Shown here one piece after another: positions 1-64,000 of a stretch of DNA of 64,000 bases (position 1 is its first letter; each line of letters begins with the position of its first letter). The DNA is taken from NCBI GenBank assembly GCA_030431485.1, contig JAUIIR010000001.1:1-64000 (forward strand), read 5' to 3'. The stretch is from Alphaproteobacteria bacterium. Lineage in GTDB: Bacteria > Pseudomonadota > Alphaproteobacteria > Rhodobacterales > Rhodobacteraceae. A model generated the notes under the pieces. The model was not told where the DNA came from. It saw nothing but the letters and a program-made list of their open reading frames with translations, and made no database searches. Position numbers and translations under genes: made by a program.

Positions 1-413
1 CAGGCTGGGCCATGCGCGACGCGATGCTGGAAAGCTGGCAAGCCGATGCGGCGGGTGTCTATCCCGGGCAGGACGGGGCCGATCCGAAGGTCTCGGGCTT
101 CTGCCGGTTCGCCGCCGACAAGGACAGCGGCGAGTTCACCCTGCGCACCGTCAAACCGGGCGCGGTGAAAGGGCGGAACGGACAGATGTTCGCGCCGCAT
201 ATCTCGCTCTGGATCGTGGCGCGTGGGATCAATATCGGGCTGAACACGCGCATCTATTTTGAGGATGAGGATAATAGCGCCGACCCGCTTCTGGCTCGCA
301 TCGAACAACGCCCGCGTGTGGATACGTTGATCGCCCAGAAAACTGGCGACGGCACCTATCGGTTCGACATTCGGCTTCAGGGCGAGGGCGAAACGGTGTT
401 TCTTGACCTGTGA
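1..413 (+). CDS. pcaG: Protocatechuate 3,4-dioxygenase alpha subunit, C-terminal part
   Basis: The reading frame is open to the left edge, so this is the C-terminal ~137 residues of a protein that is normally ~200 aa. PcaG pairs with PcaH to open the protocatechuate ring and give 3-carboxy-cis,cis-muconate. Support is the intradiol-dioxygenase core (APHISLWIVARGIN, then a LNTRIYFEDE strand) and the adjoining pcaB, the next enzyme of the pathway. The TGA stop shares one base with the ATG of pcaB (TGATG), implying translational coupling. The ATG at 12 is probably internal rather than the true start. Confidence 0.88.
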   Translation, partial: GWAMRDAMLESWQADAAGVYPGQDGADPKVSGFCRFAADKDSGEFTLRTVKPGAVKGRNGQMFAPHISLWIVARGINIGLNTRIYFEDEDNSADPLLARIEQRPRVDTLIAQKTGDGTYRFDIRLQGEGETVFLDL

Positions 414-1474
414 TGACAGGTGTCTTTGACCATCCCTGGTTGTCGGGCCTTTTTGCCGATGACGTAATTGCTGCGCTTTGGTCCGCCGAGGCGCAGCTTT
501 CATCCATGTTGGCGTTTGAGGCCGCGTGGTCGCGGCATGGGCATCTTGCCGGCCTGTGGTCTGAAGGCGAGGGTGCAGCCGCTGCAACTGCCATACGAGA
601 CCTGACACTGATGCCGAGCGCATTGCACGAAGGAACAGCCCAAGACGGGGTGTGTGTCCCGGCTTTGGTTCGCCTGCTCAAGGCGCGGACAGGAGCAACG
701 GCGATCCACAAAGGCGCCACGTCGCAGGATGTCATAGACACGGCGACCGTTCTTTCCCTGGTCCAAAGTCTCGACGTTTTGGAGCGGCGGGTGCATGTCC
801 TTGAAAGCGGTTTGTCTGATCTGAAGGACCGTCTCAGCGGCTCAACAATGATGGGGCGCACCCGGATGCAGGCGGCGATGCCCATCTCTGTGACGGATCG
901 GATCGAGACTTGGCGTTTGCCGCTCTTGGCGCATCATGACCGTCTTTCACATTTACGACCACGGGTAGCTTTGGTTCAGATCGGTGGCGCCGCCGGAGAT
1001 CGTGCGGCGCTGGGCGTTGGGGCAGATGCGCTATGTGCTGCCGTGGCGAAGGATCTGGGATTGGCATCAACACCCCGCAGTTGGCACGCGATGCGCGACG
1101 GGATGGCCGAAGCAGCTTCGGTTCTGTCGCTGGTCACTGGGATGCTGGGCAAGATGGGACAGGACATCTGCCTGATGGCGCAACAGGGTATTGACGAGAT
1201 CACCTTGGCAGGCGGCGGCGGGTCGTCGGCCATGCCGCATAAGCAGAACCCTGTTTTGGCAGAACTGCTTGTCACTCTGGCGCGGTTCAATGCGACGCAG
1301 GTCTCTGGCATGCATCATGCGATGATCCACGAACAAGAACGGTCTGGCGCGGCGTGGACGCTGGAGTGGATGTTGTTGCCGCAGATGACGCTGGCCGCCG
1401 GGCGCGCACTGGACGTGGCCACGACGCTTGTTGCGCAGATTGAGCGTATGGGAACCTCTGATCGGTTGTCCTGA
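413..1474 (+). CDS. pcaB: 3-carboxy-cis,cis-muconate cycloisomerase
   Basis: This fumarase/aspartase-superfamily enzyme converts 3-carboxymuconate to 4-carboxymuconolactone in the beta-ketoadipate pathway. The superfamily signature GGGGSSAMPHKQNP lies at about residues 267-280 and carries the catalytic loop serine. At ~353 aa it is about 100 residues shorter than the gamma-proteobacterial form; the short form is common in alphaproteobacteria. The ATG overlaps the pcaG stop by one base; a GTG at 410 is an in-frame alternative. pcaC and pcaD, which follow in the pathway, are not in this window and may lie upstream of pcaG. Confidence 0.93.
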   Translation: MTGVFDHPWLSGLFADDVIAALWSAEAQLSSMLAFEAAWSRHGHLAGLWSEGEGAAAATAIRDLTLMPSALHEGTAQDGVCVPALVRLLKARTGATAIHKGATSQDVIDTATVLSLVQSLDVLERRVHVLESGLSDLKDRLSGSTMMGRTRMQAAMPISVTDRIETWRLPLLAHHDRLSHLRPRVALVQIGGAAGDRAALGVGADALCAAVAKDLGLASTPRSWHAMRDGMAEAASVLSLVTGMLGKMGQDICLMAQQGIDEITLAGGGGSSAMPHKQNPVLAELLVTLARFNATQVSGMHHAMIHEQERSGAAWTLEWMLLPQMTLAAGRALDVATTLVAQIERMGTSDRLS

Positions 1475-1515
1475 ACCAGTGCTCAGCCTAAACCCGTTCA
1501 AAAAGGAAGACAGAT

Positions 1516-2793
1516 ATGTCGGAAGACCGTGTTTTGATCGCTGGCGGCGGGATCGCCGGATTGGCAGTGGGGCTGACCCTACACCAGATCGGCGTGCCGT
1601 TTACAGTGTTCGAGGCGGCGAAAGAGATGCGGCCTTTGGGTGTTGGGATCAACATTCAACCCAATGCGGTTCGAGAGCTTTTCGATCTGGGATTTTCTGC
1701 CGAGGATTTGGACGGTGTCGGTGTTCCTGCCAAGGAATGGGCACTGGTCGGTCTCAATGGTCGTGAGGTTTATGCCGAGCCGCGAGGGCTTGGCGCAGGG
1801 TACAACTGGCCGCAATACGCAGTGCATCGCGGGCAGATGCACATGCTGCTATACGAGACGTTGATCAACCGGGCCGGGGTCGACGCTGTGCATCTTGGCG
1901 CAAAGGTCGCGTCTTATGCGCGGGACGGGTCAGGCGTTGCCGCGCGAGTTGTTACGTCTGACGGCGAGAGGGTTGAGCGCGGTCGTTTGTTGATTGCCGC
2001 CGACGGCATCCATTCCGCGATCCGCGCGCAGATGTACCCGGATCAGCCGCCGATCCATTGGGGCGGGGCGGTGATGTGGCGCGGTACGGTGCGGGCCAAG
2101 CCGTTGCGCACAGACTCGTCTTTTGTGGGATTGGGGACACATCGACATCGGATGGTCATCTACCCGATCTCAGCGCCCGATGCTGATGGAATGTCGCTCA
2201 TCAACTGGATCGCCGAAGTGACGATGGACGATTCAGCTGGCTGGCAACAGGATGGCTGGTTCAAACCGGTTGAGATCGAGGAGTTCATCCACCATTTCGA
2301 GGACTTTCGGTACGACTGGTTGGACGTGCCCGAGATGCTGCGCGGTGCGGATTGCGCTTATGTGAACCCGATGATCGACCGCGATCCGGTGCCAAGCTGG
2401 GTCGATGGCGCAGTGGCGCTGATGGGGGATGCAGCGCACGCGATGTATCCGACCGGATCGAATGGAGCGAGCCAGGCGATTGTCGACGCGCGGGTGATCG
2501 GTGCGAAGATGCTGGAGCATGGTGTGACAGAGGCGGCGCTTGCAGCCTATGATGCTCAGCTCTGCGGTCCGGTGTCGGAACTGGTGCTGCGCAATCGCGG
2601 TGCAGGTCCGTTTGGACTGCTCAATCTGCTGGACGAACGCTGTGGCGGTGTTTTCGAAGATGTCGAAGCGGTAATCCCTGCTGCTGAACGCGCGGATTTC
2701 ATGGCGAAATACAAGGCTGCCGCCGGGTTCGCCATCGAGACGCTGAACGCGGCCCCCGCGACGATCACGCCCGGAGCACGTGTCGACGGTTGA
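1516..2793 (+). CDS. Class A FAD-dependent monooxygenase (salicylate-hydroxylase/PhzS-like)
   Basis: Single-component flavoprotein hydroxylase, 425 aa. The N-terminal Rossmann fingerprint is GGGIAGL (about residues 9-15). A second FAD/NADH motif (LLIAADGIHS) lies mid-protein and the GDAAHAMYP motif near residue 303. The following GSNGASQAI stretch is typical of the PhzS/salicylate-hydroxylase branch rather than of PobA. Start ATG has an AAGGAAG ribosome site ~10 bases upstream. It sits 41 bp after pcaB and 62 bp before pcaF in the same direction, so it probably feeds an aromatic acid into the protocatechuate branch. The substrate cannot be named from sequence. Confidence 0.8.
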   Translation: MSEDRVLIAGGGIAGLAVGLTLHQIGVPFTVFEAAKEMRPLGVGINIQPNAVRELFDLGFSAEDLDGVGVPAKEWALVGLNGREVYAEPRGLGAGYNWPQYAVHRGQMHMLLYETLINRAGVDAVHLGAKVASYARDGSGVAARVVTSDGERVERGRLLIAADGIHSAIRAQMYPDQPPIHWGGAVMWRGTVRAKPLRTDSSFVGLGTHRHRMVIYPISAPDADGMSLINWIAEVTMDDSAGWQQDGWFKPVEIEEFIHHFEDFRYDWLDVPEMLRGADCAYVNPMIDRDPVPSWVDGAVALMGDAAHAMYPTGSNGASQAIVDARVIGAKMLEHGVTEAALAAYDAQLCGPVSELVLRNRGAGPFGLLNLLDERCGGVFEDVEAVIPAAERADFMAKYKAAAGFAIETLNAAPATITPGARVDG

Positions 2794-2855
2794 CTTGCAT
2801 CTTGGACCGGTTTCGACGCCATATGCATCGATACTGACCCAACCGGAGTCGCCCC

Positions 2856-4058
2856 ATGCACGACGCCTTCATCTGTGATTACATCCGCACGCCCATCGGC
2901 CGCTACGGCGGTGCCTTGGCCTCGGTGCGGGCCGACGATCTGGCGGCTGTTCCTTTGGCAGCACTCGCAGCGCGGAATCCATCCCTTGATCTGGCGGCCA
3001 TCGACGAAGTGATCCTCGGCTGTGCCAATCAGGCGGGTGAGGACAATCGCAACGTGGCGCGCATGGCGGTTCTTTTGGGGGGCTATCCGGAAACGGTGCC
3101 GGGCACGACGATGAACCGCCTTTGCGGTTCGGGAATGGATGCGGTTCTGGCCGCCGCTCGCGCAATCAAGGCAGGTGAGGCGGACCTGGTGATCGCGGGT
3201 GGTGTCGAAAGCATGACGCGCGCGCCGTTTGTGATGCCCAAGGCACAGCAGGCCTTTGCGCGGCAGAACGAGGTTCACGACACCACCATCGGCTGGCGCT
3301 TCGTCAATCCAATCCTGAAAGCGCAGTACGGCATCGACTCCATGCCCGAGACAGCCGAGAACGTGGCTGAGGAGTTTGCTATAAGTCGCGAAGATCAGGA
3401 TGCTTTTGCCCTGCGCAGTCAACACCGCGCGGGGGCGGCTCAAAGCAGTGGACGTTTGGCGCAAGAGATCACTCCGGTCACCATCCCGCGATGCAAAGGC
3501 GATCCGGTGATCGTCGAGACCGACGAACACCCGCGGCCGGCGACGAACGTGGAAGATCTGGCGCGGCTCAAGCCCTTTGTGCGTGAAGGCGGAACGATCA
3601 CTGCGGGCAACGCCTCTGGCGTGAACGACGGCGCGGCGGCGTTGATCGTGGCGTCGGAGGCCGCGATCAAGACGCATGGCTTGCGTCCTGTCGCGCGGGT
3701 TCTAGGCGGGGCGTCCATAGGCGTTGCGCCGCGCATTATGGGCATTGGGCCTGCGCCCGCATCGGAAAAACTCATGGCTCGGTTGGGGCTGACGCAAAGC
3801 GACTTCGACGTCATCGAATTGAACGAGGCTTTTGCGTCGCAAGGTCTCGCGACGCTTCGGCAATTGGGCATTGCGGATGATGATCCACGGGTGAACCGCA
3901 ACGGAGGAGCCATCGCGTTGGGTCACCCTCTGGGCATGTCCGGTGCACGGATTACCGGTTCTGCCGCGCTTGATCTGCGCCCGGGTCAGAAAGCTTTGGC
4001 CACCATGTGTATCGGCGTGGGTCAAGGCATTGCGATTGCACTTGAGGCGGCGGTTTGA
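2856..4058 (+). CDS. pcaF: 3-oxoadipyl-CoA thiolase (acetyl-CoA acyltransferase)
   Basis: Thiolase of 400 aa that splits beta-ketoadipyl-CoA into succinyl-CoA and acetyl-CoA, the last step of the pathway. Catalytic residues are visible: nucleophile Cys90 in MNRLCGSGMDA, His357 in ALGHPLGMSG and Cys385 in TMCIGVGQG. The PcaF assignment over a generic thiolase rests on the pca operon context and on motifs such as GNASGVNDGAAAL. It is the last gene of the plus-strand operon; a hairpin at 4109-4132 separates it from the convergent cynS. Confidence 0.88.
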   Translation: MHDAFICDYIRTPIGRYGGALASVRADDLAAVPLAALAARNPSLDLAAIDEVILGCANQAGEDNRNVARMAVLLGGYPETVPGTTMNRLCGSGMDAVLAAARAIKAGEADLVIAGGVESMTRAPFVMPKAQQAFARQNEVHDTTIGWRFVNPILKAQYGIDSMPETAENVAEEFAISREDQDAFALRSQHRAGAAQSSGRLAQEITPVTIPRCKGDPVIVETDEHPRPATNVEDLARLKPFVREGGTITAGNASGVNDGAAALIVASEAAIKTHGLRPVARVLGGASIGVAPRIMGIGPAPASEKLMARLGLTQSDFDVIELNEAFASQGLATLRQLGIADDDPRVNRNGGAIALGHPLGMSGARITGSAALDLRPGQKALATMCIGVGQGIAIALEAAV

Positions 4059-4108
4059 TGTTGATGCTTAACTTTAGAAAAAAATTGCAAGACATTGAAA
4101 ATAATAAA

Positions 4109-4132
4109 TACCCGGCGGTTTATCGCCGGGTA
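4109..4132. terminator. Hairpin between convergent pcaF and cynS
   Basis: Perfect 9-bp inverted repeat TACCCGGCG / CGCCGGGTA with a 6-base loop. Read on the minus strand it is followed by a T-rich run (TTTATTATTTTC), so it is a good intrinsic terminator for the cyn operon. On the plus strand the T-tract is weak, so it may act in both directions with unequal strength. Confidence 0.75.
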
Positions 4133-4172
4133 CCGTTAATGTTTCTAAAGTGCCGCTGACAAGTCTTTGCTC

Positions 4173-4643
4173 TTACCAAGAGTTGTAGGCAAGGTATTTG
4201 CCTGACATCTCCACTTTCACGCGGTCGCCTTTCTCGTGCGGCACGCGTGTCACGGACATATCGAAATCAATTGCGGACATGATGCCGGTGCCGAATTTTT
4301 CCTCGATCAGCGCTTTGAGCGTCGGTCCGTACACGCCGACGATTTCGTAGAAGCGGTAGATGCATGGATCGGTTGGAACGGACTGCTCCCAGACCTTGGT
4401 GGGCGGCTCTTCCAGAACGCTGGCAGCCTCTTGAGGCAGGCCCATCACAGAGACTAATGCCTCGGCTTTGTCCTTGGGAAAGGCGTTCATGCCCATGCAG
4501 GCCGAATGCGTCCAGACCGGAGACATGTCGATCTTCTCGGCGATGCCCTCCCATGTCATACCTGCCTGCTTTTTCGCGGACAGGATCATCATCGTCACGT
4601 CTTCCTTGGTCATCATGACTGGCACCTCGTAATTGTCTTTCAT
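4173..4643 (-). CDS. cynS: Cyanate hydratase (cyanase)
   Basis: Converts cyanate plus bicarbonate to ammonia and CO2 (via carbamate), in the cytoplasm. With the ATG at 4643 the protein is 156 aa, the usual family length. That start has a strong AGGAGG site 10 bases upstream, whereas the longer frame to 4685 adds 14 non-conserved residues. The catalytic triad of the family is present: Arg97 and Glu100 in YRFYEIVGVYGP and Ser123 in GIMSAIDF (E. coli Arg96, Glu99, Ser122). It is the last gene of the minus-strand operon headed by the ABC importer, whose likely cargo is therefore cyanate. Confidence 0.96.
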   Translation of the reverse strand: MKDNYEVPVMMTKEDVTMMILSAKKQAGMTWEGIAEKIDMSPVWTHSACMGMNAFPKDKAEALVSVMGLPQEAASVLEEPPTKVWEQSVPTDPCIYRFYEIVGVYGPTLKALIEEKFGTGIMSAIDFDMSVTRVPHEKGDRVKVEMSGKYLAYNSW

Positions 4644-4681
4644 TTTTGGTTTCCTCCTGTGTCGTCTTCCAATGTTGTCTG

Positions 4682-5161
4682 TCAAAGCCCAAGCTCGGTC
4701 AGGCCGGGATGGTCGTCAGGGCGCCGGCCTTGCGGCCAGTGGAACATCCGGTCTGCTTCAGAGATCGGCACATCGTTGATCGACGCATGACGGACCGCCA
4801 TGTAGCCAAGCGCGTCGAACTCCCAGTTTTCGTTGCCGTAGGCACGGTACCACTGGCCGGCGTCGTCTTGCCACTCGTAGCAAAAGCGCACTGCGATCCG
4901 GTTGCCGTCATGGGCCCAGATCTCCTTGATCAGGCGATAGCAGTTTTCCTTGGCCCATTTGGCGGTCAGAAACGCTTCGACCTCAGCGCGCCCGTTCAGG
5001 AACGTGTCCCGATTGCGCCAGCGTGTATCCCGCGTGTAGGCCAAAGCCACCTTGGATGGATCGCGGCTGTTCCACGCATCTTCTGCCATGCGCACCTTTT
5101 GGACAGCGTCCTCGTATGTGAACGGGGGCAGGGGCGCGCGTGGGCTCTCTTGATGTGTCAT
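4682..5161 (-). CDS. DUF1348 / NTF2-like (SnoaL-fold) family protein
   Basis: Small protein of 159 aa with the DUF1348 pattern: an N-terminal helix ([19 protein letters not shown]), a [11 protein letters not shown] segment and a beta-rich second half ([26 protein letters not shown]). The family is NTF2-like and usually annotated only as nuclear-transport-factor-2 related. No catalytic role can be assigned. It lies 17 bp after the ABC ATPase and 38 bp before cynS on the same strand, so it is probably co-transcribed and may have an accessory role in cyanate or nitrogen use. Confidence 0.85.
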
Positions 5162-5178
5162 CTGCGTGCCGCCCGAAG

Positions 5179-6081
5179 TCAGTCGTTTACCGCCCGCAAG
5201 GGCGGCGGTGCGCTGGGTTCTTCCTCGGCCGTTGTCTTGTCGATCCGGACAGTTTCAGGCGTTTGCTCTGCATCGCTGCTCTGCTTACCGGCGAGTTCTT
5301 TTGATCGTTGACCAAGGAACTGCACCAGATGGTTGCGGATGGCGTAGTAATTCGGATGTTCGACAATCTCGGTCCGGCTGCGCGGACGCGGGATGGTGAT
5401 CTCAACCGACTCGGCCACGCGCGCGAACGGCCCATTGGTCATCAGCAGGATTCGGTCTGCAAGCAGGATCGCCTCGTCGATGTCATGGGTGATCATGAAC
5501 ACGGTCTGTTCCGTGCCGCCCCAGATCTTCAGCAGCTCTTCCTGAATGGTCCCCCGCGTCAGCGCATCCAGCGCACCGAAAGGTTCATCCAGAAGCAACA
5601 GCTTCGGCTGGTTGGCAAAGGCCCGCGCAATGGACACACGCTGACGCATGCCGCCGGACAATTGGCTCGGCTTTCGGTGGACCACATCCCCCTCAAGGCC
5701 AACCTTAGCCAGAAAGTCACGGGCATGCGCCTCGACTTTTTCGGCGGACCAGTCGGGATAGCGGGCTTTGACGCCAAAGGTGACGTTCTTCAGCGCCGAC
5801 AGCCAAGGCAGAAGCGAGTAGTTCTGGAATACCACTCCCCGGTCCAGAGACGGGCCAGACACCTCGAACCCGTCCATTTTGACCACGCCCGACGTGGGGT
5901 CGGCCAGACCGGCAAGGATGTTCATGATTGTCGACTTGCCGCAGCCAGAATGGCCGAGGATGCAGACAAATTCGCCTTTCTCGATCCCGAAGCTGGCGTT
6001 TTCGAAGACGGTCATCGTGCCGCCCTGGCCATCCGGGTATTGCTGGGTCAATCGCTCGATACTGAGAAAAGGTTTCGCCAT
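5179..6081 (-). CDS. ABC transporter ATP-binding protein (NrtD/CynD/TauB-like)
   Basis: Nucleotide-binding subunit of the cyanate/nitrate-type importer. Walker [10 protein letters not shown] (about residues 39-47), Q-loop FQNYSLLPW, signature [15 protein letters not shown], Walker [16 protein letters not shown] and the H-loop THDIDEA are all present. The ATG at 6081 was chosen for its AAGGAG site and because it gives the family N-terminus [11 protein letters not shown]. The frame runs on upstream without homology. The last ~45 residues form a Glu/Pro/Thr-rich tail not needed for the fold. The gene starts 11 bp after the permease stop. Confidence 0.92.
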
Positions 6082-6092
6082 GGGGTGTCTCC

Positions 6093-6929
6093 TTATTCGG
6101 CGTAAGCGACCGCGCGCTGCAGGACGCCAAAGGCTGAGTCCAGCAACATGCCGACGACGCCGATCATGAGGATTGAAAAGATGACTGAGGTCAGGTCGAG
6201 ATTGTTCCACTCGTTCCAGACGTAGTACCCGATGCCGGTTCCACCGACGAGCATCTCAGCCGCAACAATGACCAGCCACGCAATGCCGATGGAAATGCGC
6301 ATGCCTGTCACAATCGTAGGGGCGGCAGCGGGCAGGATCACGGTGAACGCGGTCTTGAATGCGCCGAGTTCGTGTGTGCGGGCGACATTCACCCAGTCCT
6401 TGCGCACCCCGGCCACGCCGAACGCCGTGTTGAGCAGCATAGGCCAGATCGAACAGACGAAGATCACAAAGATGGCAGACGCCTCAGAGTCCTGAATGAT
6501 AAACAGTGCAAGCGGCATCCAAGCCAGCGGAGAGATCGGGCGCAACACTTGGATGAACGGGTTGAACGCCTTGTAGGCGACCTGACTCATGCCGATGAGA
6601 AAGCCCAACGGAATGGCGACCAGCGCAGCAAGGAAATACCCGGTCAACACACGGTAGATTGAATACCCGATCTGGATACCAATCCCTTTATCGTTAGGAC
6701 CAGCGTCGTAAAACGGATTGCTCAGCTGTTCCCAAGCTTTTGCCAAGACCTGGCTGGGCGGGGGCACACCGGCTTTCTGCGCGCCCCCACCTGTGAGGCG
6801 CTCGTATTCGGTAAGTTCGCTCGCGGCCTTCTGCGCCGGAATGGCGGCCTCCCAGATCAGGAGGCCAACCACCAGCATGACAATCGACAAGATCGCGGCG
6901 CGCTTGTTGATCGAAAGACTGTCCAACAT
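6093..6929 (-). CDS. ABC transporter permease (NrtB/CynB-like)
   Basis: Inner-membrane permease of 278 aa of the nitrate/taurine/cyanate type (BPD_transp_1). An N-terminal membrane helix (ILSIVMLVVGLLIW) is followed by a periplasmic stretch and then five hydrophobic segments. The EAA-type loop lies around VNVARTHELGAFKTAFTVILPAAAP, the site contacted by the ATPase. It starts 3 bp from the end of the binding-protein gene and precedes the ATPase gene. Substrate is inferred from the linked cyanase gene. Confidence 0.92.
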   Translation of the reverse strand: MLDSLSINKRAAILSIVMLVVGLLIWEAAIPAQKAASELTEYERLTGGGAQKAGVPPPSQVLAKAWEQLSNPFYDAGPNDKGIGIQIGYSIYRVLTGYFLAALVAIPLGFLIGMSQVAYKAFNPFIQVLRPISPLAWMPLALFIIQDSEASAIFVIFVCSIWPMLLNTAFGVAGVRKDWVNVARTHELGAFKTAFTVILPAAAPTIVTGMRISIGIAWLVIVAAEMLVGGTGIGYYVWNEWNNLDLTSVIFSILMIGVVGMLLDSAFGVLQRAVAYAE

Positions 6930-6932
6930 GGA

Positions 6933-8327
6933 TCAGCCCTTTCCGATCGGGAAGCTGGCGACATACGCTTCGGGTTCTGCCGGGTCGAATGTCTTGCCCA
7001 TAATCGTGTGCGACTTGTAGGTGACGTCCGGCGCCTCGTAGCCCAAGTCTTCCATGACCTTCTTCGCGTCGGCGGCAAGGTAGACCTGTTCGGCCACGGC
7101 TTTGTAATCGACATCGCCTTCGATGTAGCCCCACCGCTTCATCTGCGTCAGAATCCAGACCCCCATCGAGTGCCAGGGGAACGGGTCAAAGTCGATCCGG
7201 TCCGGGACTTGCTGCACTTCGCCAAGCCCGTCGGCAAAGGTGCCGGTCAGAACCTGCTCGATCACCGGCACGGGCTGGTTGAGGTAATTTGTCGGTGCAA
7301 TGGCCTCGGAGATTTCTTTCCGGTTGTCTGGGTTTGAGGCGTATTGCGTCGCGTCGATGATCGACTTGAGCAGCGCGCCATAGGTGTTGGGCAACTCGGT
7401 CGCGAAGGACAGCGGCGCAGCAAAGGCACAGCAGGGGTGGCCCTCCCAAATGTCCTTGGTCAGCATGTGGATAAAGCCGATGCCTTCCCAGACGGCACGC
7501 TGGTTGAACGGGTCGGGCGACAGGTAGCCGTCGAGGTTGCCGGCGCGGAGGTTGGCGACCATCTCGGGCGGCGGCACAACGCGGATCTGGATGTCGACAT
7601 CCGGGTCGAGGCCGAATTCTGCAACGTAGTAGCGCAGCAGGAAGTTGTGCATCGAATACTCGAACGGCACGCCGAAGGTGAAGCCTTTCCACTGTTTCGG
7701 GTCGCGTTTGTCGAGGTGTTCGTTGGACAAAACTATGGCCTGACCGTTGATGTTCTCAACGGCCGGCATGATGTAAGGTGTGGCCACAGACCCCGCTCCG
7801 AGCGTCATCGCCAGCGGCATCGGTGTCAGCATATGGGACGCATCGTATTCACCAGACAGTGACTTGTCGCGGGCCACGGCCCAACCTGCTGTCTTGATGA
7901 CCTGAGCATTCAGGCCATAACGTTCATAAAATCCCATCGGTTGCGCCATGATGATCGGCGTGGCGCATGTGATTGGTACGAAGCCAATGTTCAGATCGGT
8001 CTTTTCCGGTGTTCCCAAGTTGTCGAGGATTGCCGCCTTTGCTTCGTTCATCGGGAAGACTGAGGCCAACGCCGCCGCAACAGTGCTTCCGCCCAACATA
8101 CCCATGAAGGAACGGCGCCCGATGTCACTTTGACCAAACACAGAGCGAACGATCGCGCTTTCAACGGCGCGCTCCATCATCTCTTCGGATGACATCTTGG
8201 TCGGATCGACGTCCTTTGCACTGTGTGTGTGGCTGTGACCGGCTGCGCAGCTGTCGCAGCTGCAATCTGCGCCGTGGCGAAGGTCCGTGTCTACTGAGAA
8301 CGGATTTCCTAGGCTTTTGATCGTCAT
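6933..8327 (-). CDS. ABC transporter substrate-binding protein (NrtA/CmpA/CynA-like) with Cys/His-rich leader
   Basis: Binding protein of 464 aa of the nitrate/bicarbonate/cyanate family (NIGFVPITCATPIIMAQPMGFY near the start of the mature domain). The ATG at 8327 follows a CAGGGGA ribosome site; the upstream frame has no family similarity. A twin-arginine signal GRRSFMGMLGG begins at about residue 70 and is followed by a hydrophobic stretch, so export by Tat is likely. Unusually, about 70 residues precede the arginines, with a Cys22-x-Cys24-x2-Cys27 and His31-x-His33-x-His35 cluster. It is the first gene of the cyn operon, divergent from the regulator at 8544. Confidence 0.88.
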   Translation of the reverse strand: MTIKSLGNPFSVDTDLRHGADCSCDSCAAGHSHTHSAKDVDPTKMSSEEMMERAVESAIVRSVFGQSDIGRRSFMGMLGGSTVAAALASVFPMNEAKAAILDNLGTPEKTDLNIGFVPITCATPIIMAQPMGFYERYGLNAQVIKTAGWAVARDKSLSGEYDASHMLTPMPLAMTLGAGSVATPYIMPAVENINGQAIVLSNEHLDKRDPKQWKGFTFGVPFEYSMHNFLLRYYVAEFGLDPDVDIQIRVVPPPEMVANLRAGNLDGYLSPDPFNQRAVWEGIGFIHMLTKDIWEGHPCCAFAAPLSFATELPNTYGALLKSIIDATQYASNPDNRKEISEAIAPTNYLNQPVPVIEQVLTGTFADGLGEVQQVPDRIDFDPFPWHSMGVWILTQMKRWGYIEGDVDYKAVAEQVYLAADAKKVMEDLGYEAPDVTYKSHTIMGKTFDPAEPEAYVASFPIGKG

Positions 8328-8473
8328 GTGCAGTCCCCTGTCTGATGTGTGTTCCGTGTCGTTGCGGCTATCCTGACAGGATGGTTCGGTGTGAAAAACC
8401 GGGTGCAAAAAATTTGGGCATGGTAATAATTTATATTATTTACAGTACGTTATATTGCGTTAGGGGTAACAAA

Positions 8474-8502
8474 AAATTACGATATATCATAAATTACGAT
8501 AT
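8474..8502. promoter_or_regulatory. 12-bp direct repeat in the cyn divergent promoter
   Basis: AAATTACGATAT occurs perfectly twice, at 8474-8485 and 8491-8502, a 17-bp period. It lies in a markedly AT-rich 216-bp gap between the divergent importer operon and regulator gene. The remaining gap also holds TTATATTATTTACAG-like AT-rich sequence but no clear hexamer pair or -24/-12 promoter. The repeat is a candidate activator-binding site for the adjacent regulator. Confidence 0.5.
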
Positions 8503-8543
8503 TTCGTTAGACCGCGCTGCGCCGCAGCGGTAGCTTGGGTCAC

Positions 8544-10412
8544 ATGCTGGACACCGATCAAGACACCGATTCCCTTCTGGCTGCGTTTCCGGACGCGGCG
8601 CTTTTGCTGGACACCACACAAGACAGGATTGCCGGCCTCAATGACGCTGCAGCGGCGTTGTTCGGCATCACCAATTACCGCGACCCAAACTTGCGGTTTT
8701 CGACGTTTCTTGGGGCGGCATTGGCAAAATTTGTGGTTTTTGTCGGTGAGGTGGATCATCGCGGAGAGTCGTGGACGCGAGACGTCCCGTTACGCACCTC
8801 AGACGACGTCGCTGTGCGCTGCGAGATCCGGGCGCGCGGTGTTCCTGCAAAACCGGGCTACCTGCTGTTGAGCTTTACGGATCTCGATGCATTCGAAAAA
8901 CGCACGGAACTGGCCGAGGCAGCGGAACTGCATCGCGCCGGGCTCCTTGAATGGAAGCGCGCCGAAGGGTTTTTTGCGGAACTGGAGCGGCAGAACCAAT
9001 TGATCCTGAATGCGGCGGGTGAGGGGATCTACGGAGTGAACGCGGATGGTAAGACCACATTCGTCAATCGCGCTGCTCAGGAGATGCTGGGTTGGACCAC
9101 ACAGGACCTGCTGGGCAAAGACATCCATTCGATGATCCACCACCATCACCTCAACGGTGAGGCCTATCCGTCGCACGAATGCCCAATCTATCGGTCATTC
9201 CGCTTTGAGCAGGTGCACCGGATCGAAGATGAAGTGTTCTGGCGCAAGGACGGCAAACCGATCCGCGTCGAATATGTCTCGACGCCGATCTACGATCAGA
9301 AGGTTCTGGCGGGGGCCGTGGTCATCTTTCGAGACATCACGGAACGCAAAGAAGGTGAACGCAAGTTGCGCGAGGCTCTGGATGAGGTCGCCGCGCTGCG
9401 GGATCGGCTGGAGCAAGAGAACGAATACCTGCAAGAAGCAATCAGCTCAGAACGCGCGCACCATGACATCATCGGCAGTTCGCCCGCTGTGCGTCAGATC
9501 GTGACGCGGATCGACCTTGTGGCGGGTACCGACGCCACTGTTCTCATCACCGGCGAAGCGGGCACGGGCAAAGCGCTGGTTGCAACGGAAATCCACAAGG
9601 CCAGCCCCCGGTCCCGACGACCGCTCATCCATTTCAAATGTGGCTCAGTTGCACCCGAAGACGTTGAGGCAGAGCTTTTTGGCCAACTGCGTGGAGCGGG
9701 ACCGAACGCCACACGCGACAAACCCGGAAAGCTCGAACTGGCGCATGGTGGATCGCTTTTTCTGGATGATGTTGAGGAACTGCCGTTTGAGATTCAGGGC
9801 AAGCTGTTACATGCGCTGCAAAAAAGCGCCGTCACGCGGGTGGGAGACACGCGGGAAAAACCGCTCGACATACGCGTGATCGCCGCGACAACGCAGGCAC
9901 CGACCGATACCCGCTCGGGCAACCGTATCCGCGAAGACCTGTATCTCTTCCTAAACGTTTTTCCGATTTCCTGCATGCCGCTTAGGGATCGGCTGGAAGA
10001 TATTCCCTTGCTGGCGGCCCATCTTCTGAAGCTCGCCTGTCGTCGGCATGGCCGCCCGGTGCCAGTGCTGACAGAACGAGTGGTCAAGCAGATGCAGGCT
10101 TATCACTGGCCGGGCAATGTGCGCGAATTGCATAATGTCATTGAACGCGCCGCCATCGTGTCGCGCGACCGGAAGCTGGTTCTGGAGCTTGGCGGCGGGG
10201 GGCAGGTTGCCTCGCCAAGCACTTCGGTTGTGCGCACTGAGGCCGAGATGCAAGAGATGATGCGACGCAATATAATTGCCGCACTCAGGGAAACAGGCGG
10301 GCGCGTCTCTGGCCCCTCAGGTGCCGCCTCGCTCCTCGATGTGCAACCAACGACGCTGTATTCCCGGATCAAGGCGTTGAAAATCGACCGGACTGCGATC
10401 CAGACGTCATGA
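8544..10412 (+). CDS. PAS / AAA+ / Fis-HTH transcriptional regulator lacking the GAFTGA loop
   Basis: About 622 aa. An N-terminal PAS-like region (to ~115) is followed by a PAS domain (~150-265, ending VVIFRDITERK), a coiled linker (~268-300), a sigma-54-type AAA+ domain (~308-540) and a Fis-type HTH at the C-terminus. Walker A is GEAGTGKA (337-344) and Walker B is SLFLDD (404-409). The sigma-54-contacting GAFTGA motif is replaced by GAGPNA (384-389). It is divergent from the cyanate importer operon and most likely controls it. The ATG at 8544 is preferred, but it has no strong ribosome site; a TTG at 8535 is an alternative. The end overlaps the convergent RTX gene by 6 bp. Confidence 0.85.
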   Translation: MLDTDQDTDSLLAAFPDAALLLDTTQDRIAGLNDAAAALFGITNYRDPNLRFSTFLGAALAKFVVFVGEVDHRGESWTRDVPLRTSDDVAVRCEIRARGVPAKPGYLLLSFTDLDAFEKRTELAEAAELHRAGLLEWKRAEGFFAELERQNQLILNAAGEGIYGVNADGKTTFVNRAAQEMLGWTTQDLLGKDIHSMIHHHHLNGEAYPSHECPIYRSFRFEQVHRIEDEVFWRKDGKPIRVEYVSTPIYDQKVLAGAVVIFRDITERKEGERKLREALDEVAALRDRLEQENEYLQEAISSERAHHDIIGSSPAVRQIVTRIDLVAGTDATVLITGEAGTGKALVATEIHKASPRSRRPLIHFKCGSVAPEDVEAELFGQLRGAGPNATRDKPGKLELAHGGSLFLDDVEELPFEIQGKLLHALQKSAVTRVGDTREKPLDIRVIAATTQAPTDTRSGNRIREDLYLFLNVFPISCMPLRDRLEDIPLLAAHLLKLACRRHGRPVPVLTERVVKQMQAYHWPGNVRELHNVIERAAIVSRDRKLVLELGGGGQVASPSTSVVRTEAEMQEMMRRNIIAALRETGGRVSGPSGAASLLDVQPTTLYSRIKALKIDRTAIQTS

Positions 10413-12368
10413 CGACATGCGATACACCGTGGGATGCCGATTTGTGTTCTGGGGCGGCAGCGAACTGTGAAAGAACCATTTGTGCTCTGGTCGGGCGAGA
10501 TCTTTTAAATGCCTGGGGAGCTCTGCAAATCGCGTGACCTGACGTGCCTGCTTTCCGTAGCTGGATTCCGCATCGGAACGCTGCAGCTTTGGAAACAGGG
10601 CAAACACTTCCCGTCTGGACGCATCGGACAGGGATGAGAGCGCATAACTGCCCGGAAAAAAGCTTTCCGTAGGCGCGCCATTGGCAAAGACGATCTGATG
10701 CGCGTCGAACATGAGATGGTAGTAGGTCACCTGCTGACAGCCTTGCATCACACGCGCAGCGCCACCTTGCATGCGGGCAAGGTGGGTTGCCCGAACCAGT
10801 TTTTCTTCGCCATCCACTTGGAACAGAACACAATGCTGCGGAGAGACGATAAGAGGCGCGTGCCCACCGGTAAGATGTGGGGCCAGCAGGATCGGACGAT
10901 GCTTGGGTGACCGTTCGAGGCTTGCCGAATCAAGATGCCTCGAACCGACCCAGCGAAGGGGTTGTACTCCATTGTCTCGTGTGACGATCCGCTCGCCAGC
11001 CTGCAGAGTTTCAATGGGCCGCGCGCCGTACTCGGTCAGAATTTGCGTGCCAGCCGCGAAACAGACAACTCCGGTATTTTCGACAGTGAACGAAGCGACA
11101 CTGTCGGTAATACCCGAGAAGACAAGCCCGCCGCTGCTAAAACTCGTGTTGTTCGAATAATCGACACCCAGAACACCGTCATTTGACTGGTTCAGGATAC
11201 CGTCGTCGTCGAAGTCAGCCTGCAACTCAAGAAGCGTGTCGTAGAAGGCCGACAGGTCAATACTGTCGTTGTTTCTGAAATCACCATCGATCAGCGTGCC
11301 AGTGTTTCCGGCATTGAAATCGGTGATCGTATCAAAACCATCTCCGGCGACATAGACGAACGTATCGTTGCCCGAACCGCCCGTCAGTTGGTCATTGCCG
11401 AGCCCACCGGTGATCGTGTCATCGCCGAACTGGCCCATCAGCGTGTCGGCACCTTCGCCGCCATCAAGGCTGTCGTTCAGGCTTTCCGCGCCATAGGTGA
11501 CCGATGTGGTTCCATTGACCTCGATCAGTTCAAGGAAGTAGTTGTTTTCGTCTCGCAGCAGCCAGTTGTGCCCGACAAAGGTAGACTGATTGACCGTGTC
11601 GCCGGGTTGAATGGTCTGGTAGAACTGCAGATTGCCCAGTTGGTCGATCCACCAAAGAGAAATCGGACCATCCGCGCTGTTGGTCACCGAAAGCGTCGTT
11701 GGTAGAATGCTGAAGGCAGAGGCATATGACGAAACGGCGTAGCTCTGGCCATCCCCGAGGATCATGTCGTTGTCGAGGCCACCGGAGATGGTGTCAGAGC
11801 CTTGGCCGCCGGTCAGAATGTCGGCGCCTGAGTCACCGGATAGTAGATCGTCACCCTTGTTACCGCTCAGGGTGTCGTTTCCAGCTTCGCCGTATATGAA
11901 GTCGTTTCCGTCTTCGCCTCGGACAATGTCGGCACCGGTGCCGGAAAAGATTGTATCGTCTCCGCTGGCCGTATTGGGGGCCAAGAGATCGCCGGTGCCT
12001 CCATAGATCGTGTCATTCCCATCGCCGGAATTGATCAGGTCGTTGCCCGCTTCCGCTCTGATGAAATCACTCGCCGGTCCGGTGATGACGATATTTTCTC
12101 CGTCATTGAGCAGTAGCGATGTGAAATAATCCCAACTGGTGCTGCCGCCCAGAGACGCGTCAGCGGTTCCACCGTAGGTGCTGTCAGCGATGAAAAAGGT
12201 TGTGGTTCCATCACTGATCGACGCCAAACCTAAATTGGCGTCAAAATTGACGGTAAACGTGGACGGCAATCCTGTGAAGTCCAGCGTATGACCAGGACCA
12301 AATTGAAGAATGCTGGACCAGAAAGAGCTGGAGTTCCAATTGGACGCGGTAACAAAATAGGTGGCCAT
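10407..12368 (-). CDS. RTX calcium-binding repeat protein with C-terminal Hint domain
   Basis: 653 aa, probably secreted. Acidic nonapeptide repeats (GNDxxxGGxGxD type) occur at about residues 118-210 and again at ~298-350; such repeats bind calcium after type I secretion. A Hint (hedgehog/intein) domain begins at about Cys436 in VCFAAGTQIL and contains the conserved block SPQHCVLF. No N-terminal signal peptide is visible, consistent with RTX export. No type I transporter genes are nearby. This RTX-plus-Hint architecture recurs in marine Rhodobacteraceae; function is unknown. It is a single gene, tail-to-tail with the regulator at 8544. Confidence 0.88.
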   Translation of the reverse strand: MATYFVTASNWNSSSFWSSILQFGPGHTLDFTGLPSTFTVNFDANLGLASISDGTTTFFIADSTYGGTADASLGGSTSWDYFTSLLLNDGENIVITGPASDFIRAEAGNDLINSGDGNDTIYGGTGDLLAPNTASGDDTIFSGTGADIVRGEDGNDFIYGEAGNDTLSGNKGDDLLSGDSGADILTGGQGSDTISGGLDNDMILGDGQSYAVSSYASAFSILPTTLSVTNSADGPISLWWIDQLGNLQFYQTIQPGDTVNQSTFVGHNWLLRDENNYFLELIEVNGTTSVTYGAESLNDSLDGGEGADTLMGQFGDDTITGGLGNDQLTGGSGNDTFVYVAGDGFDTITDFNAGNTGTLIDGDFRNNDSIDLSAFYDTLLELQADFDDDGILNQSNDGVLGVDYSNNTSFSSGGLVFSGITDSVASFTVENTGVVCFAAGTQILTEYGARPIETLQAGERIVTRDNGVQPLRWVGSRHLDSASLERSPKHRPILLAPHLTGGHAPLIVSPQHCVLFQVDGEEKLVRATHLARMQGGAARVMQGCQQVTYYHLMFDAHQIVFANGAPTESFFPGSYALSSLSDASRREVFALFPKLQRSDAESSYGKQARQVTRFAELPRHLKDLARPEHKWFFHSSLPPQNTNRHPTVYRMSS

Positions 12369-12514
12369 TGGCGCGCTTTCTCAAGGAGTCCCATGAGAAC
12401 TGCACAACGGCACTTTTGGTATAAATTTTAGAAGGCAGGCCCTTCAAAAAGCACTCTGAACGTCAAGAGAGCTCTATGTCCTGTATTCCGGGGAACGAGA
12501 GGCGTGAAGGGTCT

Positions 12515-13342
12515 CTAAGGTCTCAAACTTCGGATCACGTGTCGAGCGCGTTCTGTCAGAGGGGCTTCGACCTCTTTCAGAATGCTGATGCGGTCGAAGG
12601 TCTCGGGGTGGTCCTGTAACGTTTGGCGCAAGGCCGCACCGAATGACATGCGCAATTCAGTACCGATGTTGAACTTGCAGATTTTGCTTTTTCGAGCGAG
12701 GTCGCTTCGCAAGGTATGCGGTAGACCTGACCCGCCGTGGATCACCAGCGGCACATGCGTTTTCGCTTCAATCCTCGCAAGCCGGTCGCGGTCAATCTCT
12801 GCCGATTGGTCGGTTTGCAGGTGCACATTGCCGATCGACACTGCCATCGCATCGACGCCTGTCTCGGCTGCAAAGCGTGCGGCCTCATCCGGGTCCGTGC
12901 CTTCCGAAGATGCGCCCTCGGCGTAGCCCACAAATCCGATCTCTCCTTCGCAGGACACGCTTGCTTTGTGTGCCATCTCAACGATGGCTCGGGTCTGCGC
13001 GATATTCTCCTCCAAAGGCAGGCGCGAGCCGTCAAACATGACCGATGTAAATCCCAGCGCAATCGCCTCTGCGCAGTCCTGAACGCTGGTGCCGTGGTCC
13101 AGATGCGAAACGACCGGAACGGAGGCCCCGTCCGCCAGCGCATGAAACATCGCCGCCCAGACGGGTAGGGGCATATGAGCCCGTGCGCCCGGACCGGCCT
13201 GAAGGATCACCGGCGCGTCCTCGGCCTCAGCGGCGGCGACATAGGCGCGGGCGTCCTCCCAGCCAAGGCAGACCAACCCCGCCACCGCGTATCCATCCCG
13301 CAGGGCGGGCTGCAACACCTCGGCCAGCGTTGCGCGGGTCAT
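12515..13342 (-). CDS. Class II aldolase, fructose-bisphosphate/IolJ-like
   Basis: Zinc-dependent aldolase of 275 aa. Family motifs: VVSHLDHG (Asp82 catalytic, His83 zinc ligand), SCEGEIGFVG, VIHGGSGLP and the phosphate-binding FNIGTELR. In an iol context the expected substrate is 2-deoxy-5-keto-D-gluconate 6-phosphate, split to DHAP and malonate semialdehyde. A second candidate for this activity is the DUF2090 half of the kinase at 25737. Its ATG overlaps the iolB stop by 4 bp, so it is the third gene of the operon pfkB-iolB-aldolase. Tagatose-bisphosphate aldolase is an alternative reading. Confidence 0.85.
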   Translation of the reverse strand: MTRATLAEVLQPALRDGYAVAGLVCLGWEDARAYVAAAEAEDAPVILQAGPGARAHMPLPVWAAMFHALADGASVPVVSHLDHGTSVQDCAEAIALGFTSVMFDGSRLPLEENIAQTRAIVEMAHKASVSCEGEIGFVGYAEGASSEGTDPDEAARFAAETGVDAMAVSIGNVHLQTDQSAEIDRDRLARIEAKTHVPLVIHGGSGLPHTLRSDLARKSKICKFNIGTELRMSFGAALRQTLQDHPETFDRISILKEVEAPLTERARHVIRSLRP

Positions 13343-14196
13343 TTGAACTTGGCCACCATGTCCATGATGCCGGGGATCGTGTGTAGTTGCTCGGCGTGGG
13401 TCGGCTGGAAATACTGCTTGAGCGATCTTTGCGACAAACCGCCAAGGATGGTGAAGTAATACATCTCGTATCCCGGCAGCGCGCAGCAGGGGTGATAGCC
13501 CTTGTCGATCAGCACCGTCGACCCGTCCATGATGTGATATGCATCCCCCGGCTCGTTGTCGACACGCTGGAGCATCTGCAGGCCCGAGCCGTAATTCGGC
13601 TTGAAGCGGAAATTGTAGGTCTCGTCATGCCGGGTCTCTGTCATGTCCTCCCCGGGGCCATCCCGGCGATCCGTGTCATGCTTGTGCGAGGGAAATCCCG
13701 ACCAGCCGCCCGCGCCGACGGTGAAGAGTTCCGACACCAACAACCGCCCGACACGGTCATGGTGATTGGCCCCGAGGATGTGCTTGATCTTGCGATGAGT
13801 CTTGGTGTCGTCGCTGCCGTATTGAACCAGATCGAGATCGTCTTTTCGGACTGCAAAGGGTTGCAAAGTTGTTGCAAATTTTGCACCGGCGATGAACACC
13901 TCGGTCTCTGTCCGTGCGGTGACCCGGGCACCGCTGTTGGTGGGCACATAGACGCCTTCGGGGTCGCCATCCCAGACGTCCTCGCCGCGATGGCCGATAT
14001 CGGCAAAGGTCTCGCCCGCGGTTTCCACTGTGACCGTCCCGGTCGCGGGCACGATGCAGGTTTCGTACGCTTCGAGCGTGTAATCGTACGTTTCACCCGG
14101 TTTCAGCTTTACTATGTTGAAGTAGTTGAGCGGCACCAGCGGGTGATCAACATCGACGATGGGCTTGTTGCCGTTGTCATGGGGAGGGATGTGCAT
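13339..14196 (-). CDS. iolB: 5-deoxy-glucuronate isomerase (first copy)
   Basis: 285-aa double-cupin enzyme of the KduI/IolB family, converting 5-deoxy-glucuronate to 2-deoxy-5-keto-gluconate. Metal-site segment FPSHKHD lies near residue 180, followed by the usual ETYNFRFKPNYGSGLQMLQRV strand. GYHPCCALPGYEMYYFTILGG matches the C-terminal family signature. It is coupled to the aldolase downstream and lies 11 bp after the kinase gene. A second, more distant IolB is encoded at 32959-33765; sequence alone does not tell which serves myo-inositol. Confidence 0.9.
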   Translation of the reverse strand: MHIPPHDNGNKPIVDVDHPLVPLNYFNIVKLKPGETYDYTLEAYETCIVPATGTVTVETAGETFADIGHRGEDVWDGDPEGVYVPTNSGARVTARTETEVFIAGAKFATTLQPFAVRKDDLDLVQYGSDDTKTHRKIKHILGANHHDRVGRLLVSELFTVGAGGWSGFPSHKHDTDRRDGPGEDMTETRHDETYNFRFKPNYGSGLQMLQRVDNEPGDAYHIMDGSTVLIDKGYHPCCALPGYEMYYFTILGGLSQRSLKQYFQPTHAEQLHTIPGIMDMVAKFK

Positions 14197-14207
14197 TGGG
14201 CTTCCTT

Positions 14208-15185
14208 TCAGGCAGAACGCATGTCGGCACGCGCCATGAAGTCTTTAAGTTCGTCAGGTGTTGGCATGGCAGGCGCACAGCCCATGCGAGACACGACAAT
14301 TGCGGCGGCGGCAGAGCCTTGGCGCACCGCGTCCGCAATTGGTTCACCATCGGACAAAGCGGCCAGAAAGCCAGCCATAAAACTGTCGCCAGCGCCGGTC
14401 GGTTTGAGTGCTTGGGTTTCGAATATGCCGGTGCGCGTCTCGCCCTCGGGTGTGATGGTGATCGCGCCCAGCTCACCCATCTTGTAGACCACAATCTGCG
14501 CGCCATCGCCGATTAAAGAACGTGCTTTATCAAGCCCTTGGCCTTCGGCTCCGGCCATGAAGTCGAACTCAACGTCATTGCCGATAACAATGTCACAAAG
14601 CGCCGCGGCGCGGGAATAGACGTCAGACGCCTCTTGCGCCGAGGCCCAGGAGTATGGCCGGTAATCCACGTCGAAGATCACTGGCATCCCGGCGGCGTTG
14701 GCACGCTCGAACGCATAGAACGTGGCGCTGCGCGACGGTTCTGCCGCCAGCACCGTGCCCGTGGTGATCAGTGCCGAAAACCCGGCATAGGGCAGGGCCT
14801 CGACGTCCTGAATCGTCATCGCAAAGTCTGCTGCGTTGTTGCGGTAGATCACCGATTGCGTGTCCTCCAGCCGCGTCTCCACCACCGCCAGCGAATTGCG
14901 CGCCTCGCCGCCGACTGACCGGACATAGCGGCGGTCAATCCCGTAATTGTCCAGTTGTTTCAGACAGTAACGCCCGATTGCATCGTCCGACACGCAAGTG
15001 ACCAGCGCAGCATCGCAGCCCAAGCGACACAGCCCCGCTGCGATATTGGCGGATGATCCCCCCAAAGCGGCGGTGAATTGAACCGCGTCTTCCAGCCGTG
15101 TTCCGGGCGGGTCGGCGTAGAAATCCATCCCCGCGCGTCCGATGACGAGGAAGCCTTTGCCGTGCAGTCGGGCCAGATCTTTCAT
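14208..15185 (-). CDS. PfkB-family sugar kinase (5-dehydro-2-deoxygluconokinase-like, IolC type)
   Basis: 325-aa ribokinase-fold enzyme. The N-terminal substrate region LGGSSANIAAGLCRLGC and the C-terminal anion-hole motif TGAGDSFMAGFLAAL are clear. Similarity and the following iolB and aldolase genes suggest phosphorylation of 2-deoxy-5-keto-gluconate or a near relative. The ATG at 15185 was chosen for the upstream GTGAG and the family start (MKDLARLHGKGFLVIGRAGMD); the longer frame would cross the operator. It is the first gene of the minus arm of module A, 49 bp from the palindromic operator at 15235. Confidence 0.85.
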   Translation of the reverse strand: MKDLARLHGKGFLVIGRAGMDFYADPPGTRLEDAVQFTAALGGSSANIAAGLCRLGCDAALVTCVSDDAIGRYCLKQLDNYGIDRRYVRSVGGEARNSLAVVETRLEDTQSVIYRNNAADFAMTIQDVEALPYAGFSALITTGTVLAAEPSRSATFYAFERANAAGMPVIFDVDYRPYSWASAQEASDVYSRAAALCDIVIGNDVEFDFMAGAEGQGLDKARSLIGDGAQIVVYKMGELGAITITPEGETRTGIFETQALKPTGAGDSFMAGFLAALSDGEPIADAVRQGSAAAAIVVSRMGCAPAMPTPDELKDFMARADMRSA

Positions 15186-15234
15186 GGTCTCACGCAATTT
15201 GAGTTGCACCGGTTTCGCGCTGACGATACAGATT

Positions 15235-15250
15235 TTGCAACCGGTTGCAA
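15235..15250. promoter_or_regulatory. LacI-type operator, module A divergent promoter
   Basis: Perfect 16-bp palindrome TTGCAACCGGTTGCAA with a central CG, typical of LacI-family sites. It lies between the divergent kinase (start 15185) and Gfo/Idh gene (start 15268), so it can control both arms. A near-identical site lies in front of the LacI gene at 19521-19540. Confidence 0.8.
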
Positions 15251-15267
15251 GATGCAGGGAGGAAGCC

Positions 15268-16386
15268 ATGTCCGAGATCGGAATCGGGATCATCGGCGGG
15301 GGCTATATGGGCAAGGCGCATGCTGTCGCCATGGCCTCGGTGGCTGCCGTATTCGACACGCCTCTGCGCCCCAGACTGGAAATGATTGCGGCCTCGGCGC
15401 CTGAAAGCGCGGAACGCTACCGCGCCGCCTTTGGCTTCAACCGTGCCGCCGCCGACTGGCAGGCGCTGGTTGATGATCCCAAGGTCGAGGCCATCGTCAT
15501 TGCCTCCCCGCAGGACACGCACCGCGCCATTGCCGAAGCGGCCATCGCGCTGGGCAAGCCGGTGCTCTGCGAAAAGCCCTTGGCAGACACTCTGGAAGAC
15601 TCCCGCGCTATGGTCAAAGCGGCCGAAGCGGCGGGTGTGCCGAACATGATCGGCTTCAACTACATCCGCACCCCGGCCAGTCAGTTCGTGCGCCAGCTTC
15701 TGGCCGAAGGCACCATCGGCGATGTGACATGGTTCCGCTGCGAACATACCGAAGATTTCCTGTCCGACCCGACGGCCCCGTTCAACTGGCGTTGCACTGG
15801 GCTGGCGAATGGCAATATGGGCGATCTTGCCCCACATCCGATCAACGCCGCGCTGGCGCTGATGGGGCCGGTGGCCAAGGTCTGTGCAGATCTCGAAACC
15901 GTGCACAGCAAACGCCCCGGTGGCACTGTCGACAATGACGATCACGCTCAGATCATGGTACGCTTTGCCTCGGGCGTGATGGGGCACATCTATTCCAGCC
16001 GCATCGCGACGGGTCGCAAGATGGGCTACGCCTATGAGATCACCGGCACGAAGGGCGCGATCCGGTTCGATCAGGAAGACCAGAACGCGGTTTGGCTCTA
16101 TCTGGCCGAAGGGCCGGAAGCGACGCGCGGGTTCCGCAAAATCCTGACCGGGCCTGCGCATCCCGACTATCTGCCGTTCTGCCAGGGGCCGGGGCATGGC
16201 ACGGGCTATCAGGACCAGATCATCATCGAAGCCAAGGACTTCCTCACCGCCATCCAAACCGGAGAGGCCGTGTGGCCCACCTTCCGCGACGGGCTTGCGG
16301 TAGCCGAGGTGATCGAAGCCATTCACGCCTCTGCAAATGGGGGCGGATGGATAAACATCAGCGACGTTCAGGAGACCACAGAATGA
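15268..16386 (+). CDS. Gfo/Idh/MocA-family oxidoreductase
   Basis: 372-aa NAD(P)-dependent dehydrogenase. N-terminal Rossmann motif GIIGGGYMGKAHA, the CEKPLADT motif with its catalytic-region lysine, and a C-terminal alpha/beta substrate domain with HPIN near residue 190. The ATG at 15268 has a strong GGGAGGAAG site; the longer frame would run back through the operator. It probably oxidises a cyclitol or a sugar acid, like MocA or IolG relatives. Its stop overlaps the start of the next gene by 4 bp (ATGA). Confidence 0.88.
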   Translation: MSEIGIGIIGGGYMGKAHAVAMASVAAVFDTPLRPRLEMIAASAPESAERYRAAFGFNRAAADWQALVDDPKVEAIVIASPQDTHRAIAEAAIALGKPVLCEKPLADTLEDSRAMVKAAEAAGVPNMIGFNYIRTPASQFVRQLLAEGTIGDVTWFRCEHTEDFLSDPTAPFNWRCTGLANGNMGDLAPHPINAALALMGPVAKVCADLETVHSKRPGGTVDNDDHAQIMVRFASGVMGHIYSSRIATGRKMGYAYEITGTKGAIRFDQEDQNAVWLYLAEGPEATRGFRKILTGPAHPDYLPFCQGPGHGTGYQDQIIIEAKDFLTAIQTGEAVWPTFRDGLAVAEVIEAIHASANGGGWINISDVQETTE

Positions 16387-17273
16387 CCATCCGCATCGGC
16401 AATGCCCCCTGTTCCTGGGGTGTCGAATTCGCAGGCGATCCGCGCAACCCGCTGTGGCGGCAGGTTCTGAGCGACTGCGCAGAGGCGGGCTATACCGGCA
16501 TCGAACTGGGGCCGGTGGGCTTCATGCCCGAAGACCCGGTGGAGCTGGGCGAGGCGCTTTCCGAATTTGGCATAGAACTGATCGGCGGCGTCGTGTTCCG
16601 CCCGTTCCATGATGTCGACAAGTGGGACGACGTGCTGGACGGCGTGAATCGCACGGCTAAGGCACTGGCGGCGCACGGCGCGCAGCACTTTGTTCTGATC
16701 GACTCCATCTCGCCGCGCCGTGCGCCCACAGCCGGTCGCGCTGATGAGGCCGAGCAGATGGGCGCAGACGAATGGCGCTCCTTTGTGCAGCGCATTGAGA
16801 CGGCGGCGAAGATTGGTGCTGAAGAGCACGGTCTGATCCCGTCGATCCATGCCCATGCCGGCGGCTTCATCGACTTCGAGCCGGAACTTGAACGGCTCTT
16901 GAACGAGGTCGATGACAGCCTGCTGAAGATTTGTTTCGACACCGGCCATCATTCTTATGCCGGGTTTGATCCGGTGGCCTTCATGCAGCGGCACATGGGA
17001 CGGATTTCCTACATGCACTTCAAGGACATCGACCCTGCGGTGAAAGCGGATGTCGTCGCCAATCGCACCGATTTCTACAAGGCTTGTGGGCAGGACATTT
17101 TCTGCAATCTGGGTCAGGGCGATGTCGATTTCCCAGCGGTGCGCAAGGTGCTTGTTGATGCCGGGTTTGATGGGTGGTGCACGGTCGAACAGGACTGCGA
17201 TCCAACGCTTGACGTGCGGCCCATCGATGATGCGCGGGCGAACCGCGAATACCTTACTTCTATCGGTTTCTGA
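16383..17273 (+). CDS. MocC/IolE-like TIM-barrel isomerase/dehydratase
   Basis: 296-aa xylose-isomerase-like TIM barrel. The N-terminal signature RIGNAPCSWGVEF resembles MocC and inosose-dehydratase relatives. Metal-site segments visible are SIHAHAGGFID, CFDTGHHSYAG, YMHFKDID and the C-terminal EQDCDPT. Likely roles are 2-keto-inositol dehydration or isomerisation of a related cyclitol. The true IolE-type gene is at 29476, so this copy probably serves another stereoisomer or derivative. The start is fixed by the ATGA overlap with the preceding dehydrogenase; the frame continues upstream out of context. Confidence 0.87.
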   Translation: MTIRIGNAPCSWGVEFAGDPRNPLWRQVLSDCAEAGYTGIELGPVGFMPEDPVELGEALSEFGIELIGGVVFRPFHDVDKWDDVLDGVNRTAKALAAHGAQHFVLIDSISPRRAPTAGRADEAEQMGADEWRSFVQRIETAAKIGAEEHGLIPSIHAHAGGFIDFEPELERLLNEVDDSLLKICFDTGHHSYAGFDPVAFMQRHMGRISYMHFKDIDPAVKADVVANRTDFYKACGQDIFCNLGQGDVDFPAVRKVLVDAGFDGWCTVEQDCDPTLDVRPIDDARANREYLTSIGF

Positions 17274-17315
17274 TCCGGGCACAGGGTCAGGGGCTTTCAC
17301 GAAAGGACGAACAGA

Positions 17316-18476
17316 ATGACTAAGCTTCGGTGGGGTATGATTGGCGGCGGTGAAGGCAGCCAGATCGGCCCGGCGCATCGCTTGGGCGCGGGGCTTGACG
17401 GGCATTTCGAGTTTTCGGCGGGTGCGCTCGATCACCGGCCAAATGAAGGTCGTGCCTATGGTAAGCGGTTGGGTCTGGAAGAAGACCGTGCCTATGGCAG
17501 TTGGCGCGAAATGCTGGAGGGCGAGAAGGGGCGCGACGACCGGGTTGATCTGGTCACGGTTGCCACGCCCAATGCGACCCATTTCGAGATCACTAAAGCC
17601 TTTCTTGAAGCCGGGTTTCACGTGCTTTGCGAAAAGCCGATGACCATGACGGTCGAAGAAGGCGAAGAGATTTTGCGCCTGTCCAAATCCGTCGGGCGCA
17701 TCTGTGCGGTGAACTACGGCTACACGGGATACAGCCTTGTCCGCCACATGCGCGCGATGGTGGCGCGGGGCGATCTGGGGCGCATCCGGCTGGTGAAGGC
17801 CGAGTTTGCCCATGGCCATCACGCCGATGCCGCCGATGCCGACAATCCGCGTGTGCGCTGGCGGTACGATCCGGCACAGGCGGGGGTCAGCGCGCAGTTC
17901 GCCGATTGCGGCATCCACGCGCTGCATATGGCGTCCTTCGTGATCGGGCAGGAGGTCGACCGGCTGAGCGCAGACACGGTGAGTTGTATCGAAAGCCGCG
18001 TGCTGGAAGATGACGCCATGCTGAACCTGCGCTTTGATGGCGGCGCCGTGGGGCGGCTCTGGACGTCGTCCATCGCGCTGGGCAACCAGCACGGTTTGTC
18101 GATCCAGATCTTCGGCGAAAAGGGCGGGTTGCGCTGGGCGCAGGAACAGCCGAACCAGCTCTACTGGATGCCGCTTGGTCAGCGGTTGCAGGTGATCGAA
18201 CGCGGCGAGGCGAACCTCTCGCCCGAGGCTGACCGCACCAGCCGTGTCACCATCGGTCACGCAGAAGGGATGCCGCTCGCCTTTGCCAACATCTACGCCG
18301 ATCTGGCCGAAGCGATCCGAGCGGAAAAAGAGGGGCGGCCGATGGACGCGGCGGCGAACCTTTATCCGCGCGCGGAAGACGGATTGCGGTCGATGGCGGC
18401 TGTGTTCGCAGTGGCCGAAAGCGGCAAGGCGCAGGGTGCGTGGGTCGATGCCCGCCCGCCGATGTTCCGGGGCTAA
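17316..18476 (+). CDS. Gfo/Idh/MocA-family oxidoreductase (second of module A)
   Basis: 386-aa dehydrogenase with Rossmann motif MIGGGEGSQIGPAHR, the dinucleotide strand LVTVATPNATH, and CEKPMTMT. The extended GGGEGSQIG loop and the HALHMASFVIGQ segment place it in a different subgroup from the gene at 15268, so the two probably act on different intermediates. GAAAGGACG ribosome site upstream. The 3' end overlaps the convergent LacI gene by 4 bp. Confidence 0.87.
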   Translation: MTKLRWGMIGGGEGSQIGPAHRLGAGLDGHFEFSAGALDHRPNEGRAYGKRLGLEEDRAYGSWREMLEGEKGRDDRVDLVTVATPNATHFEITKAFLEAGFHVLCEKPMTMTVEEGEEILRLSKSVGRICAVNYGYTGYSLVRHMRAMVARGDLGRIRLVKAEFAHGHHADAADADNPRVRWRYDPAQAGVSAQFADCGIHALHMASFVIGQEVDRLSADTVSCIESRVLEDDAMLNLRFDGGAVGRLWTSSIALGNQHGLSIQIFGEKGGLRWAQEQPNQLYWMPLGQRLQVIERGEANLSPEADRTSRVTIGHAEGMPLAFANIYADLAEAIRAEKEGRPMDAAANLYPRAEDGLRSMAAVFAVAESGKAQGAWVDARPPMFRG

Positions 18477-19471
18477 GGCTTCGTGCGCAATGTGCTGCGC
18501 TCTACCAGAGTGCAGGGCAGGATGACATTTTGTGGAGGCGTCGCCGGATCGGCGATGCCTTTGCGGATCAGGTCCACCGAAGCGGAAACAATGTGCTGAG
18601 CGGGTTGTCGGATTGTCGTCAGCCCGATGCGGTCCCAGCCGGTCATTTGCATATCGTTCAACCCGATCAATCCAAGATCGTCTGGAATGCGTCGCCCCAT
18701 TGCCGCGGCGGCATCCATCGCACCGATTGCGATCACATCGTCGCCACAGAACCACGCTTCGACCGACGGGGCTGAATCGAGGGCGCGGGCCATCGCAACA
18801 CGTCCGGCATCGTAGGAATACGCCGTGGCGAACTGGATTTCCGGGGACAGCCCGTGGACCGAAAGCTCTGCCCGAAACCCGTGCAAACGGTCCGAGGTTG
18901 TCGCCGCATTTTGCGGACCACCAAGAAAACCGACGCTCCGGTAGCCGCGTTCGATCAGTGTCACGGCAGCCATCTGGCCTGCCTCGGTGTTGTCAATGCT
19001 CACGCGGCCCGTTTGCGGCGTGTCCGAGGACCAACCAAAGGCGTGCACGACTGGGATGCCAGCGTCGTGGAACACTTTGGCAAAATCCGGTGGCAGGGTC
19101 GAGGATGCGACGATCACCCCGTCCACGTTGTATTGTTGAAGCATCGACAGCGATCGGCTGGCGTCTTCCTCGGCGCTGAGGTTGATCAGCAAGGGGCGCA
19201 GGTCCGCCTCTTGCAGTGCGCGGGTGAAAAGATCGAAGATCTCGAGGAAGTAGGGATTGGTGAAGTTGTTCGAGATCAGCCCGACCAGTGCCGTGCGCCC
19301 GGTGGTCAGGCTTGAGGCCAATACGTTCGGCATATAGCCCAGCTCTTTCGCCGCCGCCTCGACCTTGGCGCGGGTCTTGGCCGAAACCGATGCGCCCGGC
19401 GTAAAGGTTCGCGACACGGCGGATTTCGACACACCCGCGCGGGTTGCAACGTCCTGAAGAGTGATGGGCAT
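18473..19471 (-). CDS. LacI-family repressor, module A
   Basis: 332 aa. HTH at residues ~4-25 (TLQDVATRAGVSKSAVSRTF), hinge ending SSLTTGRTALVGLI, then a periplasmic-binding-protein-like effector domain. The ATG at 19471 gives the standard LacI N-terminus; the longer frame to 19528 would read into the operator. A palindrome about 50 bp upstream (19521-19540) matches the one between the divergent kinase and dehydrogenase genes. This LacI probably represses itself and both arms of module A. The inducer is presumably an inositol derivative. Confidence 0.9.
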   Translation of the reverse strand: MPITLQDVATRAGVSKSAVSRTFTPGASVSAKTRAKVEAAAKELGYMPNVLASSLTTGRTALVGLISNNFTNPYFLEIFDLFTRALQEADLRPLLINLSAEEDASRSLSMLQQYNVDGVIVASSTLPPDFAKVFHDAGIPVVHAFGWSSDTPQTGRVSIDNTEAGQMAAVTLIERGYRSVGFLGGPQNAATTSDRLHGFRAELSVHGLSPEIQFATAYSYDAGRVAMARALDSAPSVEAWFCGDDVIAIGAMDAAAAMGRRIPDDLGLIGLNDMQMTGWDRIGLTTIRQPAQHIVSASVDLIRKGIADPATPPQNVILPCTLVERSTLRTKP

Positions 19472-19520
19472 GGATAGGTTGTCCTTTTGGGTTGCAGCAT
19501 TTTGACCGCGCGTTGCAAGA

Positions 19521-19540
19521 TTTTGCAACAGGTTGCAAAA
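19521..19540. promoter_or_regulatory. LacI-type operator upstream of the module A repressor
   Basis: TTTTGCAACAGGTTGCAAAA, a 20-bp palindrome with a single central mismatch. It shares TTGCAAC and GGTTGCAA with the site at 15235-15250. A further GTTGCAA half-site is at 19512. Position fits autoregulation of the minus-strand LacI gene. Confidence 0.75.
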
Positions 19541-19574
19541 ATCACTGCTTCAAAAAAGTCTTCTTGCCGAAAAG

Positions 19575-19590
19575 ACATCATCTGTGATGG
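19575..19590. promoter_or_regulatory. Candidate operator upstream of the second LacI gene
   Basis: ACATCA-TCTG-TGATGG, an inverted repeat with 5 of 6 positions matched per arm. It lies 30 bp before the ATG of the LacI gene at 19621 and matches the better site at 20684-20699. Confidence 0.6.
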
Positions 19591-19620
19591 ACTGATAATT
19601 CAGTTCAAGGGGAAAGCGTC

Positions 19621-20649
19621 ATGGCGCGCAGAGCAACCATCAAAGACGTGGCCCGTGTCTCGGGGTTGAGTACGGCAACCATAGATCGGGCTTTGAATGG
19701 ACGCGCGAAAGTGCGTGAGGAAACGCTTCGCCGGATTGCCGATGCGGCGCGTGAGGTTGGCTACCATGCACGTGGCGTACTGGAGCACAGGCTGGACGCA
19801 ACGGTTCCGGAACTCCGTATCGGGGTGTTGCTGCTAAAGGAAAAACAGCCCTTCTATCAGGCCTTCCGCACCGAGATTGAGCGGGCCATTGCCGCGCGTA
19901 GTGACATCCGCGGCAGGGCCATCATTCGTTTTGCCAACTCACAAAGCCCAACGGAATTTGCGGAGTTACTCCAAAAGCTGGGGCAGGAAGCCGATGCAGT
20001 TGCGGCTGTCGCGGTGAACCATCAAAGCCTTGATAAAGTGGTGTCCGACCTCAAGGCCAAAGATGTTCCGGTGTTTTCGCTTCTCAACGATTTTGCGCAG
20101 GGAATTCGCAGGAGTTACATAGGCTTAAACAACATGAAGGTCGGTCGTCAGGCTGCCTGGATGCTCACCCAGATCGCGACGCCGGGGCGTGTTGCGATCT
20201 TTGTCGGCGGCAATCGCTGGCATGGGCATGACCTGCGCGAAGTGGGGTTTCGCGCGTTCATGCGGGAAAATGCTCCGAGTTTTGAGACCCTTGAAACTCT
20301 GGTCAATCTCGAGACCCGGCAAGTGACATATGAAGCGACCCTGAGCCTTTTGGAGCGATATCCAGACCTGCGCGGAATTTATATCGCGGGCGGAGGCATG
20401 GAAGGGGCCATAGCCGCACTGCGTGAGGTGCGACCACCGGGGAAGGTGCGCCTTGTGGTGAATGAAGTGACCTCGGACAGTCGGGCCGGTTTGATGAATG
20501 GATATGTGCAAATGGCGATCTCTACACCGCTGGCTGATGTCTGTCAGAGCATGATTGATCTGGCGATAAAGGCTTGCTCAGACCCCAACTCGACATCGGT
20601 CGAGCAGCATTTTCTGGACCCGAGGATTATCCTTCCAGAGATTCTGTGA
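19621..20649 (+). CDS. LacI-family regulator, module B
   Basis: 342 aa with an N-terminal LacI HTH (TIKDVARVSGLSTATIDRALNG, residues ~6-27) and a sugar-binding-protein-like effector domain. Its HTH recognition segment (STATIDRAL) differs from that of the LacI at 18473 (SKSAVSRTF), in line with the different palindromes around it (ACATCA-N4-TGATGT). It lies directly upstream of, and parallel to, the IolI-transporter-iolGCDE genes, and is the obvious repressor for them. An ATGATG-A6-CATCAT hairpin followed by TTTT overlaps its stop codon and may partly terminate its transcript. Confidence 0.88.
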   Translation: MARRATIKDVARVSGLSTATIDRALNGRAKVREETLRRIADAAREVGYHARGVLEHRLDATVPELRIGVLLLKEKQPFYQAFRTEIERAIAARSDIRGRAIIRFANSQSPTEFAELLQKLGQEADAVAAVAVNHQSLDKVVSDLKAKDVPVFSLLNDFAQGIRRSYIGLNNMKVGRQAAWMLTQIATPGRVAIFVGGNRWHGHDLREVGFRAFMRENAPSFETLETLVNLETRQVTYEATLSLLERYPDLRGIYIAGGGMEGAIAALREVRPPGKVRLVVNEVTSDSRAGLMNGYVQMAISTPLADVCQSMIDLAIKACSDPNSTSVEQHFLDPRIILPEIL

Positions 20650-20683
20650 TGATGAAAAAACATCATTTTGCGGCCGCAGAAAG

Positions 20684-20699
20684 ACATCACATATGATGT
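20684..20699. promoter_or_regulatory. LacI-type operator upstream of the iol transporter/catabolic operon
   Basis: ACATCA-CATA-TGATGT, perfect 6-bp arms with a 4-bp spacer, 93 bp before the likely start of the IolI-like gene. Same arms as the site at 19575-19590, so the LacI gene at 19621 probably binds both. A lone ACATCA half-site is at 20660-20665. Confidence 0.7.
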
Positions 20700-20792
20700 A
20701 AACTGCCGTTCGAATGATTGACGGAATCACTGATCCTGTCCCAGCTAACGCGGCGTCACGGCAGCGGAAGCATTTGGGAGGATGTGATCGGG

Positions 20793-21608
20793 ATGAAGCG
20801 CGCGCTCAATCACATGACAGTTCCGCAGTTGGATTATGCCGCGTTTCTGACCCTCGCCTCTCAGCTGGATTGTGTTGGTGTCGAAGTACGCAATGACCTG
20901 GATCGCGCTTTGTTTGACGGGATTGCGCCGGATACGGCGGGCAAAATGGCGCGTGATGCGGGGCTGCGGCTTGTGGGGCTGAGCCAGGTTTACCCCTTCA
21001 ACAGTTGGTCTGACGCAATTCACAATGAAGTGCGTGCATTGATAGCCACGGCACAGGCCTGTGGTGCGGAAACGATCAGCCTGATCCCGCGGAATGACGG
21101 CACAGAAACAGGCAATGGCGAGCGCCATGCCAACCTGAGGATCGCGCTCAAGAACATACGTCCGATGCTCGAAGACGCGGGCCTTGTTGCGCTTGTGGAA
21201 CCGCTCGGTTTTCCGCGCTCGTCCTTGAGGTCGAAACAGGATGCTGTCGAAACCATCGATGCACTGAATGCATCGCATGTCTTCAAGATTGTGCATGACA
21301 CGTTCCATCACACCCTTGCAGGCGGTGGACCGATCTATGCGACGCAAACCGGGATCGTCCACATTTCGGGTGTCGTGGACCCGGCGCTGGGTCTCGATGA
21401 GATGGAAGACGAGCATCGCGTGCTGGTGGATGAAAAGGACCGTCTGGGCAATGTCGCCCAGATCCGGGCGCTGCTGGATGCAGGCTATGATGGGCCGATT
21501 TCCTACGAGTGTTTCTCGCCGCTCACCCATGCTCTGAGCGATCCGGAACGGGCCATCCGCAACTCATTCGAGTTTATTTCTTCGCAGCTTGCGGCTGAAG
21601 CCGCCTGA
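20793..21608 (+). CDS. TIM-barrel isomerase, 2-keto-myo-inositol isomerase (IolI)-like
   Basis: 271-aa xylose-isomerase-like TIM barrel starting MKRALNHMTVPQLDY. The ATG at 20793 follows GGGAGG and fits the family; upstream in-frame codons give a non-conserved extension of 25 residues. Metal-ligand segments: ALVEPLGFP, VHDTFHH, IVHISGVVD and SYECFSP. In B. subtilis IolI interconverts 2-keto-myo-inositol and 1-keto-D-chiro-inositol; that role fits the context here. First gene of the module B operon, 76 bp before the importer binding protein. Assignment to this exact reaction is by similarity only. Confidence 0.78.
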   Translation: MKRALNHMTVPQLDYAAFLTLASQLDCVGVEVRNDLDRALFDGIAPDTAGKMARDAGLRLVGLSQVYPFNSWSDAIHNEVRALIATAQACGAETISLIPRNDGTETGNGERHANLRIALKNIRPMLEDAGLVALVEPLGFPRSSLRSKQDAVETIDALNASHVFKIVHDTFHHTLAGGGPIYATQTGIVHISGVVDPALGLDEMEDEHRVLVDEKDRLGNVAQIRALLDAGYDGPISYECFSPLTHALSDPERAIRNSFEFISSQLAAEAA

Positions 21609-21684
21609 GTGAAGGCAAACCGCCCCGAATGGGGCTCCGGTGTAAACACGGTGTGCCGGCACCAATTTGGGAGGAACCAAACAG

Positions 21685-22626
21685 ATGAAGAAGACCCTTT
21701 TTGCAGCAACAGCGCTGGTGTCCGTGCTTGGCACGTCGGCCTTTTCGCAGGAAATCGGCGCGACGTTTTCCCGGTTCGACGACAACTGGCTGACCGTTCT
21801 GCGCAACGGCATGATGGAATATGCCGAGACGATCGACGGCCTGACTTATCAGCAGGAAGATGCGTCTGACGATTTGGCCAAGCAAATCGACCAGGTGAAG
21901 AACTTTGTGGCGCAGGGCGTAGACGCGATCATCGTCAACATCGTGGACACCTCCGCCGGTGCGGCCGTTTCCGCCGCTGCAGGGGACACGCCGCTGGTCT
22001 ACGTCAACCGCGAGCCGGACAACGTGAATGAACTGCCGCCGACCCAGGCGTTCGTTGCCTCGAACGAGATTGAATCCGGCACACTGTCGGCATTTGAGGT
22101 TTGTAAGAACCTCCGCGCCGAAGGCAAAGGCAGCGGCGCACGCGGATACCTGATGAATGGGCAGTTGTCCAACCAGGCTGCGGTTCAGCGCTCCAAAGAC
22201 GTGCATGACGTGATCGGCATGGACATGTGCAACTTCATGACCATCATCGACGAGCAGACTGCAAACTGGTCGCGAGATGAGGCACAAGACCTCATGACCA
22301 ACTGGTTGTCTTCGGGCGAGCCGTTCGACTTTGTTCTGGCCAACAACGACGAAATGGCGATTGGTGCGATCCAGGCGATGAAAGCGGCTGGCATCGACAT
22401 GGCCGACGTGCAGGTGGGCGGTGTCGACGCGTCGCAGGATGCTTTGCTGGCGATGGCTGCGGGCGACTATGACGTCACCGTCTTCCAGGACTCGGTCGGT
22501 CAGGGCACCGGTTCGATCGACGCAGCGCTCAAGTTGATTGCGGGCGAGAAAGTCGACCAGAAGGTCTACATCCCGTTCGTTCTGGTGACGCCGGACAACA
22601 TGGCTGACTTCCTGGACAAGAACTAA
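21685..22626 (+). CDS. Sugar ABC transporter substrate-binding protein (inositol/rhizopine type)
   Basis: 313 aa with a Sec signal peptide (MKKTLFAATALVSVLGTSAFSQ) and the pentose/inositol-binding fold of the Peripla_BP_4 family (EIGATFSRFDDNW, GVDAIIVNIVDTS, VYVNREPDN, VLANNDEMAIGAI). Close in style to IbpA/MocB proteins that bind myo-inositol or rhizopine. Ribosome site GGGAGGAA precedes the ATG at 21685. It is followed by an 11-bp-stem hairpin before the permease gene, which would allow extra binding protein to be made relative to membrane components. Confidence 0.9.
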   Translation: MKKTLFAATALVSVLGTSAFSQEIGATFSRFDDNWLTVLRNGMMEYAETIDGLTYQQEDASDDLAKQIDQVKNFVAQGVDAIIVNIVDTSAGAAVSAAAGDTPLVYVNREPDNVNELPPTQAFVASNEIESGTLSAFEVCKNLRAEGKGSGARGYLMNGQLSNQAAVQRSKDVHDVIGMDMCNFMTIIDEQTANWSRDEAQDLMTNWLSSGEPFDFVLANNDEMAIGAIQAMKAAGIDMADVQVGGVDASQDALLAMAAGDYDVTVFQDSVGQGTGSIDAALKLIAGEKVDQKVYIPFVLVTPDNMADFLDKN

Positions 22627-22650
22627 GGGTCTTCTTCCGAATCTGACACA

Positions 22651-22677
22651 GCAAGGCGGCGTACTGCGCCGCCTTGC
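22651..22677 (+). terminator. Intercistronic hairpin (attenuator or mRNA stabiliser)
   Basis: Perfect 11-bp stem GCAAGGCGGCG / CGCCGCCTTGC with the loop TACTG, between the binding-protein gene and the permease gene. No T-tract follows. This fits partial termination or protection of the upstream message rather than a full terminator. Confidence 0.65.
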
Positions 22678-22707
22678 GCACCCAAACGCGCTGACAGGGA
22701 GAACAGT

Positions 22708-23781
22708 ATGGCAGATACAAGCCACGGCATTGGCGGGCTGACCTACGACAAATCCAAACGATCTTTGCCAAGCGAGCTGAACATCTTCTTGGCGCTCATC
22801 ATCATCGTGGTGATCTTTGAGATCCTGGGCCAGGTCCTGCCCTACATGAACAACCAGAGCTTCCTATTCGACACGCGGGACCGGTTTGATTCAATCTTCA
22901 ACGAAGCCCGTCTGCAGATCATCATTTTGCAGGTCGCGATTATCGGCATCATCGCCCTTGGCGTGACACAGGTGATTATCACAGCAGGCATCGACCTCAG
23001 TTCCGGCCCCCTTGTCGCGGCCACGGCCATGATCGCGATGAGCTTTGCTCAGACAGAGTTGGTCAATGGATTCCCGAACCCAAAGGCGCTCTTTGGCAGC
23101 TGGGCTATGGACCTGCCGGTTATTGTTCCGGTCGTCATCGGGCTGTCGTTCGGTGCGTTTATCGGGTTCATCAACGGCACGTTTATTGCCTATTTCCGAA
23201 TTCCTCCGTTCATCGCCACGCTCGGTATGTTCCTTGTCTGCCGTGGCATCGCTTTGTGGTGGTCAGGCGGCAATCCGATCTCGTTTCCGACCGAAGGCTA
23301 CGCCTGGATTGGCTCGGGCATGATGCCGGTCGTGTGGTTTGTGCTCCTTGCCATCGTCTTTCAGCTGATCATGAAATACACTGTCTATGGCAAACACACC
23401 TATGCCATCGGGTCCAACGAAGACGCGGCGCGGATGTCCGGCATCAATGTCAGACGCCACAAAGTGATGGTTTACATGATTGCGTCGACACTGGCGGCGT
23501 TCGCCGGGATTGTGCTGAGCTCAAAAGCGGTGACAGCGCAGGCTGGTATGGGCGAATTCTACGAGCTGTTCGCGATTGCGATGGCTGTGATTGGCGGGAT
23601 CAGCCTGCAGGGGGGGCGCGGCTCGATCATCGGCACGGTTTTGGGCGCGATGGTTCTTGGGGTCATCCGCTCGGGGTTCACATATATCAAGCTCGATGGC
23701 TCGTATCAGCTCATGGCGATGGGTGCGATCATCATCTCGGCGGTCATTCTTGACCAGTACCGGCAACGCAGCAAGGCTTGA
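22708..23781 (+). CDS. Sugar ABC transporter permease (inositol type)
   Basis: 357-aa inner-membrane protein of the ribose/inositol permease family (BPD_transp_2), with about nine to ten hydrophobic segments. Family motifs: ALGVTQVIITAGIDLSSGPL, NGTFIAYFRIPPFIATLGM and the coupling region SNEDAARMSGINVRRHK. It lies between the binding protein and the ATPase, sharing the transcript. The stop is 13 bp before the ATPase start. Confidence 0.92.
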   Translation: MADTSHGIGGLTYDKSKRSLPSELNIFLALIIIVVIFEILGQVLPYMNNQSFLFDTRDRFDSIFNEARLQIIILQVAIIGIIALGVTQVIITAGIDLSSGPLVAATAMIAMSFAQTELVNGFPNPKALFGSWAMDLPVIVPVVIGLSFGAFIGFINGTFIAYFRIPPFIATLGMFLVCRGIALWWSGGNPISFPTEGYAWIGSGMMPVVWFVLLAIVFQLIMKYTVYGKHTYAIGSNEDAARMSGINVRRHKVMVYMIASTLAAFAGIVLSSKAVTAQAGMGEFYELFAIAMAVIGGISLQGGRGSIIGTVLGAMVLGVIRSGFTYIKLDGSYQLMAMGAIIISAVILDQYRQRSKA

Positions 23782-23794
23782 GGAGGGACCTGCC

Positions 23795-24571
23795 GTGAAC
23801 GACGATATTATTCTCAAGACCGTAGACCTGACCAAGCACTACGGCGGGGTTCATGCGCTGGAAGGCGCGAATTTCGAGCTGCGCCGGGGCGAGCATGTGG
23901 CCATCATGGGTGACAACGGGGCGGGAAAATCCACCTTCGTCCGTCAGATCACCGGGGTCGAACAACGCACGCGGGGCGAGGTCATCTTCGACGGTAAACC
24001 GGTGCATTTCGACGGACCGCTGGACGCGCGCCGTGCCGGGATCGAAACCGTGTTCCAGACGCTGGCTCTGGCGGATCACCTGGATGTACCGGACAACCTT
24101 TTTCTTGGCCGGGAGAAAACCAAGTGGGACTGGCTGGGTCCGTTCCGCTTGCTGAACTACAAGGCCATGCGACAGGACACTCTGGACGCGTTGGAAAAAA
24201 CCGGGGTGAAGATTCCCAATATCCGCAACACGATCCAGAACATGTCGGGTGGTCAGCGACAGTGTGTGGCCATCGCGCGGACGGCGACGTTTCATTCGAA
24301 GCTGACCATCATGGACGAACCGACGGCGGCTTTGGGCGTGCAGGAAACCGCGCAGGTGGAGAACATCATCCGCACCTTGAAAGAGCAGGGTGAGCCCCTG
24401 ATCCTCATTAGCCACAACATGCGGCAGGTGATGGATCTGGTTGACCGCATCGTCGTATTCCGCAGGGGCCGCATCTGCGCCAACTTGCGTAAGGAAGAGA
24501 CCGACGGACAGGATGTCGTGGCCTATATCACCGGAGCCAAGACCCAGCCGGAATACGCGGACGCCGCCTGA
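23795..24571 (+). CDS. Sugar ABC transporter ATP-binding protein, single-domain (FrcA type)
   Basis: 258 aa with one complete nucleotide-binding domain: Walker A GDNGAGKST, signature MSGGQRQCVAIART, Walker B LTIMDEPTAALG and H-loop LISHNMRQVMD. The start is GTG at 23795, preceded by GGAGGG; upstream in-frame sequence belongs to the permease gene. Most importers of this class have a tandem ~500-aa ATPase, as do the other two sugar importers in this window. The single-domain form occurs in FrcA-like systems and would act as a homodimer. Confidence 0.9.
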   Translation: MNDDIILKTVDLTKHYGGVHALEGANFELRRGEHVAIMGDNGAGKSTFVRQITGVEQRTRGEVIFDGKPVHFDGPLDARRAGIETVFQTLALADHLDVPDNLFLGREKTKWDWLGPFRLLNYKAMRQDTLDALEKTGVKIPNIRNTIQNMSGGQRQCVAIARTATFHSKLTIMDEPTAALGVQETAQVENIIRTLKEQGEPLILISHNMRQVMDLVDRIVVFRRGRICANLRKEETDGQDVVAYITGAKTQPEYADAA

Positions 24572-24728
24572 GCGGAGCCCGGACCCGGAAACGTAGTCGG
24601 CGGGCGGCACCTGTTGCCGCCGTGCCTCCCATTCGCGGTGCGACCCCGCCAACCGGGGCATCGGCCTGCGGATGGATTTCAAACAGAACGCTCCCGGTCA
24701 AAGGATGAGCGGCAAAAAAGGAAGACCC

Positions 24729-25733
24729 ATGACTGTGAGATTTGCGATTCTTGGCGCAGGCCGTATCGGCCAGGTGCATGCCAAGGCGGTCACCGCCACT
24801 CCGGGTGCCAAGCTGGTGGCTATTGCCGATCCTATGGCAGACGCCGCACAGGCCGTGGCCGGGCGCTATGGTTGCGACATCCGTACTATCGACCAGATTG
24901 CTGCCTCGGATGACGTGGACGCGGTTGCGATCTGTACGCCGACCAACACACATGCGGACCTGATCGAGCAGTTCGCAAAAGCGGGCAAGGCGATGTTCTG
25001 TGAAAAACCCGTGGACCTGAGCCTCAAGCGGGTGAAGGACTGCCTTGCCACCGCTACTGCAGAAGGTGCGACGCTGATGGTTGGTTTCAACCGTCGCTTT
25101 GATCCCGATTTCATGGCAGTCAAAGCTGCAATCGACGCGGGCCGTGTGGGGGATGTCGAGATGGTCACGATCACCTCGCGCGATCCCGGCGCACCGCCTG
25201 TCGAATACATAAAAGTGTCTGGCGGCATCTTCCGCGACATGACCATCCACGACTTCGACATGGCGCGCTGGCTCTTGGGGGAAGAGGTCGAAACCGTGAT
25301 GGCTCAGGCCTCGGTCCTGACCGACCCCAAGATTGGTGAGGCGGGTGATTTTGACAGCGTGAATGTCATGCTGCGCACGGCATCCGGCAAACAGGCGATC
25401 ATCACCAATTCCCGCCGCGCGACCTATGGCTATGACCAACGGATCGAGGTGCTGGGTTCCGAAGGCATGGTCAGCGCAAAGAACATGGCCGAGGCGAATA
25501 TCGAACTGGCCAATGGCACTGGCTTCGGCACGCCGCCGCTGCTCAACTTCTTCATGACGCGCTACGTCGCAGCCTACGAAAACGAAATCGCGGCCTTTGT
25601 CGCTTCGGTCGCCGGGGGTGCACCAACGCCCACCACCGGACACGACGGGCTGATGGCGCTGGCACTGGCCGATGCAGCTGTGCTGTCGGTCAAGGAAGGC
25701 CGCGCGGTCAAAGTTTCCGAGATCACGGGCTGA
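24729..25733 (+). CDS. iolG: Inositol 2-dehydrogenase
   Basis: 334-aa Gfo/Idh enzyme that oxidises myo-inositol to 2-keto-myo-inositol with NAD+. Motifs: AILGAGRIGQVHAKAV (Rossmann), MFCEKPVDL with the catalytic-region Lys, and the substrate block GGIFRDMTIHDFDMARWLLGEE with the conserved Asp and His. The ATG at 24729 was chosen for the family N-terminus. It is preceded by a 157-bp gap with a 7-bp-stem hairpin (24603-24621), and is followed 3 bp later by iolC. Confidence 0.92.
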   Translation: MTVRFAILGAGRIGQVHAKAVTATPGAKLVAIADPMADAAQAVAGRYGCDIRTIDQIAASDDVDAVAICTPTNTHADLIEQFAKAGKAMFCEKPVDLSLKRVKDCLATATAEGATLMVGFNRRFDPDFMAVKAAIDAGRVGDVEMVTITSRDPGAPPVEYIKVSGGIFRDMTIHDFDMARWLLGEEVETVMAQASVLTDPKIGEAGDFDSVNVMLRTASGKQAIITNSRRATYGYDQRIEVLGSEGMVSAKNMAEANIELANGTGFGTPPLLNFFMTRYVAAYENEIAAFVASVAGGAPTPTTGHDGLMALALADAAVLSVKEGRAVKVSEITG

Positions 25734-25736
25734 GCC

Positions 25737-27650
25737 ATGACCAAGACACTGGACCTCATCACAATCGGTCGGTCGTCGGTGGACCTCTATGGTGCACAGG
25801 TGGGCGGCCGGCTCGAGGATATGGGGTCATTCGACAAATATATCGGCGGGTCTCCGACCAACATCGCCTGCGGGACCGCACGATTGGGTATGAAGTCGGC
25901 AGTGATCACCGGGGTCGGCGATGAACATATGGGCCGCTTCATCCGCGAGCAGCTGCAGAATGAGGGAGTGGACACGACCGGGGTCAAGACCGACCCCGAC
26001 CGCCTGACCGCGCTGGTGCTGCTGGGCATCCGCGATCAAGAGCAATTCCCGCTGATCTTCTACCGCGAGAACTGCGCCGATATGGGGCTCACGGTTGATG
26101 ACATCGATCCGGAGTTCATCCGCCGGGCACGGGCCGTTGTCGCCACCGGCACCCATCTCAGCAATCCCAGGGTGGAGGCCGCGACTCTCAAGGCGCTCCA
26201 GATCGCGCGGGATGCGGGCATGACGACCGCGCTCGACATTGACTACCGCCCGAACCTGTGGGGTGTGGCGGGCCATGGCGATGGCGAAAGCCGGTTTGTC
26301 GAAAGCGCTGCTGTGACGGCCAAGCTGCAATCGACACTGCATTTCTTCGACCTGATCGTCGGCACCGAAGAAGAGTTCCACATCGCGGGCGGTTCGACCG
26401 ATACGATTGCCGCCCTGCGCGCGGTGCGGGTAGTGTCGGGTGCGACGCTGGTGTGCAAACGCGGGGCTGCAGGGGCAGTGGCGTTTGAGGGCGACATCCC
26501 GGATTCTCTGGACGACGGCCAGACCGGACCGGGCTTTCCCATCGAAGTGTTCAACGTCTTGGGTGCAGGCGACGGGTTCATGTCCGGTCTGCTGAAAGGC
26601 TGGCTGGATGGCGAAGACTGGCCCACCGCGCTTAAATACGCCAACGCCTGCGGGGCCTTTGCCGTCAGCCGCCATGGCTGCACTCCGGCATATCCAAGCT
26701 GGGAAGAGCTGCAATTCTTCGTCAAGCGAGGCATCAAACGGCCTGACCTGCGCAACGACGCAGAACTTGAACAGGTCCATTGGGCCACGAACCGCAAGGG
26801 CGATTGGTCCACCCTGCGCACCTTCGCCTTCGACCACCGCTCGCAACTGGAAGAGATGCCCGGCTACACGCCCGAGAAGGGCGCGGCCTTCAAGGAATTG
26901 TGCCTCGACGCTGCCCTCAAGGTGGCGAACGGGCAGGTGGGCTATGGCATCCTGTGCGACAACCGGATCGGGCGCAGTGCGCTGCACCGGGCCAGCGGCA
27001 GTGGCCTCTGGATCGGACGGCCCACGGAACTGCCTGGTTCGCGGCCCATCGAATTTGAAACTGACCTGGGCGATGACCTTGGCGGTTTGCGCCAATGGGC
27101 GCGCGAAAACGTGGTCAAGCTGTTGGTCTTCTGCCACCCGGACGACGATGACAAGACCGCCAAGATGCAGGTTGCGCGGGTCAAACGGTTGTTCACTGCG
27201 GCCCGCCGCAACGGGCTGGAATTCCTGCTCGAAGTGATCCCGTCCAAGGTTGGCCCAGTGGATGACATCACAACGGCGACTTTGATCCAAACGTTCTACG
27301 ACGCAGGTGTTTATCCCGACTGGTGGAAACTGGAGCCCTTCAAGACCGACGCCGCGTGGGCCAACGCAGTCGATGCGATCACCTGCAACGATCCCCGGAC
27401 GCGGGGCATCGTCGTGCTTGGTCTCGATGCGCCTGAAGACGAATTGGCGGCCGGCTTTGCGCTCGCGGCGAAACAGTCGCTTGTCAAAGGCTTTGCCGTG
27501 GGGCGCACGATCTTCGGCGATGCTGCACGCAGCTGGTTGCAAGGCGAAATGAACGATGCAGATGCGGTGGCGCAGATGGCTGACCGCTACTCCCGGCTTT
27601 GCCGGATATGGGACTACGCCCGCAAAGGCGCAAAGGAGAACGCACCATGA
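25737..27650 (+). CDS. iolC: Bifunctional 5-dehydro-2-deoxygluconokinase / DUF2090 aldolase-like fusion
   Basis: 637 aa with two parts. Residues ~1-330 are a PfkB kinase (KYIGGSPTNIACGTARLG near the N-terminus, FNVLGAGDGFMSGLL near 280) that phosphorylates 2-deoxy-5-keto-gluconate. Residues ~345-637 are a DUF2090 domain, thought to be the aldolase that splits the phosphorylated product to DHAP and malonate semialdehyde. The fusion is common in Proteobacteria. It makes the separate class II aldolase at 12515 and kinase at 14208 formally redundant. The stop overlaps the iolD start (ATGA). Confidence 0.92.
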   Translation: MTKTLDLITIGRSSVDLYGAQVGGRLEDMGSFDKYIGGSPTNIACGTARLGMKSAVITGVGDEHMGRFIREQLQNEGVDTTGVKTDPDRLTALVLLGIRDQEQFPLIFYRENCADMGLTVDDIDPEFIRRARAVVATGTHLSNPRVEAATLKALQIARDAGMTTALDIDYRPNLWGVAGHGDGESRFVESAAVTAKLQSTLHFFDLIVGTEEEFHIAGGSTDTIAALRAVRVVSGATLVCKRGAAGAVAFEGDIPDSLDDGQTGPGFPIEVFNVLGAGDGFMSGLLKGWLDGEDWPTALKYANACGAFAVSRHGCTPAYPSWEELQFFVKRGIKRPDLRNDAELEQVHWATNRKGDWSTLRTFAFDHRSQLEEMPGYTPEKGAAFKELCLDAALKVANGQVGYGILCDNRIGRSALHRASGSGLWIGRPTELPGSRPIEFETDLGDDLGGLRQWARENVVKLLVFCHPDDDDKTAKMQVARVKRLFTAARRNGLEFLLEVIPSKVGPVDDITTATLIQTFYDAGVYPDWWKLEPFKTDAAWANAVDAITCNDPRTRGIVVLGLDAPEDELAAGFALAAKQSLVKGFAVGRTIFGDAARSWLQGEMNDADAVAQMADRYSRLCRIWDYARKGAKENAP

Positions 27651-29476
27651 GCAAGACTATCAGACTGACTGCCGCACAGGCGCTTGTGCGTTATCTGACC
27701 GCACAGCTGAACGAGGACGGCGAGACCTTTATTGCCGGGTGCTGGGCGATCTTCGGGCACGGCAATGTCGCCGGTCTGGGCGAGGCGCTATATACCGTCC
27801 GCGATACGATCCCAACCTATCGCGGGCACAACGAACAGACAATGGCGCATGCTGCGATTGCCTATTCCAAGCAATTGCGCCGGACACGCGCGATGGCGGT
27901 CACATCCTCCATCGGGCCGGGGGCGACGAACATGGTCACGGCTGCCGCACTCGCGCATGTGAACCGTCTCCCGGTGTTGTTGCTGCCCGGCGATGTGTTT
28001 GCCAATCGCGGCCCCGATCCGGTGTTGCAACAGCCCGAAGTCTTCAGCGATGGCACAGTCAGCGCAAACGACTGTTTCCGCCCGGTCAGCCGCTATTTCG
28101 ACCGCATCACCCGGCCCGAACACATCCTCACCGCTCTGCCGCGTGCCTTCCGCACCATGACCGACCCGGCAGAGTGCGGCCCCGTCACGCTGGCCTTCTG
28201 TCAGGACGTTCAGGCCGAGGCTTATGATTACCCCGAAAGCTTCTTTGAACCGCGCATCTGGCACCGCCGCCGCATCCATCCCGACCCGCACGAATTGCAC
28301 CGCGCAGTCGAGGTGATCCGCGCTGCCAAGCGTCCGGTGATCGTCGCTGGCGGCGGGGTGCATTATTCGGACGCGACAGCCGAGCTAAAAACCTTTGTCG
28401 AGGCGCACAACATCCCCGTGGTTGAAACGCAGGCGGGCAAGTCCGCGCTGCCGTGGGACCATCCGCTGAACCTCGGCCCCATCGGCGTGACGGGGGGCGA
28501 GCCCGCCAACACCACCTGCGCCGAGGCGGATGTGGTGATCGGCGTCGGCACGCGGTTTCAGGACTTTACCACCGGGTCGTGGGGGCTGTTTGCGAACCCG
28601 AACCGCAAGCTGATCAGCCTGAATGTGCAGGCCTATGACGCGTTGAAGCACAGCGCGATGCCGATTCAGGCGGATGCCAAAGCTGGCGTGACCGAGCTTG
28701 CCATTGAACTGGCAGGTTACGCGCCTGCAGCACCTGCCGCTTCGCTGAAGGAGGGCTGGTTCGCAAAGGTCGACCCGCTCACCGACGCACCCGAAGGCAA
28801 CCAGCTTCCGACGGACATGCAAGTCGTCGGTGCCGTCCAACGCGCCGCTGCAGACAACACCGTCGTGATGTGCGCCGCAGGCACCATGCCGGGAGAGTTG
28901 CACAAGCTCTGGAAGGCCGGCAAGCCGGGCAGTTACCACATGGAATATGGCTTTTCCTGCATGGGCTACGAGATTGCCGGGGCCATGGGCATCAAGATGG
29001 CCCAGCCTGATGCGGACGTGATCTGCTTTACTGGCGATGGCACCTATATGATGGCCAACTCGGAAATGGCGACGGCCGCGATGATGGGCTTTCCGTTCAC
29101 CGTCGTGGTCACCGACAACCGGGGCTTCGGCTGCATCAACCGCCTGCAGATGGGCACCGGCGGGGCCGAGTTCAACAACCTACTCGACCACGCCGTTCAC
29201 GCCAACCCCAGCGCCATCGACTTTGCCAAACATGCCGAGGCCATGGGCGCGGTCAGCGTCAAGGTCAGCTCGATTGCCGAACTGGAAGAGGCGCTGTCCA
29301 AGCGGCACGACCAGACTGTACCCTATGTCGTGGTCATCGACACCGACCCCTACCCATCGACCGAACATGGCGGCACATGGTGGGAAGTTGGCGTTCCCGA
29401 AGTCTCGGACCGCGCAGAAGTGCGCGCGGCACACGAAAGGTTTGCCGCCAACAAGAAACTGCAAAGGGCCGATTGA
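27647..29476 (+). CDS. iolD: 3D-(3,5/4)-trihydroxycyclohexane-1,2-dione acylhydrolase
   Basis: 609-aa ThDP-dependent enzyme that opens the ring of 3D-trihydroxycyclohexane-1,2-dione to 5-deoxy-glucuronate. N-terminal ThDP domain with YRGHNEQTMAHAA (the glutamate that activates ThDP) and the C-terminal ThDP/Mg motif GDGTYMMANSEMATA. Start ATG fixed by the 4-bp overlap with iolC. The stop shares one base with the iolE start. Confidence 0.95.
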   Translation: MSKTIRLTAAQALVRYLTAQLNEDGETFIAGCWAIFGHGNVAGLGEALYTVRDTIPTYRGHNEQTMAHAAIAYSKQLRRTRAMAVTSSIGPGATNMVTAAALAHVNRLPVLLLPGDVFANRGPDPVLQQPEVFSDGTVSANDCFRPVSRYFDRITRPEHILTALPRAFRTMTDPAECGPVTLAFCQDVQAEAYDYPESFFEPRIWHRRRIHPDPHELHRAVEVIRAAKRPVIVAGGGVHYSDATAELKTFVEAHNIPVVETQAGKSALPWDHPLNLGPIGVTGGEPANTTCAEADVVIGVGTRFQDFTTGSWGLFANPNRKLISLNVQAYDALKHSAMPIQADAKAGVTELAIELAGYAPAAPAASLKEGWFAKVDPLTDAPEGNQLPTDMQVVGAVQRAAADNTVVMCAAGTMPGELHKLWKAGKPGSYHMEYGFSCMGYEIAGAMGIKMAQPDADVICFTGDGTYMMANSEMATAAMMGFPFTVVVTDNRGFGCINRLQMGTGGAEFNNLLDHAVHANPSAIDFAKHAEAMGAVSVKVSSIAELEEALSKRHDQTVPYVVVIDTDPYPSTEHGGTWWEVGVPEVSDRAEVRAAHERFAANKKLQRAD

Positions 29477-30381
29477 TGGCTGTGAAACTGGGGATTTCCC
29501 TTATCGCGTGGCAGAATGACGACCTGCCGGAACTCACCGCTGCCTTCACCACGGAGGGCGCGATGGAGGATGCAGGCCGCATTGGCTATCAGGGCGTCGA
29601 ACGCGGGCGACGTATGCCCGCCGACACCGAAGGCCTGCGCGCCTATCTTGACCGCTATGGCGTTGTGCTCTGCGGCGGCTGGTGTTCCGGCAACCTGATG
29701 GTCAACGATCTGGCTACCGAACAGGATGCGATCCGTCAGCAGGTCGAGCAATTTGCCGCTCTGAACGCACCCTGCATCGTTTACGCGGAGTGTTCGAACA
29801 CCATTCAAGGCGACATTCACCGCCCGGTCAACCAGCGCCCCAAACTTTCCCGTGACGAGGTCATGGGCTATGGCGCGAAGCTTTCGGAGCTGGCCAAGTG
29901 GTCCGCCGATCAGGGCTGTGTGCTGTCCTACCATCACCACATGGGGGCAATGGTGCAGGATGCCGAAGACATCGACTGGCTGATGGAAGGGTCGACCGAG
30001 GACCTCACGCTGCTCTACGACACCGGCCATCTTCACTTCGCCGGTGCCGATCCCTTGGCGGTGCTGGATAAATGGGGACACCGTGTCCACCACGTCCATT
30101 TCAAGGACGTGCGCCAGCCGGTTCTGGATTGGGTCCGCGCCGAGGATCGCAGCTTTCTCGATGGTGTCGCCGCAGGTGTCTATTCCGTGCCGGGCGACCC
30201 CGAAGGCTGCATTGACTTTCAGGCCATAACCGACCGGCTCAAGGCGATGGACTACGACGGCTGGATCGTGGTCGAGGCCGAACAGGACCCCGCCAAAGCA
30301 CCGCCCTTCGAGTATTCGAAAATGGGCTACGACCACATTCGCACGATTGCCGCTGCCTCGGGGCTCGAAATCGCGCCGTAA
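29476..30381 (+). CDS. iolE: Inosose dehydratase (2-keto-myo-inositol dehydratase)
   Basis: 301-aa TIM-barrel metalloenzyme, with the IolE N-terminus VKLGISLIAWQNDDLPEL and metal-site segments SYHHHMGAMVQ, LYDTGHLHFAG, HHVHFKDVR and VVVEAEQDP. It dehydrates 2-keto-myo-inositol to the dione used by IolD. The TGATG junction with iolD gives the start. Alignment with classical IolE is better here than for the gene at 16383. Confidence 0.93.
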   Translation: MAVKLGISLIAWQNDDLPELTAAFTTEGAMEDAGRIGYQGVERGRRMPADTEGLRAYLDRYGVVLCGGWCSGNLMVNDLATEQDAIRQQVEQFAALNAPCIVYAECSNTIQGDIHRPVNQRPKLSRDEVMGYGAKLSELAKWSADQGCVLSYHHHMGAMVQDAEDIDWLMEGSTEDLTLLYDTGHLHFAGADPLAVLDKWGHRVHHVHFKDVRQPVLDWVRAEDRSFLDGVAAGVYSVPGDPEGCIDFQAITDRLKAMDYDGWIVVEAEQDPAKAPPFEYSKMGYDHIRTIAAASGLEIAP

Positions 30382-30438
30382 GGTTTCACCGGTCCCGCTT
30401 CGGGGCCAGCACCACACGCCATGCAACAGGAGGACGAC

Positions 30439-31620
30439 ATGGTACATCAGACATTCGGATATATCGGCTATTTTGACCGGGAATCCTGCGATCTGGATGA
30501 ATTCAAGGTGCTGACTTCCCAACAACTTGAGGCGGCGGATGTGCCCCATGCCGCCGCAATTGAAAAAAACGTGCCGCTTTATGACATGGCGGCGCTGCGG
30601 CCTGCGTTGGAGGACGTGGACAAGCGTCGCGCACTGATGGCGGAATGGGCGCAGGTGTTGCGCCGCTCGGCCGGGGTGATCGCGCTCAAACACGCCTATG
30701 CCGACACGTCGGTGATCGACCGGGCGTCGGACGTGTTCAATGCCATCATCGCCGATGAAAAGGCTGGGGCAGCCGGAAAGGGCGATCACTTTGCCGCCTC
30801 CGGAGCCAATGACCGGATCTGGAATTCGTTGCAAAAGCAATGCCTGCGTGACCCGGAAGGTTTTGCACTTTACTACGGCAACACGGCCATCGCGGCGGCC
30901 TGTGAAGCGTGGCTGGGGCCGAACTACCAGGTGACCGCGCAGGTCAATCAGGTTCGTCCCGGCGGCAAGGCGCAATCGGCACATCGGGATTACCATCTGG
31001 GGTTCCAAACGGCGGACCAGTCGGCGCGCTATCCGGCGCATGCGCATGAGGTGACGGCAACCCTGACGCTTCAGGGCGCTGTGGCCCATTGCGACATGCC
31101 CCTGGAAAGCGGGCCGACCAAGCTCCTGCCGTTCTCGCAGCTTTATCCGGCGGGGTATCTCGGCTTCCACGAGGCGGACCACCGCGCCTATTTTGAAGAG
31201 GCGTATGTGCAGGTCGCGCTGGAAAAAGGCGATGCGGTGTTCTTCAACCCTGCGCTGTTCCACGCAGCGGGTGAAAACCGAAGTGCCGACATCAACCGCA
31301 TGGTGAACCTGTTGCAGGTCTCCTCGGCCTTCGGGCGCGCGATGGAGGCGGTGGACCGGAGCGCGATGACAGCAGCCTTGTTCCCTGCGCTTGTGGCGCT
31401 GAAACAGGGCGGACGTCTGAGCGCTGCGGAACTCGATGCGGCCATCGCCGCCTGTGCCGAAGGCTATAGCTTTCCGACCAATCTGGACACCGACCCACCG
31501 GTTGGTGGTCTCGCGCCGGAAAGCCAGGCCGATCTCATGCGCCGCGCGGTGTCGGAGGGGTGGACCACGGATTACCTCATAGAAGCCCTGAGCCATATGT
31601 CCGCCCGTCAGGCCGCGTGA
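30439..31620 (+). CDS. Phytanoyl-CoA dioxygenase (PhyH)-like Fe(II)/2-oxoglutarate dioxygenase
   Basis: 393 aa from the ATG at 30439, which follows CAGGAGG. The 2-His-1-carboxylate iron site is visible as His182-x-Asp184 in SAHRDYH and distal His275 in FFNPALFHAAGENR, with a downstream Arg that would bind 2-oxoglutarate. It follows iolE by 57 bp on the same strand and is probably the last gene of the module B operon. Substrate is unknown. Oxidative removal of a methyl group from an O-methyl-inositol is one idea suggested by context. Confidence 0.8.
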   Translation: MVHQTFGYIGYFDRESCDLDEFKVLTSQQLEAADVPHAAAIEKNVPLYDMAALRPALEDVDKRRALMAEWAQVLRRSAGVIALKHAYADTSVIDRASDVFNAIIADEKAGAAGKGDHFAASGANDRIWNSLQKQCLRDPEGFALYYGNTAIAAACEAWLGPNYQVTAQVNQVRPGGKAQSAHRDYHLGFQTADQSARYPAHAHEVTATLTLQGAVAHCDMPLESGPTKLLPFSQLYPAGYLGFHEADHRAYFEEAYVQVALEKGDAVFFNPALFHAAGENRSADINRMVNLLQVSSAFGRAMEAVDRSAMTAALFPALVALKQGGRLSAAELDAAIAACAEGYSFPTNLDTDPPVGGLAPESQADLMRRAVSEGWTTDYLIEALSHMSARQAA

Positions 31621-31704
31621 CATCTCATGCAAAAATGGATTTGCGGCGTCGTTAGGGCGCCGCGGATCTCAGCCGACAGAACAGCGAGCGCAAAGGGCTC
31701 GCGT

Positions 31705-31768
31705 TGATCATTTCATTTGATGGTCTCGCAGACGGCAGTCAGAGCAACTAGGACCGTCTAAATGATCA
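31705..31768. repeat. Imperfect long hairpin at the 3' side of the iol operon
   Basis: TGATCATTT (31705-31713) pairs with AAATGATCA (31760-31768), and AGACGG (730-735) with CCGTCT (754-759). The left side bulges by 16 bases. It lies between the dioxygenase gene and the stop of the minus-strand small gene. No clean T-tract; a transcript-end structure is possible but unproven. Confidence 0.4.
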
Positions 31769-32038
31769 GTTCAAACGCTGGCTAACGATGTGTGTTGGTT
31801 TCGGAAGCGTATGCGTGTCCAGAAAATCGTGCAAATTGACAAGCAATGCGTCAATAACGGTCTGGACCTCAGGAGCGGGCAGAGTGCTCCGAACGCGTTC
31901 CATTTCAGCAATGACCGACTTGCACACTTTACGGCATTCGTCTGAGTGCCCGTCTTTGCTGAGTGAACCGAGCATGGCCATCATGGTCGCCGCACGTGTT
32001 TCGAGGTAGTTCGCGACACGTTGAGTATTCTGGTCCAT
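31766..32038 (-). CDS. Small helical protein of unknown function
   Basis: 90 aa, predicted mostly alpha-helical (AATMMAMLGSL, ECRKVCKSVIAEMERV, VIDALLVNLHDFL). No family recognised. It resembles the small protein at 32287-32562 over about 55 residues, including an aligned Cys in CRKVC versus RRYCQ, which supports both being real genes. No strong ribosome site was seen. GC appears lower than in the flanking operons. Confidence 0.5.
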   Translation of the reverse strand: MDQNTQRVANYLETRAATMMAMLGSLSKDGHSDECRKVCKSVIAEMERVRSTLPAPEVQTVIDALLVNLHDFLDTHTLPKPTHIVSQRLN

Positions 32039-32286
32039 TTCTGCGCCACCTTCTCGACTGGTGCCGCAAGCGCGTGCGGCGATACGCTACCACGAAGGCT
32101 AGCAGCGCCAAATCGAAACGGCATCTGTGGGAAAGGGACTCTGGTCTATCTTTAGTTGTCCGGTGTCTGGGTGACGATGCGGTGGACAGACGGCGCTGTC
32201 CGCCACACGGTCCCAGAATTGCCAGTGTTGTCAGGCAATCACTCGGGCTTCAATTTCGCTCCATGCCAGCGACACCAAGGTGGCCG

Positions 32287-32562
32287 TCACTGGATGCAAG
32301 GCACCCCGAAATGCGTGGCATTCGGTACCCGCAGCTTGTCTGGATTCCGCGACAAATCCTCAAGGCACGCAATAGCGTTGTCCATGAGTTCAATCGCTTC
32401 GGCCAAACCGGCTTCCGGGCGATGCGCTTTGATCTTGGCAATCGTCTCTTGGCAGTAGCGGCGTACGTCGCTGTCATCGCCCTCTAGCGCGACGATCTGG
32501 GCCTCTAGAATTACATCAAAGGCTTGCCTGCGCGAGGCGTCGAGGATGTCTTCGTCTTCCAT
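32287..32562 (-). CDS. Small acidic helical protein, paralogue-like to the 31766 gene
   Basis: 91 aa, acidic and helical (QAFDVILEAQIVALEGDDSDVRRYCQETIAKI, AIELMDNAIACLEDL). No family recognised. It shares length, helix pattern and the DSD-x3-(R/K)-x2-C-x3-I spacing with its neighbour. Separated from it by 248 bp with no other gene. Function unknown. Confidence 0.5.
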   Translation of the reverse strand: MEDEDILDASRRQAFDVILEAQIVALEGDDSDVRRYCQETIAKIKAHRPEAGLAEAIELMDNAIACLEDLSRNPDKLRVPNATHFGVPCIQ

Positions 32563-32958
32563 GGCGATTTTTTATCCCTGTAGTGGCCATTGCTTCAAAA
32601 ACGCCCCCGCGTTGATGAGGGTCACGCGCAAAGGAGTCCCTCATACATACGAAAGATATAGCGCCTTTCTTACGATAGGCGATACTGATTTTTGAAAAGA
32701 CAGCGCAGATTTTTGAGATCCAGCACGGGAGTTTTGCGGCTGCGCCAATTTTTGGTGCGGCGATGGTGCTCAGGATGGACGCGAGCCCGGCTTTCAGAGC
32801 GCGACTGCATGCTTGATATCGGAGGAACGTCAAGCACGTGTGCTCTGGTGCCGAGGCTTTACTCACAAGCCAATGCTCTATAGGGTAAGCAACTGAATTT
32901 ATATGGAAAATAAGCTTGCGTGGCGCAGCTTTAACCCCGTTGATGAAGGACTGAAAAT
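32563..32958. other. Gene-free 396-bp interval
   Basis: Relatively AT-rich stretch between the minus-strand small gene and the plus-strand second iolB. Open frames here are short or overlap real starts and have no recognisable content. It must carry the promoters of both neighbours, but no clear palindrome like those of the two iol modules was seen. The GAAGGACT ribosome site of iolB is at about 32946-32953. Confidence 0.5.
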
Positions 32959-33765
32959 ATGCCCGACCTCCTGCGTAAGCCGTTTGGCACCCACGGAAAG
33001 GTACACGAAATTACGCCTGCCTCAGCCGGGTGGCGCTATGTGGGTTTTTCGCTGTACCGGCTGCGCGAGGGCGAAACCGTGGGGGAAGCGACGGGCGACC
33101 GAGAGGTGATCCTTGTCATGGTGGAAGGCAAGGCTGAAATAACCGGGGCAGGGCAAGACTGGGGTGTGCTGGGGGACCGGATGGAGGTTTTCGAAAAGAC
33201 ACCACCACATTGCCTGTATTTGCCGAACGGAACCGAGTGGACAGCCAAAGCCGTAACAGCGTGTACGGTTGCGGTTTGCTCGGCGCCCGGCAAAGGAGAA
33301 CACGCGGCCCGGCGGATCGGCCCGGATGGCATCACGCTTACTGAACGGGGCAAAGGCGTAAACACCCGCTACATCAACAATATCGCGATGGAGAACGAGG
33401 ATTACGCGGACAGTTTGCTTGTGACCGAAGTGTTCACGCCAAACGGTCATTGGTCGAGCTACCCCAGTCACCGACACGACGAAGACGATTTCCCACGCAT
33501 CACGTATCTGGAGGAGACCTATTACCACCGCCTGAATCCCGGAAACGGCTTTGGAATCCAGCGGGTCTATACGGATGACGGGCAGTTGGATGAAACAATG
33601 GCCGTCTCGGACGGCGACGTTGTTCTGGTGCCGCGTGGGCACCATCCCTGTGGGGCGCCCTACGGGTTTGAGATGTATTACCTCAATGTCATGGCCGGTC
33701 CTCTTCGCAAATGGCGATTTGTGCCCGCGCCGGAGGTGGAGTGGATCATGGAGCGGGATGCCTGA
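32959..33765 (+). CDS. iolB: 5-deoxy-glucuronate isomerase (second copy)
   Basis: 268-aa KduI/IolB-family double cupin. The segment YPSHRHDEDDFPRITYLEETYYHRLNP holds the metal ligands, and GHHPCGAPYGFEMYYLNVMAGPLRKW is the classical C-terminal IolB signature. It keeps the family pattern more closely than the copy at 13339, and may be the true partner of the iolG-C-D-E operon, which lacks iolB. Separate transcript; no module A or B operator was seen upstream. Confidence 0.92.
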   Translation: MPDLLRKPFGTHGKVHEITPASAGWRYVGFSLYRLREGETVGEATGDREVILVMVEGKAEITGAGQDWGVLGDRMEVFEKTPPHCLYLPNGTEWTAKAVTACTVAVCSAPGKGEHAARRIGPDGITLTERGKGVNTRYINNIAMENEDYADSLLVTEVFTPNGHWSSYPSHRHDEDDFPRITYLEETYYHRLNPGNGFGIQRVYTDDGQLDETMAVSDGDVVLVPRGHHPCGAPYGFEMYYLNVMAGPLRKWRFVPAPEVEWIMERDA

Positions 33766-33792
33766 CTGTCCCTCCAAAAACGGTGCGGCACG

Positions 33793-34695
33793 TCAAATCG
33801 CTTCGGCAACCAGCGCTCCGCGATGTCCAACCACGCGGGCTGCGAGACGCGCGCCCGTGTGAATGGCGTCGTCCAAGGCGTTCCCGGCGATCCATTCCGC
33901 GAGAAACCCCGCGTTGAAAGAGTCTCCGGCGGCGGTGCTGTCGATGACACTGTCCACACGTGCTGGCATGTGAAGAGAGGCCACTCCGTTGCTAAGCGCA
34001 TGGATATCGCCAGAACCGTTCTTCACGACGACCACCCGCGCGCCCAGCTTTGCGTATCGTGTTGCTGTGTCATGGGGGGTGGGGTCTCCGAACCAGAAAG
34101 CTTCGTCATCAAACGACGGAAGGATTATATCGCTGACCTGTGCGGCGGCTGTGATGGCGGCTTTCATGGTTTCTGGATCAGACCACAGCTTTGGGCGCAG
34201 GTTCGTATCAAACGCAACCGTGCCACCGGCCTTTCGGAAATGTCGTAGCACCTCAAGAAAACCGGCGCGATCCTTGTCTGGCAGAATGGCGAGAGTGATG
34301 CCCGAGAAATAGACCATCTCCGCACCATCCAAAGCCGGAGAATACTCATTGGCATTCTGCGCCAGCGTACGGGCGGCGCTCTGACCGCGCCAATAGCTGA
34401 AGCTGCGCTCTCCGTCCTGCAACTGTATCATGTAGAGGCCAACGCTGCGGTCCGGACGACGCATGATAAACCGGGTGCCAATGCCTTCTTGATTCAGAAA
34501 CTGAACCATCTGATCAGACAACCTGTCGGTGCCAACGGCCGTCAGATACTCGACTTGAGGGCTGTTTTTCAGCAACTTTGCGAGGTACCAGGCAGTGTTC
34601 AGCGTGTCGCCTGCGAATCCCATTCGGAAGTCGCTTTGCGCGTCCAGAGGCGCAAGTTCGACCATGCATTCGCCAATCGAAACAATCCGCGTCAT
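33793..34695 (-). CDS. PfkB-family kinase, 2-keto-3-deoxygluconate kinase-like
   Basis: 300 aa. Motifs: SIGECMVELAP at the N-terminus, GFAGDTLNTAWYLAKLL in the lid region, DTNLRPKLW and the C-terminal STAAGDSFNAGFLAEW anion hole. The KdgK subgroup matches best. The ATG at 34695 has GGAGG five bases upstream; the longer frame to 34791 is not supported. Convergent with iolB (27 bp apart). It may serve sugar-acid catabolism rather than inositol, since no KDPG aldolase or dehydratase is nearby. Confidence 0.85.
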   Translation of the reverse strand: MTRIVSIGECMVELAPLDAQSDFRMGFAGDTLNTAWYLAKLLKNSPQVEYLTAVGTDRLSDQMVQFLNQEGIGTRFIMRRPDRSVGLYMIQLQDGERSFSYWRGQSAARTLAQNANEYSPALDGAEMVYFSGITLAILPDKDRAGFLEVLRHFRKAGGTVAFDTNLRPKLWSDPETMKAAITAAAQVSDIILPSFDDEAFWFGDPTPHDTATRYAKLGARVVVVKNGSGDIHALSNGVASLHMPARVDSVIDSTAAGDSFNAGFLAEWIAGNALDDAIHTGARLAARVVGHRGALVAEAI

Positions 34696-34845
34696 TGATC
34701 CTCCAGCTCTATCTGCAGCAAGCCTCGTATGCATGGCGGAAAAGATGGCTCCGGACAACTCGGGCCCGCGACACGCGAGGCAGGTCTTCACAGGCTTTGG
34801 CTATGGTGGCTTGTCTCGGCTGGCAATTGGCCGCATCTTCGCGCC

Positions 34846-36714
34846 ATGACAGACGTACATGGCGATACCCACCGCGATCAAAAACGGCATTGGGCTTTTG
34901 CTCTTGCCGGAATGGGCGTAGCGCTGTTCCTTGCGATATTGCTTGCCCTGTTTCCGGCGCTTGAGCGTGTGTATCTTGGGCAATCAGGGACGCGTGAGGC
35001 GTCGACCCTCACGCTGGCGGTTGAGGGTCTGACCGGATCGCTGCGCCGGTTTGAGGCGTTGCCATCGCTGATTGCTGAACGTCCCGAATTGGTTCAGGCG
35101 CTCCGAGCTCCGGATGATACCGCGCTCATTGGCAGGGTGAATGACGAACTGCACCGTACTGCCGAAGAGGTCGGCCTGTCTGACATATTTCTGATTGACC
35201 AGACCGGGCTCACAATCGCGGCCAGCAACCATTGGAAAAAGCTGTCCTTCGTTGGTCAGAATTTCGCATTCCGCCCCTATTTCACAAGCGCCTTGGCTGG
35301 CAATCAGGGAAGGTTCTTTGCGTTGGGGACGACATCCGGCGAACGCGGGTATTTCTTTGCCGAAGCGGTGCGGGATGGCTCAGAGATCGTTGGTGTGCTC
35401 GCGGTGAAATTCACCGTCGACGCGTTTGAGGAAGCGTGGCGCGATGGAACCAATGAGATCATTGTCCAGGATGATGCCGGGGTCATTTTCATGGCCAGCC
35501 GTCCGGATTGGCATTTTCGGTCTCTCGGCCCTCTCAGTCCGGATGTGCGGGCAGCGATAGAGGCCACCAAGAAATACCCTATGGACCAACTGCTGCCTCT
35601 TCAGTCCGAGCAGGAACCTTTCGACGATCGCTTCCGCAAGTTGGCGATCATCGGTGAAGACGGGCTGACGGAGCGATTTATCGTTCAGAGCCAGATGATC
35701 CCCGAGGCTGGATGGGAGGTGTCGCTGCTTACCCCGACGGAACAGGCCTGGTCTCGCGCTTTGGGCACGGTGGCGCTGACCGCGCTGTTGTTCGCGCTGG
35801 TTGGGTTGATCGCCACTGTCGTCATCCAGCGCCGCCTTCAACTTCAAGAGCGCATCAAAGCTGCTTTATCCATGCAAGAAGAGCTTGAGCATCGGGTGAC
35901 CCAACGCACTGCCGAACTGAAAGAGGCCAATCGGCTGATCACGCAAGAGGTCGAAGAACGACGCGCTGCCGAGACCTTGCTGCGCCAGACACAGACGGAG
36001 TTGATCCAGGCGGGTAAACTGGCCGCTCTGGGGCAAATGTCCGCCGCACTCAGCCATGAATTCAATCAACCACTGGCGGCAGTGAAGTCATTTGCCCGCA
36101 ACGCGGTTGCGTATCTCGATCGGGATGAGCCGGAAAAGGTTCGGCAGAATGTCGGAATGATCGACGATATGGCCGACAGGCTGGCGGCGATCTCGACCCA
36201 TCTGCGCAATTTCGCCCGCCGCCCCGGTGAAAAGACGGAACCGATCTTGCTCAACCGCGCCTTGGACAGCGCTTTGGTCATCCTTGAGCCAAAGATGCGC
36301 GCGGCCGGGTGCCAGGTCCATTGCGACCCGATGGAGGCCGACGTTTGGGTGTTGGGTGGTCAGGTGCGGTTACAGCAGGTTTTTGTCAATCTGTTAAGCA
36401 ACGCGGTCGATGCGATGGGCGATGTCCCCGAGCCGGTGATTGATCTGACTGTGACACAAGATGCGGAACAGGTGATTGTCTCTGTGCGGGACCGTGGCAT
36501 GGGCATGAGCGATGCCGATATTGCCAAGCTCTTTGATCCCTTCTTCACCACAAAGGAACCGGGCAAGGGCATGGGACTTGGCCTGTCAATTTCTTATAAT
36601 ATCGTGCGCGATTTTGGCGGCTCCCTTGAAGGCGCCAATCACCCCGAGGGTGGCGCGGTGTTTCGCGTGATCCTGAAATTGGCCGAGGGCAATGCAATGG
36701 CGGCAGCGGAATGA
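34846..36714 (+). CDS. DctB-like sensor histidine kinase
   Basis: About 622 aa. A first membrane helix (ALAGMGVALFLAILLAL), a periplasmic double-PDC/Cache-like sensor (about residues 45-300, with FVGQNFAFRPYF and GERGYFF as in DctB), a second membrane helix (ALTALLFALVGLIATVVI), a coiled linker, HisKA with His404 in ALSHEFNQPLAAVKSF, and an HATPase domain (NLLSNAVDAM, DRGMGM, GKGMGLGLSI). DctB kinases usually sense C4-dicarboxylates. The start was chosen at the ATG at 34846. The stop overlaps the regulator start (ATGA). Confidence 0.88.
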   Translation: MTDVHGDTHRDQKRHWAFALAGMGVALFLAILLALFPALERVYLGQSGTREASTLTLAVEGLTGSLRRFEALPSLIAERPELVQALRAPDDTALIGRVNDELHRTAEEVGLSDIFLIDQTGLTIAASNHWKKLSFVGQNFAFRPYFTSALAGNQGRFFALGTTSGERGYFFAEAVRDGSEIVGVLAVKFTVDAFEEAWRDGTNEIIVQDDAGVIFMASRPDWHFRSLGPLSPDVRAAIEATKKYPMDQLLPLQSEQEPFDDRFRKLAIIGEDGLTERFIVQSQMIPEAGWEVSLLTPTEQAWSRALGTVALTALLFALVGLIATVVIQRRLQLQERIKAALSMQEELEHRVTQRTAELKEANRLITQEVEERRAAETLLRQTQTELIQAGKLAALGQMSAALSHEFNQPLAAVKSFARNAVAYLDRDEPEKVRQNVGMIDDMADRLAAISTHLRNFARRPGEKTEPILLNRALDSALVILEPKMRAAGCQVHCDPMEADVWVLGGQVRLQQVFVNLLSNAVDAMGDVPEPVIDLTVTQDAEQVIVSVRDRGMGMSDADIAKLFDPFFTTKEPGKGMGLGLSISYNIVRDFGGSLEGANHPEGGAVFRVILKLAEGNAMAAAE

Positions 36715-38054
36715 CAGAAGTTGGTCCGGTTGTTTTTGTCGACGACGAGGAACCGTTGCGGATTGCCGCCCAGCAAACGCTTGAGCTTGCCGATCTCGAC
36801 TGCTGTTGTTTTGACCGCGCCGCGGATGCGCTGTCTGCATTGGGGCCGGATTTTCCGGGTATTCTTGTCAGCGACATTCGCATGCCGGGCATGGATGGCA
36901 CCGAGTTGTTGCGGGCGGTTCTGCAGAAGGACCCGGAATTTCCCGTAATCCTTGTGACCGGGCATGGTGACCTGGAACTTGCCGTCGCAATGATGCGGGA
37001 AGGGGCGTACGATTTTATCGAAAAGCCATACGCTCCGGAACGGCTGGTCGATACGGTGCGCCGCGCTCTGGAAAAGCGGCGGCTTACTATCGAGAACCGG
37101 CGTCTGCGGACCGAGGTGGCGCCTCTGATCGGGACCAAGGATGACCTGCGCGGGTTCAGCCCCGAGATGGAAACTGTCCGGTCGCAAATCCGGACCGTCG
37201 CCACCAGCGATGCAGATGTTCTGATCGTTGGGGACACAGGTACGGGCAAAGGACTGGCGGCGCAGGCGCTGCACGCAGCCAGCAAACGGGCTGAACGGCC
37301 ATTTGTAGCAATCAACTGCGCAGCGCTTCCAGCGGATATGATCGAAAGCGAGTTGTTCGGCCACGAACCGGGGGCTTTTGCCGGGGCCACACGCGCGCGG
37401 GCGGGCAAGTTTGAACACGCACGGCGCGGAACGGTGTTTCTGGACGAGATCGACAGTCTGCCGCTTGCCTTGCAGGCCAAGCTCCTGCACGCGGTGGAAA
37501 CCCGGTCGATCAGTCGGCTTGGCTCGCATGACCGGATTGATCTTGACGTACGCTTCATCGCGGCCTCGAAATCTGATCTTGAAGCTGCTGCGGCCAATGG
37601 GGCCTTCCGCAGTGATCTGCTTTACAGACTGAATGTGGTGACAATCCGGATGCCGACGCTCGCCGCGCGCCGGCAGGACATCCCGATGCTCTTTCTCACC
37701 TTTGTGGCGCAGATGGCCGAGCGCTATGAGCAACCGGTGCCGCAGGTGCCCGGAGCTGTCCTTGACGCAGTGGCAGCGCGCGACTGGCCCGGCAACGCCC
37801 GTGAATTGCGCAACGCCGCCGAACGGTATGTGCTTGGATTGCCGGATGGGTCGGATCGTGCAAAACCGGTTGCGGGCACTCTAACGGAACGGGTTGCCGA
37901 ACACGAACGCGCCTTGATTGCGGCAAGCCTCGCAGCCAATGCAGGCCGCCTGAAGGACACGTATGAAGCCTTGGGGATTTCGCGTAAGGCGCTTTACGAA
38001 AAGATGCAGCGCTACGGATTGGACCGCGAGTCCTTCACCGATTCCGAGGTTTGA
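36711..38054 (+). CDS. DctD-like sigma-54-type response regulator with GAFAGA loop
   Basis: 447 aa. Receiver domain with phospho-acceptor Asp55 (ILVSDIRMPGMDG), AAA+ domain with Walker A GDTGTGKG (~174-181) and GTVFLDEIDSL, and a C-terminal Fis HTH (RLKDTYEALGISRKALYEKM). The sigma-54 loop reads GAFAGA (221-226) instead of GAFTGA. The conserved Thr is important for sigma-54 contact in studied activators, so activity with sigma-54 is uncertain. Paired with the upstream kinase and placed directly before a TRAP transporter, its likely target. Confidence 0.88.
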   Translation: MTEVGPVVFVDDEEPLRIAAQQTLELADLDCCCFDRAADALSALGPDFPGILVSDIRMPGMDGTELLRAVLQKDPEFPVILVTGHGDLELAVAMMREGAYDFIEKPYAPERLVDTVRRALEKRRLTIENRRLRTEVAPLIGTKDDLRGFSPEMETVRSQIRTVATSDADVLIVGDTGTGKGLAAQALHAASKRAERPFVAINCAALPADMIESELFGHEPGAFAGATRARAGKFEHARRGTVFLDEIDSLPLALQAKLLHAVETRSISRLGSHDRIDLDVRFIAASKSDLEAAAANGAFRSDLLYRLNVVTIRMPTLAARRQDIPMLFLTFVAQMAERYEQPVPQVPGAVLDAVAARDWPGNARELRNAAERYVLGLPDGSDRAKPVAGTLTERVAEHERALIAASLAANAGRLKDTYEALGISRKALYEKMQRYGLDRESFTDSEV

Positions 38055-38279
38055 GACACCAGACACTTTTGCCGCAGGGCAGCAATGTGTCGAAGCTGAC
38101 CCACAAAAACAGCCCCGTGTTACCGCCTTTACCCATCGTCGAAAAAAAATTGGGCATTTTATGAATGTTGGCGATAACGGCGCTGGCAGGTATGGCACGC
38201 GGCATGGTTCCTGAGCGGCAACCCGGAGGGGAGACTTGGTCCGGGGGTTACACATTAAGTATGCGTTTGGGAGGAACCA

Positions 38280-39269
38280 ATGCAGAAGACACTAGCAATC
38301 ACCTTTGCTGCGGCATGTGCCGTGTCCGGTCAGGCCTTTGCTGAAAGCCACGTCGATCGCACCGGCTGGCCGGAAAGCTTTACCGTTGGCACTGCGTCGC
38401 AGGGCGGCACTTACTTTGCCTATGGCTCCGGCTGGGCAAACCTTGTCGCGGAAGAGTTGGGTGTGTCCGGCGGCGGCGAAGTCACCGGTGGCCCGATGCA
38501 GAACATGGCGCTTGTGCACACAGGCGATGCGCAGTTTGGCATGACCACAATGGGTCCGGCAGCGGAATCGCTGGGCGGCACCAACCCGATCGCACCGGGC
38601 CTGCAAATGACCAACGCCTGTGCGATGTTCCCGATGTACCAGACTCCGTTCTCGGTTACAGCGCTGTCATCCTCGGGTATCACGTCGATTTCGGAAATTC
38701 CGGATGGTGCGCGGATCGGTTTTGGCCCAGCGGGCTCGACCTCGGACACGTATTTCCCGCGCATGATGGAAGAACTCGGCGTCAATTTCGAGCGCCGCAA
38801 CGGTGGCTGGTCTGACCTTGGTGGTCAGCTTCAGGACGGCCTGCTGGACGTCATCGCCTTTGCAGCTGGCGTTCCGGTTCCGGCTGTGTCGCAGCTTGAA
38901 GTGCAGACAGATGTCAACATCATCGAGTTCACCGAAGAAGAGCAGGCGAAGATCATGGAGGCCTTCCCTGTGTCGGCTTTCGAGATCTCAGCGGATGCCT
39001 ATACCACGCTCGAAGCACCGGCGCGCTCTGTGTCGATGTGGAACTTCGCAATCGCAAATTGCGATTTGCCAGAAAGCTTTGTGGAAGCTGCGGTTGATGT
39101 CGTTATGTCTGACAATGAGCGGATGGTGAACATCCACCGCGCAGCACGCTCCACGCTGCCGGAAAACTGGGACAAGAACGGCGTGCTCATGTGGCACCCG
39201 GGTGCAGCCAAGTGGTTCAAGGAAAACGCTGGCGCGGATATCCCTGACGATATGATCCACGGCATGTAA
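38280..39269 (+). CDS. TAXI-family TRAP transporter solute-binding protein
   Basis: 329-aa periplasmic protein with signal peptide MQKTLAITFAAACAVSGQAFA. The TAXI hallmark GTASQGGTYFAYGSGWANLVAEEL follows, then DAQFGMTTMGPA and GFGPAGSTSDTYFPRMMEELG. GGGAGGAA ribosome site upstream. TAXI proteins bring organic acids or amino acids to fused TRAP permeases; the ligand is not known here. The 225-bp gap upstream carries a TGGCACG box near 38193 but no matching -12 element. Confidence 0.92.
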   Translation: MQKTLAITFAAACAVSGQAFAESHVDRTGWPESFTVGTASQGGTYFAYGSGWANLVAEELGVSGGGEVTGGPMQNMALVHTGDAQFGMTTMGPAAESLGGTNPIAPGLQMTNACAMFPMYQTPFSVTALSSSGITSISEIPDGARIGFGPAGSTSDTYFPRMMEELGVNFERRNGGWSDLGGQLQDGLLDVIAFAAGVPVPAVSQLEVQTDVNIIEFTEEEQAKIMEAFPVSAFEISADAYTTLEAPARSVSMWNFAIANCDLPESFVEAAVDVVMSDNERMVNIHRAARSTLPENWDKNGVLMWHPGAAKWFKENAGADIPDDMIHGM

Positions 39270-39278
39270 GCCGTCTCA

Positions 39279-39306
39279 GAGCGGCGCGACACAGGTTGCG
39301 CCGCTC
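39279..39306 (+). terminator. Intercistronic hairpin in the TRAP operon
   Basis: Perfect 9-bp stem GAGCGGCGC / GCGCCGCTC with a 10-base loop, just after the binding-protein gene and 110 bp before the permease gene. The following ACTTTCTGC is a poor T-tract. Likely a partial terminator or 3'-end stabiliser that raises the binding-protein to permease ratio. Confidence 0.65.
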
Positions 39307-39416
39307 ACTTTCTGCATCCCGCGACGATTGCGTCGCACTTCTCAAGATGCATTACTTTTCCACGTTATGATGCGCCGACGCGACGGCCAAGGCGACTCTT
39401 TGCCAAGGAGGGGGCA

Positions 39417-41687
39417 ATGGTTCAGGAATCTACACAGTCCGACGAGGCCGTGATCGCCGATGGCGTCGACGAAGAGCCCGTCGAGGGCAACCGGCGTATA
39501 TTCACCGGATGGCGGCTTCAGGCCGTGGCAGGATTTGCAGCGGTCTACGCGCTGTTTCACATGGCGGCGCTGAACGGCGTCTCAATTTCGGCCTATACGG
39601 GGATCAATATTCCCTTCTTGCCGCAGTTCCCGATGGAGACATGGAACTTCCGTATCGTGCACATTGCAGGTGCGCTGGCGTTGGGCTTTGTCGTTTATCA
39701 CGCATTTTTGTTCCCGGACGAGGACAGCGTCGAGGCAGGCTCGGGCATCTGGGGCAAGATCGCCTACGTGCTTTTTCTGCCTGCGCTCTTGGCGCTGGGC
39801 ACAAGCCTTTGGTTCGCACAGACAATTGCGTCAGGCGCGTTGCCGGAAATGGGCGGCCTGACCACGTGGCCAGCCTTTGCCGGAACACCCATTTATACCC
39901 AGGAAGTCTGGTATTTCGGCATCCCATTGTTGGTTGCCACAGCTGGTGGCATCATTCTTGGATGGCTGGAAAAGGCACCGCGCGACAAATTCCGTGTGTC
40001 TGACATACTGCTTGGCGTGTGCGGTATCGCGGTCGCCGCCTATCTGATCGCGATCTACGGCACAGCGGCGCGCAATTCGGTTGGCACGCCCTTTGTTCCG
40101 ATCGGTGTGGCCTTTGCCGCCACGGCGGGCTCCGCGATGATCCTCGAATTGACCCGCCGCGTGGCCGGTCTGGCGCTTGTGATCATTACGGGCGTGTTCC
40201 TCGTCTACACGTTCACGGCGCATTTGCTGCCCGGTATCCTCGCAGTGCAAAGCGCCTATAGCTGGCAGCGCTTCTTCGGGCACGTCTACTCCGATGCGGG
40301 TATCCTCGGGCCGACCACAGCGGTGTCTTCGACCTACATCATCCTGTTTATCATCTTCGCGGCGTTTCTTCAGGCCTCCAAGGTGGGTGACTACTTTGTC
40401 AACTTTGCCTTTGCGGCTGCCGGTCGTGCACGCGGTGGTCCGGCCAAGGTGGCAATCTTTGCCTCTGGCCTGATGGGCATGATCAACGGCACCTCTGCGG
40501 GCAACGTGGTGGCGACCGGATCGCTGACCATTCCGCTGATGAAAAAGGTGGGCTATCGTCCGACAACAGCGGGCGCGGTTGAAGCTGCTGCATCGACCGG
40601 TGGTCAGATCATGCCGCCGATCATGGGGGCAGGGGCCTTCATCATGGCCGAAATCACTGGCATCCCCTATACCGAGATCGCGATCGCGGCGATCATCCCT
40701 GCAGTGCTCTACTTCGTATCGGTCTATTTCATGGTCGATTTCGAAGCCGCCAAGCTGGGCATGCGCGGAATGCGTGAAGATGAACTGCCGAAGCTTGCCA
40801 AGATGGTGCGTCAGGTCTACCTTTTCATCCCGATCATCATCCTGATTGCGGCGCTGTTCATGGGCTACTCGGTGATCCGGGCGGGTACGCTTGCCACGAT
40901 GGCGGCGGCGGTTGTCAGTTGGTTGACCCCATTCCCGATGACCTTTCGGGGGATTGCCAAGGCGTTCGAGCTTGCGGGCATCATGTCGATCCAGATCATC
41001 GCGGTCTGTGCCTGTGCCGGTATCATCGTGGGCGTGATCAGCCTCACGGGTGTCGGGGCACGTTTCTCGGCGGTTCTGCTGGACCTCGCCGGTGTCAGCC
41101 AGTTGCTCGCGCTGTTCTTTGCAATGTGTATCGCAATTTTGCTGGGCATGGGCATGCCGACGACTGCAGCTTACGCGGTGGCGGCCTCTGTGGTGGCTCC
41201 GGGTCTGGTACAGCTTGGCATTCCGCAACTCACCGCGCACTTCTTTGTCTTCTACTTCGCGGTGCTGTCGGCCATCACGCCTCCTGTCGCCTTGGCCAGC
41301 TACGCGGCTGCGGGAATCTCGGGCGCAAACCCGATGGAGACCAGCGTGGTCAGCTTCAAGGTTGGCATTGCAGCCTTTATCGTGCCGTTCATGTTCTTCT
41401 ACAACAGCGCCTTGCTGATGGACGGCACATGGTTCGAAGTGCTGCGGGCCGGTGCCACGGCTGTGTTCGGCGTGTTCCTGCTGTCGGGTGGTGTGCAGGG
41501 GTGGTTCCTTGGGCAACGCGCGGTTTGGTTCATCCGGGTCGGCCTGATCCTCGCGGCTTTGCTCATGATCGAAGGTGGGCTGATCACTGACCTGATCGGT
41601 GTCGGGGCAACTGCGGCAGCCTGGCTGATCCAGCGGTTCCTGCATCCCGACCCGAATGCAAGTATCCCGGTGCGCGGCGCCGACTGA
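39417..41687 (+). CDS. TRAP transporter fused permease (4TM/12TM)
   Basis: 756-aa inner-membrane protein that joins the small (DctQ-like) and large (DctM-like) subunits, as is usual with TAXI binding proteins. Many hydrophobic segments are visible. The large-subunit core includes NGTSAGNVVATGSLTIPLMKKVGYRP, EAAASTGGQIMPPIMGAGAFIMAE and LLGMGMPTTAAYAVAASVVAP. Uptake is driven by ion gradients. It is the last gene of the plus-strand unit and is followed immediately by a strong hairpin. Confidence 0.94.
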   Translation: MVQESTQSDEAVIADGVDEEPVEGNRRIFTGWRLQAVAGFAAVYALFHMAALNGVSISAYTGINIPFLPQFPMETWNFRIVHIAGALALGFVVYHAFLFPDEDSVEAGSGIWGKIAYVLFLPALLALGTSLWFAQTIASGALPEMGGLTTWPAFAGTPIYTQEVWYFGIPLLVATAGGIILGWLEKAPRDKFRVSDILLGVCGIAVAAYLIAIYGTAARNSVGTPFVPIGVAFAATAGSAMILELTRRVAGLALVIITGVFLVYTFTAHLLPGILAVQSAYSWQRFFGHVYSDAGILGPTTAVSSTYIILFIIFAAFLQASKVGDYFVNFAFAAAGRARGGPAKVAIFASGLMGMINGTSAGNVVATGSLTIPLMKKVGYRPTTAGAVEAAASTGGQIMPPIMGAGAFIMAEITGIPYTEIAIAAIIPAVLYFVSVYFMVDFEAAKLGMRGMREDELPKLAKMVRQVYLFIPIIILIAALFMGYSVIRAGTLATMAAAVVSWLTPFPMTFRGIAKAFELAGIMSIQIIAVCACAGIIVGVISLTGVGARFSAVLLDLAGVSQLLALFFAMCIAILLGMGMPTTAAYAVAASVVAPGLVQLGIPQLTAHFFVFYFAVLSAITPPVALASYAAAGISGANPMETSVVSFKVGIAAFIVPFMFFYNSALLMDGTWFEVLRAGATAVFGVFLLSGGVQGWFLGQRAVWFIRVGLILAALLMIEGGLITDLIGVGATAAAWLIQRFLHPDPNASIPVRGAD

Positions 41688-41690
41688 CAC

Positions 41691-41726
41691 AAAAAAGGGT
41701 CGGCCCATCAGATCAGGGCCGACCCT
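41691..41726. terminator. Bidirectional terminator between the TRAP permease and fucU
   Basis: Six A residues precede a perfect 11-bp stem AGGGTCGGCCC / GGGCCGACCCT with a 9-base loop. On the minus strand the stem is followed by TTTTTT, a classical intrinsic terminator for the fucU/ABC operon. It may also end the convergent TRAP transcript. Confidence 0.85.
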
Positions 41727-41783
41727 AAGTCTTTCAGGAAACAGGCAGTCCCACATCCACGTGACCAGCCGGTTTTTCGACCT

Positions 41784-42227
41784 TCAGAAGACCACGCCCT
41801 TGCGCAGGATAAAGCAGCCAAACGGCCGATCTTCGCTGCATTGCACAACGGCAAAGCTGCCACCGGCCCGTCGATAGAACGCCTGCCGTTCAAGGCTTGA
41901 CAGAACGCCCCCCTCTGGCAGGCGCGGTGTCAGAACGTCCCACACCTCTTTATGCGCGTCTGACATCGTCTCAGGCTCATTGTCGATCTCCATCCGGAGC
42001 ACGGAATGTGTGTGGAAATTGTCTAGCGGCATGAGCTGAGTGATCAGGTCAATCACAGTCGGCGCATCGTGGCCGGGATACTTGATCACCTCTGTCACGA
42101 GGCACCCATGTGCAGACCAGGTGGCCGGGTAGTTCCGATCCGCGATGACAATCTCGTCGCCGTGGCCCATCCGGGCAAGCGTGTAAAGCAAGTCAGGCGT
42201 CATGCGGGAGTCGATACCGATCAGCAT
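41784..42227 (-). CDS. RbsD/FucU-family sugar mutarotase
   Basis: 147 aa starting MLIGIDSRMTPDLLYTLARMGHGDEIVIADRNYPA, the FucU/RbsD signature with the catalytic-region His22 and Asp30. The family interconverts alpha and beta anomers of fucose, ribose and similar sugars. It is the last gene of the minus-strand operon ATPase-permease-binding protein-mutarotase. An enzyme choosing a pyranose or furanose anomer fits import of a free reducing sugar, such as methylthioribose or 5-deoxyribose, before kinase action. Confidence 0.88.
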   Translation of the reverse strand: MLIGIDSRMTPDLLYTLARMGHGDEIVIADRNYPATWSAHGCLVTEVIKYPGHDAPTVIDLITQLMPLDNFHTHSVLRMEIDNEPETMSDAHKEVWDVLTPRLPEGGVLSSLERQAFYRRAGGSFAVVQCSEDRPFGCFILRKGVVF

Positions 42228-42291
42228 AGAATGGGCTCCGATAGAAGGCTAATGGATGGGCGGGCGCGAATAGGCGCCCGCCGTTTGGAGT

Positions 42292-43332
42292 TTACCGAGG
42301 CGGCAGCGGCATCCAGTCGGCCATTGCCACATCCGCATGCTGGAATTGCGGCATCTTCGTGCCGAGGTCTTCCATGTTGCGGATGTCGTTGTCGTTCAGA
42401 AATGCCTGCGTGATCAGCGTCGGCGGTACGATGACAGAAGCACCGTGATCTTCGCCAGCCAGCATCAGCGCCAGCGCGCGGACCGAGACTTCGCCGACAA
42501 CGGCGGGGTTGGTGGCGACAGTGGCTTTCCAACCGCTTCCGGCTTCGCGCATAAGCGCAATGTCGGCTGTCGAGATGTCGGCGGAATAGATGCTCAGATC
42601 GCCACCGATACCCAATTCGTCCGCCGCGATTTTCACCCCTTTGGCGAACTCATTATACGGTGCAAAGAAGACCGAGATATTCGGGTTCGCCTGCAACGCC
42701 GCGCGTGCCTGGTTGGCGTTCGAGTTGGCAATCGGGTTGTCGAGCGTGCCGATGCGAGCCACTTCTGTGATGCCGGAATTGGCCTCTTTCACCTCTTCCC
42801 AGGCAACATGGCGGCGATCCAGAGGGGCTATGCCCGGCACGTAAACGTACCCTGCGGCAAAGCTGTTGCCGTTGTCTTCGATGGCCTGTTCCAGTGCAAG
42901 CTTGCCCAACAGGTAGTCTGACTGTTCGATCTGCGGAATGGCGTCGTTTTCGACATTCACGTCAAATGCGACAACCTTGATGCCAGCATCGACGGCCCGC
43001 TGCGCCGCTTCACGCATCGACTCGGTCAACCCGTGCTGGATCACGATCCCGTCCACGCCAAGCGCAATGGCCTGATCCACCATGTCTGCCTGAAGCGCCG
43101 CGTCCTGACGGCTGTCAAAGACGCGCAGATTCACACCAAGCGCGGCAGCCTGACTTTCGACGCCAGACAGGTAGGCCTGAAAAAAGTCGCCTGTGGACAG
43201 GTAGCGCACCAGTGCGATGGTCACGTCGCCGGGATTGTCCAGTGGGGCGGGGGCGTTCTGCGCCGCTGCCGCGCCCGCGCCAAGCGCAAGGCTCGCTGCG
43301 CTCGCAAGGGCCATGAAGTGACGTCTCAGCAT
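42292..43332 (-). CDS. Sugar ABC transporter substrate-binding protein
   Basis: 346 aa with a signal peptide (MLRRHFMALASAASLALGAGAAAAQ) and a Peripla_BP_4 sugar-binding fold (ALVRYLSTGDFFQAYLSGVESQAAALG, GVDGIVIQHG, VVAFDVNVEN, FAPYNEFAKGV). The ATG at 43332 follows GGGAGGATATC. It is third in the operon after the ATPase and permease genes. Ligand unknown; the divergent mtnK-mtnA-aldolase genes suggest a 5-modified ribose. Confidence 0.9.
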   Translation of the reverse strand: MLRRHFMALASAASLALGAGAAAAQNAPAPLDNPGDVTIALVRYLSTGDFFQAYLSGVESQAAALGVNLRVFDSRQDAALQADMVDQAIALGVDGIVIQHGLTESMREAAQRAVDAGIKVVAFDVNVENDAIPQIEQSDYLLGKLALEQAIEDNGNSFAAGYVYVPGIAPLDRRHVAWEEVKEANSGITEVARIGTLDNPIANSNANQARAALQANPNISVFFAPYNEFAKGVKIAADELGIGGDLSIYSADISTADIALMREAGSGWKATVATNPAVVGEVSVRALALMLAGEDHGASVIVPPTLITQAFLNDNDIRNMEDLGTKMPQFQHADVAMADWMPLPPR

Positions 43333-43357
43333 AATGATATCCTCCCTATCGCTGATG

Positions 43358-44368
43358 TCAGTGTCCTGTGCCGCTGCGACGCGACGACAGGTAGAATGTG
43401 AAGACAAGAGCTGCGACCAAAACTGCGCCCTTGACGAAATCCTGCGTGTAGTAGGGCGCGTTCATCATGGTCATGCCTTGCAAAAGGATGCCGACGAACA
43501 ATGCGCCGATGGCGGTGCCAAATGCGTTTGGGCGGGCCGCTCCCAATACGGCAAAGCCGATCAGTGCTGCCGCAACCGAATCCAGGAGAAGGTTGTTGCC
43601 GCTTGCAATGTCGCCGCGTCCCAGACGTGCGGCGAGCAAGATGCCCCCGATGGAGGCGGTGACGCCGGAAATCATATAGGCGGCGATCTTGTAGCGGTTG
43701 ACCGGTGTGCCCACGAGCGCGGCAGCACGCTCGTTCGATCCGATGGCGTACATGAGCCGTCCGTGCCGGGTGAACCCGAGGAATAGCCAGATCACAACTG
43801 CAATCGCAACGAAGATCACGACGGGCATGGGCAGCAGCCGGTCGATGACAACATCAAAGCGATGCCGCCCCAGCCACAGAAAGGCGGCAGAGAATGTGCC
43901 CTCGGCCACCGTCCCATCGGCAAGTGTCATGCCTGTCGCGATGGAGTTGCCTTGCGTCGGAATACGCTGCAAGCCGATCAGCAGGAACATCATGCCCAAG
44001 GTCGCCAGCAGGTCCGGCACACGGAATTTCACGATCAGGATGCCGTTGATGAACCCGACCAGCGCGCCCATGCCCAGACACAGAAAGACCGCGACAACGG
44101 TTGGATGTTCGAGGATCACCATCGAATAGGCCGACAGCATCAGCGCCGATGTGGCCACCGCTCCGATGGACAGATCAAATCCCCCAACGACCAAGGTGCA
44201 GGTCACGCCCAAAGCCAGAATGCCGGTGATCGCCACGGATTGCAGGACGAATGCAGCCGACAGCGGTCCGAAGAACCCCGGCGCGGCCAGGCTGAAATAG
44301 ACGATCAAGCCTGCCAAAAGGATCAGGAAGCCATAGCGGATGGCAAAGTCGAGAAGTCGGTCGTTCAT
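43358..44368 (-). CDS. Sugar ABC transporter permease (RbsC-like)
   Basis: 336-aa BPD_transp_2-family permease with about eight to ten membrane segments; motifs ALGVTCTLVVGGFDLSIGAVA, FRVPDLLATLGMMF and the coupling region SNERAAALVGTPVNRYK. Its ATG overlaps the ATPase stop by 4 bp. It would form a homodimer channel with the tandem ATPase. Confidence 0.92.
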   Translation of the reverse strand: MNDRLLDFAIRYGFLILLAGLIVYFSLAAPGFFGPLSAAFVLQSVAITGILALGVTCTLVVGGFDLSIGAVATSALMLSAYSMVILEHPTVVAVFLCLGMGALVGFINGILIVKFRVPDLLATLGMMFLLIGLQRIPTQGNSIATGMTLADGTVAEGTFSAAFLWLGRHRFDVVIDRLLPMPVVIFVAIAVVIWLFLGFTRHGRLMYAIGSNERAAALVGTPVNRYKIAAYMISGVTASIGGILLAARLGRGDIASGNNLLLDSVAAALIGFAVLGAARPNAFGTAIGALFVGILLQGMTMMNAPYYTQDFVKGAVLVAALVFTFYLSSRRSGTGH

Positions 44369-45882
44369 GAATATGTGCCTGTTTGAGTCGATTTGGCCCC
44401 CGAGATGTCCGCGACGAGCGCGGCGAGGTCGACATTCTGATTGGTGTGTTCGCCGACAATGGCGCCTTCGTTCATCACGACGATCCGGTCGGCTATCTCA
44501 AGCGCCTCATCAATTTCGGCCAAGAACACGAGTGTAGCCCGGCCTTGCGCCGTGCCGCGGATGTGCCGCCCGATATCGCGCCGTGCGCCGATATCTACGC
44601 CCTGAAACGGCTCGTCGAGCAGAAGCACCTGTGCGGGTTCAAGCAACCAGCGGGCGATCATCACTTTTTGCTGGTTCCCGCCTGACAGCGTGCCGATCCC
44701 GTCACTCACCGATTGGCAGACAATGCCAAGCTCGTTCACCATCTCTTGAGACAGGTTCCTTTGCCGGCGGGCGTTCAGAAAGGAGCCGACGCTGAGGCCC
44801 TTAAGGAAGGGCAGGGTCATATTGTCGGCGATATCAAAGGCCGGGATCACGGCGTTGGTGCCCCGGTCTTTCGGGGACATGTAGACGCCTTGCGAAACTG
44901 CATCTTCGACAGAGCTGGGGGTGTAGTCCGCGCCGTTGATCCGCATCGTTCCGCCGACAGCGCGCGCCATGCCGAAAAGGATTTCTGCAAGACGGCTCTT
45001 ACCGCTTCCCAGCAGGCCGACCAACGCCACCACCTCGCCATCGCGGGCTTGCAGATTGATCGGCGCGGCGTTCGGGAACAGCGTGAGGTTAGAGAGTTCC
45101 AGCACCGGTTCGCTGCCACTCTCAACAGCCACATCTACCTCGGTCATGCGATGGCCGAGCATTGCCGTCACAGCGGCCTCATAGTCGAGTGGTTTGGTGT
45201 CAAAACTGCCGGAAATCGCGCCGTCGCGCATGACGATGATGCGATCCGCGATGCGGCGGATGTCGGACATGCGGTGGGAAATATAGAGGATCGCAACCCC
45301 TTGTTCGCGCAACCGGTCGATCAGGGCGAACAACCGGTCCGCCTCGGTCGCCGAGAGTGAGGATGTCGGCTCGTCAAGAATCAAAACCTTGGGCGCGCGG
45401 GCCATTGCGCGGGCTATGGCAATCATCTGGCGGTCTGCCACGGACAGATCCGACACGCGCGCCCGCAGATTGACGTCGATACCCATGGCCGAGGCAACCT
45501 TGGCGGCCTCATCGCGCAGCTGGCGCTCGCGCACAAACAGGCCGTTGCCGCGCTCAACCAGCCGGTCGAGCATCAGATTGTTGGCCACGTCAAGATCCGG
45601 GATCACCCCATCGTCAATGGATTGGTGGACGGTGACAACACCCTGCCGAATTGAATCTGCGGCGTCTTCGGGGGCGAATGCGGCTCCGGCAAGCATCATG
45701 GTTCCGGCGTCGGCGCGGTGGTGGCCGCAGATCACTTTGACCAGCGTGGACTTTCCTGCGCCATTTGCGCCCATCAGAACGGTCACAGACCCCGGTTCAA
45801 GGGTGACGTCGATTCCGCGCAATACATAGTTTTTTCCGAACGATTTTTCTAAACCGTTCACCTTGAGCGCATGATTGGCCAC
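44365..45882 (-). CDS. Sugar ABC transporter ATP-binding protein, tandem domains (RbsA-like)
   Basis: 505 aa with two ABC domains. The first is canonical (GANGAGKST, DLSVADRQMIAIARAM, VLILDEPTSSLS). The second has the usual degenerate Walker A (GLLGSGKSRL) and LSGGNQQKVMIARWL. The start is GTG at 45882 with an excellent GGGGAGGAG site 6 bases away. The open frame runs far upstream, but only this start leaves room for the operator and promoter. It is the first gene of the minus arm of the mtn divergon. Confidence 0.92.
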   Translation of the reverse strand: MANHALKVNGLEKSFGKNYVLRGIDVTLEPGSVTVLMGANGAGKSTLVKVICGHHRADAGTMMLAGAAFAPEDAADSIRQGVVTVHQSIDDGVIPDLDVANNLMLDRLVERGNGLFVRERQLRDEAAKVASAMGIDVNLRARVSDLSVADRQMIAIARAMARAPKVLILDEPTSSLSATEADRLFALIDRLREQGVAILYISHRMSDIRRIADRIIVMRDGAISGSFDTKPLDYEAAVTAMLGHRMTEVDVAVESGSEPVLELSNLTLFPNAAPINLQARDGEVVALVGLLGSGKSRLAEILFGMARAVGGTMRINGADYTPSSVEDAVSQGVYMSPKDRGTNAVIPAFDIADNMTLPFLKGLSVGSFLNARRQRNLSQEMVNELGIVCQSVSDGIGTLSGGNQQKVMIARWLLEPAQVLLLDEPFQGVDIGARRDIGRHIRGTAQGRATLVFLAEIDEALEIADRIVVMNEGAIVGEHTNQNVDLAALVADISGAKSTQTGTYS

Positions 45883-45930
45883 TCGTCTCCTCCCCGTGTT
45901 GTGCAGACGGTAGGCGGTTGAAAACACTTT

Positions 45931-45947
45931 TGTCAAACGGTTTGACA
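45931..45947. promoter_or_regulatory. 17-bp perfect palindrome in the mtnK / ABC divergent promoter
   Basis: TGTCAAACGGTTTGACA: 8-bp perfect arms around one central base, 48 bp from the GTG of the ATPase gene and 62 bp from the mtnK ATG. It is the only strong dyad in the 127-bp gap. The SorC-type regulator at 48379 is the likely ligand-dependent binder. Confidence 0.75.
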
Positions 45948-46009
45948 TTAGTCCAAATTGAAGGCTAACCAGAAAGGAAGGGCGCATCAGAGGATAGGGG
46001 AGGTCACCG

Positions 46010-47269
46010 ATGAGCGCAGGCACGGCATATGAGGCACTCAGCGTGGAAACGCTGCCGGGGCGGTTGAAGGATGTCCCGGCGCTTGCGTCCAAGGTCGGAT
46101 CGGACAGCGCCGCATGGGGTGTGAAAGAGGTCGGGGACGGCAATCTCAACCTCGTGTTCATCGTCACCGGACCCGAGGGAAAAGCCATCGTCAAACAGGC
46201 GCTTCCGTATGTGCGCTTGGTGGGGGACAGTTGGCCTTTGCCTCTTTACCGCGCGTTTTTCGAGTACCATGCTCTGACCCGGCAGGCGGCACGTGCGCCG
46301 GGCTCTGTGCCTGAGATCTATCACTTCGACGAGACGCAGGCGCTGATCGTGATGGAGTTTCTGTCGCCGCACGTGATCTTGCGGCGTAAGCTGATTGCGG
46401 GTGAACGCGTGGACGGCCTGGCGGAGTTTCTGGGCACCTATTGTGCCCGGACCGCCTTTCGCGGGTCAGAGTTGTCGATGGCGAGCCCTGACAAGAAAGC
46501 CGATGTCGCGCTCTTTGCGGGAAATGTCGAAATCCCTGCCATCACCGAGGCTTTGGTCTTTACCGATCCCTACTACAACGCCGAGATGAACCACCACACC
46601 GATGGGCTGGAGCCCGTCATCTCGCAGTTGCGCAGCGATATCGCGCTGAAGGTGAAGGTGCAGCAAGCCCTGCAGAGATTTGTTTCCAATACGGAAACAA
46701 TGGTTCATGGCGACCTGCATTCCGGTTCCATCATGTCGACGGACACGGACAGCCGGGTGATTGATCCCGAGTTCGCCCAATATGGACCACTGGGTTTTGA
46801 CATCGGCATGATGTGCGCGAATTTCCTGATGGCCTATTTCAGCCAGCCGGCGCACAGGGGGAATGATCTTGCAGACTATCAGGATTGGATTCTGGGCGTC
46901 ATTGCGGACATCTGTGCAACCTTCGAAACCGAATTCCGCACGTTGTGGGCGACTGAGCGCACCGGTATTCTCTATCCTGCTGCATTGTTCGAGGATCAGG
47001 GACACGACAGCACGCCGGCCTGCGATGCTGTACTGGCTGGTCTCTGGCGCGATGCTTGGACGGTTTGTGGCATCGAGATGCACCGTCGCTGTCTGTCTTT
47101 GGCGCATAATGCCGATTTCGAAGAGATCGAAGACATCGCTCTGCGCGCTCGTCTGGAAGCGCGGAATCTGATGATGGGGGCAGACCTGATCCACAAGGCG
47201 GACACGCTGGCCGATGCCTCTGCTGTCTGCGCCATCGCGCGCGACTTCAACGGAAAGGACGTGCTATGA
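46010..47269 (+). CDS. mtnK: S-methyl-5-thioribose kinase
   Basis: 419-aa kinase of the APH/choline-kinase fold, phosphorylating C1 of 5-methylthioribose (and, in some organisms, 5-deoxyribose). Visible motifs: GDGNLNLVF nucleotide loop, GDSWPLP specific to MTR kinase, catalytic loop [11 protein letters not shown] with His233 and Asp235, and DPEFAQYGP in place of DFG. Strong GGGGAGG ribosome site. Overlaps mtnA by 4 bp. Divergent from a sugar importer, which suggests that the substrate comes from outside. Confidence 0.93.
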
Positions 47270-48369
47270 AAATCGACGGGACCCACTACCGTTCCCTGTG
47301 GTGGAACAGCGACAAGAACGTTCTTGAGATCATCGACCAACGGTGGCTGCCGCACGACTTTCGGGTTGTTCCTGTGGCGACCATGCAGGATTTTGCAGAT
47401 GCCATCTTTGAAATGCGGGTGCGCGGCGCGCCGTTGATCGGGGCGACAGCGGCCTACGGGATGGCGCTGGCGATGGCTGAAGACCCGTCTGATGCAAATA
47501 TGGATGCGGCCTGGACCTTTCTGGAAAAGACCCGCCCCACGGCGATCAACCTGCGCTGGGCATTGGACCGGTGTCGTGCAGCGTTGCGCCCGTTGCCCGA
47601 GGGCGACCGTGCCGCAGCGGCATTGGCTCTGGCGCATGAAATTGCCGATGAGGATGTCGAGATCAACCGCCGTATTGGCGAGCACGGCCTCGCGCTGATC
47701 CGCGAAATCGCAGCCCGAAAGCCTGCAGGTGAACCTGTACGACTGCTCACGCATTGCAATGCCGGGTGGTTGGCCACCGTCGATTGGGGAACGGCGACGA
47801 GCCCGATGTATCATGCCCATGACGCCGGTCTTGCACTGCATGTCTGGGTCGATGAAACCCGCCCCCGCAATCAGGGCGCGCTGACCTCTTGGGAGTTGGG
47901 TAAGCACGGCGTGCCGCACACCTACATCACTGACAATGCCGGTGGGCATCTGATGCAGCACGGTATGGTGGACATGGTCATCACTGGCACCGACCGGACC
48001 ACCCGTCAGGGGGATGTTTGCAACAAGATCGGCACCTATCTCAAGGCGCTTGCGGCCCATGACAACGGCGTACCGTTCTATGTGGCTTTGCCGTCACCAA
48101 CGATCGACTGGACAGTGTCGGATGGCGCGGCCGAGATCCCGATCGAAGAGCGGAACGCGCGGGAAGTCACCCATGTCCAGGGGATCACCGAGGACGGTGG
48201 CATTGGCACTGTCCAGGTCACACCCGAGGGTACTCCCGGAGGAAATCCGGCATTCGATGTGACGCCAAATCGTCTCGTCACAGGGCTGATCACCGAGCGT
48301 GGAGTCTGTGAGGCCTCTGAAGCGGGCCTTGCCGCGCTCTTTCCCGACTTTGCGCGGGCTGCAGAGTAG
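47266..48369 (+). CDS. mtnA: Methylthioribose-1-phosphate isomerase
   Basis: 367-aa isomerase of the eIF2B-like family converting MTR-1-P (or 5-deoxyribose-1-P) to the ribulose-1-phosphate form. Catalytic Cys164 in [11 protein letters not shown] and Asp243 in [18 protein letters not shown] are both present, along with [13 protein letters not shown] near the N-terminus. The usual GADR motif reads GTDR. Start fixed by the ATGA overlap with mtnK. No mtnB, C, D or E genes of the methionine salvage pathway follow. Confidence 0.94.
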
Positions 48370-48378
48370 GGCGCCCCG

Positions 48379-49386
48379 ATGCCGCTGACCGCTTTTGGCA
48401 AAACGCGCGGTTCGGGCGCAGATCAGGCGCGGCTTCCGTCGCGTGACGATGCCCCTTACGTCGAAGCGGCTTGGCTCTATTACCATGACGGGTTGAACCA
48501 GAACGAGATTGCCGAACGCATGCGCATAAGTCGCGCCTCGGTGGTCAACTACCTGAATGAAGCCCGCCATCGCGGTTGGGTCCGGGTGCACATGGACAGC
48601 GATGTGTTTCGCGGTCATCGCTTGGCCGAAGAACTGTGCGCCGCTTATGGGTTGTGCGAAGCGATGGTCGTTCCGGATGACCCCGTCGCCTCCAATGGCG
48701 CTGAGGCCAGTGTGGCTCGGGTCACGCGCGCGTCGGCGGACTGGTTGCCACGGCTTCTGGAACCCGGCGACCGGCTGGGTGTCTCTTGGGGCGCAACGAT
48801 TTACCAGATGGCGCAGAATGTCCCCAACGCGCCAGTGCCGGACCTCACGGTGATTCAGCTTCTCGGGTCCCGTCCAGCGGCGCTGGGGTTTGCAGCCGAG
48901 GCCTGTACAGCGATCCTTGCACAACGCCTGGGTGGCGAATGCATCAACTTCCATGCACCGCTGGTCCTGTCGAACAAGGCGCTTCGCGATGCGCTCTGCG
49001 ATGAACCTGTGGTGCGGGATCAACTGCAGGCGTTGGCAACGTGCAATAAGACGGTGCTGGCCTGCGGCACGTGCGATGCGGATGCGCATGTTGTGCGCAG
49101 CGGCATTCTGAAACCCGAGGAGATATCTTCCTACCGTGCCAAGGGGGCGGTTGGTGTGATCTGCGGGCGCCTGATCGACGGCGAGGGTCGTCCGGTTGTG
49201 GCCGATGTCGAAGACCGCATGATCGGTGTTTCGCTTGATCAGATGCGCGGTAAGGAGATGGCATTGCTTGTGGCCGCCGGGCCAGGTCGGGCAAAGCCCG
49301 CCCGCGCCGCCATGAAGGGCGGGTTCGTGACGCATCTTGCGACCAGTACCCGCGTGGCAGAAGAGCTTTTGGAGATGGCCCAATGA
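48379..49386 (+). CDS. SorC-type sugar-binding transcriptional regulator
   Basis: 335 aa. N-terminal HTH (AAWLYYHDGLNQNEIAERMRISRASVVNYLNEA, ~30-62) and a SorC/CggR-like sugar-phosphate-binding domain (LGVSWGATIYQMAQNVP, GAVGVICGRLID). Regulators of this class usually respond to a phosphorylated pathway intermediate, here possibly a ribulose-1-phosphate. It lies inside the mtn operon, 9 bp after mtnA and overlapping the aldolase by 4 bp. It is the candidate for the palindrome at 45931. Confidence 0.88.
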   Translation: MPLTAFGKTRGSGADQARLPSRDDAPYVEAAWLYYHDGLNQNEIAERMRISRASVVNYLNEARHRGWVRVHMDSDVFRGHRLAEELCAAYGLCEAMVVPDDPVASNGAEASVARVTRASADWLPRLLEPGDRLGVSWGATIYQMAQNVPNAPVPDLTVIQLLGSRPAALGFAAEACTAILAQRLGGECINFHAPLVLSNKALRDALCDEPVVRDQLQALATCNKTVLACGTCDADAHVVRSGILKPEEISSYRAKGAVGVICGRLIDGEGRPVVADVEDRMIGVSLDQMRGKEMALLVAAGPGRAKPARAAMKGGFVTHLATSTRVAEELLEMAQ

Positions 49387-50063
49387 CACCTGCAGCCCCG
49401 CTGCCCGACACCGAGGAAACCCGTCAGGCATTGATCGACGCCTGCCTTTGGATGAATGAGCGACACCTCAATCAGGGGACGTCGGGGAATATCTCGGCGC
49501 GGATCGACAGCGGAATTCTCATCACGCCTTCCGGTGTTCCTTATGAAGCGCTGACGCCCGAGGCAATGGTCACCATTCCTCTGTCCGGATTGCCCGAAGC
49601 GGGTGGCCCGAAGCCGTCGTCAGAATGGCCGTTTCATCAGGGCCTGCATCAGGCGCGACCCGATATGCCGGTCGTCCTGCACGCGCACCCGCCCTATTGC
49701 AGCATCCTGGCCGTTCAGCGCCGGCCGATCCCGGCATGCCACTACATGATCGCGGCTTTTGGCGGTGCGGATGTGCCTCTGGCGGACTATGCGCTCTTTG
49801 GCAGTCCGGAGCTTTGTGCCAATATGGCGGACATTATGTCGGACCGGCACGGGTGTCTGATGGCCAATCATGGCGCCACGGTTCTGGGAGAAACGGTGGA
49901 CAAAGCGCGATGGCGGTTAGAGGAGCTCGAGACGCTGGCGCGCACGTATCTGTTCAGCAGTATTGGCGGTGCGCCGCATATTTTGTCGGACAAGGACATC
50001 GCAGAGGTTCTGGTCGCGTTCCAGACCTACGGTCCGCGCCCGGTTAAACAGTCAGAAGGATAG
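49383..50063 (+). CDS. Class II aldolase, FucA/Ald2/DrdA-like
   Basis: 226-aa zinc aldolase of the AraD/FucA family. Catalytic Glu in KPSSEWPFH, zinc His pair in LHAHPPYCS and the third His in MANHGATVLG are all present, as is the phosphate-binding GTSGNISARI. Next to mtnK and mtnA, the expected reaction is cleavage of 5-methylthioribulose-1-P or 5-deoxyribulose-1-P to DHAP plus an aldehyde. The Glu, typical of true aldolases, argues against the dehydratase MtnB. Confidence 0.87.
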   Translation: MTPAAPLPDTEETRQALIDACLWMNERHLNQGTSGNISARIDSGILITPSGVPYEALTPEAMVTIPLSGLPEAGGPKPSSEWPFHQGLHQARPDMPVVLHAHPPYCSILAVQRRPIPACHYMIAAFGGADVPLADYALFGSPELCANMADIMSDRHGCLMANHGATVLGETVDKARWRLEELETLARTYLFSSIGGAPHILSDKDIAEVLVAFQTYGPRPVKQSEG

Positions 50064-50074
50064 GGGGAGAGATC

Positions 50075-51154
50075 ATGCAGTATCGCAATTTGGGACGTAC
50101 CGGCCTGAAAGTCTCGGTTATCACGATGGGGACGTTTACCTTTGGCGGGCGAGGGGCCTTCGGGCGCACAGCCAGCCAGGATGTCAGCGATGCGCGTCGG
50201 CTTGTGGACACCTGCATCGACAATGGTGTCAATCTGTTCGACACGGCGAATATGTATTCCACGGGGCTCTCCGAAGAAATTCTGGGCGAGGTTCTGGAAG
50301 GGCGGTATGACAATATTCTTGTGACTTCGAAGGCGCGGATGCCGATTGGCGACGGCCCCAATGACGAAGGGGTGTCGCGGTGGCATCTGATCCGGGAATG
50401 TGAGCGGTCTCTCAAGCGTCTGCGCACCGACCATATCGACATCTACTATATGCACGAATGGGATGGACTGACGCCGATCGAAGAAAAGATGGAGGCGCTG
50501 CATACCTTGGTCCAGCAGGGCAAAATCCGCTATCCTGGCTGCTCGAATTACTCGGCCTGGCATGTGATGAAGTCCCTGGCGGCGGCGCCCAGCCATTCCA
50601 GTCGCTTTGCCACGCAGCAGATCCACTATACCATCGAGGCTCGGGAAGCCGAGTACGAGCTGCTTCCACTTTCCGTTGATCAGGGTCTGGGTGTTCTTGT
50701 CTGGTCACCTTTGGCTGCGGGTCTGCTATCCGGTAAACACCGGCGCGGGGCCGACACGCCCGAGGGATCGCGTCAGGCGGCGGGGTGGAATGAACCCCCG
50801 ATCCGCGACATGGAGCGGCTTTGGAATATTGTAGATGCTTTGGTCGACATCGGCGACGCACACGGAGTCGAGGCCGCACAGATCGCGTTGGCGTGGTTGC
50901 TAACCCGTCCCGCTGTTGCGTCTTTGGTTGTTGGTGGGCGCAGCGTCGATCAGTTCGAGCGCAATTTCCGTGCAGTTGATATTGTCTTGTCCGAGGAAGA
51001 ATTGCAGCGGCTCAACGACGTCAGCCGTCTGCCTTTGGTCTATCCGTATTGGCACCAGCACAACTTTGCCCGCTCGCGCTTTACTCAGGCGGATCAGGCG
51101 CTGCATGCCGATTATCCGGATCGTCACTATGGTGGGGAAGACCCGTTGGTGTGA
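50075..51154 (+). CDS. Aldo/keto reductase
   Basis: 359-aa NAD(P)H-dependent oxidoreductase. The catalytic tetrad is visible: Asp56, Tyr61, Lys86 and His127 (FDTANMY, TSKARM, YYMHEWD). It lies 11 bp after the aldolase on the same strand, so it may reduce the released aldehyde (methylthioacetaldehyde or acetaldehyde) or act on the incoming sugar. GGGGAGAG ribosome site. It is followed directly by a strong terminator that ends the mtn operon. Confidence 0.88.
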   Translation: MQYRNLGRTGLKVSVITMGTFTFGGRGAFGRTASQDVSDARRLVDTCIDNGVNLFDTANMYSTGLSEEILGEVLEGRYDNILVTSKARMPIGDGPNDEGVSRWHLIRECERSLKRLRTDHIDIYYMHEWDGLTPIEEKMEALHTLVQQGKIRYPGCSNYSAWHVMKSLAAAPSHSSRFATQQIHYTIEAREAEYELLPLSVDQGLGVLVWSPLAAGLLSGKHRRGADTPEGSRQAAGWNEPPIRDMERLWNIVDALVDIGDAHGVEAAQIALAWLLTRPAVASLVVGGRSVDQFERNFRAVDIVLSEEELQRLNDVSRLPLVYPYWHQHNFARSRFTQADQALHADYPDRHYGGEDPLV

Positions 51155-51160
51155 TGCAAG

Positions 51161-51190
51161 AAAGGCCCGGGAATGTCCCGGGCCTTTTTT
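51161..51190. terminator. Bidirectional intrinsic terminator between the aldo/keto reductase and dhaL
   Basis: Perfect 12-bp stem AAAGGCCCGGGA / TCCCGGGCCTTT with a 3-base loop, followed by further T residues (51188-51190). The flanking A and T runs make it work for both converging operons. Confidence 0.9.
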
Positions 51191-51212
51191 GTCGGTGGTG
51201 AAGGAGCAGGGA

Positions 51213-51812
51213 TCAGCGCCCGGTCGCTGCCTTGACGACGGATTGCATGGCCAGCATGCCCGGATCATCCATGCCGATGCTTTTCTCGCCAAAGATGCGC
51301 GCGCGGCCAACAGTTGCAGGTTTATCGCGGAAATCGACCATCGCCTGATCCACGGCATCCGCCGCAGCCTGTGCCATATCATCGGCGCCATCCGTCGCCT
51401 TCGCGACATAGTCCAGACTGTCGAGCACTGTCTTGCCACCGAGCTCCGCTTTGCCGCGCTCCTGCATCTTGTCGCGGGCTGCCGCGATAAGCTCGGGAAC
51501 GTTTGCGGTGTCGATGCTTTCTTCGCCGCGCAAAGTCTTTGCGGCGCTCATCAGACCGGTTGCCATCAGCGTGCCGTAGGACGATCCCGAGGATTTGGTG
51601 AAAGCCTGCGCACATTGGAACAACGCCATGCCAATGTCATTCGGCAGATCATCTTTCATAGCGGTGATCGCCCGCATGCCCCGGGTCATGGTCACGCCAA
51701 GATCGCCATCCCCAAGCGCACCGTCGGCGCTGTTTAGCATGTCAAAATCGCGTTCCATTGCGGCGGTGATCCGGTCAATGGCGGCCAGAAGCGTATCGCG
51801 CGTGATGGTCAT
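51213..51812 (-). CDS. dhaL: Dihydroxyacetone kinase nucleotide-binding subunit DhaL-like
   Basis: 199-aa DhaL-fold protein. Metal/nucleotide-binding aspartates Asp30, Asp35 and Asp37 are kept (NSADGALGDGDLGVTMTRGM), as in E. coli DhaL, and the GSSYGTLMATGLM loop is present. It would transfer phosphate to the ketone held by DhaK. No DhaM or other PTS gene is nearby, so the donor (ATP or a distant DhaM) is open. Start overlaps the dhaK stop by 4 bp. Last gene of the minus-arm operon. Confidence 0.88.
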   Translation of the reverse strand: MTITRDTLLAAIDRITAAMERDFDMLNSADGALGDGDLGVTMTRGMRAITAMKDDLPNDIGMALFQCAQAFTKSSGSSYGTLMATGLMSAAKTLRGEESIDTANVPELIAAARDKMQERGKAELGGKTVLDSLDYVAKATDGADDMAQAAADAVDQAMVDFRDKPATVGRARIFGEKSIGMDDPGMLAMQSVVKAATGR

Positions 51813-52810
51813 CCAACCCTCCAGAAGGCGCAGTCGCAGGGCGCGTTCAGGAGCTTTTCCAACTCGTCGTCCAGTTTACAAAGCGTGAATGAGACGCCAG
51901 CCATTTCCATCGACGTCGCATAGCGGCCAACCAAAGGCATGACGATTGTGGCTCCTGCGTCTTCAAGTCGAGATTTTACCATCCGGTAAAGAATGTAGAG
52001 TTCCTCTGGTGGCGTTGCCCCGAGAGAGTTCACCATAACCGAGACCCTGTCACCATTGGTCAACGGCATATCGGCCAGCAGTCGGTCCATCATCTCGCCT
52101 GCGATGTCGTCTGCCGTCTTGAGCTTGCCGCGCCAGACGCCGGGTTCACCGTGGATGCCCATGCCCATTTCCATTTCGTCATCGGCAATCTCAAATGTGG
52201 GCTTGCCTGCTTGTGGCACGGTGCAGGGCGACAGCGCTGCGCCGATGGACCGGCAGGCGTCTGCGGCTTTCTGAGCAACGGCGGTCACCGCGTCAAGATC
52301 TCGGCCTTCTTCGGCTGCAGCTCCCGCAATCTTGAACGCATAGACCATGCCAGCCACGCCTCGGCGTTTTTCGGCTTCTTCCGGCGGGGCAGAGGCCACG
52401 TCGTCGGCCAAAAGGACGGTGGTGCAGGTGATGTCTTCAAACTCGACAAGCTCTCCGGCCATGTCGAAGTTCATGACGTCGCCGCCGTAGTTGCCATAGA
52501 GCCGCAGCACACCCGCGCTGCTGTCGGCGGCCCGGATGGCATCGGCCATCTGTTCGGCGGACGGAGAGGCAAAAACATCTCCAATCGCACAGGCGTCGAG
52601 CAAGCCTTCTCCGACATAGCCAGTGAACACGGGTAGGTGACCCGAGCCGCCGCCGGTGACGATACCAACCTTGCCCGATTTCCCGGCCTTTGCACGGGCG
52701 ACGACTTTGCCGCTGTCGCCGTGCAGACGGTAATATTCGGGATGGGCGGCTGTCATACCCGCCAGCATTTCGTCGACATAGTTCTCTGGATTATTGAGGA
52801 TCTTTTTCAT
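51809..52810 (-). CDS. dhaK: Dihydroxyacetone kinase substrate-binding subunit DhaK-like
   Basis: 333 aa. Residues that bind dihydroxyacetone in E. coli DhaK are present: His58 in GGGSGHLP, Asp111 in YGNYGGDVMNF and the covalent His220 in MGMGIHGEPG. The family also includes erythrulose and other short-ketose kinases. Encoded after the LsrACDB-like importer, so the substrate may be an imported or derived C3-C5 ketose. The start at 52810 follows GGGAGGAACC. Confidence 0.9.
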   Translation of the reverse strand: MKKILNNPENYVDEMLAGMTAAHPEYYRLHGDSGKVVARAKAGKSGKVGIVTGGGSGHLPVFTGYVGEGLLDACAIGDVFASPSAEQMADAIRAADSSAGVLRLYGNYGGDVMNFDMAGELVEFEDITCTTVLLADDVASAPPEEAEKRRGVAGMVYAFKIAGAAAEEGRDLDAVTAVAQKAADACRSIGAALSPCTVPQAGKPTFEIADDEMEMGMGIHGEPGVWRGKLKTADDIAGEMMDRLLADMPLTNGDRVSVMVNSLGATPPEELYILYRMVKSRLEDAGATIVMPLVGRYATSMEMAGVSFTLCKLDDELEKLLNAPCDCAFWRVG

Positions 52811-52843
52811 GATCTTGGTTCCTCCCGCTCAGGATGTGATGTC

Positions 52844-53854
52844 TTATTTTGAGGGTTTCAGGCTGGCCCGCAGGGCGGATACGGCATTGGTGTTGATCAC
52901 CATCACAAGGATCAGCAGTGCGCCCCAGATCAACTCGCGTGCGAAGTTCGACACCTGCAGCATGTTCAATCCGCTGGACAGGAACTGCATCGACAGAACA
53001 GCCAGAACGACGCCAATCACGCGACCATAGCCGCCATAGGGGTTCACGCCGCCCAGAACCGCGATCAGAACGGCCAGAAGCAGATAGGACGAGCCGTAAT
53101 CCGCTTTCGCAGAGTTGGCGCGGCTCATGATGATCAACCCTGCCACCGAGGCGAACATGCCCGCGATCACGTACACCTTGAGCAACATGCGGTTGATGTC
53201 GATCGCCGCGTAAAGAGCCGCCAGCGGGTTTGCACCATACATCGTCACGCGCAGGCCAAAGGCGGTTCGGGTCAGGATCAGGTGCAGCAGGACGGCCAGC
53301 AGGGCAAAGAGCACCAGCGGCACCGGAATACCAAGGAGCCTGGCATTTCCGATCACAGCGACCGTGTCCGGAAAGCCCATGACCGCGCTGCCTCCGGTCA
53401 TCGCAATGGCAAAGCCTGTGAAGACCAAGCCAGAGCCGAGTGTCGCGAGAATAGGGGGCAAGCCGAAAAATGCCACCAGCGAGCCGTTGATGATCCCGGC
53501 CATCGCGCCGATGGCAATTGCGACGGCAATGGCTATGGCAAGCCAGAGCACCGATTGTGAGGCTGGCATCGCAGGATCGGCATAGGTGGTCAGGATCATT
53601 GCAGCGGCCACGGCGGACAGGTTGGCGATGCCGACAACTGACAGGTCAATGCCCCCGGTCATCATCGCAATTGTCATCGCCAGCGCGAGGATTGCGAATT
53701 CCGGGAACTGGAATGCCATTGAAATCAGGTTCTGCGATGACAGGAACCGATCCGGTGACAGAACCGCCATCAGGGCAAAGACGAAGACCGCGATCACCAG
53801 GAGCCGGAACTCCGGGCTTGCGAATGTGGATTTGGTGGGTGCGTGTGCTGCCAT
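52844..53854 (-). CDS. Sugar ABC transporter permease (LsrD/RbsC-like)
   Basis: 336-aa BPD_transp_2 permease with about nine hydrophobic segments; motifs ALAMTIAMMTGGIDLSVVGIAN and FFGLPPILATLGSGLVF. It is one of two non-identical permeases (the other at 53862), so the channel is probably a heterodimer, as in LsrC/LsrD. Begins 7 bp after the neighbour's stop. Confidence 0.9.
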   Translation of the reverse strand: MAAHAPTKSTFASPEFRLLVIAVFVFALMAVLSPDRFLSSQNLISMAFQFPEFAILALAMTIAMMTGGIDLSVVGIANLSAVAAAMILTTYADPAMPASQSVLWLAIAIAVAIAIGAMAGIINGSLVAFFGLPPILATLGSGLVFTGFAIAMTGGSAVMGFPDTVAVIGNARLLGIPVPLVLFALLAVLLHLILTRTAFGLRVTMYGANPLAALYAAIDINRMLLKVYVIAGMFASVAGLIIMSRANSAKADYGSSYLLLAVLIAVLGGVNPYGGYGRVIGVVLAVLSMQFLSSGLNMLQVSNFARELIWGALLILVMVINTNAVSALRASLKPSK

Positions 53855-53861
53855 GATGCTG

Positions 53862-54863
53862 TTACCCCGCCCGAGCCGCTGCCCGCTTGGCTCGATAGGC
53901 GGGAACGCCTGTGCCCAGCAGGATCAGGATGCCGATTGTAACTGACTGCCAAGTGGTCGGGATGCCGACGACAATCAGACTGTTTTGTACGATCACGATC
54001 AGCGCGACACCGAGCAGTGTTCCGGTCAGTGTGCCATAGCCACCGATCAGACGCGCGCCGCCCAGAACGACGGCTGCAATCACCGAAAGCTCCAGTCCGA
54101 CCAGCGAGAACGGGTCAGCCATGCGTCCCACAGAGCCGTGGATGATGCCTGCCAGACCTGCCAGCGCGCCCACATAGACGTAGACAAAGAACTGCGTCCA
54201 GGTGACGTTGATGCCGATGCGCCGTGCGCTTTCAACGGATCCCCCGATGGCATAGATCGACCGGCCCAGCATGGTCTTTTTCAAAATGAACCAAGTCAGC
54301 ACGATGACAAACACCAATGCGAGTGCGGCCCAGGGGATCGAATAGAAATTGCCCGCTTCCGTGGTGCCGCGCGCAAGGACGCCGCGCGAGAAATCCCGCA
54401 TCGACGGGGGCAGGGCCGAAATGCGCTGAGAGCCAATGAAGGTGAGCAGAAAGCCCCGGAAAATCGACAATGTGCCTAGAGTGACGATGAGGGTCGGCAG
54501 TCCAAGAAATGCTATGAAGAACCCGTTTATCGCGCCAAGCAACGATCCTATGAGGATTGATACGACAAAGATCAGAGGCCAAGGCGCGTCAGGCCAGACA
54601 GCGAGGAAGAACACCGTTGAGGCGTACATCGCGAAGACCGCAATGGCGGTAAAGCTCACGTCAATCCCACCAGACACCAGCACCAGCATGGCGCCCACGG
54701 CAAGAATGCCGATGACAATCGATGCGCGCAGCAGGTCAGAGACCGTGGTGATCGTGAAAAAGCGCGGATCGGACAGCGTGGCCAATACACAGAACGCGAT
54801 GATCACGCCTGCAACCAGTGTTTCGTTTCGGGTCCAGAAGTCTTTGGGAAGCCAGTTCGTCAT
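53862..54863 (-). CDS. Sugar ABC transporter permease (LsrC/RbsC-like)
   Basis: 333-aa BPD_transp_2 permease; motifs AVGAMLVLVSGGIDVSFTAIA, FIAFLGLPTLIVTLGTLSIF and the coupling loop GGSVESARRIGINVTWTQ. Overlaps the ATPase gene by 4 bp. Partner of the permease at 52844. Confidence 0.9.
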   Translation of the reverse strand: MTNWLPKDFWTRNETLVAGVIIAFCVLATLSDPRFFTITTVSDLLRASIVIGILAVGAMLVLVSGGIDVSFTAIAVFAMYASTVFFLAVWPDAPWPLIFVVSILIGSLLGAINGFFIAFLGLPTLIVTLGTLSIFRGFLLTFIGSQRISALPPSMRDFSRGVLARGTTEAGNFYSIPWAALALVFVIVLTWFILKKTMLGRSIYAIGGSVESARRIGINVTWTQFFVYVYVGALAGLAGIIHGSVGRMADPFSLVGLELSVIAAVVLGGARLIGGYGTLTGTLLGVALIVIVQNSLIVVGIPTTWQSVTIGILILLGTGVPAYRAKRAAARAG

Positions 54864-56356
54864 GACGCCAACCTGTGCGCGAGGTCTTCTTCGGTAACCG
54901 ATTTGCCATCGAGCGCATCAATGATCCGCCCGTCACGCATCACGAGGATGCGGTGGCATGTGGCCAGCAATTCGGGCAGGTCGTCCGAGATGACAATGAC
55001 CCCGATCCCCGTGCTTGCAAGATCGCGGACGATGTCGTGGATGTCTGCCTTTGAGCCGACATCGACGCCGACGCTTGGTCCGTTCAGTATCAGAACCCGT
55101 GGGGCACGTGACAGCCAGCGGGCCAAAGCCACTCGTTGTTGGTTGCCGCCGGAAAGCGATTGCACGGGGGCTTCGATGTCAGAGGCTTTGACCTTAAGCC
55201 GTTTGAGCCAGTCTGCAGCTTCGTCCACCAGCGCCGACATGTTGAGCCAACCGCCATTTACATGGGCATCGAGTCGTCCCACAGCAACATTGCGGACTAT
55301 GGACTGGTTCAGGAACAGGCCTTCGGTCAAACGGTCCTCGGGTACATAGCCAATCCGTGCTTCTGATGCAGCTTGCGGATCGCCCGTCGGGATGGTTTTG
55401 CCATCAATGCTGATGCTTCCCGCGTCCGGGGAGACCAGACCGAACAGGGCTTTCGCGACAGATGTCCGCCCACTGCCCAAGAGCCCGGTGATCCCCAGAA
55501 CCTCGCCTGTCTTGAGGTCGAAGTCGATATCTTCAAACGCACCTGCCTTGCTGAGGCCGCGAACCTGCAAAAGGGTCTCGGCGCCGGGCATGATGTCGCT
55601 TGGCGGAACTTCGGGCACGTCACGCCCGGTCATGTGGTATGTCAGCGATTTGGTGTCGAATTCAGTGGCCGGGCCTTCGGCGACCTTTTTGCCGTTGCGG
55701 AGCACAACGACTTTTTCTGAAACTTCAAGCACTTCAGCGAGTTTGTGGCTAACGAAGATGACCGCAACGCCTTCTTCCTTCAGCATCCGGATGATGCCTT
55801 GCAGGCGGCGTACCTCTTTTTCCGTCAGGGCCGTGGTTGGCTCGTCCATGATAATCAGCTGTGCCTGTGACGCGAGCGCGCGGCAAATCGCGACAAGCTG
55901 CTTCTGAGCGACAGGCAGGGCTTCGACACGCGTATCGAGGTCGATCTCCACCCCGATCCGTTCAAGCGCCTTGCGCGCAATCTCTTTTGTGGCGCGGGAT
56001 TTGTAAAACCGCTCATGTGTTGAAAGCTGGGTGGCAAATGCGATGTTTTCGGCCACGCTCAGGTTCGGGAAGAGTGAGAAATCCTGAAAGATCACCATGA
56101 CACCGGCGGCGGCCGATATGCGCGGGTTCAGTGTGCGGCGCTCTTGGCCGGCAATGCGGATTGTGCCTTCGGTGGCGGGTTCGACGCCTGAGATGATCTT
56201 GATGAGGGTAGATTTTCCGGAACCGTTTTCTCCGGCCAGACAAACCGCTTCGCCGGGTTGAACGGAGAAATCGACAGAGTCGAGCGCCGTTACCCCTGCG
56301 TATCGCTTGGTGATCGCGCGCAGATCGACAAACGCGGTGTCACGTTCTGAAGACAT
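54860..56356 (-). CDS. Sugar ABC transporter ATP-binding protein, tandem domains (LsrA/RbsA-like)
   Basis: 498 aa with two ABC domains: canonical Walker A GENGSGKST and VAQKQLVAICRALA/LIIMDEPTTALT in the first, GLLGSGRTS and LSGGNQQRVALARWL in the second. The ATG at 56356 is preferred over an in-frame TTG at 56362; the ribosome site is weak for both. Second gene of the minus arm, 73 bp after the binding-protein gene. Confidence 0.9.
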   Translation of the reverse strand: MSSERDTAFVDLRAITKRYAGVTALDSVDFSVQPGEAVCLAGENGSGKSTLIKIISGVEPATEGTIRIAGQERRTLNPRISAAAGVMVIFQDFSLFPNLSVAENIAFATQLSTHERFYKSRATKEIARKALERIGVEIDLDTRVEALPVAQKQLVAICRALASQAQLIIMDEPTTALTEKEVRRLQGIIRMLKEEGVAVIFVSHKLAEVLEVSEKVVVLRNGKKVAEGPATEFDTKSLTYHMTGRDVPEVPPSDIMPGAETLLQVRGLSKAGAFEDIDFDLKTGEVLGITGLLGSGRTSVAKALFGLVSPDAGSISIDGKTIPTGDPQAASEARIGYVPEDRLTEGLFLNQSIVRNVAVGRLDAHVNGGWLNMSALVDEAADWLKRLKVKASDIEAPVQSLSGGNQQRVALARWLSRAPRVLILNGPSVGVDVGSKADIHDIVRDLASTGIGVIVISDDLPELLATCHRILVMRDGRIIDALDGKSVTEEDLAHRLAS

Positions 56357-56429
56357 GAACAACCAACTTGATTTGAGAGAATTGAAGGCGAGGGGGCGGC
56401 TGGGTGAGCCGCCCCGTGGTGGTCAAGGA

Positions 56430-57419
56430 TCAGAACGGATATTCGCCCATGTTGTCCTTGTTCACGTTCACCCAAGCCTGACCGTAGATGACCTTGCCAT
56501 CCAGAGACACACTCTCGTAGCCTGGCAGGCCGAGGTCCATTCCATCGGTGACTTCTTCACCGTTCATCACCATGACGGCGAGCTTGTTCATGGCTTCGCC
56601 TGCCACAGCGGGGTCCCAGAAACCGATGCCGTCAACCGCACCGGTTTCAAGATACTGACCGGCAATCGAAGGCAGTGATGTGCCGAACACGCAAGTGTCG
56701 TCTTCCATGCCACGTTCTTCGATGGCGCGGCCAATGCCTGCTACGTCGGTCGAGGCCGAGCCCTGCATGCCTTTGATGTTCGGGAAGGCCCGTAGCACTT
56801 CCTGTGCCTTGGTGTATGCCTGTTCGGCGTCGTCGAATGTTTCGTTCTTGTCGCCGACCAGCGTCATGTTCGGATAGTTGGCCTCCTGATATGCAATGGC
56901 GCCATCCACCCATTGGTTGTGGGTCTGCGACGTCAGCGATCCGACGAAGACTGCATACTCCCCTTCGCCGCCCATGCAGGTGGCCAACTGCTCCATCAGG
57001 TTTGCGCCGAAGTCTTCGTTCACAAAGGCTTCAAGGTCATACGCCGTGTTCTGTTGTGCTGCGGCTTCGTGTGTGATGACCGCGATGCCTGCTTCCATTG
57101 CGCGGCCGAGAACCGGCTCAAGAGCTTCGGGCGACATCGGAACGACCGCGAGTGCGTTGACGCCCTGCGCGATCATGTCTTCGATCAGAGCGACCTGCTG
57201 CTGAGGGTCGGCCTGCGCCGGGCCAACCTGAAATGCGTTCATGCCGGTTTCCTCGGCGAACTTGTTGACGCCTTCCTCCATGCGGTTGAACCACTGGATG
57301 CCCGCGATCTTTACGACGGTTGCGATGTTTTTCGAGTGACCGTCAGCGACGGCTTGCGTTCCGACAAGAGCCGAAGCAGCGAGTGCGGCACCGGCAAGCA
57401 GTTTGGTTTTGGTCTTCAT
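56430..57419 (-). CDS. Sugar ABC transporter substrate-binding protein (LsrB/RhaS-like)
   Basis: 329 aa with a signal peptide ([25 protein letters not shown]). It aligns along its length with the LsrB/RhaS group ([48 protein letters not shown], final [11 protein letters not shown]). By eye the residues that contact AI-2 in Salmonella LsrB are mostly not kept: the TWDSD segment reads THEAA and the PDANA segment reads SASTD. The ligand is therefore probably not classical AI-2. First gene of the minus arm; GGGAGG ribosome site. Confidence 0.88.
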
Positions 57420-57554
57420 CTGATCCTCCCTTTGCCCGCATTTGCGGGTCATTGACTTGGGCAGCGGCCTGTCCGCCCACCCGAGCAGAAAAACGGTGTG
57501 CTGTGCCCCTCGGCGCTTATGAAATGCGGCAACCGCAGAGGCGTATCAACACTT

Positions 57555-57598
57555 GTGCATTGACTGCACGTTTGTGACTATATAATCAGAAAAGTCAC
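57555..57598. promoter_or_regulatory. Promoter and paired dyads in the SorC / importer divergent region
   Basis: GTGCA-TTGAC-TGCAC (57555-57569) and GTGACT-N13-AGTCAC (57574-57598) are inverted repeats. TTGACT at 57560 and TATAAT at 57581 form plus-strand promoter-like hexamers, but with a short 15-base spacer. The dyads overlap both hexamers, which suits repression by the adjacent SorC-type regulator. A separate CCCGCA-TT-TGCGGG hairpin is at 57435-57448, close to the binding-protein start. Confidence 0.5.
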
Positions 57599-57644
57599 GG
57601 TCAAGCCATTTTGTCGCAGGAAGTCGGGAGGTCCGGGACAGGCA

Positions 57645-58619
57645 ATGTTGGTGCAAAAACGTCATGCTGATGACGACATCGCGCAGGCGGCTTGGCTTTA
57701 TTATGTTGGCAATCTGAGCCAGCAGGAGGTCAGTGCGCGGCTCGGCATTTCGCGCTTCAAGGTTTTGCGGATGCTGGCGGATGCGCGTGAACGGGGGCTC
57801 GTTCGAATCGCAGTTGAACATCGAACGTCGCGGACACTGGAACTGGCGGATCAGCTTGTCTCTTGTTTCGATTTGCAGGAAGCTCAGGTCGCCCCGATCG
57901 GCGTTGACGCCGACGATGAGGAACTGGCGCGCAACGCGGTGGCAATTCTGGCCAGCGGTTACCTTAACCGCATCGCTGGAACTGATACCCCGTTGACTGT
58001 TGGACTGGGGTGGGGCCGGACATTGTCGGCGATGGCTGACAATGTGACCGGCGTGCGCAATTCCGGTCTCACTTTCGTGTCGCTTATGGGGTCCGTTACC
58101 TATGCGTCCCATACGGCGCCGGGCGATGTCTGTGTGCGGCTGGCTGACCAAACTGGCGGACGGGCCATTCTGATGCCCGCACCTTTTGTTACCGACAGTG
58201 CGGAGGCCTGCGCCGGGATCATTTCGCAGCGGCTGGTGCACGAGGCCATGGAGATCGCAAGGCGTGCAGATCATGCGCTGATGAGTGTCGGTGAATGCCG
58301 AGAGGGGGCCATTCTCTTCGACAGCGACATCTTTACAGCCGAACAAATCCAGCAGCTGCGCGACGCTGATGTTGTCGGGGATTGCTGTGGCGTTTTCTAC
58401 AAGGCTGACGGGACCGTGGCAGATATTGAGCTGAACCGGTGCACGCCCTGCGTTCAACCGGCGGATATGGCGGAGATGGAAACAGTGCTTCTCGCTGCCG
58501 GGTCTGGAAAGCTCGCGGCGACGCTCGCCGTTTTAAGGGCAGGATTTGTCAAACGGCTTTTGGTGGATGAGCGGCTTGCCGTGGCGCTTGTCGCGGCCGC
58601 AGGAGGGGAGGGCCACTGA
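57645..58619 (+). CDS. SorC/LsrR-type sugar-binding transcriptional regulator
   Basis: 324 aa with an N-terminal HTH (AAWLYYVGNLSQQEVSARLGISRFKVLRMLADA, ~14-46) and a SorC sugar-phosphate domain (LTVGLGWGRTLSAMADNV, GDCCGVFYKADG). It belongs to the same family as the regulator at 48379, but the HTH recognition region differs. Divergent from the importer operon and first gene of the plus arm; it shares one base with the next gene (TGATG). Probably controls both arms in response to a phosphorylated intermediate. Confidence 0.88.
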   Translation: MLVQKRHADDDIAQAAWLYYVGNLSQQEVSARLGISRFKVLRMLADARERGLVRIAVEHRTSRTLELADQLVSCFDLQEAQVAPIGVDADDEELARNAVAILASGYLNRIAGTDTPLTVGLGWGRTLSAMADNVTGVRNSGLTFVSLMGSVTYASHTAPGDVCVRLADQTGGRAILMPAPFVTDSAEACAGIISQRLVHEAMEIARRADHALMSVGECREGAILFDSDIFTAEQIQQLRDADVVGDCCGVFYKADGTVADIELNRCTPCVQPADMAEMETVLLAAGSGKLAATLAVLRAGFVKRLLVDERLAVALVAAAGGEGH

Positions 58620-59467
58620 TGCAGGGCTTCGGCGTTCACACCAGTATGTGGACCATGACATGGGACAGAGCAGGCTGCGAAGCGGCTGTTGCAAAGGCGA
58701 AATCCTATGGCATGGACTTTCTCGAAATCGCGCTTTTGGACCCACCCAGTGTTGATGCCGCACATAGTCGCGCTGTTCTGGAGGCCGCCGAGATGCGTGC
58801 GGTCTGTTCGCTCGGTCTGCCAGAGGCGGTGTGGGCGTCGCGCAACCCGGATGGCGCGGTCGATTTTCTAAAGGTGGCACTGGACAAATGTGCGGCGTTG
58901 GGTGCCGAAGCGCTTTCAGGTGTCGTCTATGGCGGGATCGGCGAACGGTCGGGCCTGCCGCCGACACAGGGCGAGCTGGACAATGTCGCTGATGCAATGA
59001 CGCGCGCCGCGAAGCACGCCAAGTCACTTGGCCTGCAATTTGGCATTGAGCCGGTGAATCGCTATGAAACCCACTTGCTCAACACTGGCTGGCAAGTAGT
59101 GGACCTGATCGAACGCATCGGGGCGGACAACATGTTTGTCCATCTTGATACTTATCACATGAATATCGAGGAAAAGGGCATCGCCCAGGGCATCATCGAC
59201 GCCCGCGAACACCTTCGCTACATCCACCTATCCGAATCCGACCGAGGTACACCCGGGGCGGGAACCATCGCTTGGGACGAAATTTTCGGCGCATTGCGGG
59301 CCATTGGGTTCAAGGGCGGGTTGGCGATGGAAAGCTTTATCAACATGCCGCCAGAGATTGCCTTTGGTCTCTCGGTCTGGCGTCCCGTCGCCTCGGGCGA
59401 GGCGGAGGTGATGGAGAACGGCTTGCCATTCCTGCGCAACAAGGCCCGGCAATACGGGCTGATCTGA
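58619..59467 (+). CDS. Ketose 3-epimerase-like TIM-barrel enzyme (tagatose/psicose epimerase family)
   Basis: 282 aa. The metal ligands of D-tagatose 3-epimerase relatives can be placed: Glu144 (GIEPVNRYETH), Asp177 (HLDTYHMNIEE), His203 (IHLSESDRGTPG) and Glu238 (AMESF). VNRYETHLLNT and SESDRGTPG are close to the epimerase signatures. It would epimerise or isomerise a free or phosphorylated ketose. Translationally coupled to the SorC regulator and upstream of the dehydrogenase genes. Confidence 0.85.
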   Translation: MQGFGVHTSMWTMTWDRAGCEAAVAKAKSYGMDFLEIALLDPPSVDAAHSRAVLEAAEMRAVCSLGLPEAVWASRNPDGAVDFLKVALDKCAALGAEALSGVVYGGIGERSGLPPTQGELDNVADAMTRAAKHAKSLGLQFGIEPVNRYETHLLNTGWQVVDLIERIGADNMFVHLDTYHMNIEEKGIAQGIIDAREHLRYIHLSESDRGTPGAGTIAWDEIFGALRAIGFKGGLAMESFINMPPEIAFGLSVWRPVASGEAEVMENGLPFLRNKARQYGLI

Positions 59468-59489
59468 CGACATCCGAAGGACATTCAGA

Positions 59490-60503
59490 ATGAAGAACAC
59501 ATCGCTGCCACAGCTGTATGAGGACATGCGCCGTGTCCGGACCTTTGAAGAGCGCGTGGGAGAGCTGTTTGTGCGTGGGCAATCGGCAGGGTCCATGCTT
59601 CACCTGTCCATCGGTGAGGAAAGTGCCGCCGTTGGGGTGTGCGCGCAAATGCGCGACGGCGATACCTTTACGACCCATCACCGTGGCCACGGTATTTTTC
59701 TTGCGCGCGGAGCCGATCCAAATCGCATGATGGCCGAGATTGCAGGCAAGGATTCCGGTTACTGCCACGGCAAGGGCGGGTCGATGCACATTGCGGATAT
59801 GGGCCTCGGTCATCTGGGCGCGAATGCGATTGTTGGGGGCGGTATCCCGGCGGTTGTTGGCGCAGGTCTCTCGGCGCGGCACAAAAAGAACGGAGCTGTC
59901 TCCATCGCTTTTTTCGGCGACGGCGCGACCGGGCAGGGCATCCTGTACGAGAGCATGAACATGGCGGCGCTTTGGCGGCTGCCAGTGGTGTTTGTATGCA
60001 TCAACAACCAGTACGGCATGGGGACGCGGATTGATCAGGCGACCGCCAACCCCAAGCTGCACGAACGCGCCGCCGCTTTTGGCCTGGCGGCCCGCACGGT
60101 AGATGGGCTGGACGTCGAAGAGGTGGCGGACGCGGCTGCCGAGCTGATCGCGGGCGCGCGTTCAGGCAAGCCTGCGTTTCTGGCGGTTGATTGTTATCGC
60201 TTCTTTGGCCACGCAAGAAAGGACAAGTCGCCGTATCGCGATGCGGCTGAAGAAGAGGCCGGGCGCAAGAAAGACCCTGTCCTTCAGGCAAGAGGCAAGC
60301 TGATTGCCTCCGGTTTGTTATCAGAGGCTGATCTTGATGCGCTGGACCAGAAAGTTGCAGCCGAAATGGATGCTTCGATTGAATTTGCCGTCGCTGGTGA
60401 AGAGCCACAGCTGAAATCCATGTTCCGCGATGTCTATGCCCCTTCACAACCGGAGCCAGAGCCGGTGCGGACGCGTCTTGATCGTATTTTGGCACAGGGG
60501 TAG
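59490..60503 (+). CDS. ThDP-dependent dehydrogenase E1 alpha subunit (acetoin dehydrogenase AcoA-like)
   Basis: 337 aa. ThDP/Mg motif GDGATGQGILYESMNMAALW...NNQYG, with HHRGHGIFLARG and CHGKGGSMHI as in AcoA/PdhA. Pairs with the E1 beta gene 5 bp downstream. Acetoin dehydrogenases cleave a hydroxyketone to acyl-CoA plus an aldehyde. Whether this one uses acetoin, another hydroxyketone or a 2-oxoacid cannot be read from the sequence. Confidence 0.92.
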   Translation: MKNTSLPQLYEDMRRVRTFEERVGELFVRGQSAGSMLHLSIGEESAAVGVCAQMRDGDTFTTHHRGHGIFLARGADPNRMMAEIAGKDSGYCHGKGGSMHIADMGLGHLGANAIVGGGIPAVVGAGLSARHKKNGAVSIAFFGDGATGQGILYESMNMAALWRLPVVFVCINNQYGMGTRIDQATANPKLHERAAAFGLAARTVDGLDVEEVADAAAELIAGARSGKPAFLAVDCYRFFGHARKDKSPYRDAAEEEAGRKKDPVLQARGKLIASGLLSEADLDALDQKVAAEMDASIEFAVAGEEPQLKSMFRDVYAPSQPEPEPVRTRLDRILAQG

Positions 60504-60508
60504 CGCAG

Positions 60509-61489
60509 ATGGCCGTACAGGAAACAACCTACCGCGATGCGCTGCGTCTTGCTCTGTCCGAGGCGATGTCGGCGGATGACAGTGTGATCATTATGGGCGA
60601 AGAGGTCGGTCGCTATGGCGGCGCATATGGGGTCACGAAGGACCTGATCAAAGACTTCGGTGGCGACCGTGTGATAGATACACCGATTTCCGAGGCAGCC
60701 ATTGTCGGGGCTGCAGTCGGCGCGGCGATGACGGGGCTGCGTCCGGTGGCCGAGTTGATGTATGTCGATTTCATCGGCATGACGATGGACCAGTTGGCCA
60801 ATCAGGCAGCCAAAATCCGATACATGTTTGGCGGTCAGATCGGTGTCCCGATGGTCCTGCGCACCCAAGGCGGCACAGGACGTTCCGCAGGCGCGCAGCA
60901 CAGCCAGAGCCTTGAGGGCTATGTCATGCACACGCCCGGCTTGCGTCTTGCCATGCCAGCAACGGTGGACGATGCCTATCACTTGCTGCGCCAGTCGCTT
61001 CAGCAACCAGACCCGGTGGTGTTCATTGAGCACAAGGGCCTCTACACAATAAAGGGCACGCTTGATCCGGACGATGCGCCAGCCGAGTGGGGCAAGGCAA
61101 AGCTACTTCGTGAGGGAGACGATCTGGTTGTTGTGACCTATTCAAGACAGGTGCATCACGCTTTGGTTGCAGCCGAAACACTGGCGTCACAGGGGATTGA
61201 AGCTGCAGTTGTTGATCTGCGCACGTTGAACCCGCTGGATTTTGATACAATCGGTCCGCTTGTTGAACGGTCCGGTCGTGCAATGGTCGTGTCCGAAGGT
61301 GCCATGACCTGCGGTGTCGCGGCAGAGCTTTCGGCGCGTATCACCGAGGAATGTTTCGACTACCTTGAGGATCCGGTGGTGCGGGTAGCGGGCGAGGATA
61401 TCCCGATCTCGGTGTCCCCTCTACTTGAGCAGAACTCGGTGCCGACGCCTAAGCTGATCGTCGAGACGGCGCGGAAGTTGTTCATATGA
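60509..61489 (+). CDS. ThDP-dependent dehydrogenase E1 beta subunit (AcoB-like)
   Basis: 326 aa transketolase-like pyrimidine-binding subunit. MGEEVGRYGGAYGVTKDLI with the ThDP-activating Glu region, DTPISEAAIVGAAVGAAM and the C-terminal transketolase domain (VVTYSRQVHHALVAAE, VVDLRTLNPLD). Forms the alpha2beta2 E1 with the preceding subunit. Overlaps the E2 gene by 4 bp. Confidence 0.93.
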   Translation: MAVQETTYRDALRLALSEAMSADDSVIIMGEEVGRYGGAYGVTKDLIKDFGGDRVIDTPISEAAIVGAAVGAAMTGLRPVAELMYVDFIGMTMDQLANQAAKIRYMFGGQIGVPMVLRTQGGTGRSAGAQHSQSLEGYVMHTPGLRLAMPATVDDAYHLLRQSLQQPDPVVFIEHKGLYTIKGTLDPDDAPAEWGKAKLLREGDDLVVVTYSRQVHHALVAAETLASQGIEAAVVDLRTLNPLDFDTIGPLVERSGRAMVVSEGAMTCGVAAELSARITEECFDYLEDPVVRVAGEDIPISVSPLLEQNSVPTPKLIVETARKLFI

Positions 61490-62706
61490 GCACTTCCAGT
61501 AAGCTGACCCTGCCAATGCCCCGGCTTGGCGAAACGATGGACGAAGGGACCATCGCGGAATGGCTGGTTCAGCCCGGCCAAAGCTTCTTGCGGGGCGATC
61601 CACTGCTTGAGGTGGAAACCGACAAGACGATGGTAGAGTATCCGGCATTGGGCGGCGGAACATTCGTTGAAGCGCTTGTGTCGGTCGGGGACGTGGTCGC
61701 GGTCGGCACTCCGATTGCAGTTATCGAAACGACAGACGTATGGGATGCGCTAGACGATGCGAGCCCGCCGGAAACAGAACCCACTGCACCCGAGCCGGTG
61801 GCTGGCGGTGTTCCAACGCCCGCACATGCAGGCACAACGACACGCAAACGCGCAACGCCCCTTGCGCGTCGATTGGCGCAGCAAAACGGCATAGGCCTTG
61901 AAACTGTCACCGGTACAGGCAGGCGCGGACGGATTGAGGCTTCAGATGTGCGGTCTCTGGTGTCGCCGGGTGCGACGCCGAAACGAGTGACACGCTCTGT
62001 CAGAACGAATGCGACGGTCTTACTGGTGCACGGATTTGCGGGCCTCGGCTCAAACTGGGCGGCGCTCAGGGCAATGCTGCAGCGAGGTGGTGCCAAGACC
62101 CACGCGCCGGACCTGCCAGGACACGGCCGGAATGCGACTGAGGCTGTTGATGTCACGACGCTGATTGACTGGCTGAGCGCTGAACTGGCGCACCAGCCCG
62201 AACCTGTTCATCTTGTGGGCCATTCCCTCGGCGCGCATGTGGCTGCAAAGGCCGCTCAGCGCGATCCGTCGCGTGTGACCCACTTGACGTTGGTTGCCCC
62301 GGCGGGATGTGGCCTCGACATCAATGGCGCTTTTCTATCCGGCATGGCATCCGCGCCGGGCGTCGGAGAACTGTCACATCTGATGCGCCTGCTTGGCCGA
62401 AGGGCTCGCCAATTGGACGACGCAGCTTTATCCGCAATGGCGCAGGAACTCCGAGGGAAACGCCTTACCTCATTGGCCAGCGCTGTTGCGCGCGACAATG
62501 TGCAAAGCGTGGACACGCTGTCAGCACTGCGTGCCTTGGGGGACACTGTGGGTGTGACCGCAATTTTCGGGCTGGAGGATCTGATCATTCCCAAGGAACA
62601 TGTCTTCCAGATGCCGTCTGCCATCGCCTGTCACATGGTTGAGGCCGGGCACATGCCGCATTGGGACGCTACAGAGGAGGTTGCCGCCATCATCGCAGAG
62701 ACATGA
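61486..62706 (+). CDS. E2-like protein: lipoyl domain, E3-binding domain and alpha/beta hydrolase (AcoC type)
   Basis: 406 aa. Lipoyl domain (~5-82) with lipoyl-Lys47 in VETDKTMVE, peripheral subunit-binding domain (~122-156, ATPLARRLAQQNGI...GTGRRGRIEASDV), then an alpha/beta hydrolase (~175-406) with nucleophile Ser247 in GHSLGAH and a C-terminal GHMPHW His. The hydrolase takes the place of the usual acyltransferase domain, as in AcoC of acetoin dehydrogenases. This supports a hydroxyketone-cleaving complex rather than a 2-oxoacid dehydrogenase. No E3 gene is in the window. Confidence 0.9.
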   Translation: MSTSSKLTLPMPRLGETMDEGTIAEWLVQPGQSFLRGDPLLEVETDKTMVEYPALGGGTFVEALVSVGDVVAVGTPIAVIETTDVWDALDDASPPETEPTAPEPVAGGVPTPAHAGTTTRKRATPLARRLAQQNGIGLETVTGTGRRGRIEASDVRSLVSPGATPKRVTRSVRTNATVLLVHGFAGLGSNWAALRAMLQRGGAKTHAPDLPGHGRNATEAVDVTTLIDWLSAELAHQPEPVHLVGHSLGAHVAAKAAQRDPSRVTHLTLVAPAGCGLDINGAFLSGMASAPGVGELSHLMRLLGRRARQLDDAALSAMAQELRGKRLTSLASAVARDNVQSVDTLSALRALGDTVGVTAIFGLEDLIIPKEHVFQMPSAIACHMVEAGHMPHWDATEEVAAIIAET

Positions 62707-62735
62707 GGCGCAACCGCATTAGGGAGGATGGGAGT

Positions 62736-64000
62736 TTGGCGTATTTCTTGACAGCCGATGGTGGCACAGAAAGCTTGCGTGTGCGGATTTACGATGTGCA
62801 GGGAACGTGTGTCGCCTCGCATGCCGAACCCTACGAGACCACCTTTTCACCCGGTGCCCGCGCTGAACAAAACCCCGAAGATTGGTGGCGCAGTCTGTGT
62901 GTCGCATCGCGGGCCTGTCTGGCAGAAGCGGGTTTGAGCGGTGATCAGATTGAAGCAATGGCCTACGCCACAACCTGCTGTACGGTTGTGGCATTGGATG
63001 CGTCTGGCGCCCCGCTGCGTCCGGCACTGCTCTGGATGGATGTCCGCGCTGACAAGGAGGCGGAGGCGGTTCTGGCGACTGGGGATACCCGACTCAGACT
63101 GAACTCCGACGGCTCGGGGCCTGTTTCGGCGGAATGGATGATCCCGAAAGCACTTTGGATCAAACGAAACGAGCCCGAAATCTATGATGCTGCGGAAACG
63201 ATCTGCGAATATCAGGACTACCTCACGCTGCGTCTAACCGGCGAACGCTGTGCTTCGCTGAACAATGTGGGTTTGCGTTGGCACTATGCCAATCGGGACG
63301 GCGGTTGGGCTGAAAGTCTGGTCTCGGCCCTGGGAATGGCGGACCTTGTCGAAAAATGGCCGTCGCGTGTTGCGGTCCCCGGCGAAGTTGTTGGACATCT
63401 GACGGCGGACGCTGCTGAGGCTCTGGGTCTTACGACCAACACCAAGCTGGTGCAGGGCGGAGCGGATGCTTTGATCGGGATGATTGGCCTCGGAGTGTCG
63501 CAACCGGGGCAGTTGTGTCTTATTACAGGGTCGTCGCACCTGCAGTTTGGCGTGACCGAAAAACCGTTTCACGCATCAGGCATGTGGGGAGCCTACGCCG
63601 ATATCGTTTACCCCAATCGCTACATCATCGAAGGCGGGCAGACCTCGACTGGATCTATCATTAACTGGCTGCGACGTTTTGTTGGCGGAGAGTTTGATTT
63701 CGACGAGATGAACCGTAAGGCGGCTGCCTTGCCGCCGGGATCGGACGGGTTGATTGTCCAAGACCATTTTCAAGGCAACAGGACGCCTTACACAGACGCC
63801 CTGTCACGCGGTGCAATCACGGGCCTCACTCTGGCGCACGAGCCGCATCACGTGTTCCGCGCCATCATGGAAGGCATTTCGATGGGCACACGCGCGATCC
63901 TCGATTCCTTTGCGAAAGGTGGCTATGAGGGCAGTGAGATGGTTGCAGGGGGAGGTGCTACAAATTCAGACCTCTTCATGCAAATCCATGCCGATACCGC
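62736..64000 (+). CDS. FGGY-family carbohydrate kinase, truncated by the window end
   Basis: Open frame to the right edge (421 codons, the family is ~500 aa). Motifs: ADGGTESLRVRIYD phosphate loop, ALLWMDVRAD, CEYQDYLTLRLTG and EGGQTSTGSIINW, closest in style to ribulokinase/xylulokinase. The start is uncertain: TTG at 62736 has AGGGAGG 7 bases upstream, while an in-frame ATG at 62703 overlaps the E2 stop (ATGA) and adds 11 residues. It would phosphorylate a ketose or polyol in the same pathway as the upstream genes. Confidence 0.87.
   Translation, partial: MAYFLTADGGTESLRVRIYDVQGTCVASHAEPYETTFSPGARAEQNPEDWWRSLCVASRACLAEAGLSGDQIEAMAYATTCCTVVALDASGAPLRPALLWMDVRADKEAEAVLATGDTRLRLNSDGSGPVSAEWMIPKALWIKRNEPEIYDAAETICEYQDYLTLRLTGERCASLNNVGLRWHYANRDGGWAESLVSALGMADLVEKWPSRVAVPGEVVGHLTADAAEALGLTTNTKLVQGGADALIGMIGLGVSQPGQLCLITGSSHLQFGVTEKPFHASGMWGAYADIVYPNRYIIEGGQTSTGSIINWLRRFVGGEFDFDEMNRKAAALPPGSDGLIVQDHFQGNRTPYTDALSRGAITGLTLAHEPHHVFRAIMEGISMGTRAILDSFAKGGYEGSEMVAGGGATNSDLFMQIHADT

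Follow-up and report, generated by a model that had tools for sequence, protein, structure and literature searches.

In acetoin dehydrogenase/butanediol operons, E1α and E1β genes stand beside a gene for an AcoC-type E2 that carries a lipoyl domain and an alpha/beta-hydrolase domain, and the operon in locus L164 has the order AcoX-A-B-C-SDR-CMD-BDH. According to the available text of two reports, bacteria excrete 5-deoxyribose and methylthioribose (PMC8102628, PMC10986504). The DHAP shunt for these two sugars comprises MtnK, MtnA and Ald2, and the available part of its description does not include the E1/E2, DhaKL and FGGY arm considered here. The Lsr system for AI-2 has a CUT2 importer, a SorC regulator and an FGGY kinase, all of which have counterparts in the present locus. 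Within the literature searched, queries on the gene combination of this locus found no published pathway; papers on the DHAP shunt and on 7-deoxysedoheptulose came up, and the others appeared unrelated. To that extent the earlier note's term "undescribed" is supported. The features of the locus in the window, which is the whole stretch of 64,000 nucleotides analysed, are as follows.

50075-51154, plus strand: aldo/keto reductase (nearest NCBIfam model, methylglyoxal reductase YdjG, 149.6; cut-off 550)
51213-51812, minus strand: DhaL, ATP-binding subunit of a dihydroxyacetone-type kinase (PF02734, 117.5 bits; TIGR02365, 98.7, below the cut-off of 138)
51809-52810, minus strand: DhaK, substrate subunit (PF02733, 416.8 bits; TIGR02363, 391.8, cut-off 406)
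52844-53854, minus strand: CUT2 sugar permease, LsrD/RbsC-like (PF02653; no equivalog cut-off reached)
53862-54863, minus strand: CUT2 sugar permease, GguB/RbsC/LsrC-like (NCBIfam profiles; no equivalog cut-off reached)
54860-56356, minus strand: double-domain sugar ABC ATPase (xylose, arabinose and Lsr ATPase models, none over cut-off)
56430-57419, minus strand: periplasmic sugar-binding protein (PF13407, 225 bits)
57546-57575, plus strand: conserved palindromic site with a TTGTGCA-N5-TGCAC core (found in all 21 divergent promoters aligned)
57645-58619, plus strand: SorC-family regulator, SorC2 (PF04198, 183 bits; LsrR, 103.7, cut-off 486)
58619-59467, plus strand: ketose 3-epimerase-like TIM barrel (PDB D-tagatose 3-epimerase 7dz5, E 2.4e-144; psicose epimerase model, 157.5, cut-off 300)
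59490-60503, plus strand: TPP-dependent E1α of a distinct clade (PF00676; PDH model TIGR03182, 325, cut-off 394)
60509-61489, plus strand: E1β (PF02779, PF02780; PRK09212 subfamily, 346.5, above the cut-off of 321)
61486-62706, plus strand: AcoC-type E2 with lipoyl, E3-binding and alpha/beta-hydrolase domains (Pfam; NF011457, 330.6, above the cut-off of 307)
62736-64229 (62736-64000 in the window), plus strand: FGGY pentulose-type kinase, TTG start (XylB, 232.7; ribulokinase, 213; AI-2 kinase, 120; all under cut-off and scored from the in-window part of the protein only)

Two divergent arms flank one SorC gene, with the importer and DhaKL on the minus strand and SorC2-epimerase-E1α-E1β-E2-FGGY on the plus strand. 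Open reading frames and Pfam and NCBIfam profile matches have shown that all genes named in the earlier note exist as unbroken reading frames on the strands given there. The ATPase likely starts at ATG 56356, TTG 56362 of the ORF list being possible, and the FGGY gene ends at 64229 of the contig, beyond the window. Since neighbouring genes in each arm overlap by no more than 4 bases or lie no more than 33 bases apart, except for a gap of 73 bases between the binding protein and the ATPase, each arm reads as one operon. The earlier note placed the edge of the locus at 51213, but the aldo/keto reductase also belongs to it because this gene comes after FGGY in L155, L156 and L167, and the region 42292-50063 is a linked DHAP-shunt module.

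Gene maps from a simple ORF caller, in which gene starts are approximate, show the gene set again, in changed order, in members of Rhodobacterales, Hyphomicrobiales and SAR116. The carriers are marine and soil bacteria, among them the cultured Marivita hallyeonensis DSM 29431, Hoeflea halophila and Tateyamaria omphalii, and mostly have SAM waste-sugar salvage genes in their genomes. The neighbourhood search called for in the earlier note finds the arrangement preserved across groups as far apart as Roseobacteraceae, Rhizobiaceae and SAR116, beyond chance. In L169, FGGY-E1α-E1β-E2-binding protein-ATPase-permeases-DhaK-DhaL form one row behind SorC2, although a gap of about 200-290 bases between E2 and the binding protein makes a second promoter possible. 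In G019 and G111 the epimerase gene does not adjoin the locus, and its conservation in L037-L060 is circular because these loci were selected by epimerase similarity. An operator matrix built from the same 21 aligned divergent promoters, all of which contain the palindromic site, scores 40-41 in L049 and L058, 28.8 in L169, where the site lies between SorC2 and FGGY, 28.6 in L167 and 16.8 in L059, all outside those promoters, whereas the best of three shuffles of the window scores about -3.3. The palindrome is therefore likely to be the SorC operator common to both arms. A scan of the window and L002 with the matrix revealed no second strong copy, and so there is no sign that SorC2 also controls the Mtn genes. 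At the level of sequence, the comparison has shown one importer, one SorC regulator and one candidate operator, with the gene set kept together through rearrangement. Judged by this recurrence, by the single row behind SorC in L169 and by the palindromic site kept in the divergent promoter, the locus is a functional unit.

The linked DHAP-shunt module, a tie overlooked in the earlier note, consists of the following features.

42292-46194, minus strand: second CUT2 importer (binding protein 42292-43329, permease 43358-44368, ATPase from 44365, start uncertain)
46010-47269, plus strand: MtnK, methylthioribose kinase (TIGR01767, 450.8, above the cut-off of 275)
47266-48369, plus strand: MtnA, methylthioribose-1-phosphate isomerase (TIGR00512, 433.7, above the cut-off of 279)
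48379-49386, plus strand: second SorC regulator, SorC1 (30% identical to SorC2)
49383-50063, plus strand: class II aldolase of the module (FucA-like, 192, cut-off 264; below all cut-offs)

The module thus has its own SorC and its own importer, which goes with MtnK/MtnA in relatives, and it is connected with the locus not only by adjacency but also by genome-wide co-occurrence. In counts that ignore the relatedness of genomes and leave out L051 (n = 23, not 24), the E1α clade is present in 22 of the 23 locus-bearing genomes, whereas in two background samples, each of which contains the genome of the window, it occurs in 8 of 198 genomes of the family and in 2 of 385 of the class, and MtnK is present in 22 of the 23 compared with 28 of the 198; if the two family counts are taken as the same 198 genomes, as their equal number and handles indicate, MtnK is found in 8/8 E1α-bearing family genomes and in 20/190 others. 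Primorskyibacter flagellatus (L040, G691) has the core and MtnK but no E1α of the locus clade, and the L055 genome has no MtnK match. Outside the family, two of three E1α-bearing genomes carry MtnK, at 43-44% identity. Within the flanks examined, none of 56 loci of other types has MtnK, MtnA or a locus-type E1α.

The E1/E2 genes have the E1α/E1β pair and the AcoC-type E2 in common with the acetoin/butanediol operon. Stand-alone relatives, in which E1α-E1β-E2-CMD-FGGY and one or two SDRs occur with another importer, also share the CMD gene and SDRs and so parallel the L164 operon, the CMDs being 42% identical. In contrast, the window E1α is 45% identical to true AcoA and falls into its own clade of 33 entries (support 100/99), apart from true acetoin E1, in a tree with only 5 entries outside the clade, two of them on very long branches, and with no confirmed PDH entry. 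Unlike in L164, no AcoX, AcoR or butanediol dehydrogenase gene is found beside the locus, and the complex is tied to a sugar importer, FGGY, DhaKL and SorC. The E2 has a lower NF011457 score than the AcoC of L164 (484) and shows an apparent Ser-Asp-His triad when read by eye. The complex also differs from PDH, the E1α being under the TIGR03182 cut-off and a Pfam search of the E2 finding no 2-oxoacid acyltransferase domain (PF00198). No E3 gene lies in the locus, and three TIGR01350 copies over cut-off are found elsewhere in the genome.

The gene set is conserved and apparently undescribed, and it appears to serve the import of a small C5 sugar, probably one of the deoxy type. The conserved, reshuffled set, the co-occurrence of E1α and MtnK, the AcoC-type E2, the acetoin-operon parallel, the DRL operons and binding-protein relatives described below and the excretion of deoxypentoses suggest that the locus may serve the uptake and catabolism of a C5 deoxy sugar of ketose type through acetoin-dehydrogenase-type oxidative C2-C3 cleavage to acyl-CoA and a C3 fragment, a reading to which we assign a probability of roughly 0.4. 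The binding protein would take up a pentose-sized deoxy sugar, and the 3-epimerase-like enzyme would set its configuration at C3. E1/E2, with E3 encoded elsewhere, would act like acetoin dehydrogenase, TPP adding to the carbonyl and the C2-C3 bond being cut, so that the two-carbon unit would be released as acyl-CoA (acetyl-CoA if the substrate is a 1-deoxyketose) and the remainder as a three-carbon aldehyde, either free or phosphorylated. Either FGGY would phosphorylate the ketose before cleavage or DhaKL would phosphorylate the C3 product afterwards to give triose phosphate. The aldo/keto reductase, or the SDRs in the stand-alone form, may interconvert sugar, alditol and ketose or remove the aldehyde. 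The adjoining MtnK-MtnA-aldolase module would take the aldose side (5-deoxyribose, methylthioribose), and so both modules together would recover deoxypentoses that other cells release. The earlier note's proposal that an Aco-like complex takes part in the breakdown of a sugar or hydroxyketone is supported, and the separate E1 clade, the L169 row with importer, FGGY and DhaKL and the shared candidate operator speak against a chance neighbour, but the note overlooked the aldo/keto reductase, the stand-alone E1-E2-FGGY form and a second SorC-linked E1/E2 operon. A single linear route would not require DhaKL, FGGY and E1/E2 all at once, which speaks against the C5 deoxy-sugar reading.

The epimerase matches 7dz5 with 483 bits while staying under the cut-off of the NCBIfam psicose model, and no equivalog cut-off is reached by FGGY, the epimerase, the binding protein or the aldo/keto reductase. 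Chelatococcus and many Sinorhizobium/Ensifer loci combine a CUT2 importer with a 71-76% identical epimerase, FGGY and a FucA-type aldolase, and an aldolase or aldolase-SDR stands beside MtnK/MtnA in several genomes. Together with the co-occurrence of MtnK (22/23), these observations fit an alternative in which a 5-deoxypentulose is imported, the epimerase yields 5-deoxyribulose, DhaKL or FGGY phosphorylates C1 and the class II aldolase produces DHAP and acetaldehyde, E1/E2 having a side role. We regard this alternative as unlikely, because it offers no explanation for an E1-E2-FGGY group that is so tightly held together and because its chemistry is inferred and the core itself lacks an aldolase gene. 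The Chelatococcus/Sinorhizobium operons also differ in having a LacI regulator, another FGGY and their own FucA-type aldolase, with no DhaKL or E1/E2 in the flanks examined.

The binding protein has RhaS (130 bits, cut-off 342) and LsrB (113, cut-off 384) as its best NCBIfam models; its closest solved relative is 5bra (49% identity), compared with 34% for AauA (9i1m) and 23% for LsrB. The earlier label "Lsr-like importer" is loose, since the RhaS model outscores LsrB and 5bra is the nearest solved protein. Nineteen inspected pocket-region positions are identical in 22/22 window-type copies, and the predicted structure (pLDDT 86.6) confirms fold and kinship only. Two relatives of the binding protein are found in loci with ribokinase and DeoC. 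AauA is part of an L-arabinose uptake system and the nearest models to FGGY are those of xylulo- and ribulokinase, in agreement with import of a non-deoxy pentose or pentitol that E1/E2 would split into glycolyl-CoA and a C3 aldehyde. However, plain pentulose phosphates require no E1/E2, and the linkage to MtnK/MtnA would be left unexplained, making such a substrate quite unlikely.

DhaK and DhaL are present as a pair, the equivalog cut-off being missed narrowly by DhaK and clearly by DhaL, and no DhaM is found at the locus. DhaK has the GIHGEPG motif, which contains the substrate-binding His. Because the nearest plasmid relatives of DhaK (64-71% identical) lie beside ETF, CoA-transferase and acetolactate-synthase genes, TTT or TRAP transporters and other partners, DhaK is a poor guide to the substrate. 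Four of six loci with 51-56% identical binding proteins have DhaK/DhaL genes (Roseibium, Ponticoccus, Sinorhizobium, Paracoccus), as would be expected if a short hydroxyketone such as erythrulose or dihydroxyacetone were imported and phosphorylated directly by DhaKL. The other two (Aureimonas; Paracoccus with DeoC) lack these genes, and the pentulose-type FGGY, the epimerase and the Mtn link would be unaccounted for, so that we consider a short hydroxyketone improbable.

Uptake and degradation of an AI-2-like dihydroxypentanedione, the alternative offered in the earlier note, would be suggested by the Lsr counterparts of the importer, SorC and FGGY and by AI-2 being a 1-deoxy C5 compound. As that note had noticed, the LsrB ligand residues are lost: one of six is retained in an alignment with SmLsrB. 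In addition, the LsrK (120 against 528, partial query) and LsrR (104 against 486) cut-offs are missed and the locus itself has no LsrF or LsrG, which makes an Lsr-like role very unlikely. Finally, although the E1α resembles AcoA, matches the PDH model below cut-off and has human PDH E1α as its best PDB match, it is hardly credible that E1/E2 are an ordinary pyruvate or acetoin dehydrogenase placed here by chance, given the separate clade, the co-occurrence of E1α with the locus, the row in L169 and candidate operator shared with the importer, and the AcoC-type rather than acyltransferase-type E2.

The proposed cleavage of a deoxyketose by E1/E2 may have a parallel on the same contig, where a second SorC operon about 69 kb away (L178, at about 133.7-139.4 kb) carries a DRL-domain oxidoreductase, another E1, whose E1α is 42% identical to that of the window, and an AcoC-type E2. 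Brucella DRL acts on 1-deoxyxylulose 5-phosphate. Such DRL-E1-E2 operons, found also in Rhizobium and Pseudoroseomonas, likewise combine E1/E2 with SorC in a context of sugars or polyols, and the E2 is of the AcoC type both here and in Pseudoroseomonas. They differ from the window locus in the DRL-domain oxidoreductase and in that a CUT1-type ABC importer with a PfkB kinase, or a gut-type PTS, replaces FGGY/DhaKL, and their relevance to the locus is by analogy. A second SorC-linked E1/E2 operon on one contig suggests that such complexes may be a wider theme. A tentative and somewhat doubtful extension is that a lipoyl-coupled TPP complex performs the oxidative reverse of deoxyxylulose-phosphate synthase, converting a 1-deoxypentulose (or its 5-phosphate, made by FGGY), CoA and NAD+ to acetyl-CoA and a triose (phosphate), and that bacteria recruited such complexes repeatedly, both as the FGGY/DhaKL type of the window and as the DRL type that goes with PfkB or PTS, which would amount to a general pathway, so far overlooked, for deoxyketoses and methyl-branched polyols.

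If the C5 deoxy-sugar reading is right, the role of the divergent AcoC-type E2 with its hydrolase domain becomes testable, and acetoin-dehydrogenase-type chemistry would reach from a four-carbon fermentation product to sugars. Bacteria would then have a second route beside the DHAP shunt for the excreted deoxypentose waste of S-adenosylmethionine enzymes, and since SAR116 and Roseobacteraceae are among the carriers of the locus, this route may affect how carbon moves through surface seawater.

The locus at 51213-64000 is best read as combining uptake of a C5 deoxy sugar with acetoin-dehydrogenase-type cleavage between C2 and C3 to an acyl-CoA and a C3 fragment, a tentative reading to which we assign a probability of about 0.42. 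ORF and domain searches agree gene for gene with the content listed in the earlier note, the two arms diverging from the gap at 57420-57644:

Minus strand, in order from the gap: binding protein, ATPase, two permeases, DhaK, DhaL
Plus strand, in order from the gap: SorC (SorC2), epimerase-like TIM barrel, E1alpha, E1beta, E2, FGGY kinase

The FGGY kinase gene ends at contig position 64229, beyond the window, and genes for a FIST-domain protein, a large hybrid kinase and a response regulator lie immediately 3' of it (L002, 483-6401). No E3 gene was found in the locus, and three copies of lipoamide dehydrogenase score over the cut-off elsewhere in the genome. The aldo/keto reductase (AKR) gene at 50075-51154 is here the last of the DHAP-shunt row. 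Since it follows FGGY within the E1 row in three related loci (L155, L156 and L167) and meets DhaL tail to tail, AKR belongs to the locus. A literature search that covered few subscription journals found no published account of this gene combination, in line with the earlier supposition that it is undescribed. Farther upstream, at 34729-41687, genes for a sensor kinase and a sigma-54 response regulator precede those for an NMT1-like (TAXI-type) binding protein and a fused TRAP permease.

Genome contigs were scanned with the epimerase, and the best 80 of 547 loci were kept: 24 window-type loci (L037-L060) and 56 loci with a related epimerase in another setting (L061-L116). With a match defined by more than 80% of length and a per-gene identity threshold, the 24 window-type loci, several of which end at contig edges and in all of which the presence of the epimerase is circular by selection, contain the binding protein in 21, DhaK in 19, AKR in 18, SorC2 in 23, E1alpha and E1beta in 16 and FGGY in 15; by the same criteria, none of these genes was matched in any of the 56. 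Genomes lacking E1/E2 beside the core (importer, DhaKL and SorC2) mostly carry them elsewhere. Whole-genome searches found one E1alpha of the locus clade in 22 of 23 locus-bearing genomes (L051 left out), the genome of L040 giving no match despite its core and MtnK, against 8/198 genomes of the family and 2/385 of the class, both including the window's own (Fisher 1e-22 against the family, uncorrected for kinship).

Gene order varies. SorC diverges from E1alpha-E1beta-E2-FGGY-AKR in L155 and L156, where that row meets DhaL-DhaK-importer, and the row also runs up against the core in L167. In L169, a single SorC2 is followed in the same direction by FGGY, E1alpha, E1beta, E2, binding protein, ATPase, both permeases, DhaK and DhaL, with about 200-290 bases between E2 and the binding protein. 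In L170, FGGY-E1alpha-E1beta diverges from SorC2-epimerase. One genome (G309) has DhaK (81%) and DhaL with SorC divergent from FGGY-E1alpha-E1beta-E2, adjoined by a FucA-type aldolase (L135), and, on another contig, a 69% binding protein about 11 kb from MtnK. The recurrence of the same partners in varied orders indicates one common function, and the locus is very probably a conserved functional unit. In one genome, DeoC, aldehyde dehydrogenase and SorC genes lie near the E1 operon (L151, 14077-18452). The window's own genome has a second epimerase (73%) with a Chelatococcus-type CUT2 importer (L036, 26-6736, contig C163), and no FucA-type aldolase was matched within the 16 kb fetched there.

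Each of the 21 aligned gaps between the binding protein and SorC2 genes contains a 30-bp site (core TTGTGCA-N5-TGCAC; 57546-57575 in the window), and the scoring matrix itself was built from these 21. Scores outside these gaps are 40-41 in L049 and L058, 28.8 in the SorC2-FGGY gap of L169, 28.6 in the gap 5' of SorC2 in L167 and 16.8 in L059, the best of three window shuffles reaching about -3.3. We infer that SorC2 binds this site.

The strongest rival to C2-C3 cleavage is phosphorylation at C1 followed by an aldolase step through the neighbouring DHAP shunt. The region at 42292-50063, overlooked in the earlier note, encodes a second CUT2 importer, MtnK (450.8 bits, cut-off 275), MtnA (433.7 bits, cut-off 279), a second SorC and a FucA-like class II aldolase scoring under its cut-offs; this gene content corresponds to the DHAP shunt that handles 5-deoxyribose and methylthioribose (PMC6079011 and PMC12632272). 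MtnK is present in 22 of 23 locus-bearing genomes, the exception being that of L055, against 28/198 in the family; 15 of the 23 genomes have it within the extracted locus sequence or at most 2.2 kb from its end, on a side that varies by lineage, and the other 7 have it elsewhere. In the family sample, picked independently of this locus, MtnK occurs in 8/8 E1alpha-bearing genomes, at least 6 of which have core genes, and in 20/190 others (Fisher 6e-8). Outside the family, 2 of 3 E1alpha-bearing genomes have MtnK, at 43-44% identity. In L059, SorC2-epimerase is directly followed by MtnK-MtnA-aldolase. No second strong copy of the 30-bp site lies elsewhere in the 64-kb window, and so direct SorC2 control of the Mtn genes is not indicated. 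Close to MtnK/MtnA, a class II aldolase-SDR fusion (PRK08324 type) occurs in L048 (11639-13705), L157, L158, L160 and L161, beside a FucU/RbsD-type mutarotase in L157 and L161.

Acetoin-type ketol cleavage within a sugar pathway is judged slightly more likely than not. Window-type and stand-alone loci together supply 33 E1alpha sequences, which group in a single clade on a long branch (support 100/99), separate from the acetoin E1 of Paracoccus pantotrophus (L164). Four further rows of the tree also fall outside the clade: an acoA-annotated Thermus gene, a Priestia gene, and the E1s linked to DRL in a Rhizobium and in this genome. Of these five outside rows, two are very long-branched and none is a confirmed pyruvate dehydrogenase. 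A pyruvate dehydrogenase is opposed by an E1alpha score of 325 against the 394 cut-off of TIGR03182 and by an E2 that has lipoyl, E3-binding and alpha/beta-hydrolase domains, lacks the acyltransferase domain and exceeds the AcoC cut-off (330.6 against 307). A stand-alone module in six plasmid records (Nitratireductor, Tritonibacter, Sinorhizobium, Shinella, Rhizobium and one labelled Roseateles) has SorC and another importer, then E1alpha-E1beta-E2-CMD-FGGY with one or two SDRs; of the six binding proteins, the one compared with the PDB is ribose-type. The module mirrors the P. pantotrophus acetoin/butanediol operon (AcoX, AcoA, AcoB, AcoC, SDR, CMD, butanediol dehydrogenase), with CMDs 42% identical. 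By analogy with that operon, SDRs or AKR would make a hydroxyketone, which E1/E2 would then cleave. In S. meliloti Ak57, the module's E2 is annotated as two ORFs (L126, 15985-17303).

The same contig carries a second SorC/E1/E2 operon, which begins some 69 kb past the window and has relatives elsewhere:

L178, 7717-19056 (contig C135, about 133.7-145.1 kb), this genome: CUT1-type ABC importer and PfkB kinase divergent from DRL-E1alpha-E1beta-E2-SorC; E2 of lipoyl/E3-binding/hydrolase build, like the window's
L165, 1894-7757, and L175, 1941-15161, Rhizobium: DRL 71% and E1alpha 69-70% identical to L178; classical E2; E3 in L175
L176, 565-12749, Pseudoroseomonas: DRL 55% and E1alpha 66% identical to L178; gut-type PTS; AcoC-type E2 at 362 bits
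L177, 6790-11604, Listeria: SorC-DRL and gut-type PTS; no E1/E2 within the stretch covered

The E1alpha of this operon is 42% identical to the window's in this genome. Brucella DRL converts 1-deoxyxylulose 5-phosphate to methylerythritol phosphate and back; by analogy, if the DRLs here act likewise, their E1/E2 neighbours would split deoxyxylulose phosphate into acetyl-CoA and glyceraldehyde 3-phosphate. These operons possibly represent an undescribed branched-polyol or deoxyketose pathway.

All 22 window-type copies agree at 19 inspected binding-protein positions, which were picked near likely sugar and LsrB contact regions and are partly different in other clades; the window-type proteins therefore likely share one ligand. 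One of six LsrB ligand residues, as we take that set to be, is kept in the alignment, the Lys, upholding the judgment that they are lost. The kin of the protein are 5bra (49%), AauA (9i1m, 34%; title 'with its substrate') and LsrB (23%). Aau is an L-arabinose uptake system of accessory type (PMC11127945), and from the shared name 9i1m would be its AauA. Relatives at 48% and 52% adjoin ribokinase, DeoC and aldehyde dehydrogenase, and 4 of 6 relatives examined at 51-56% lie beside DhaK/DhaL genes. Importers akin to the window's occur with DhaK/DhaL genes in L138-L141 (about 3.9-14.6 kb), where Ponticoccus and Paracoccus have an annotated SorC-DhaK fusion, joining regulator and kinase substrate subunit. 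A C5 ligand, probably deoxy, fits the binding protein best. Sugars of this kind are available outside cells, since 5-deoxyribose, methylthioribose and 7-deoxysedoheptulose are among the compounds that bacteria excrete (PMC8102628 and PMC10986504).
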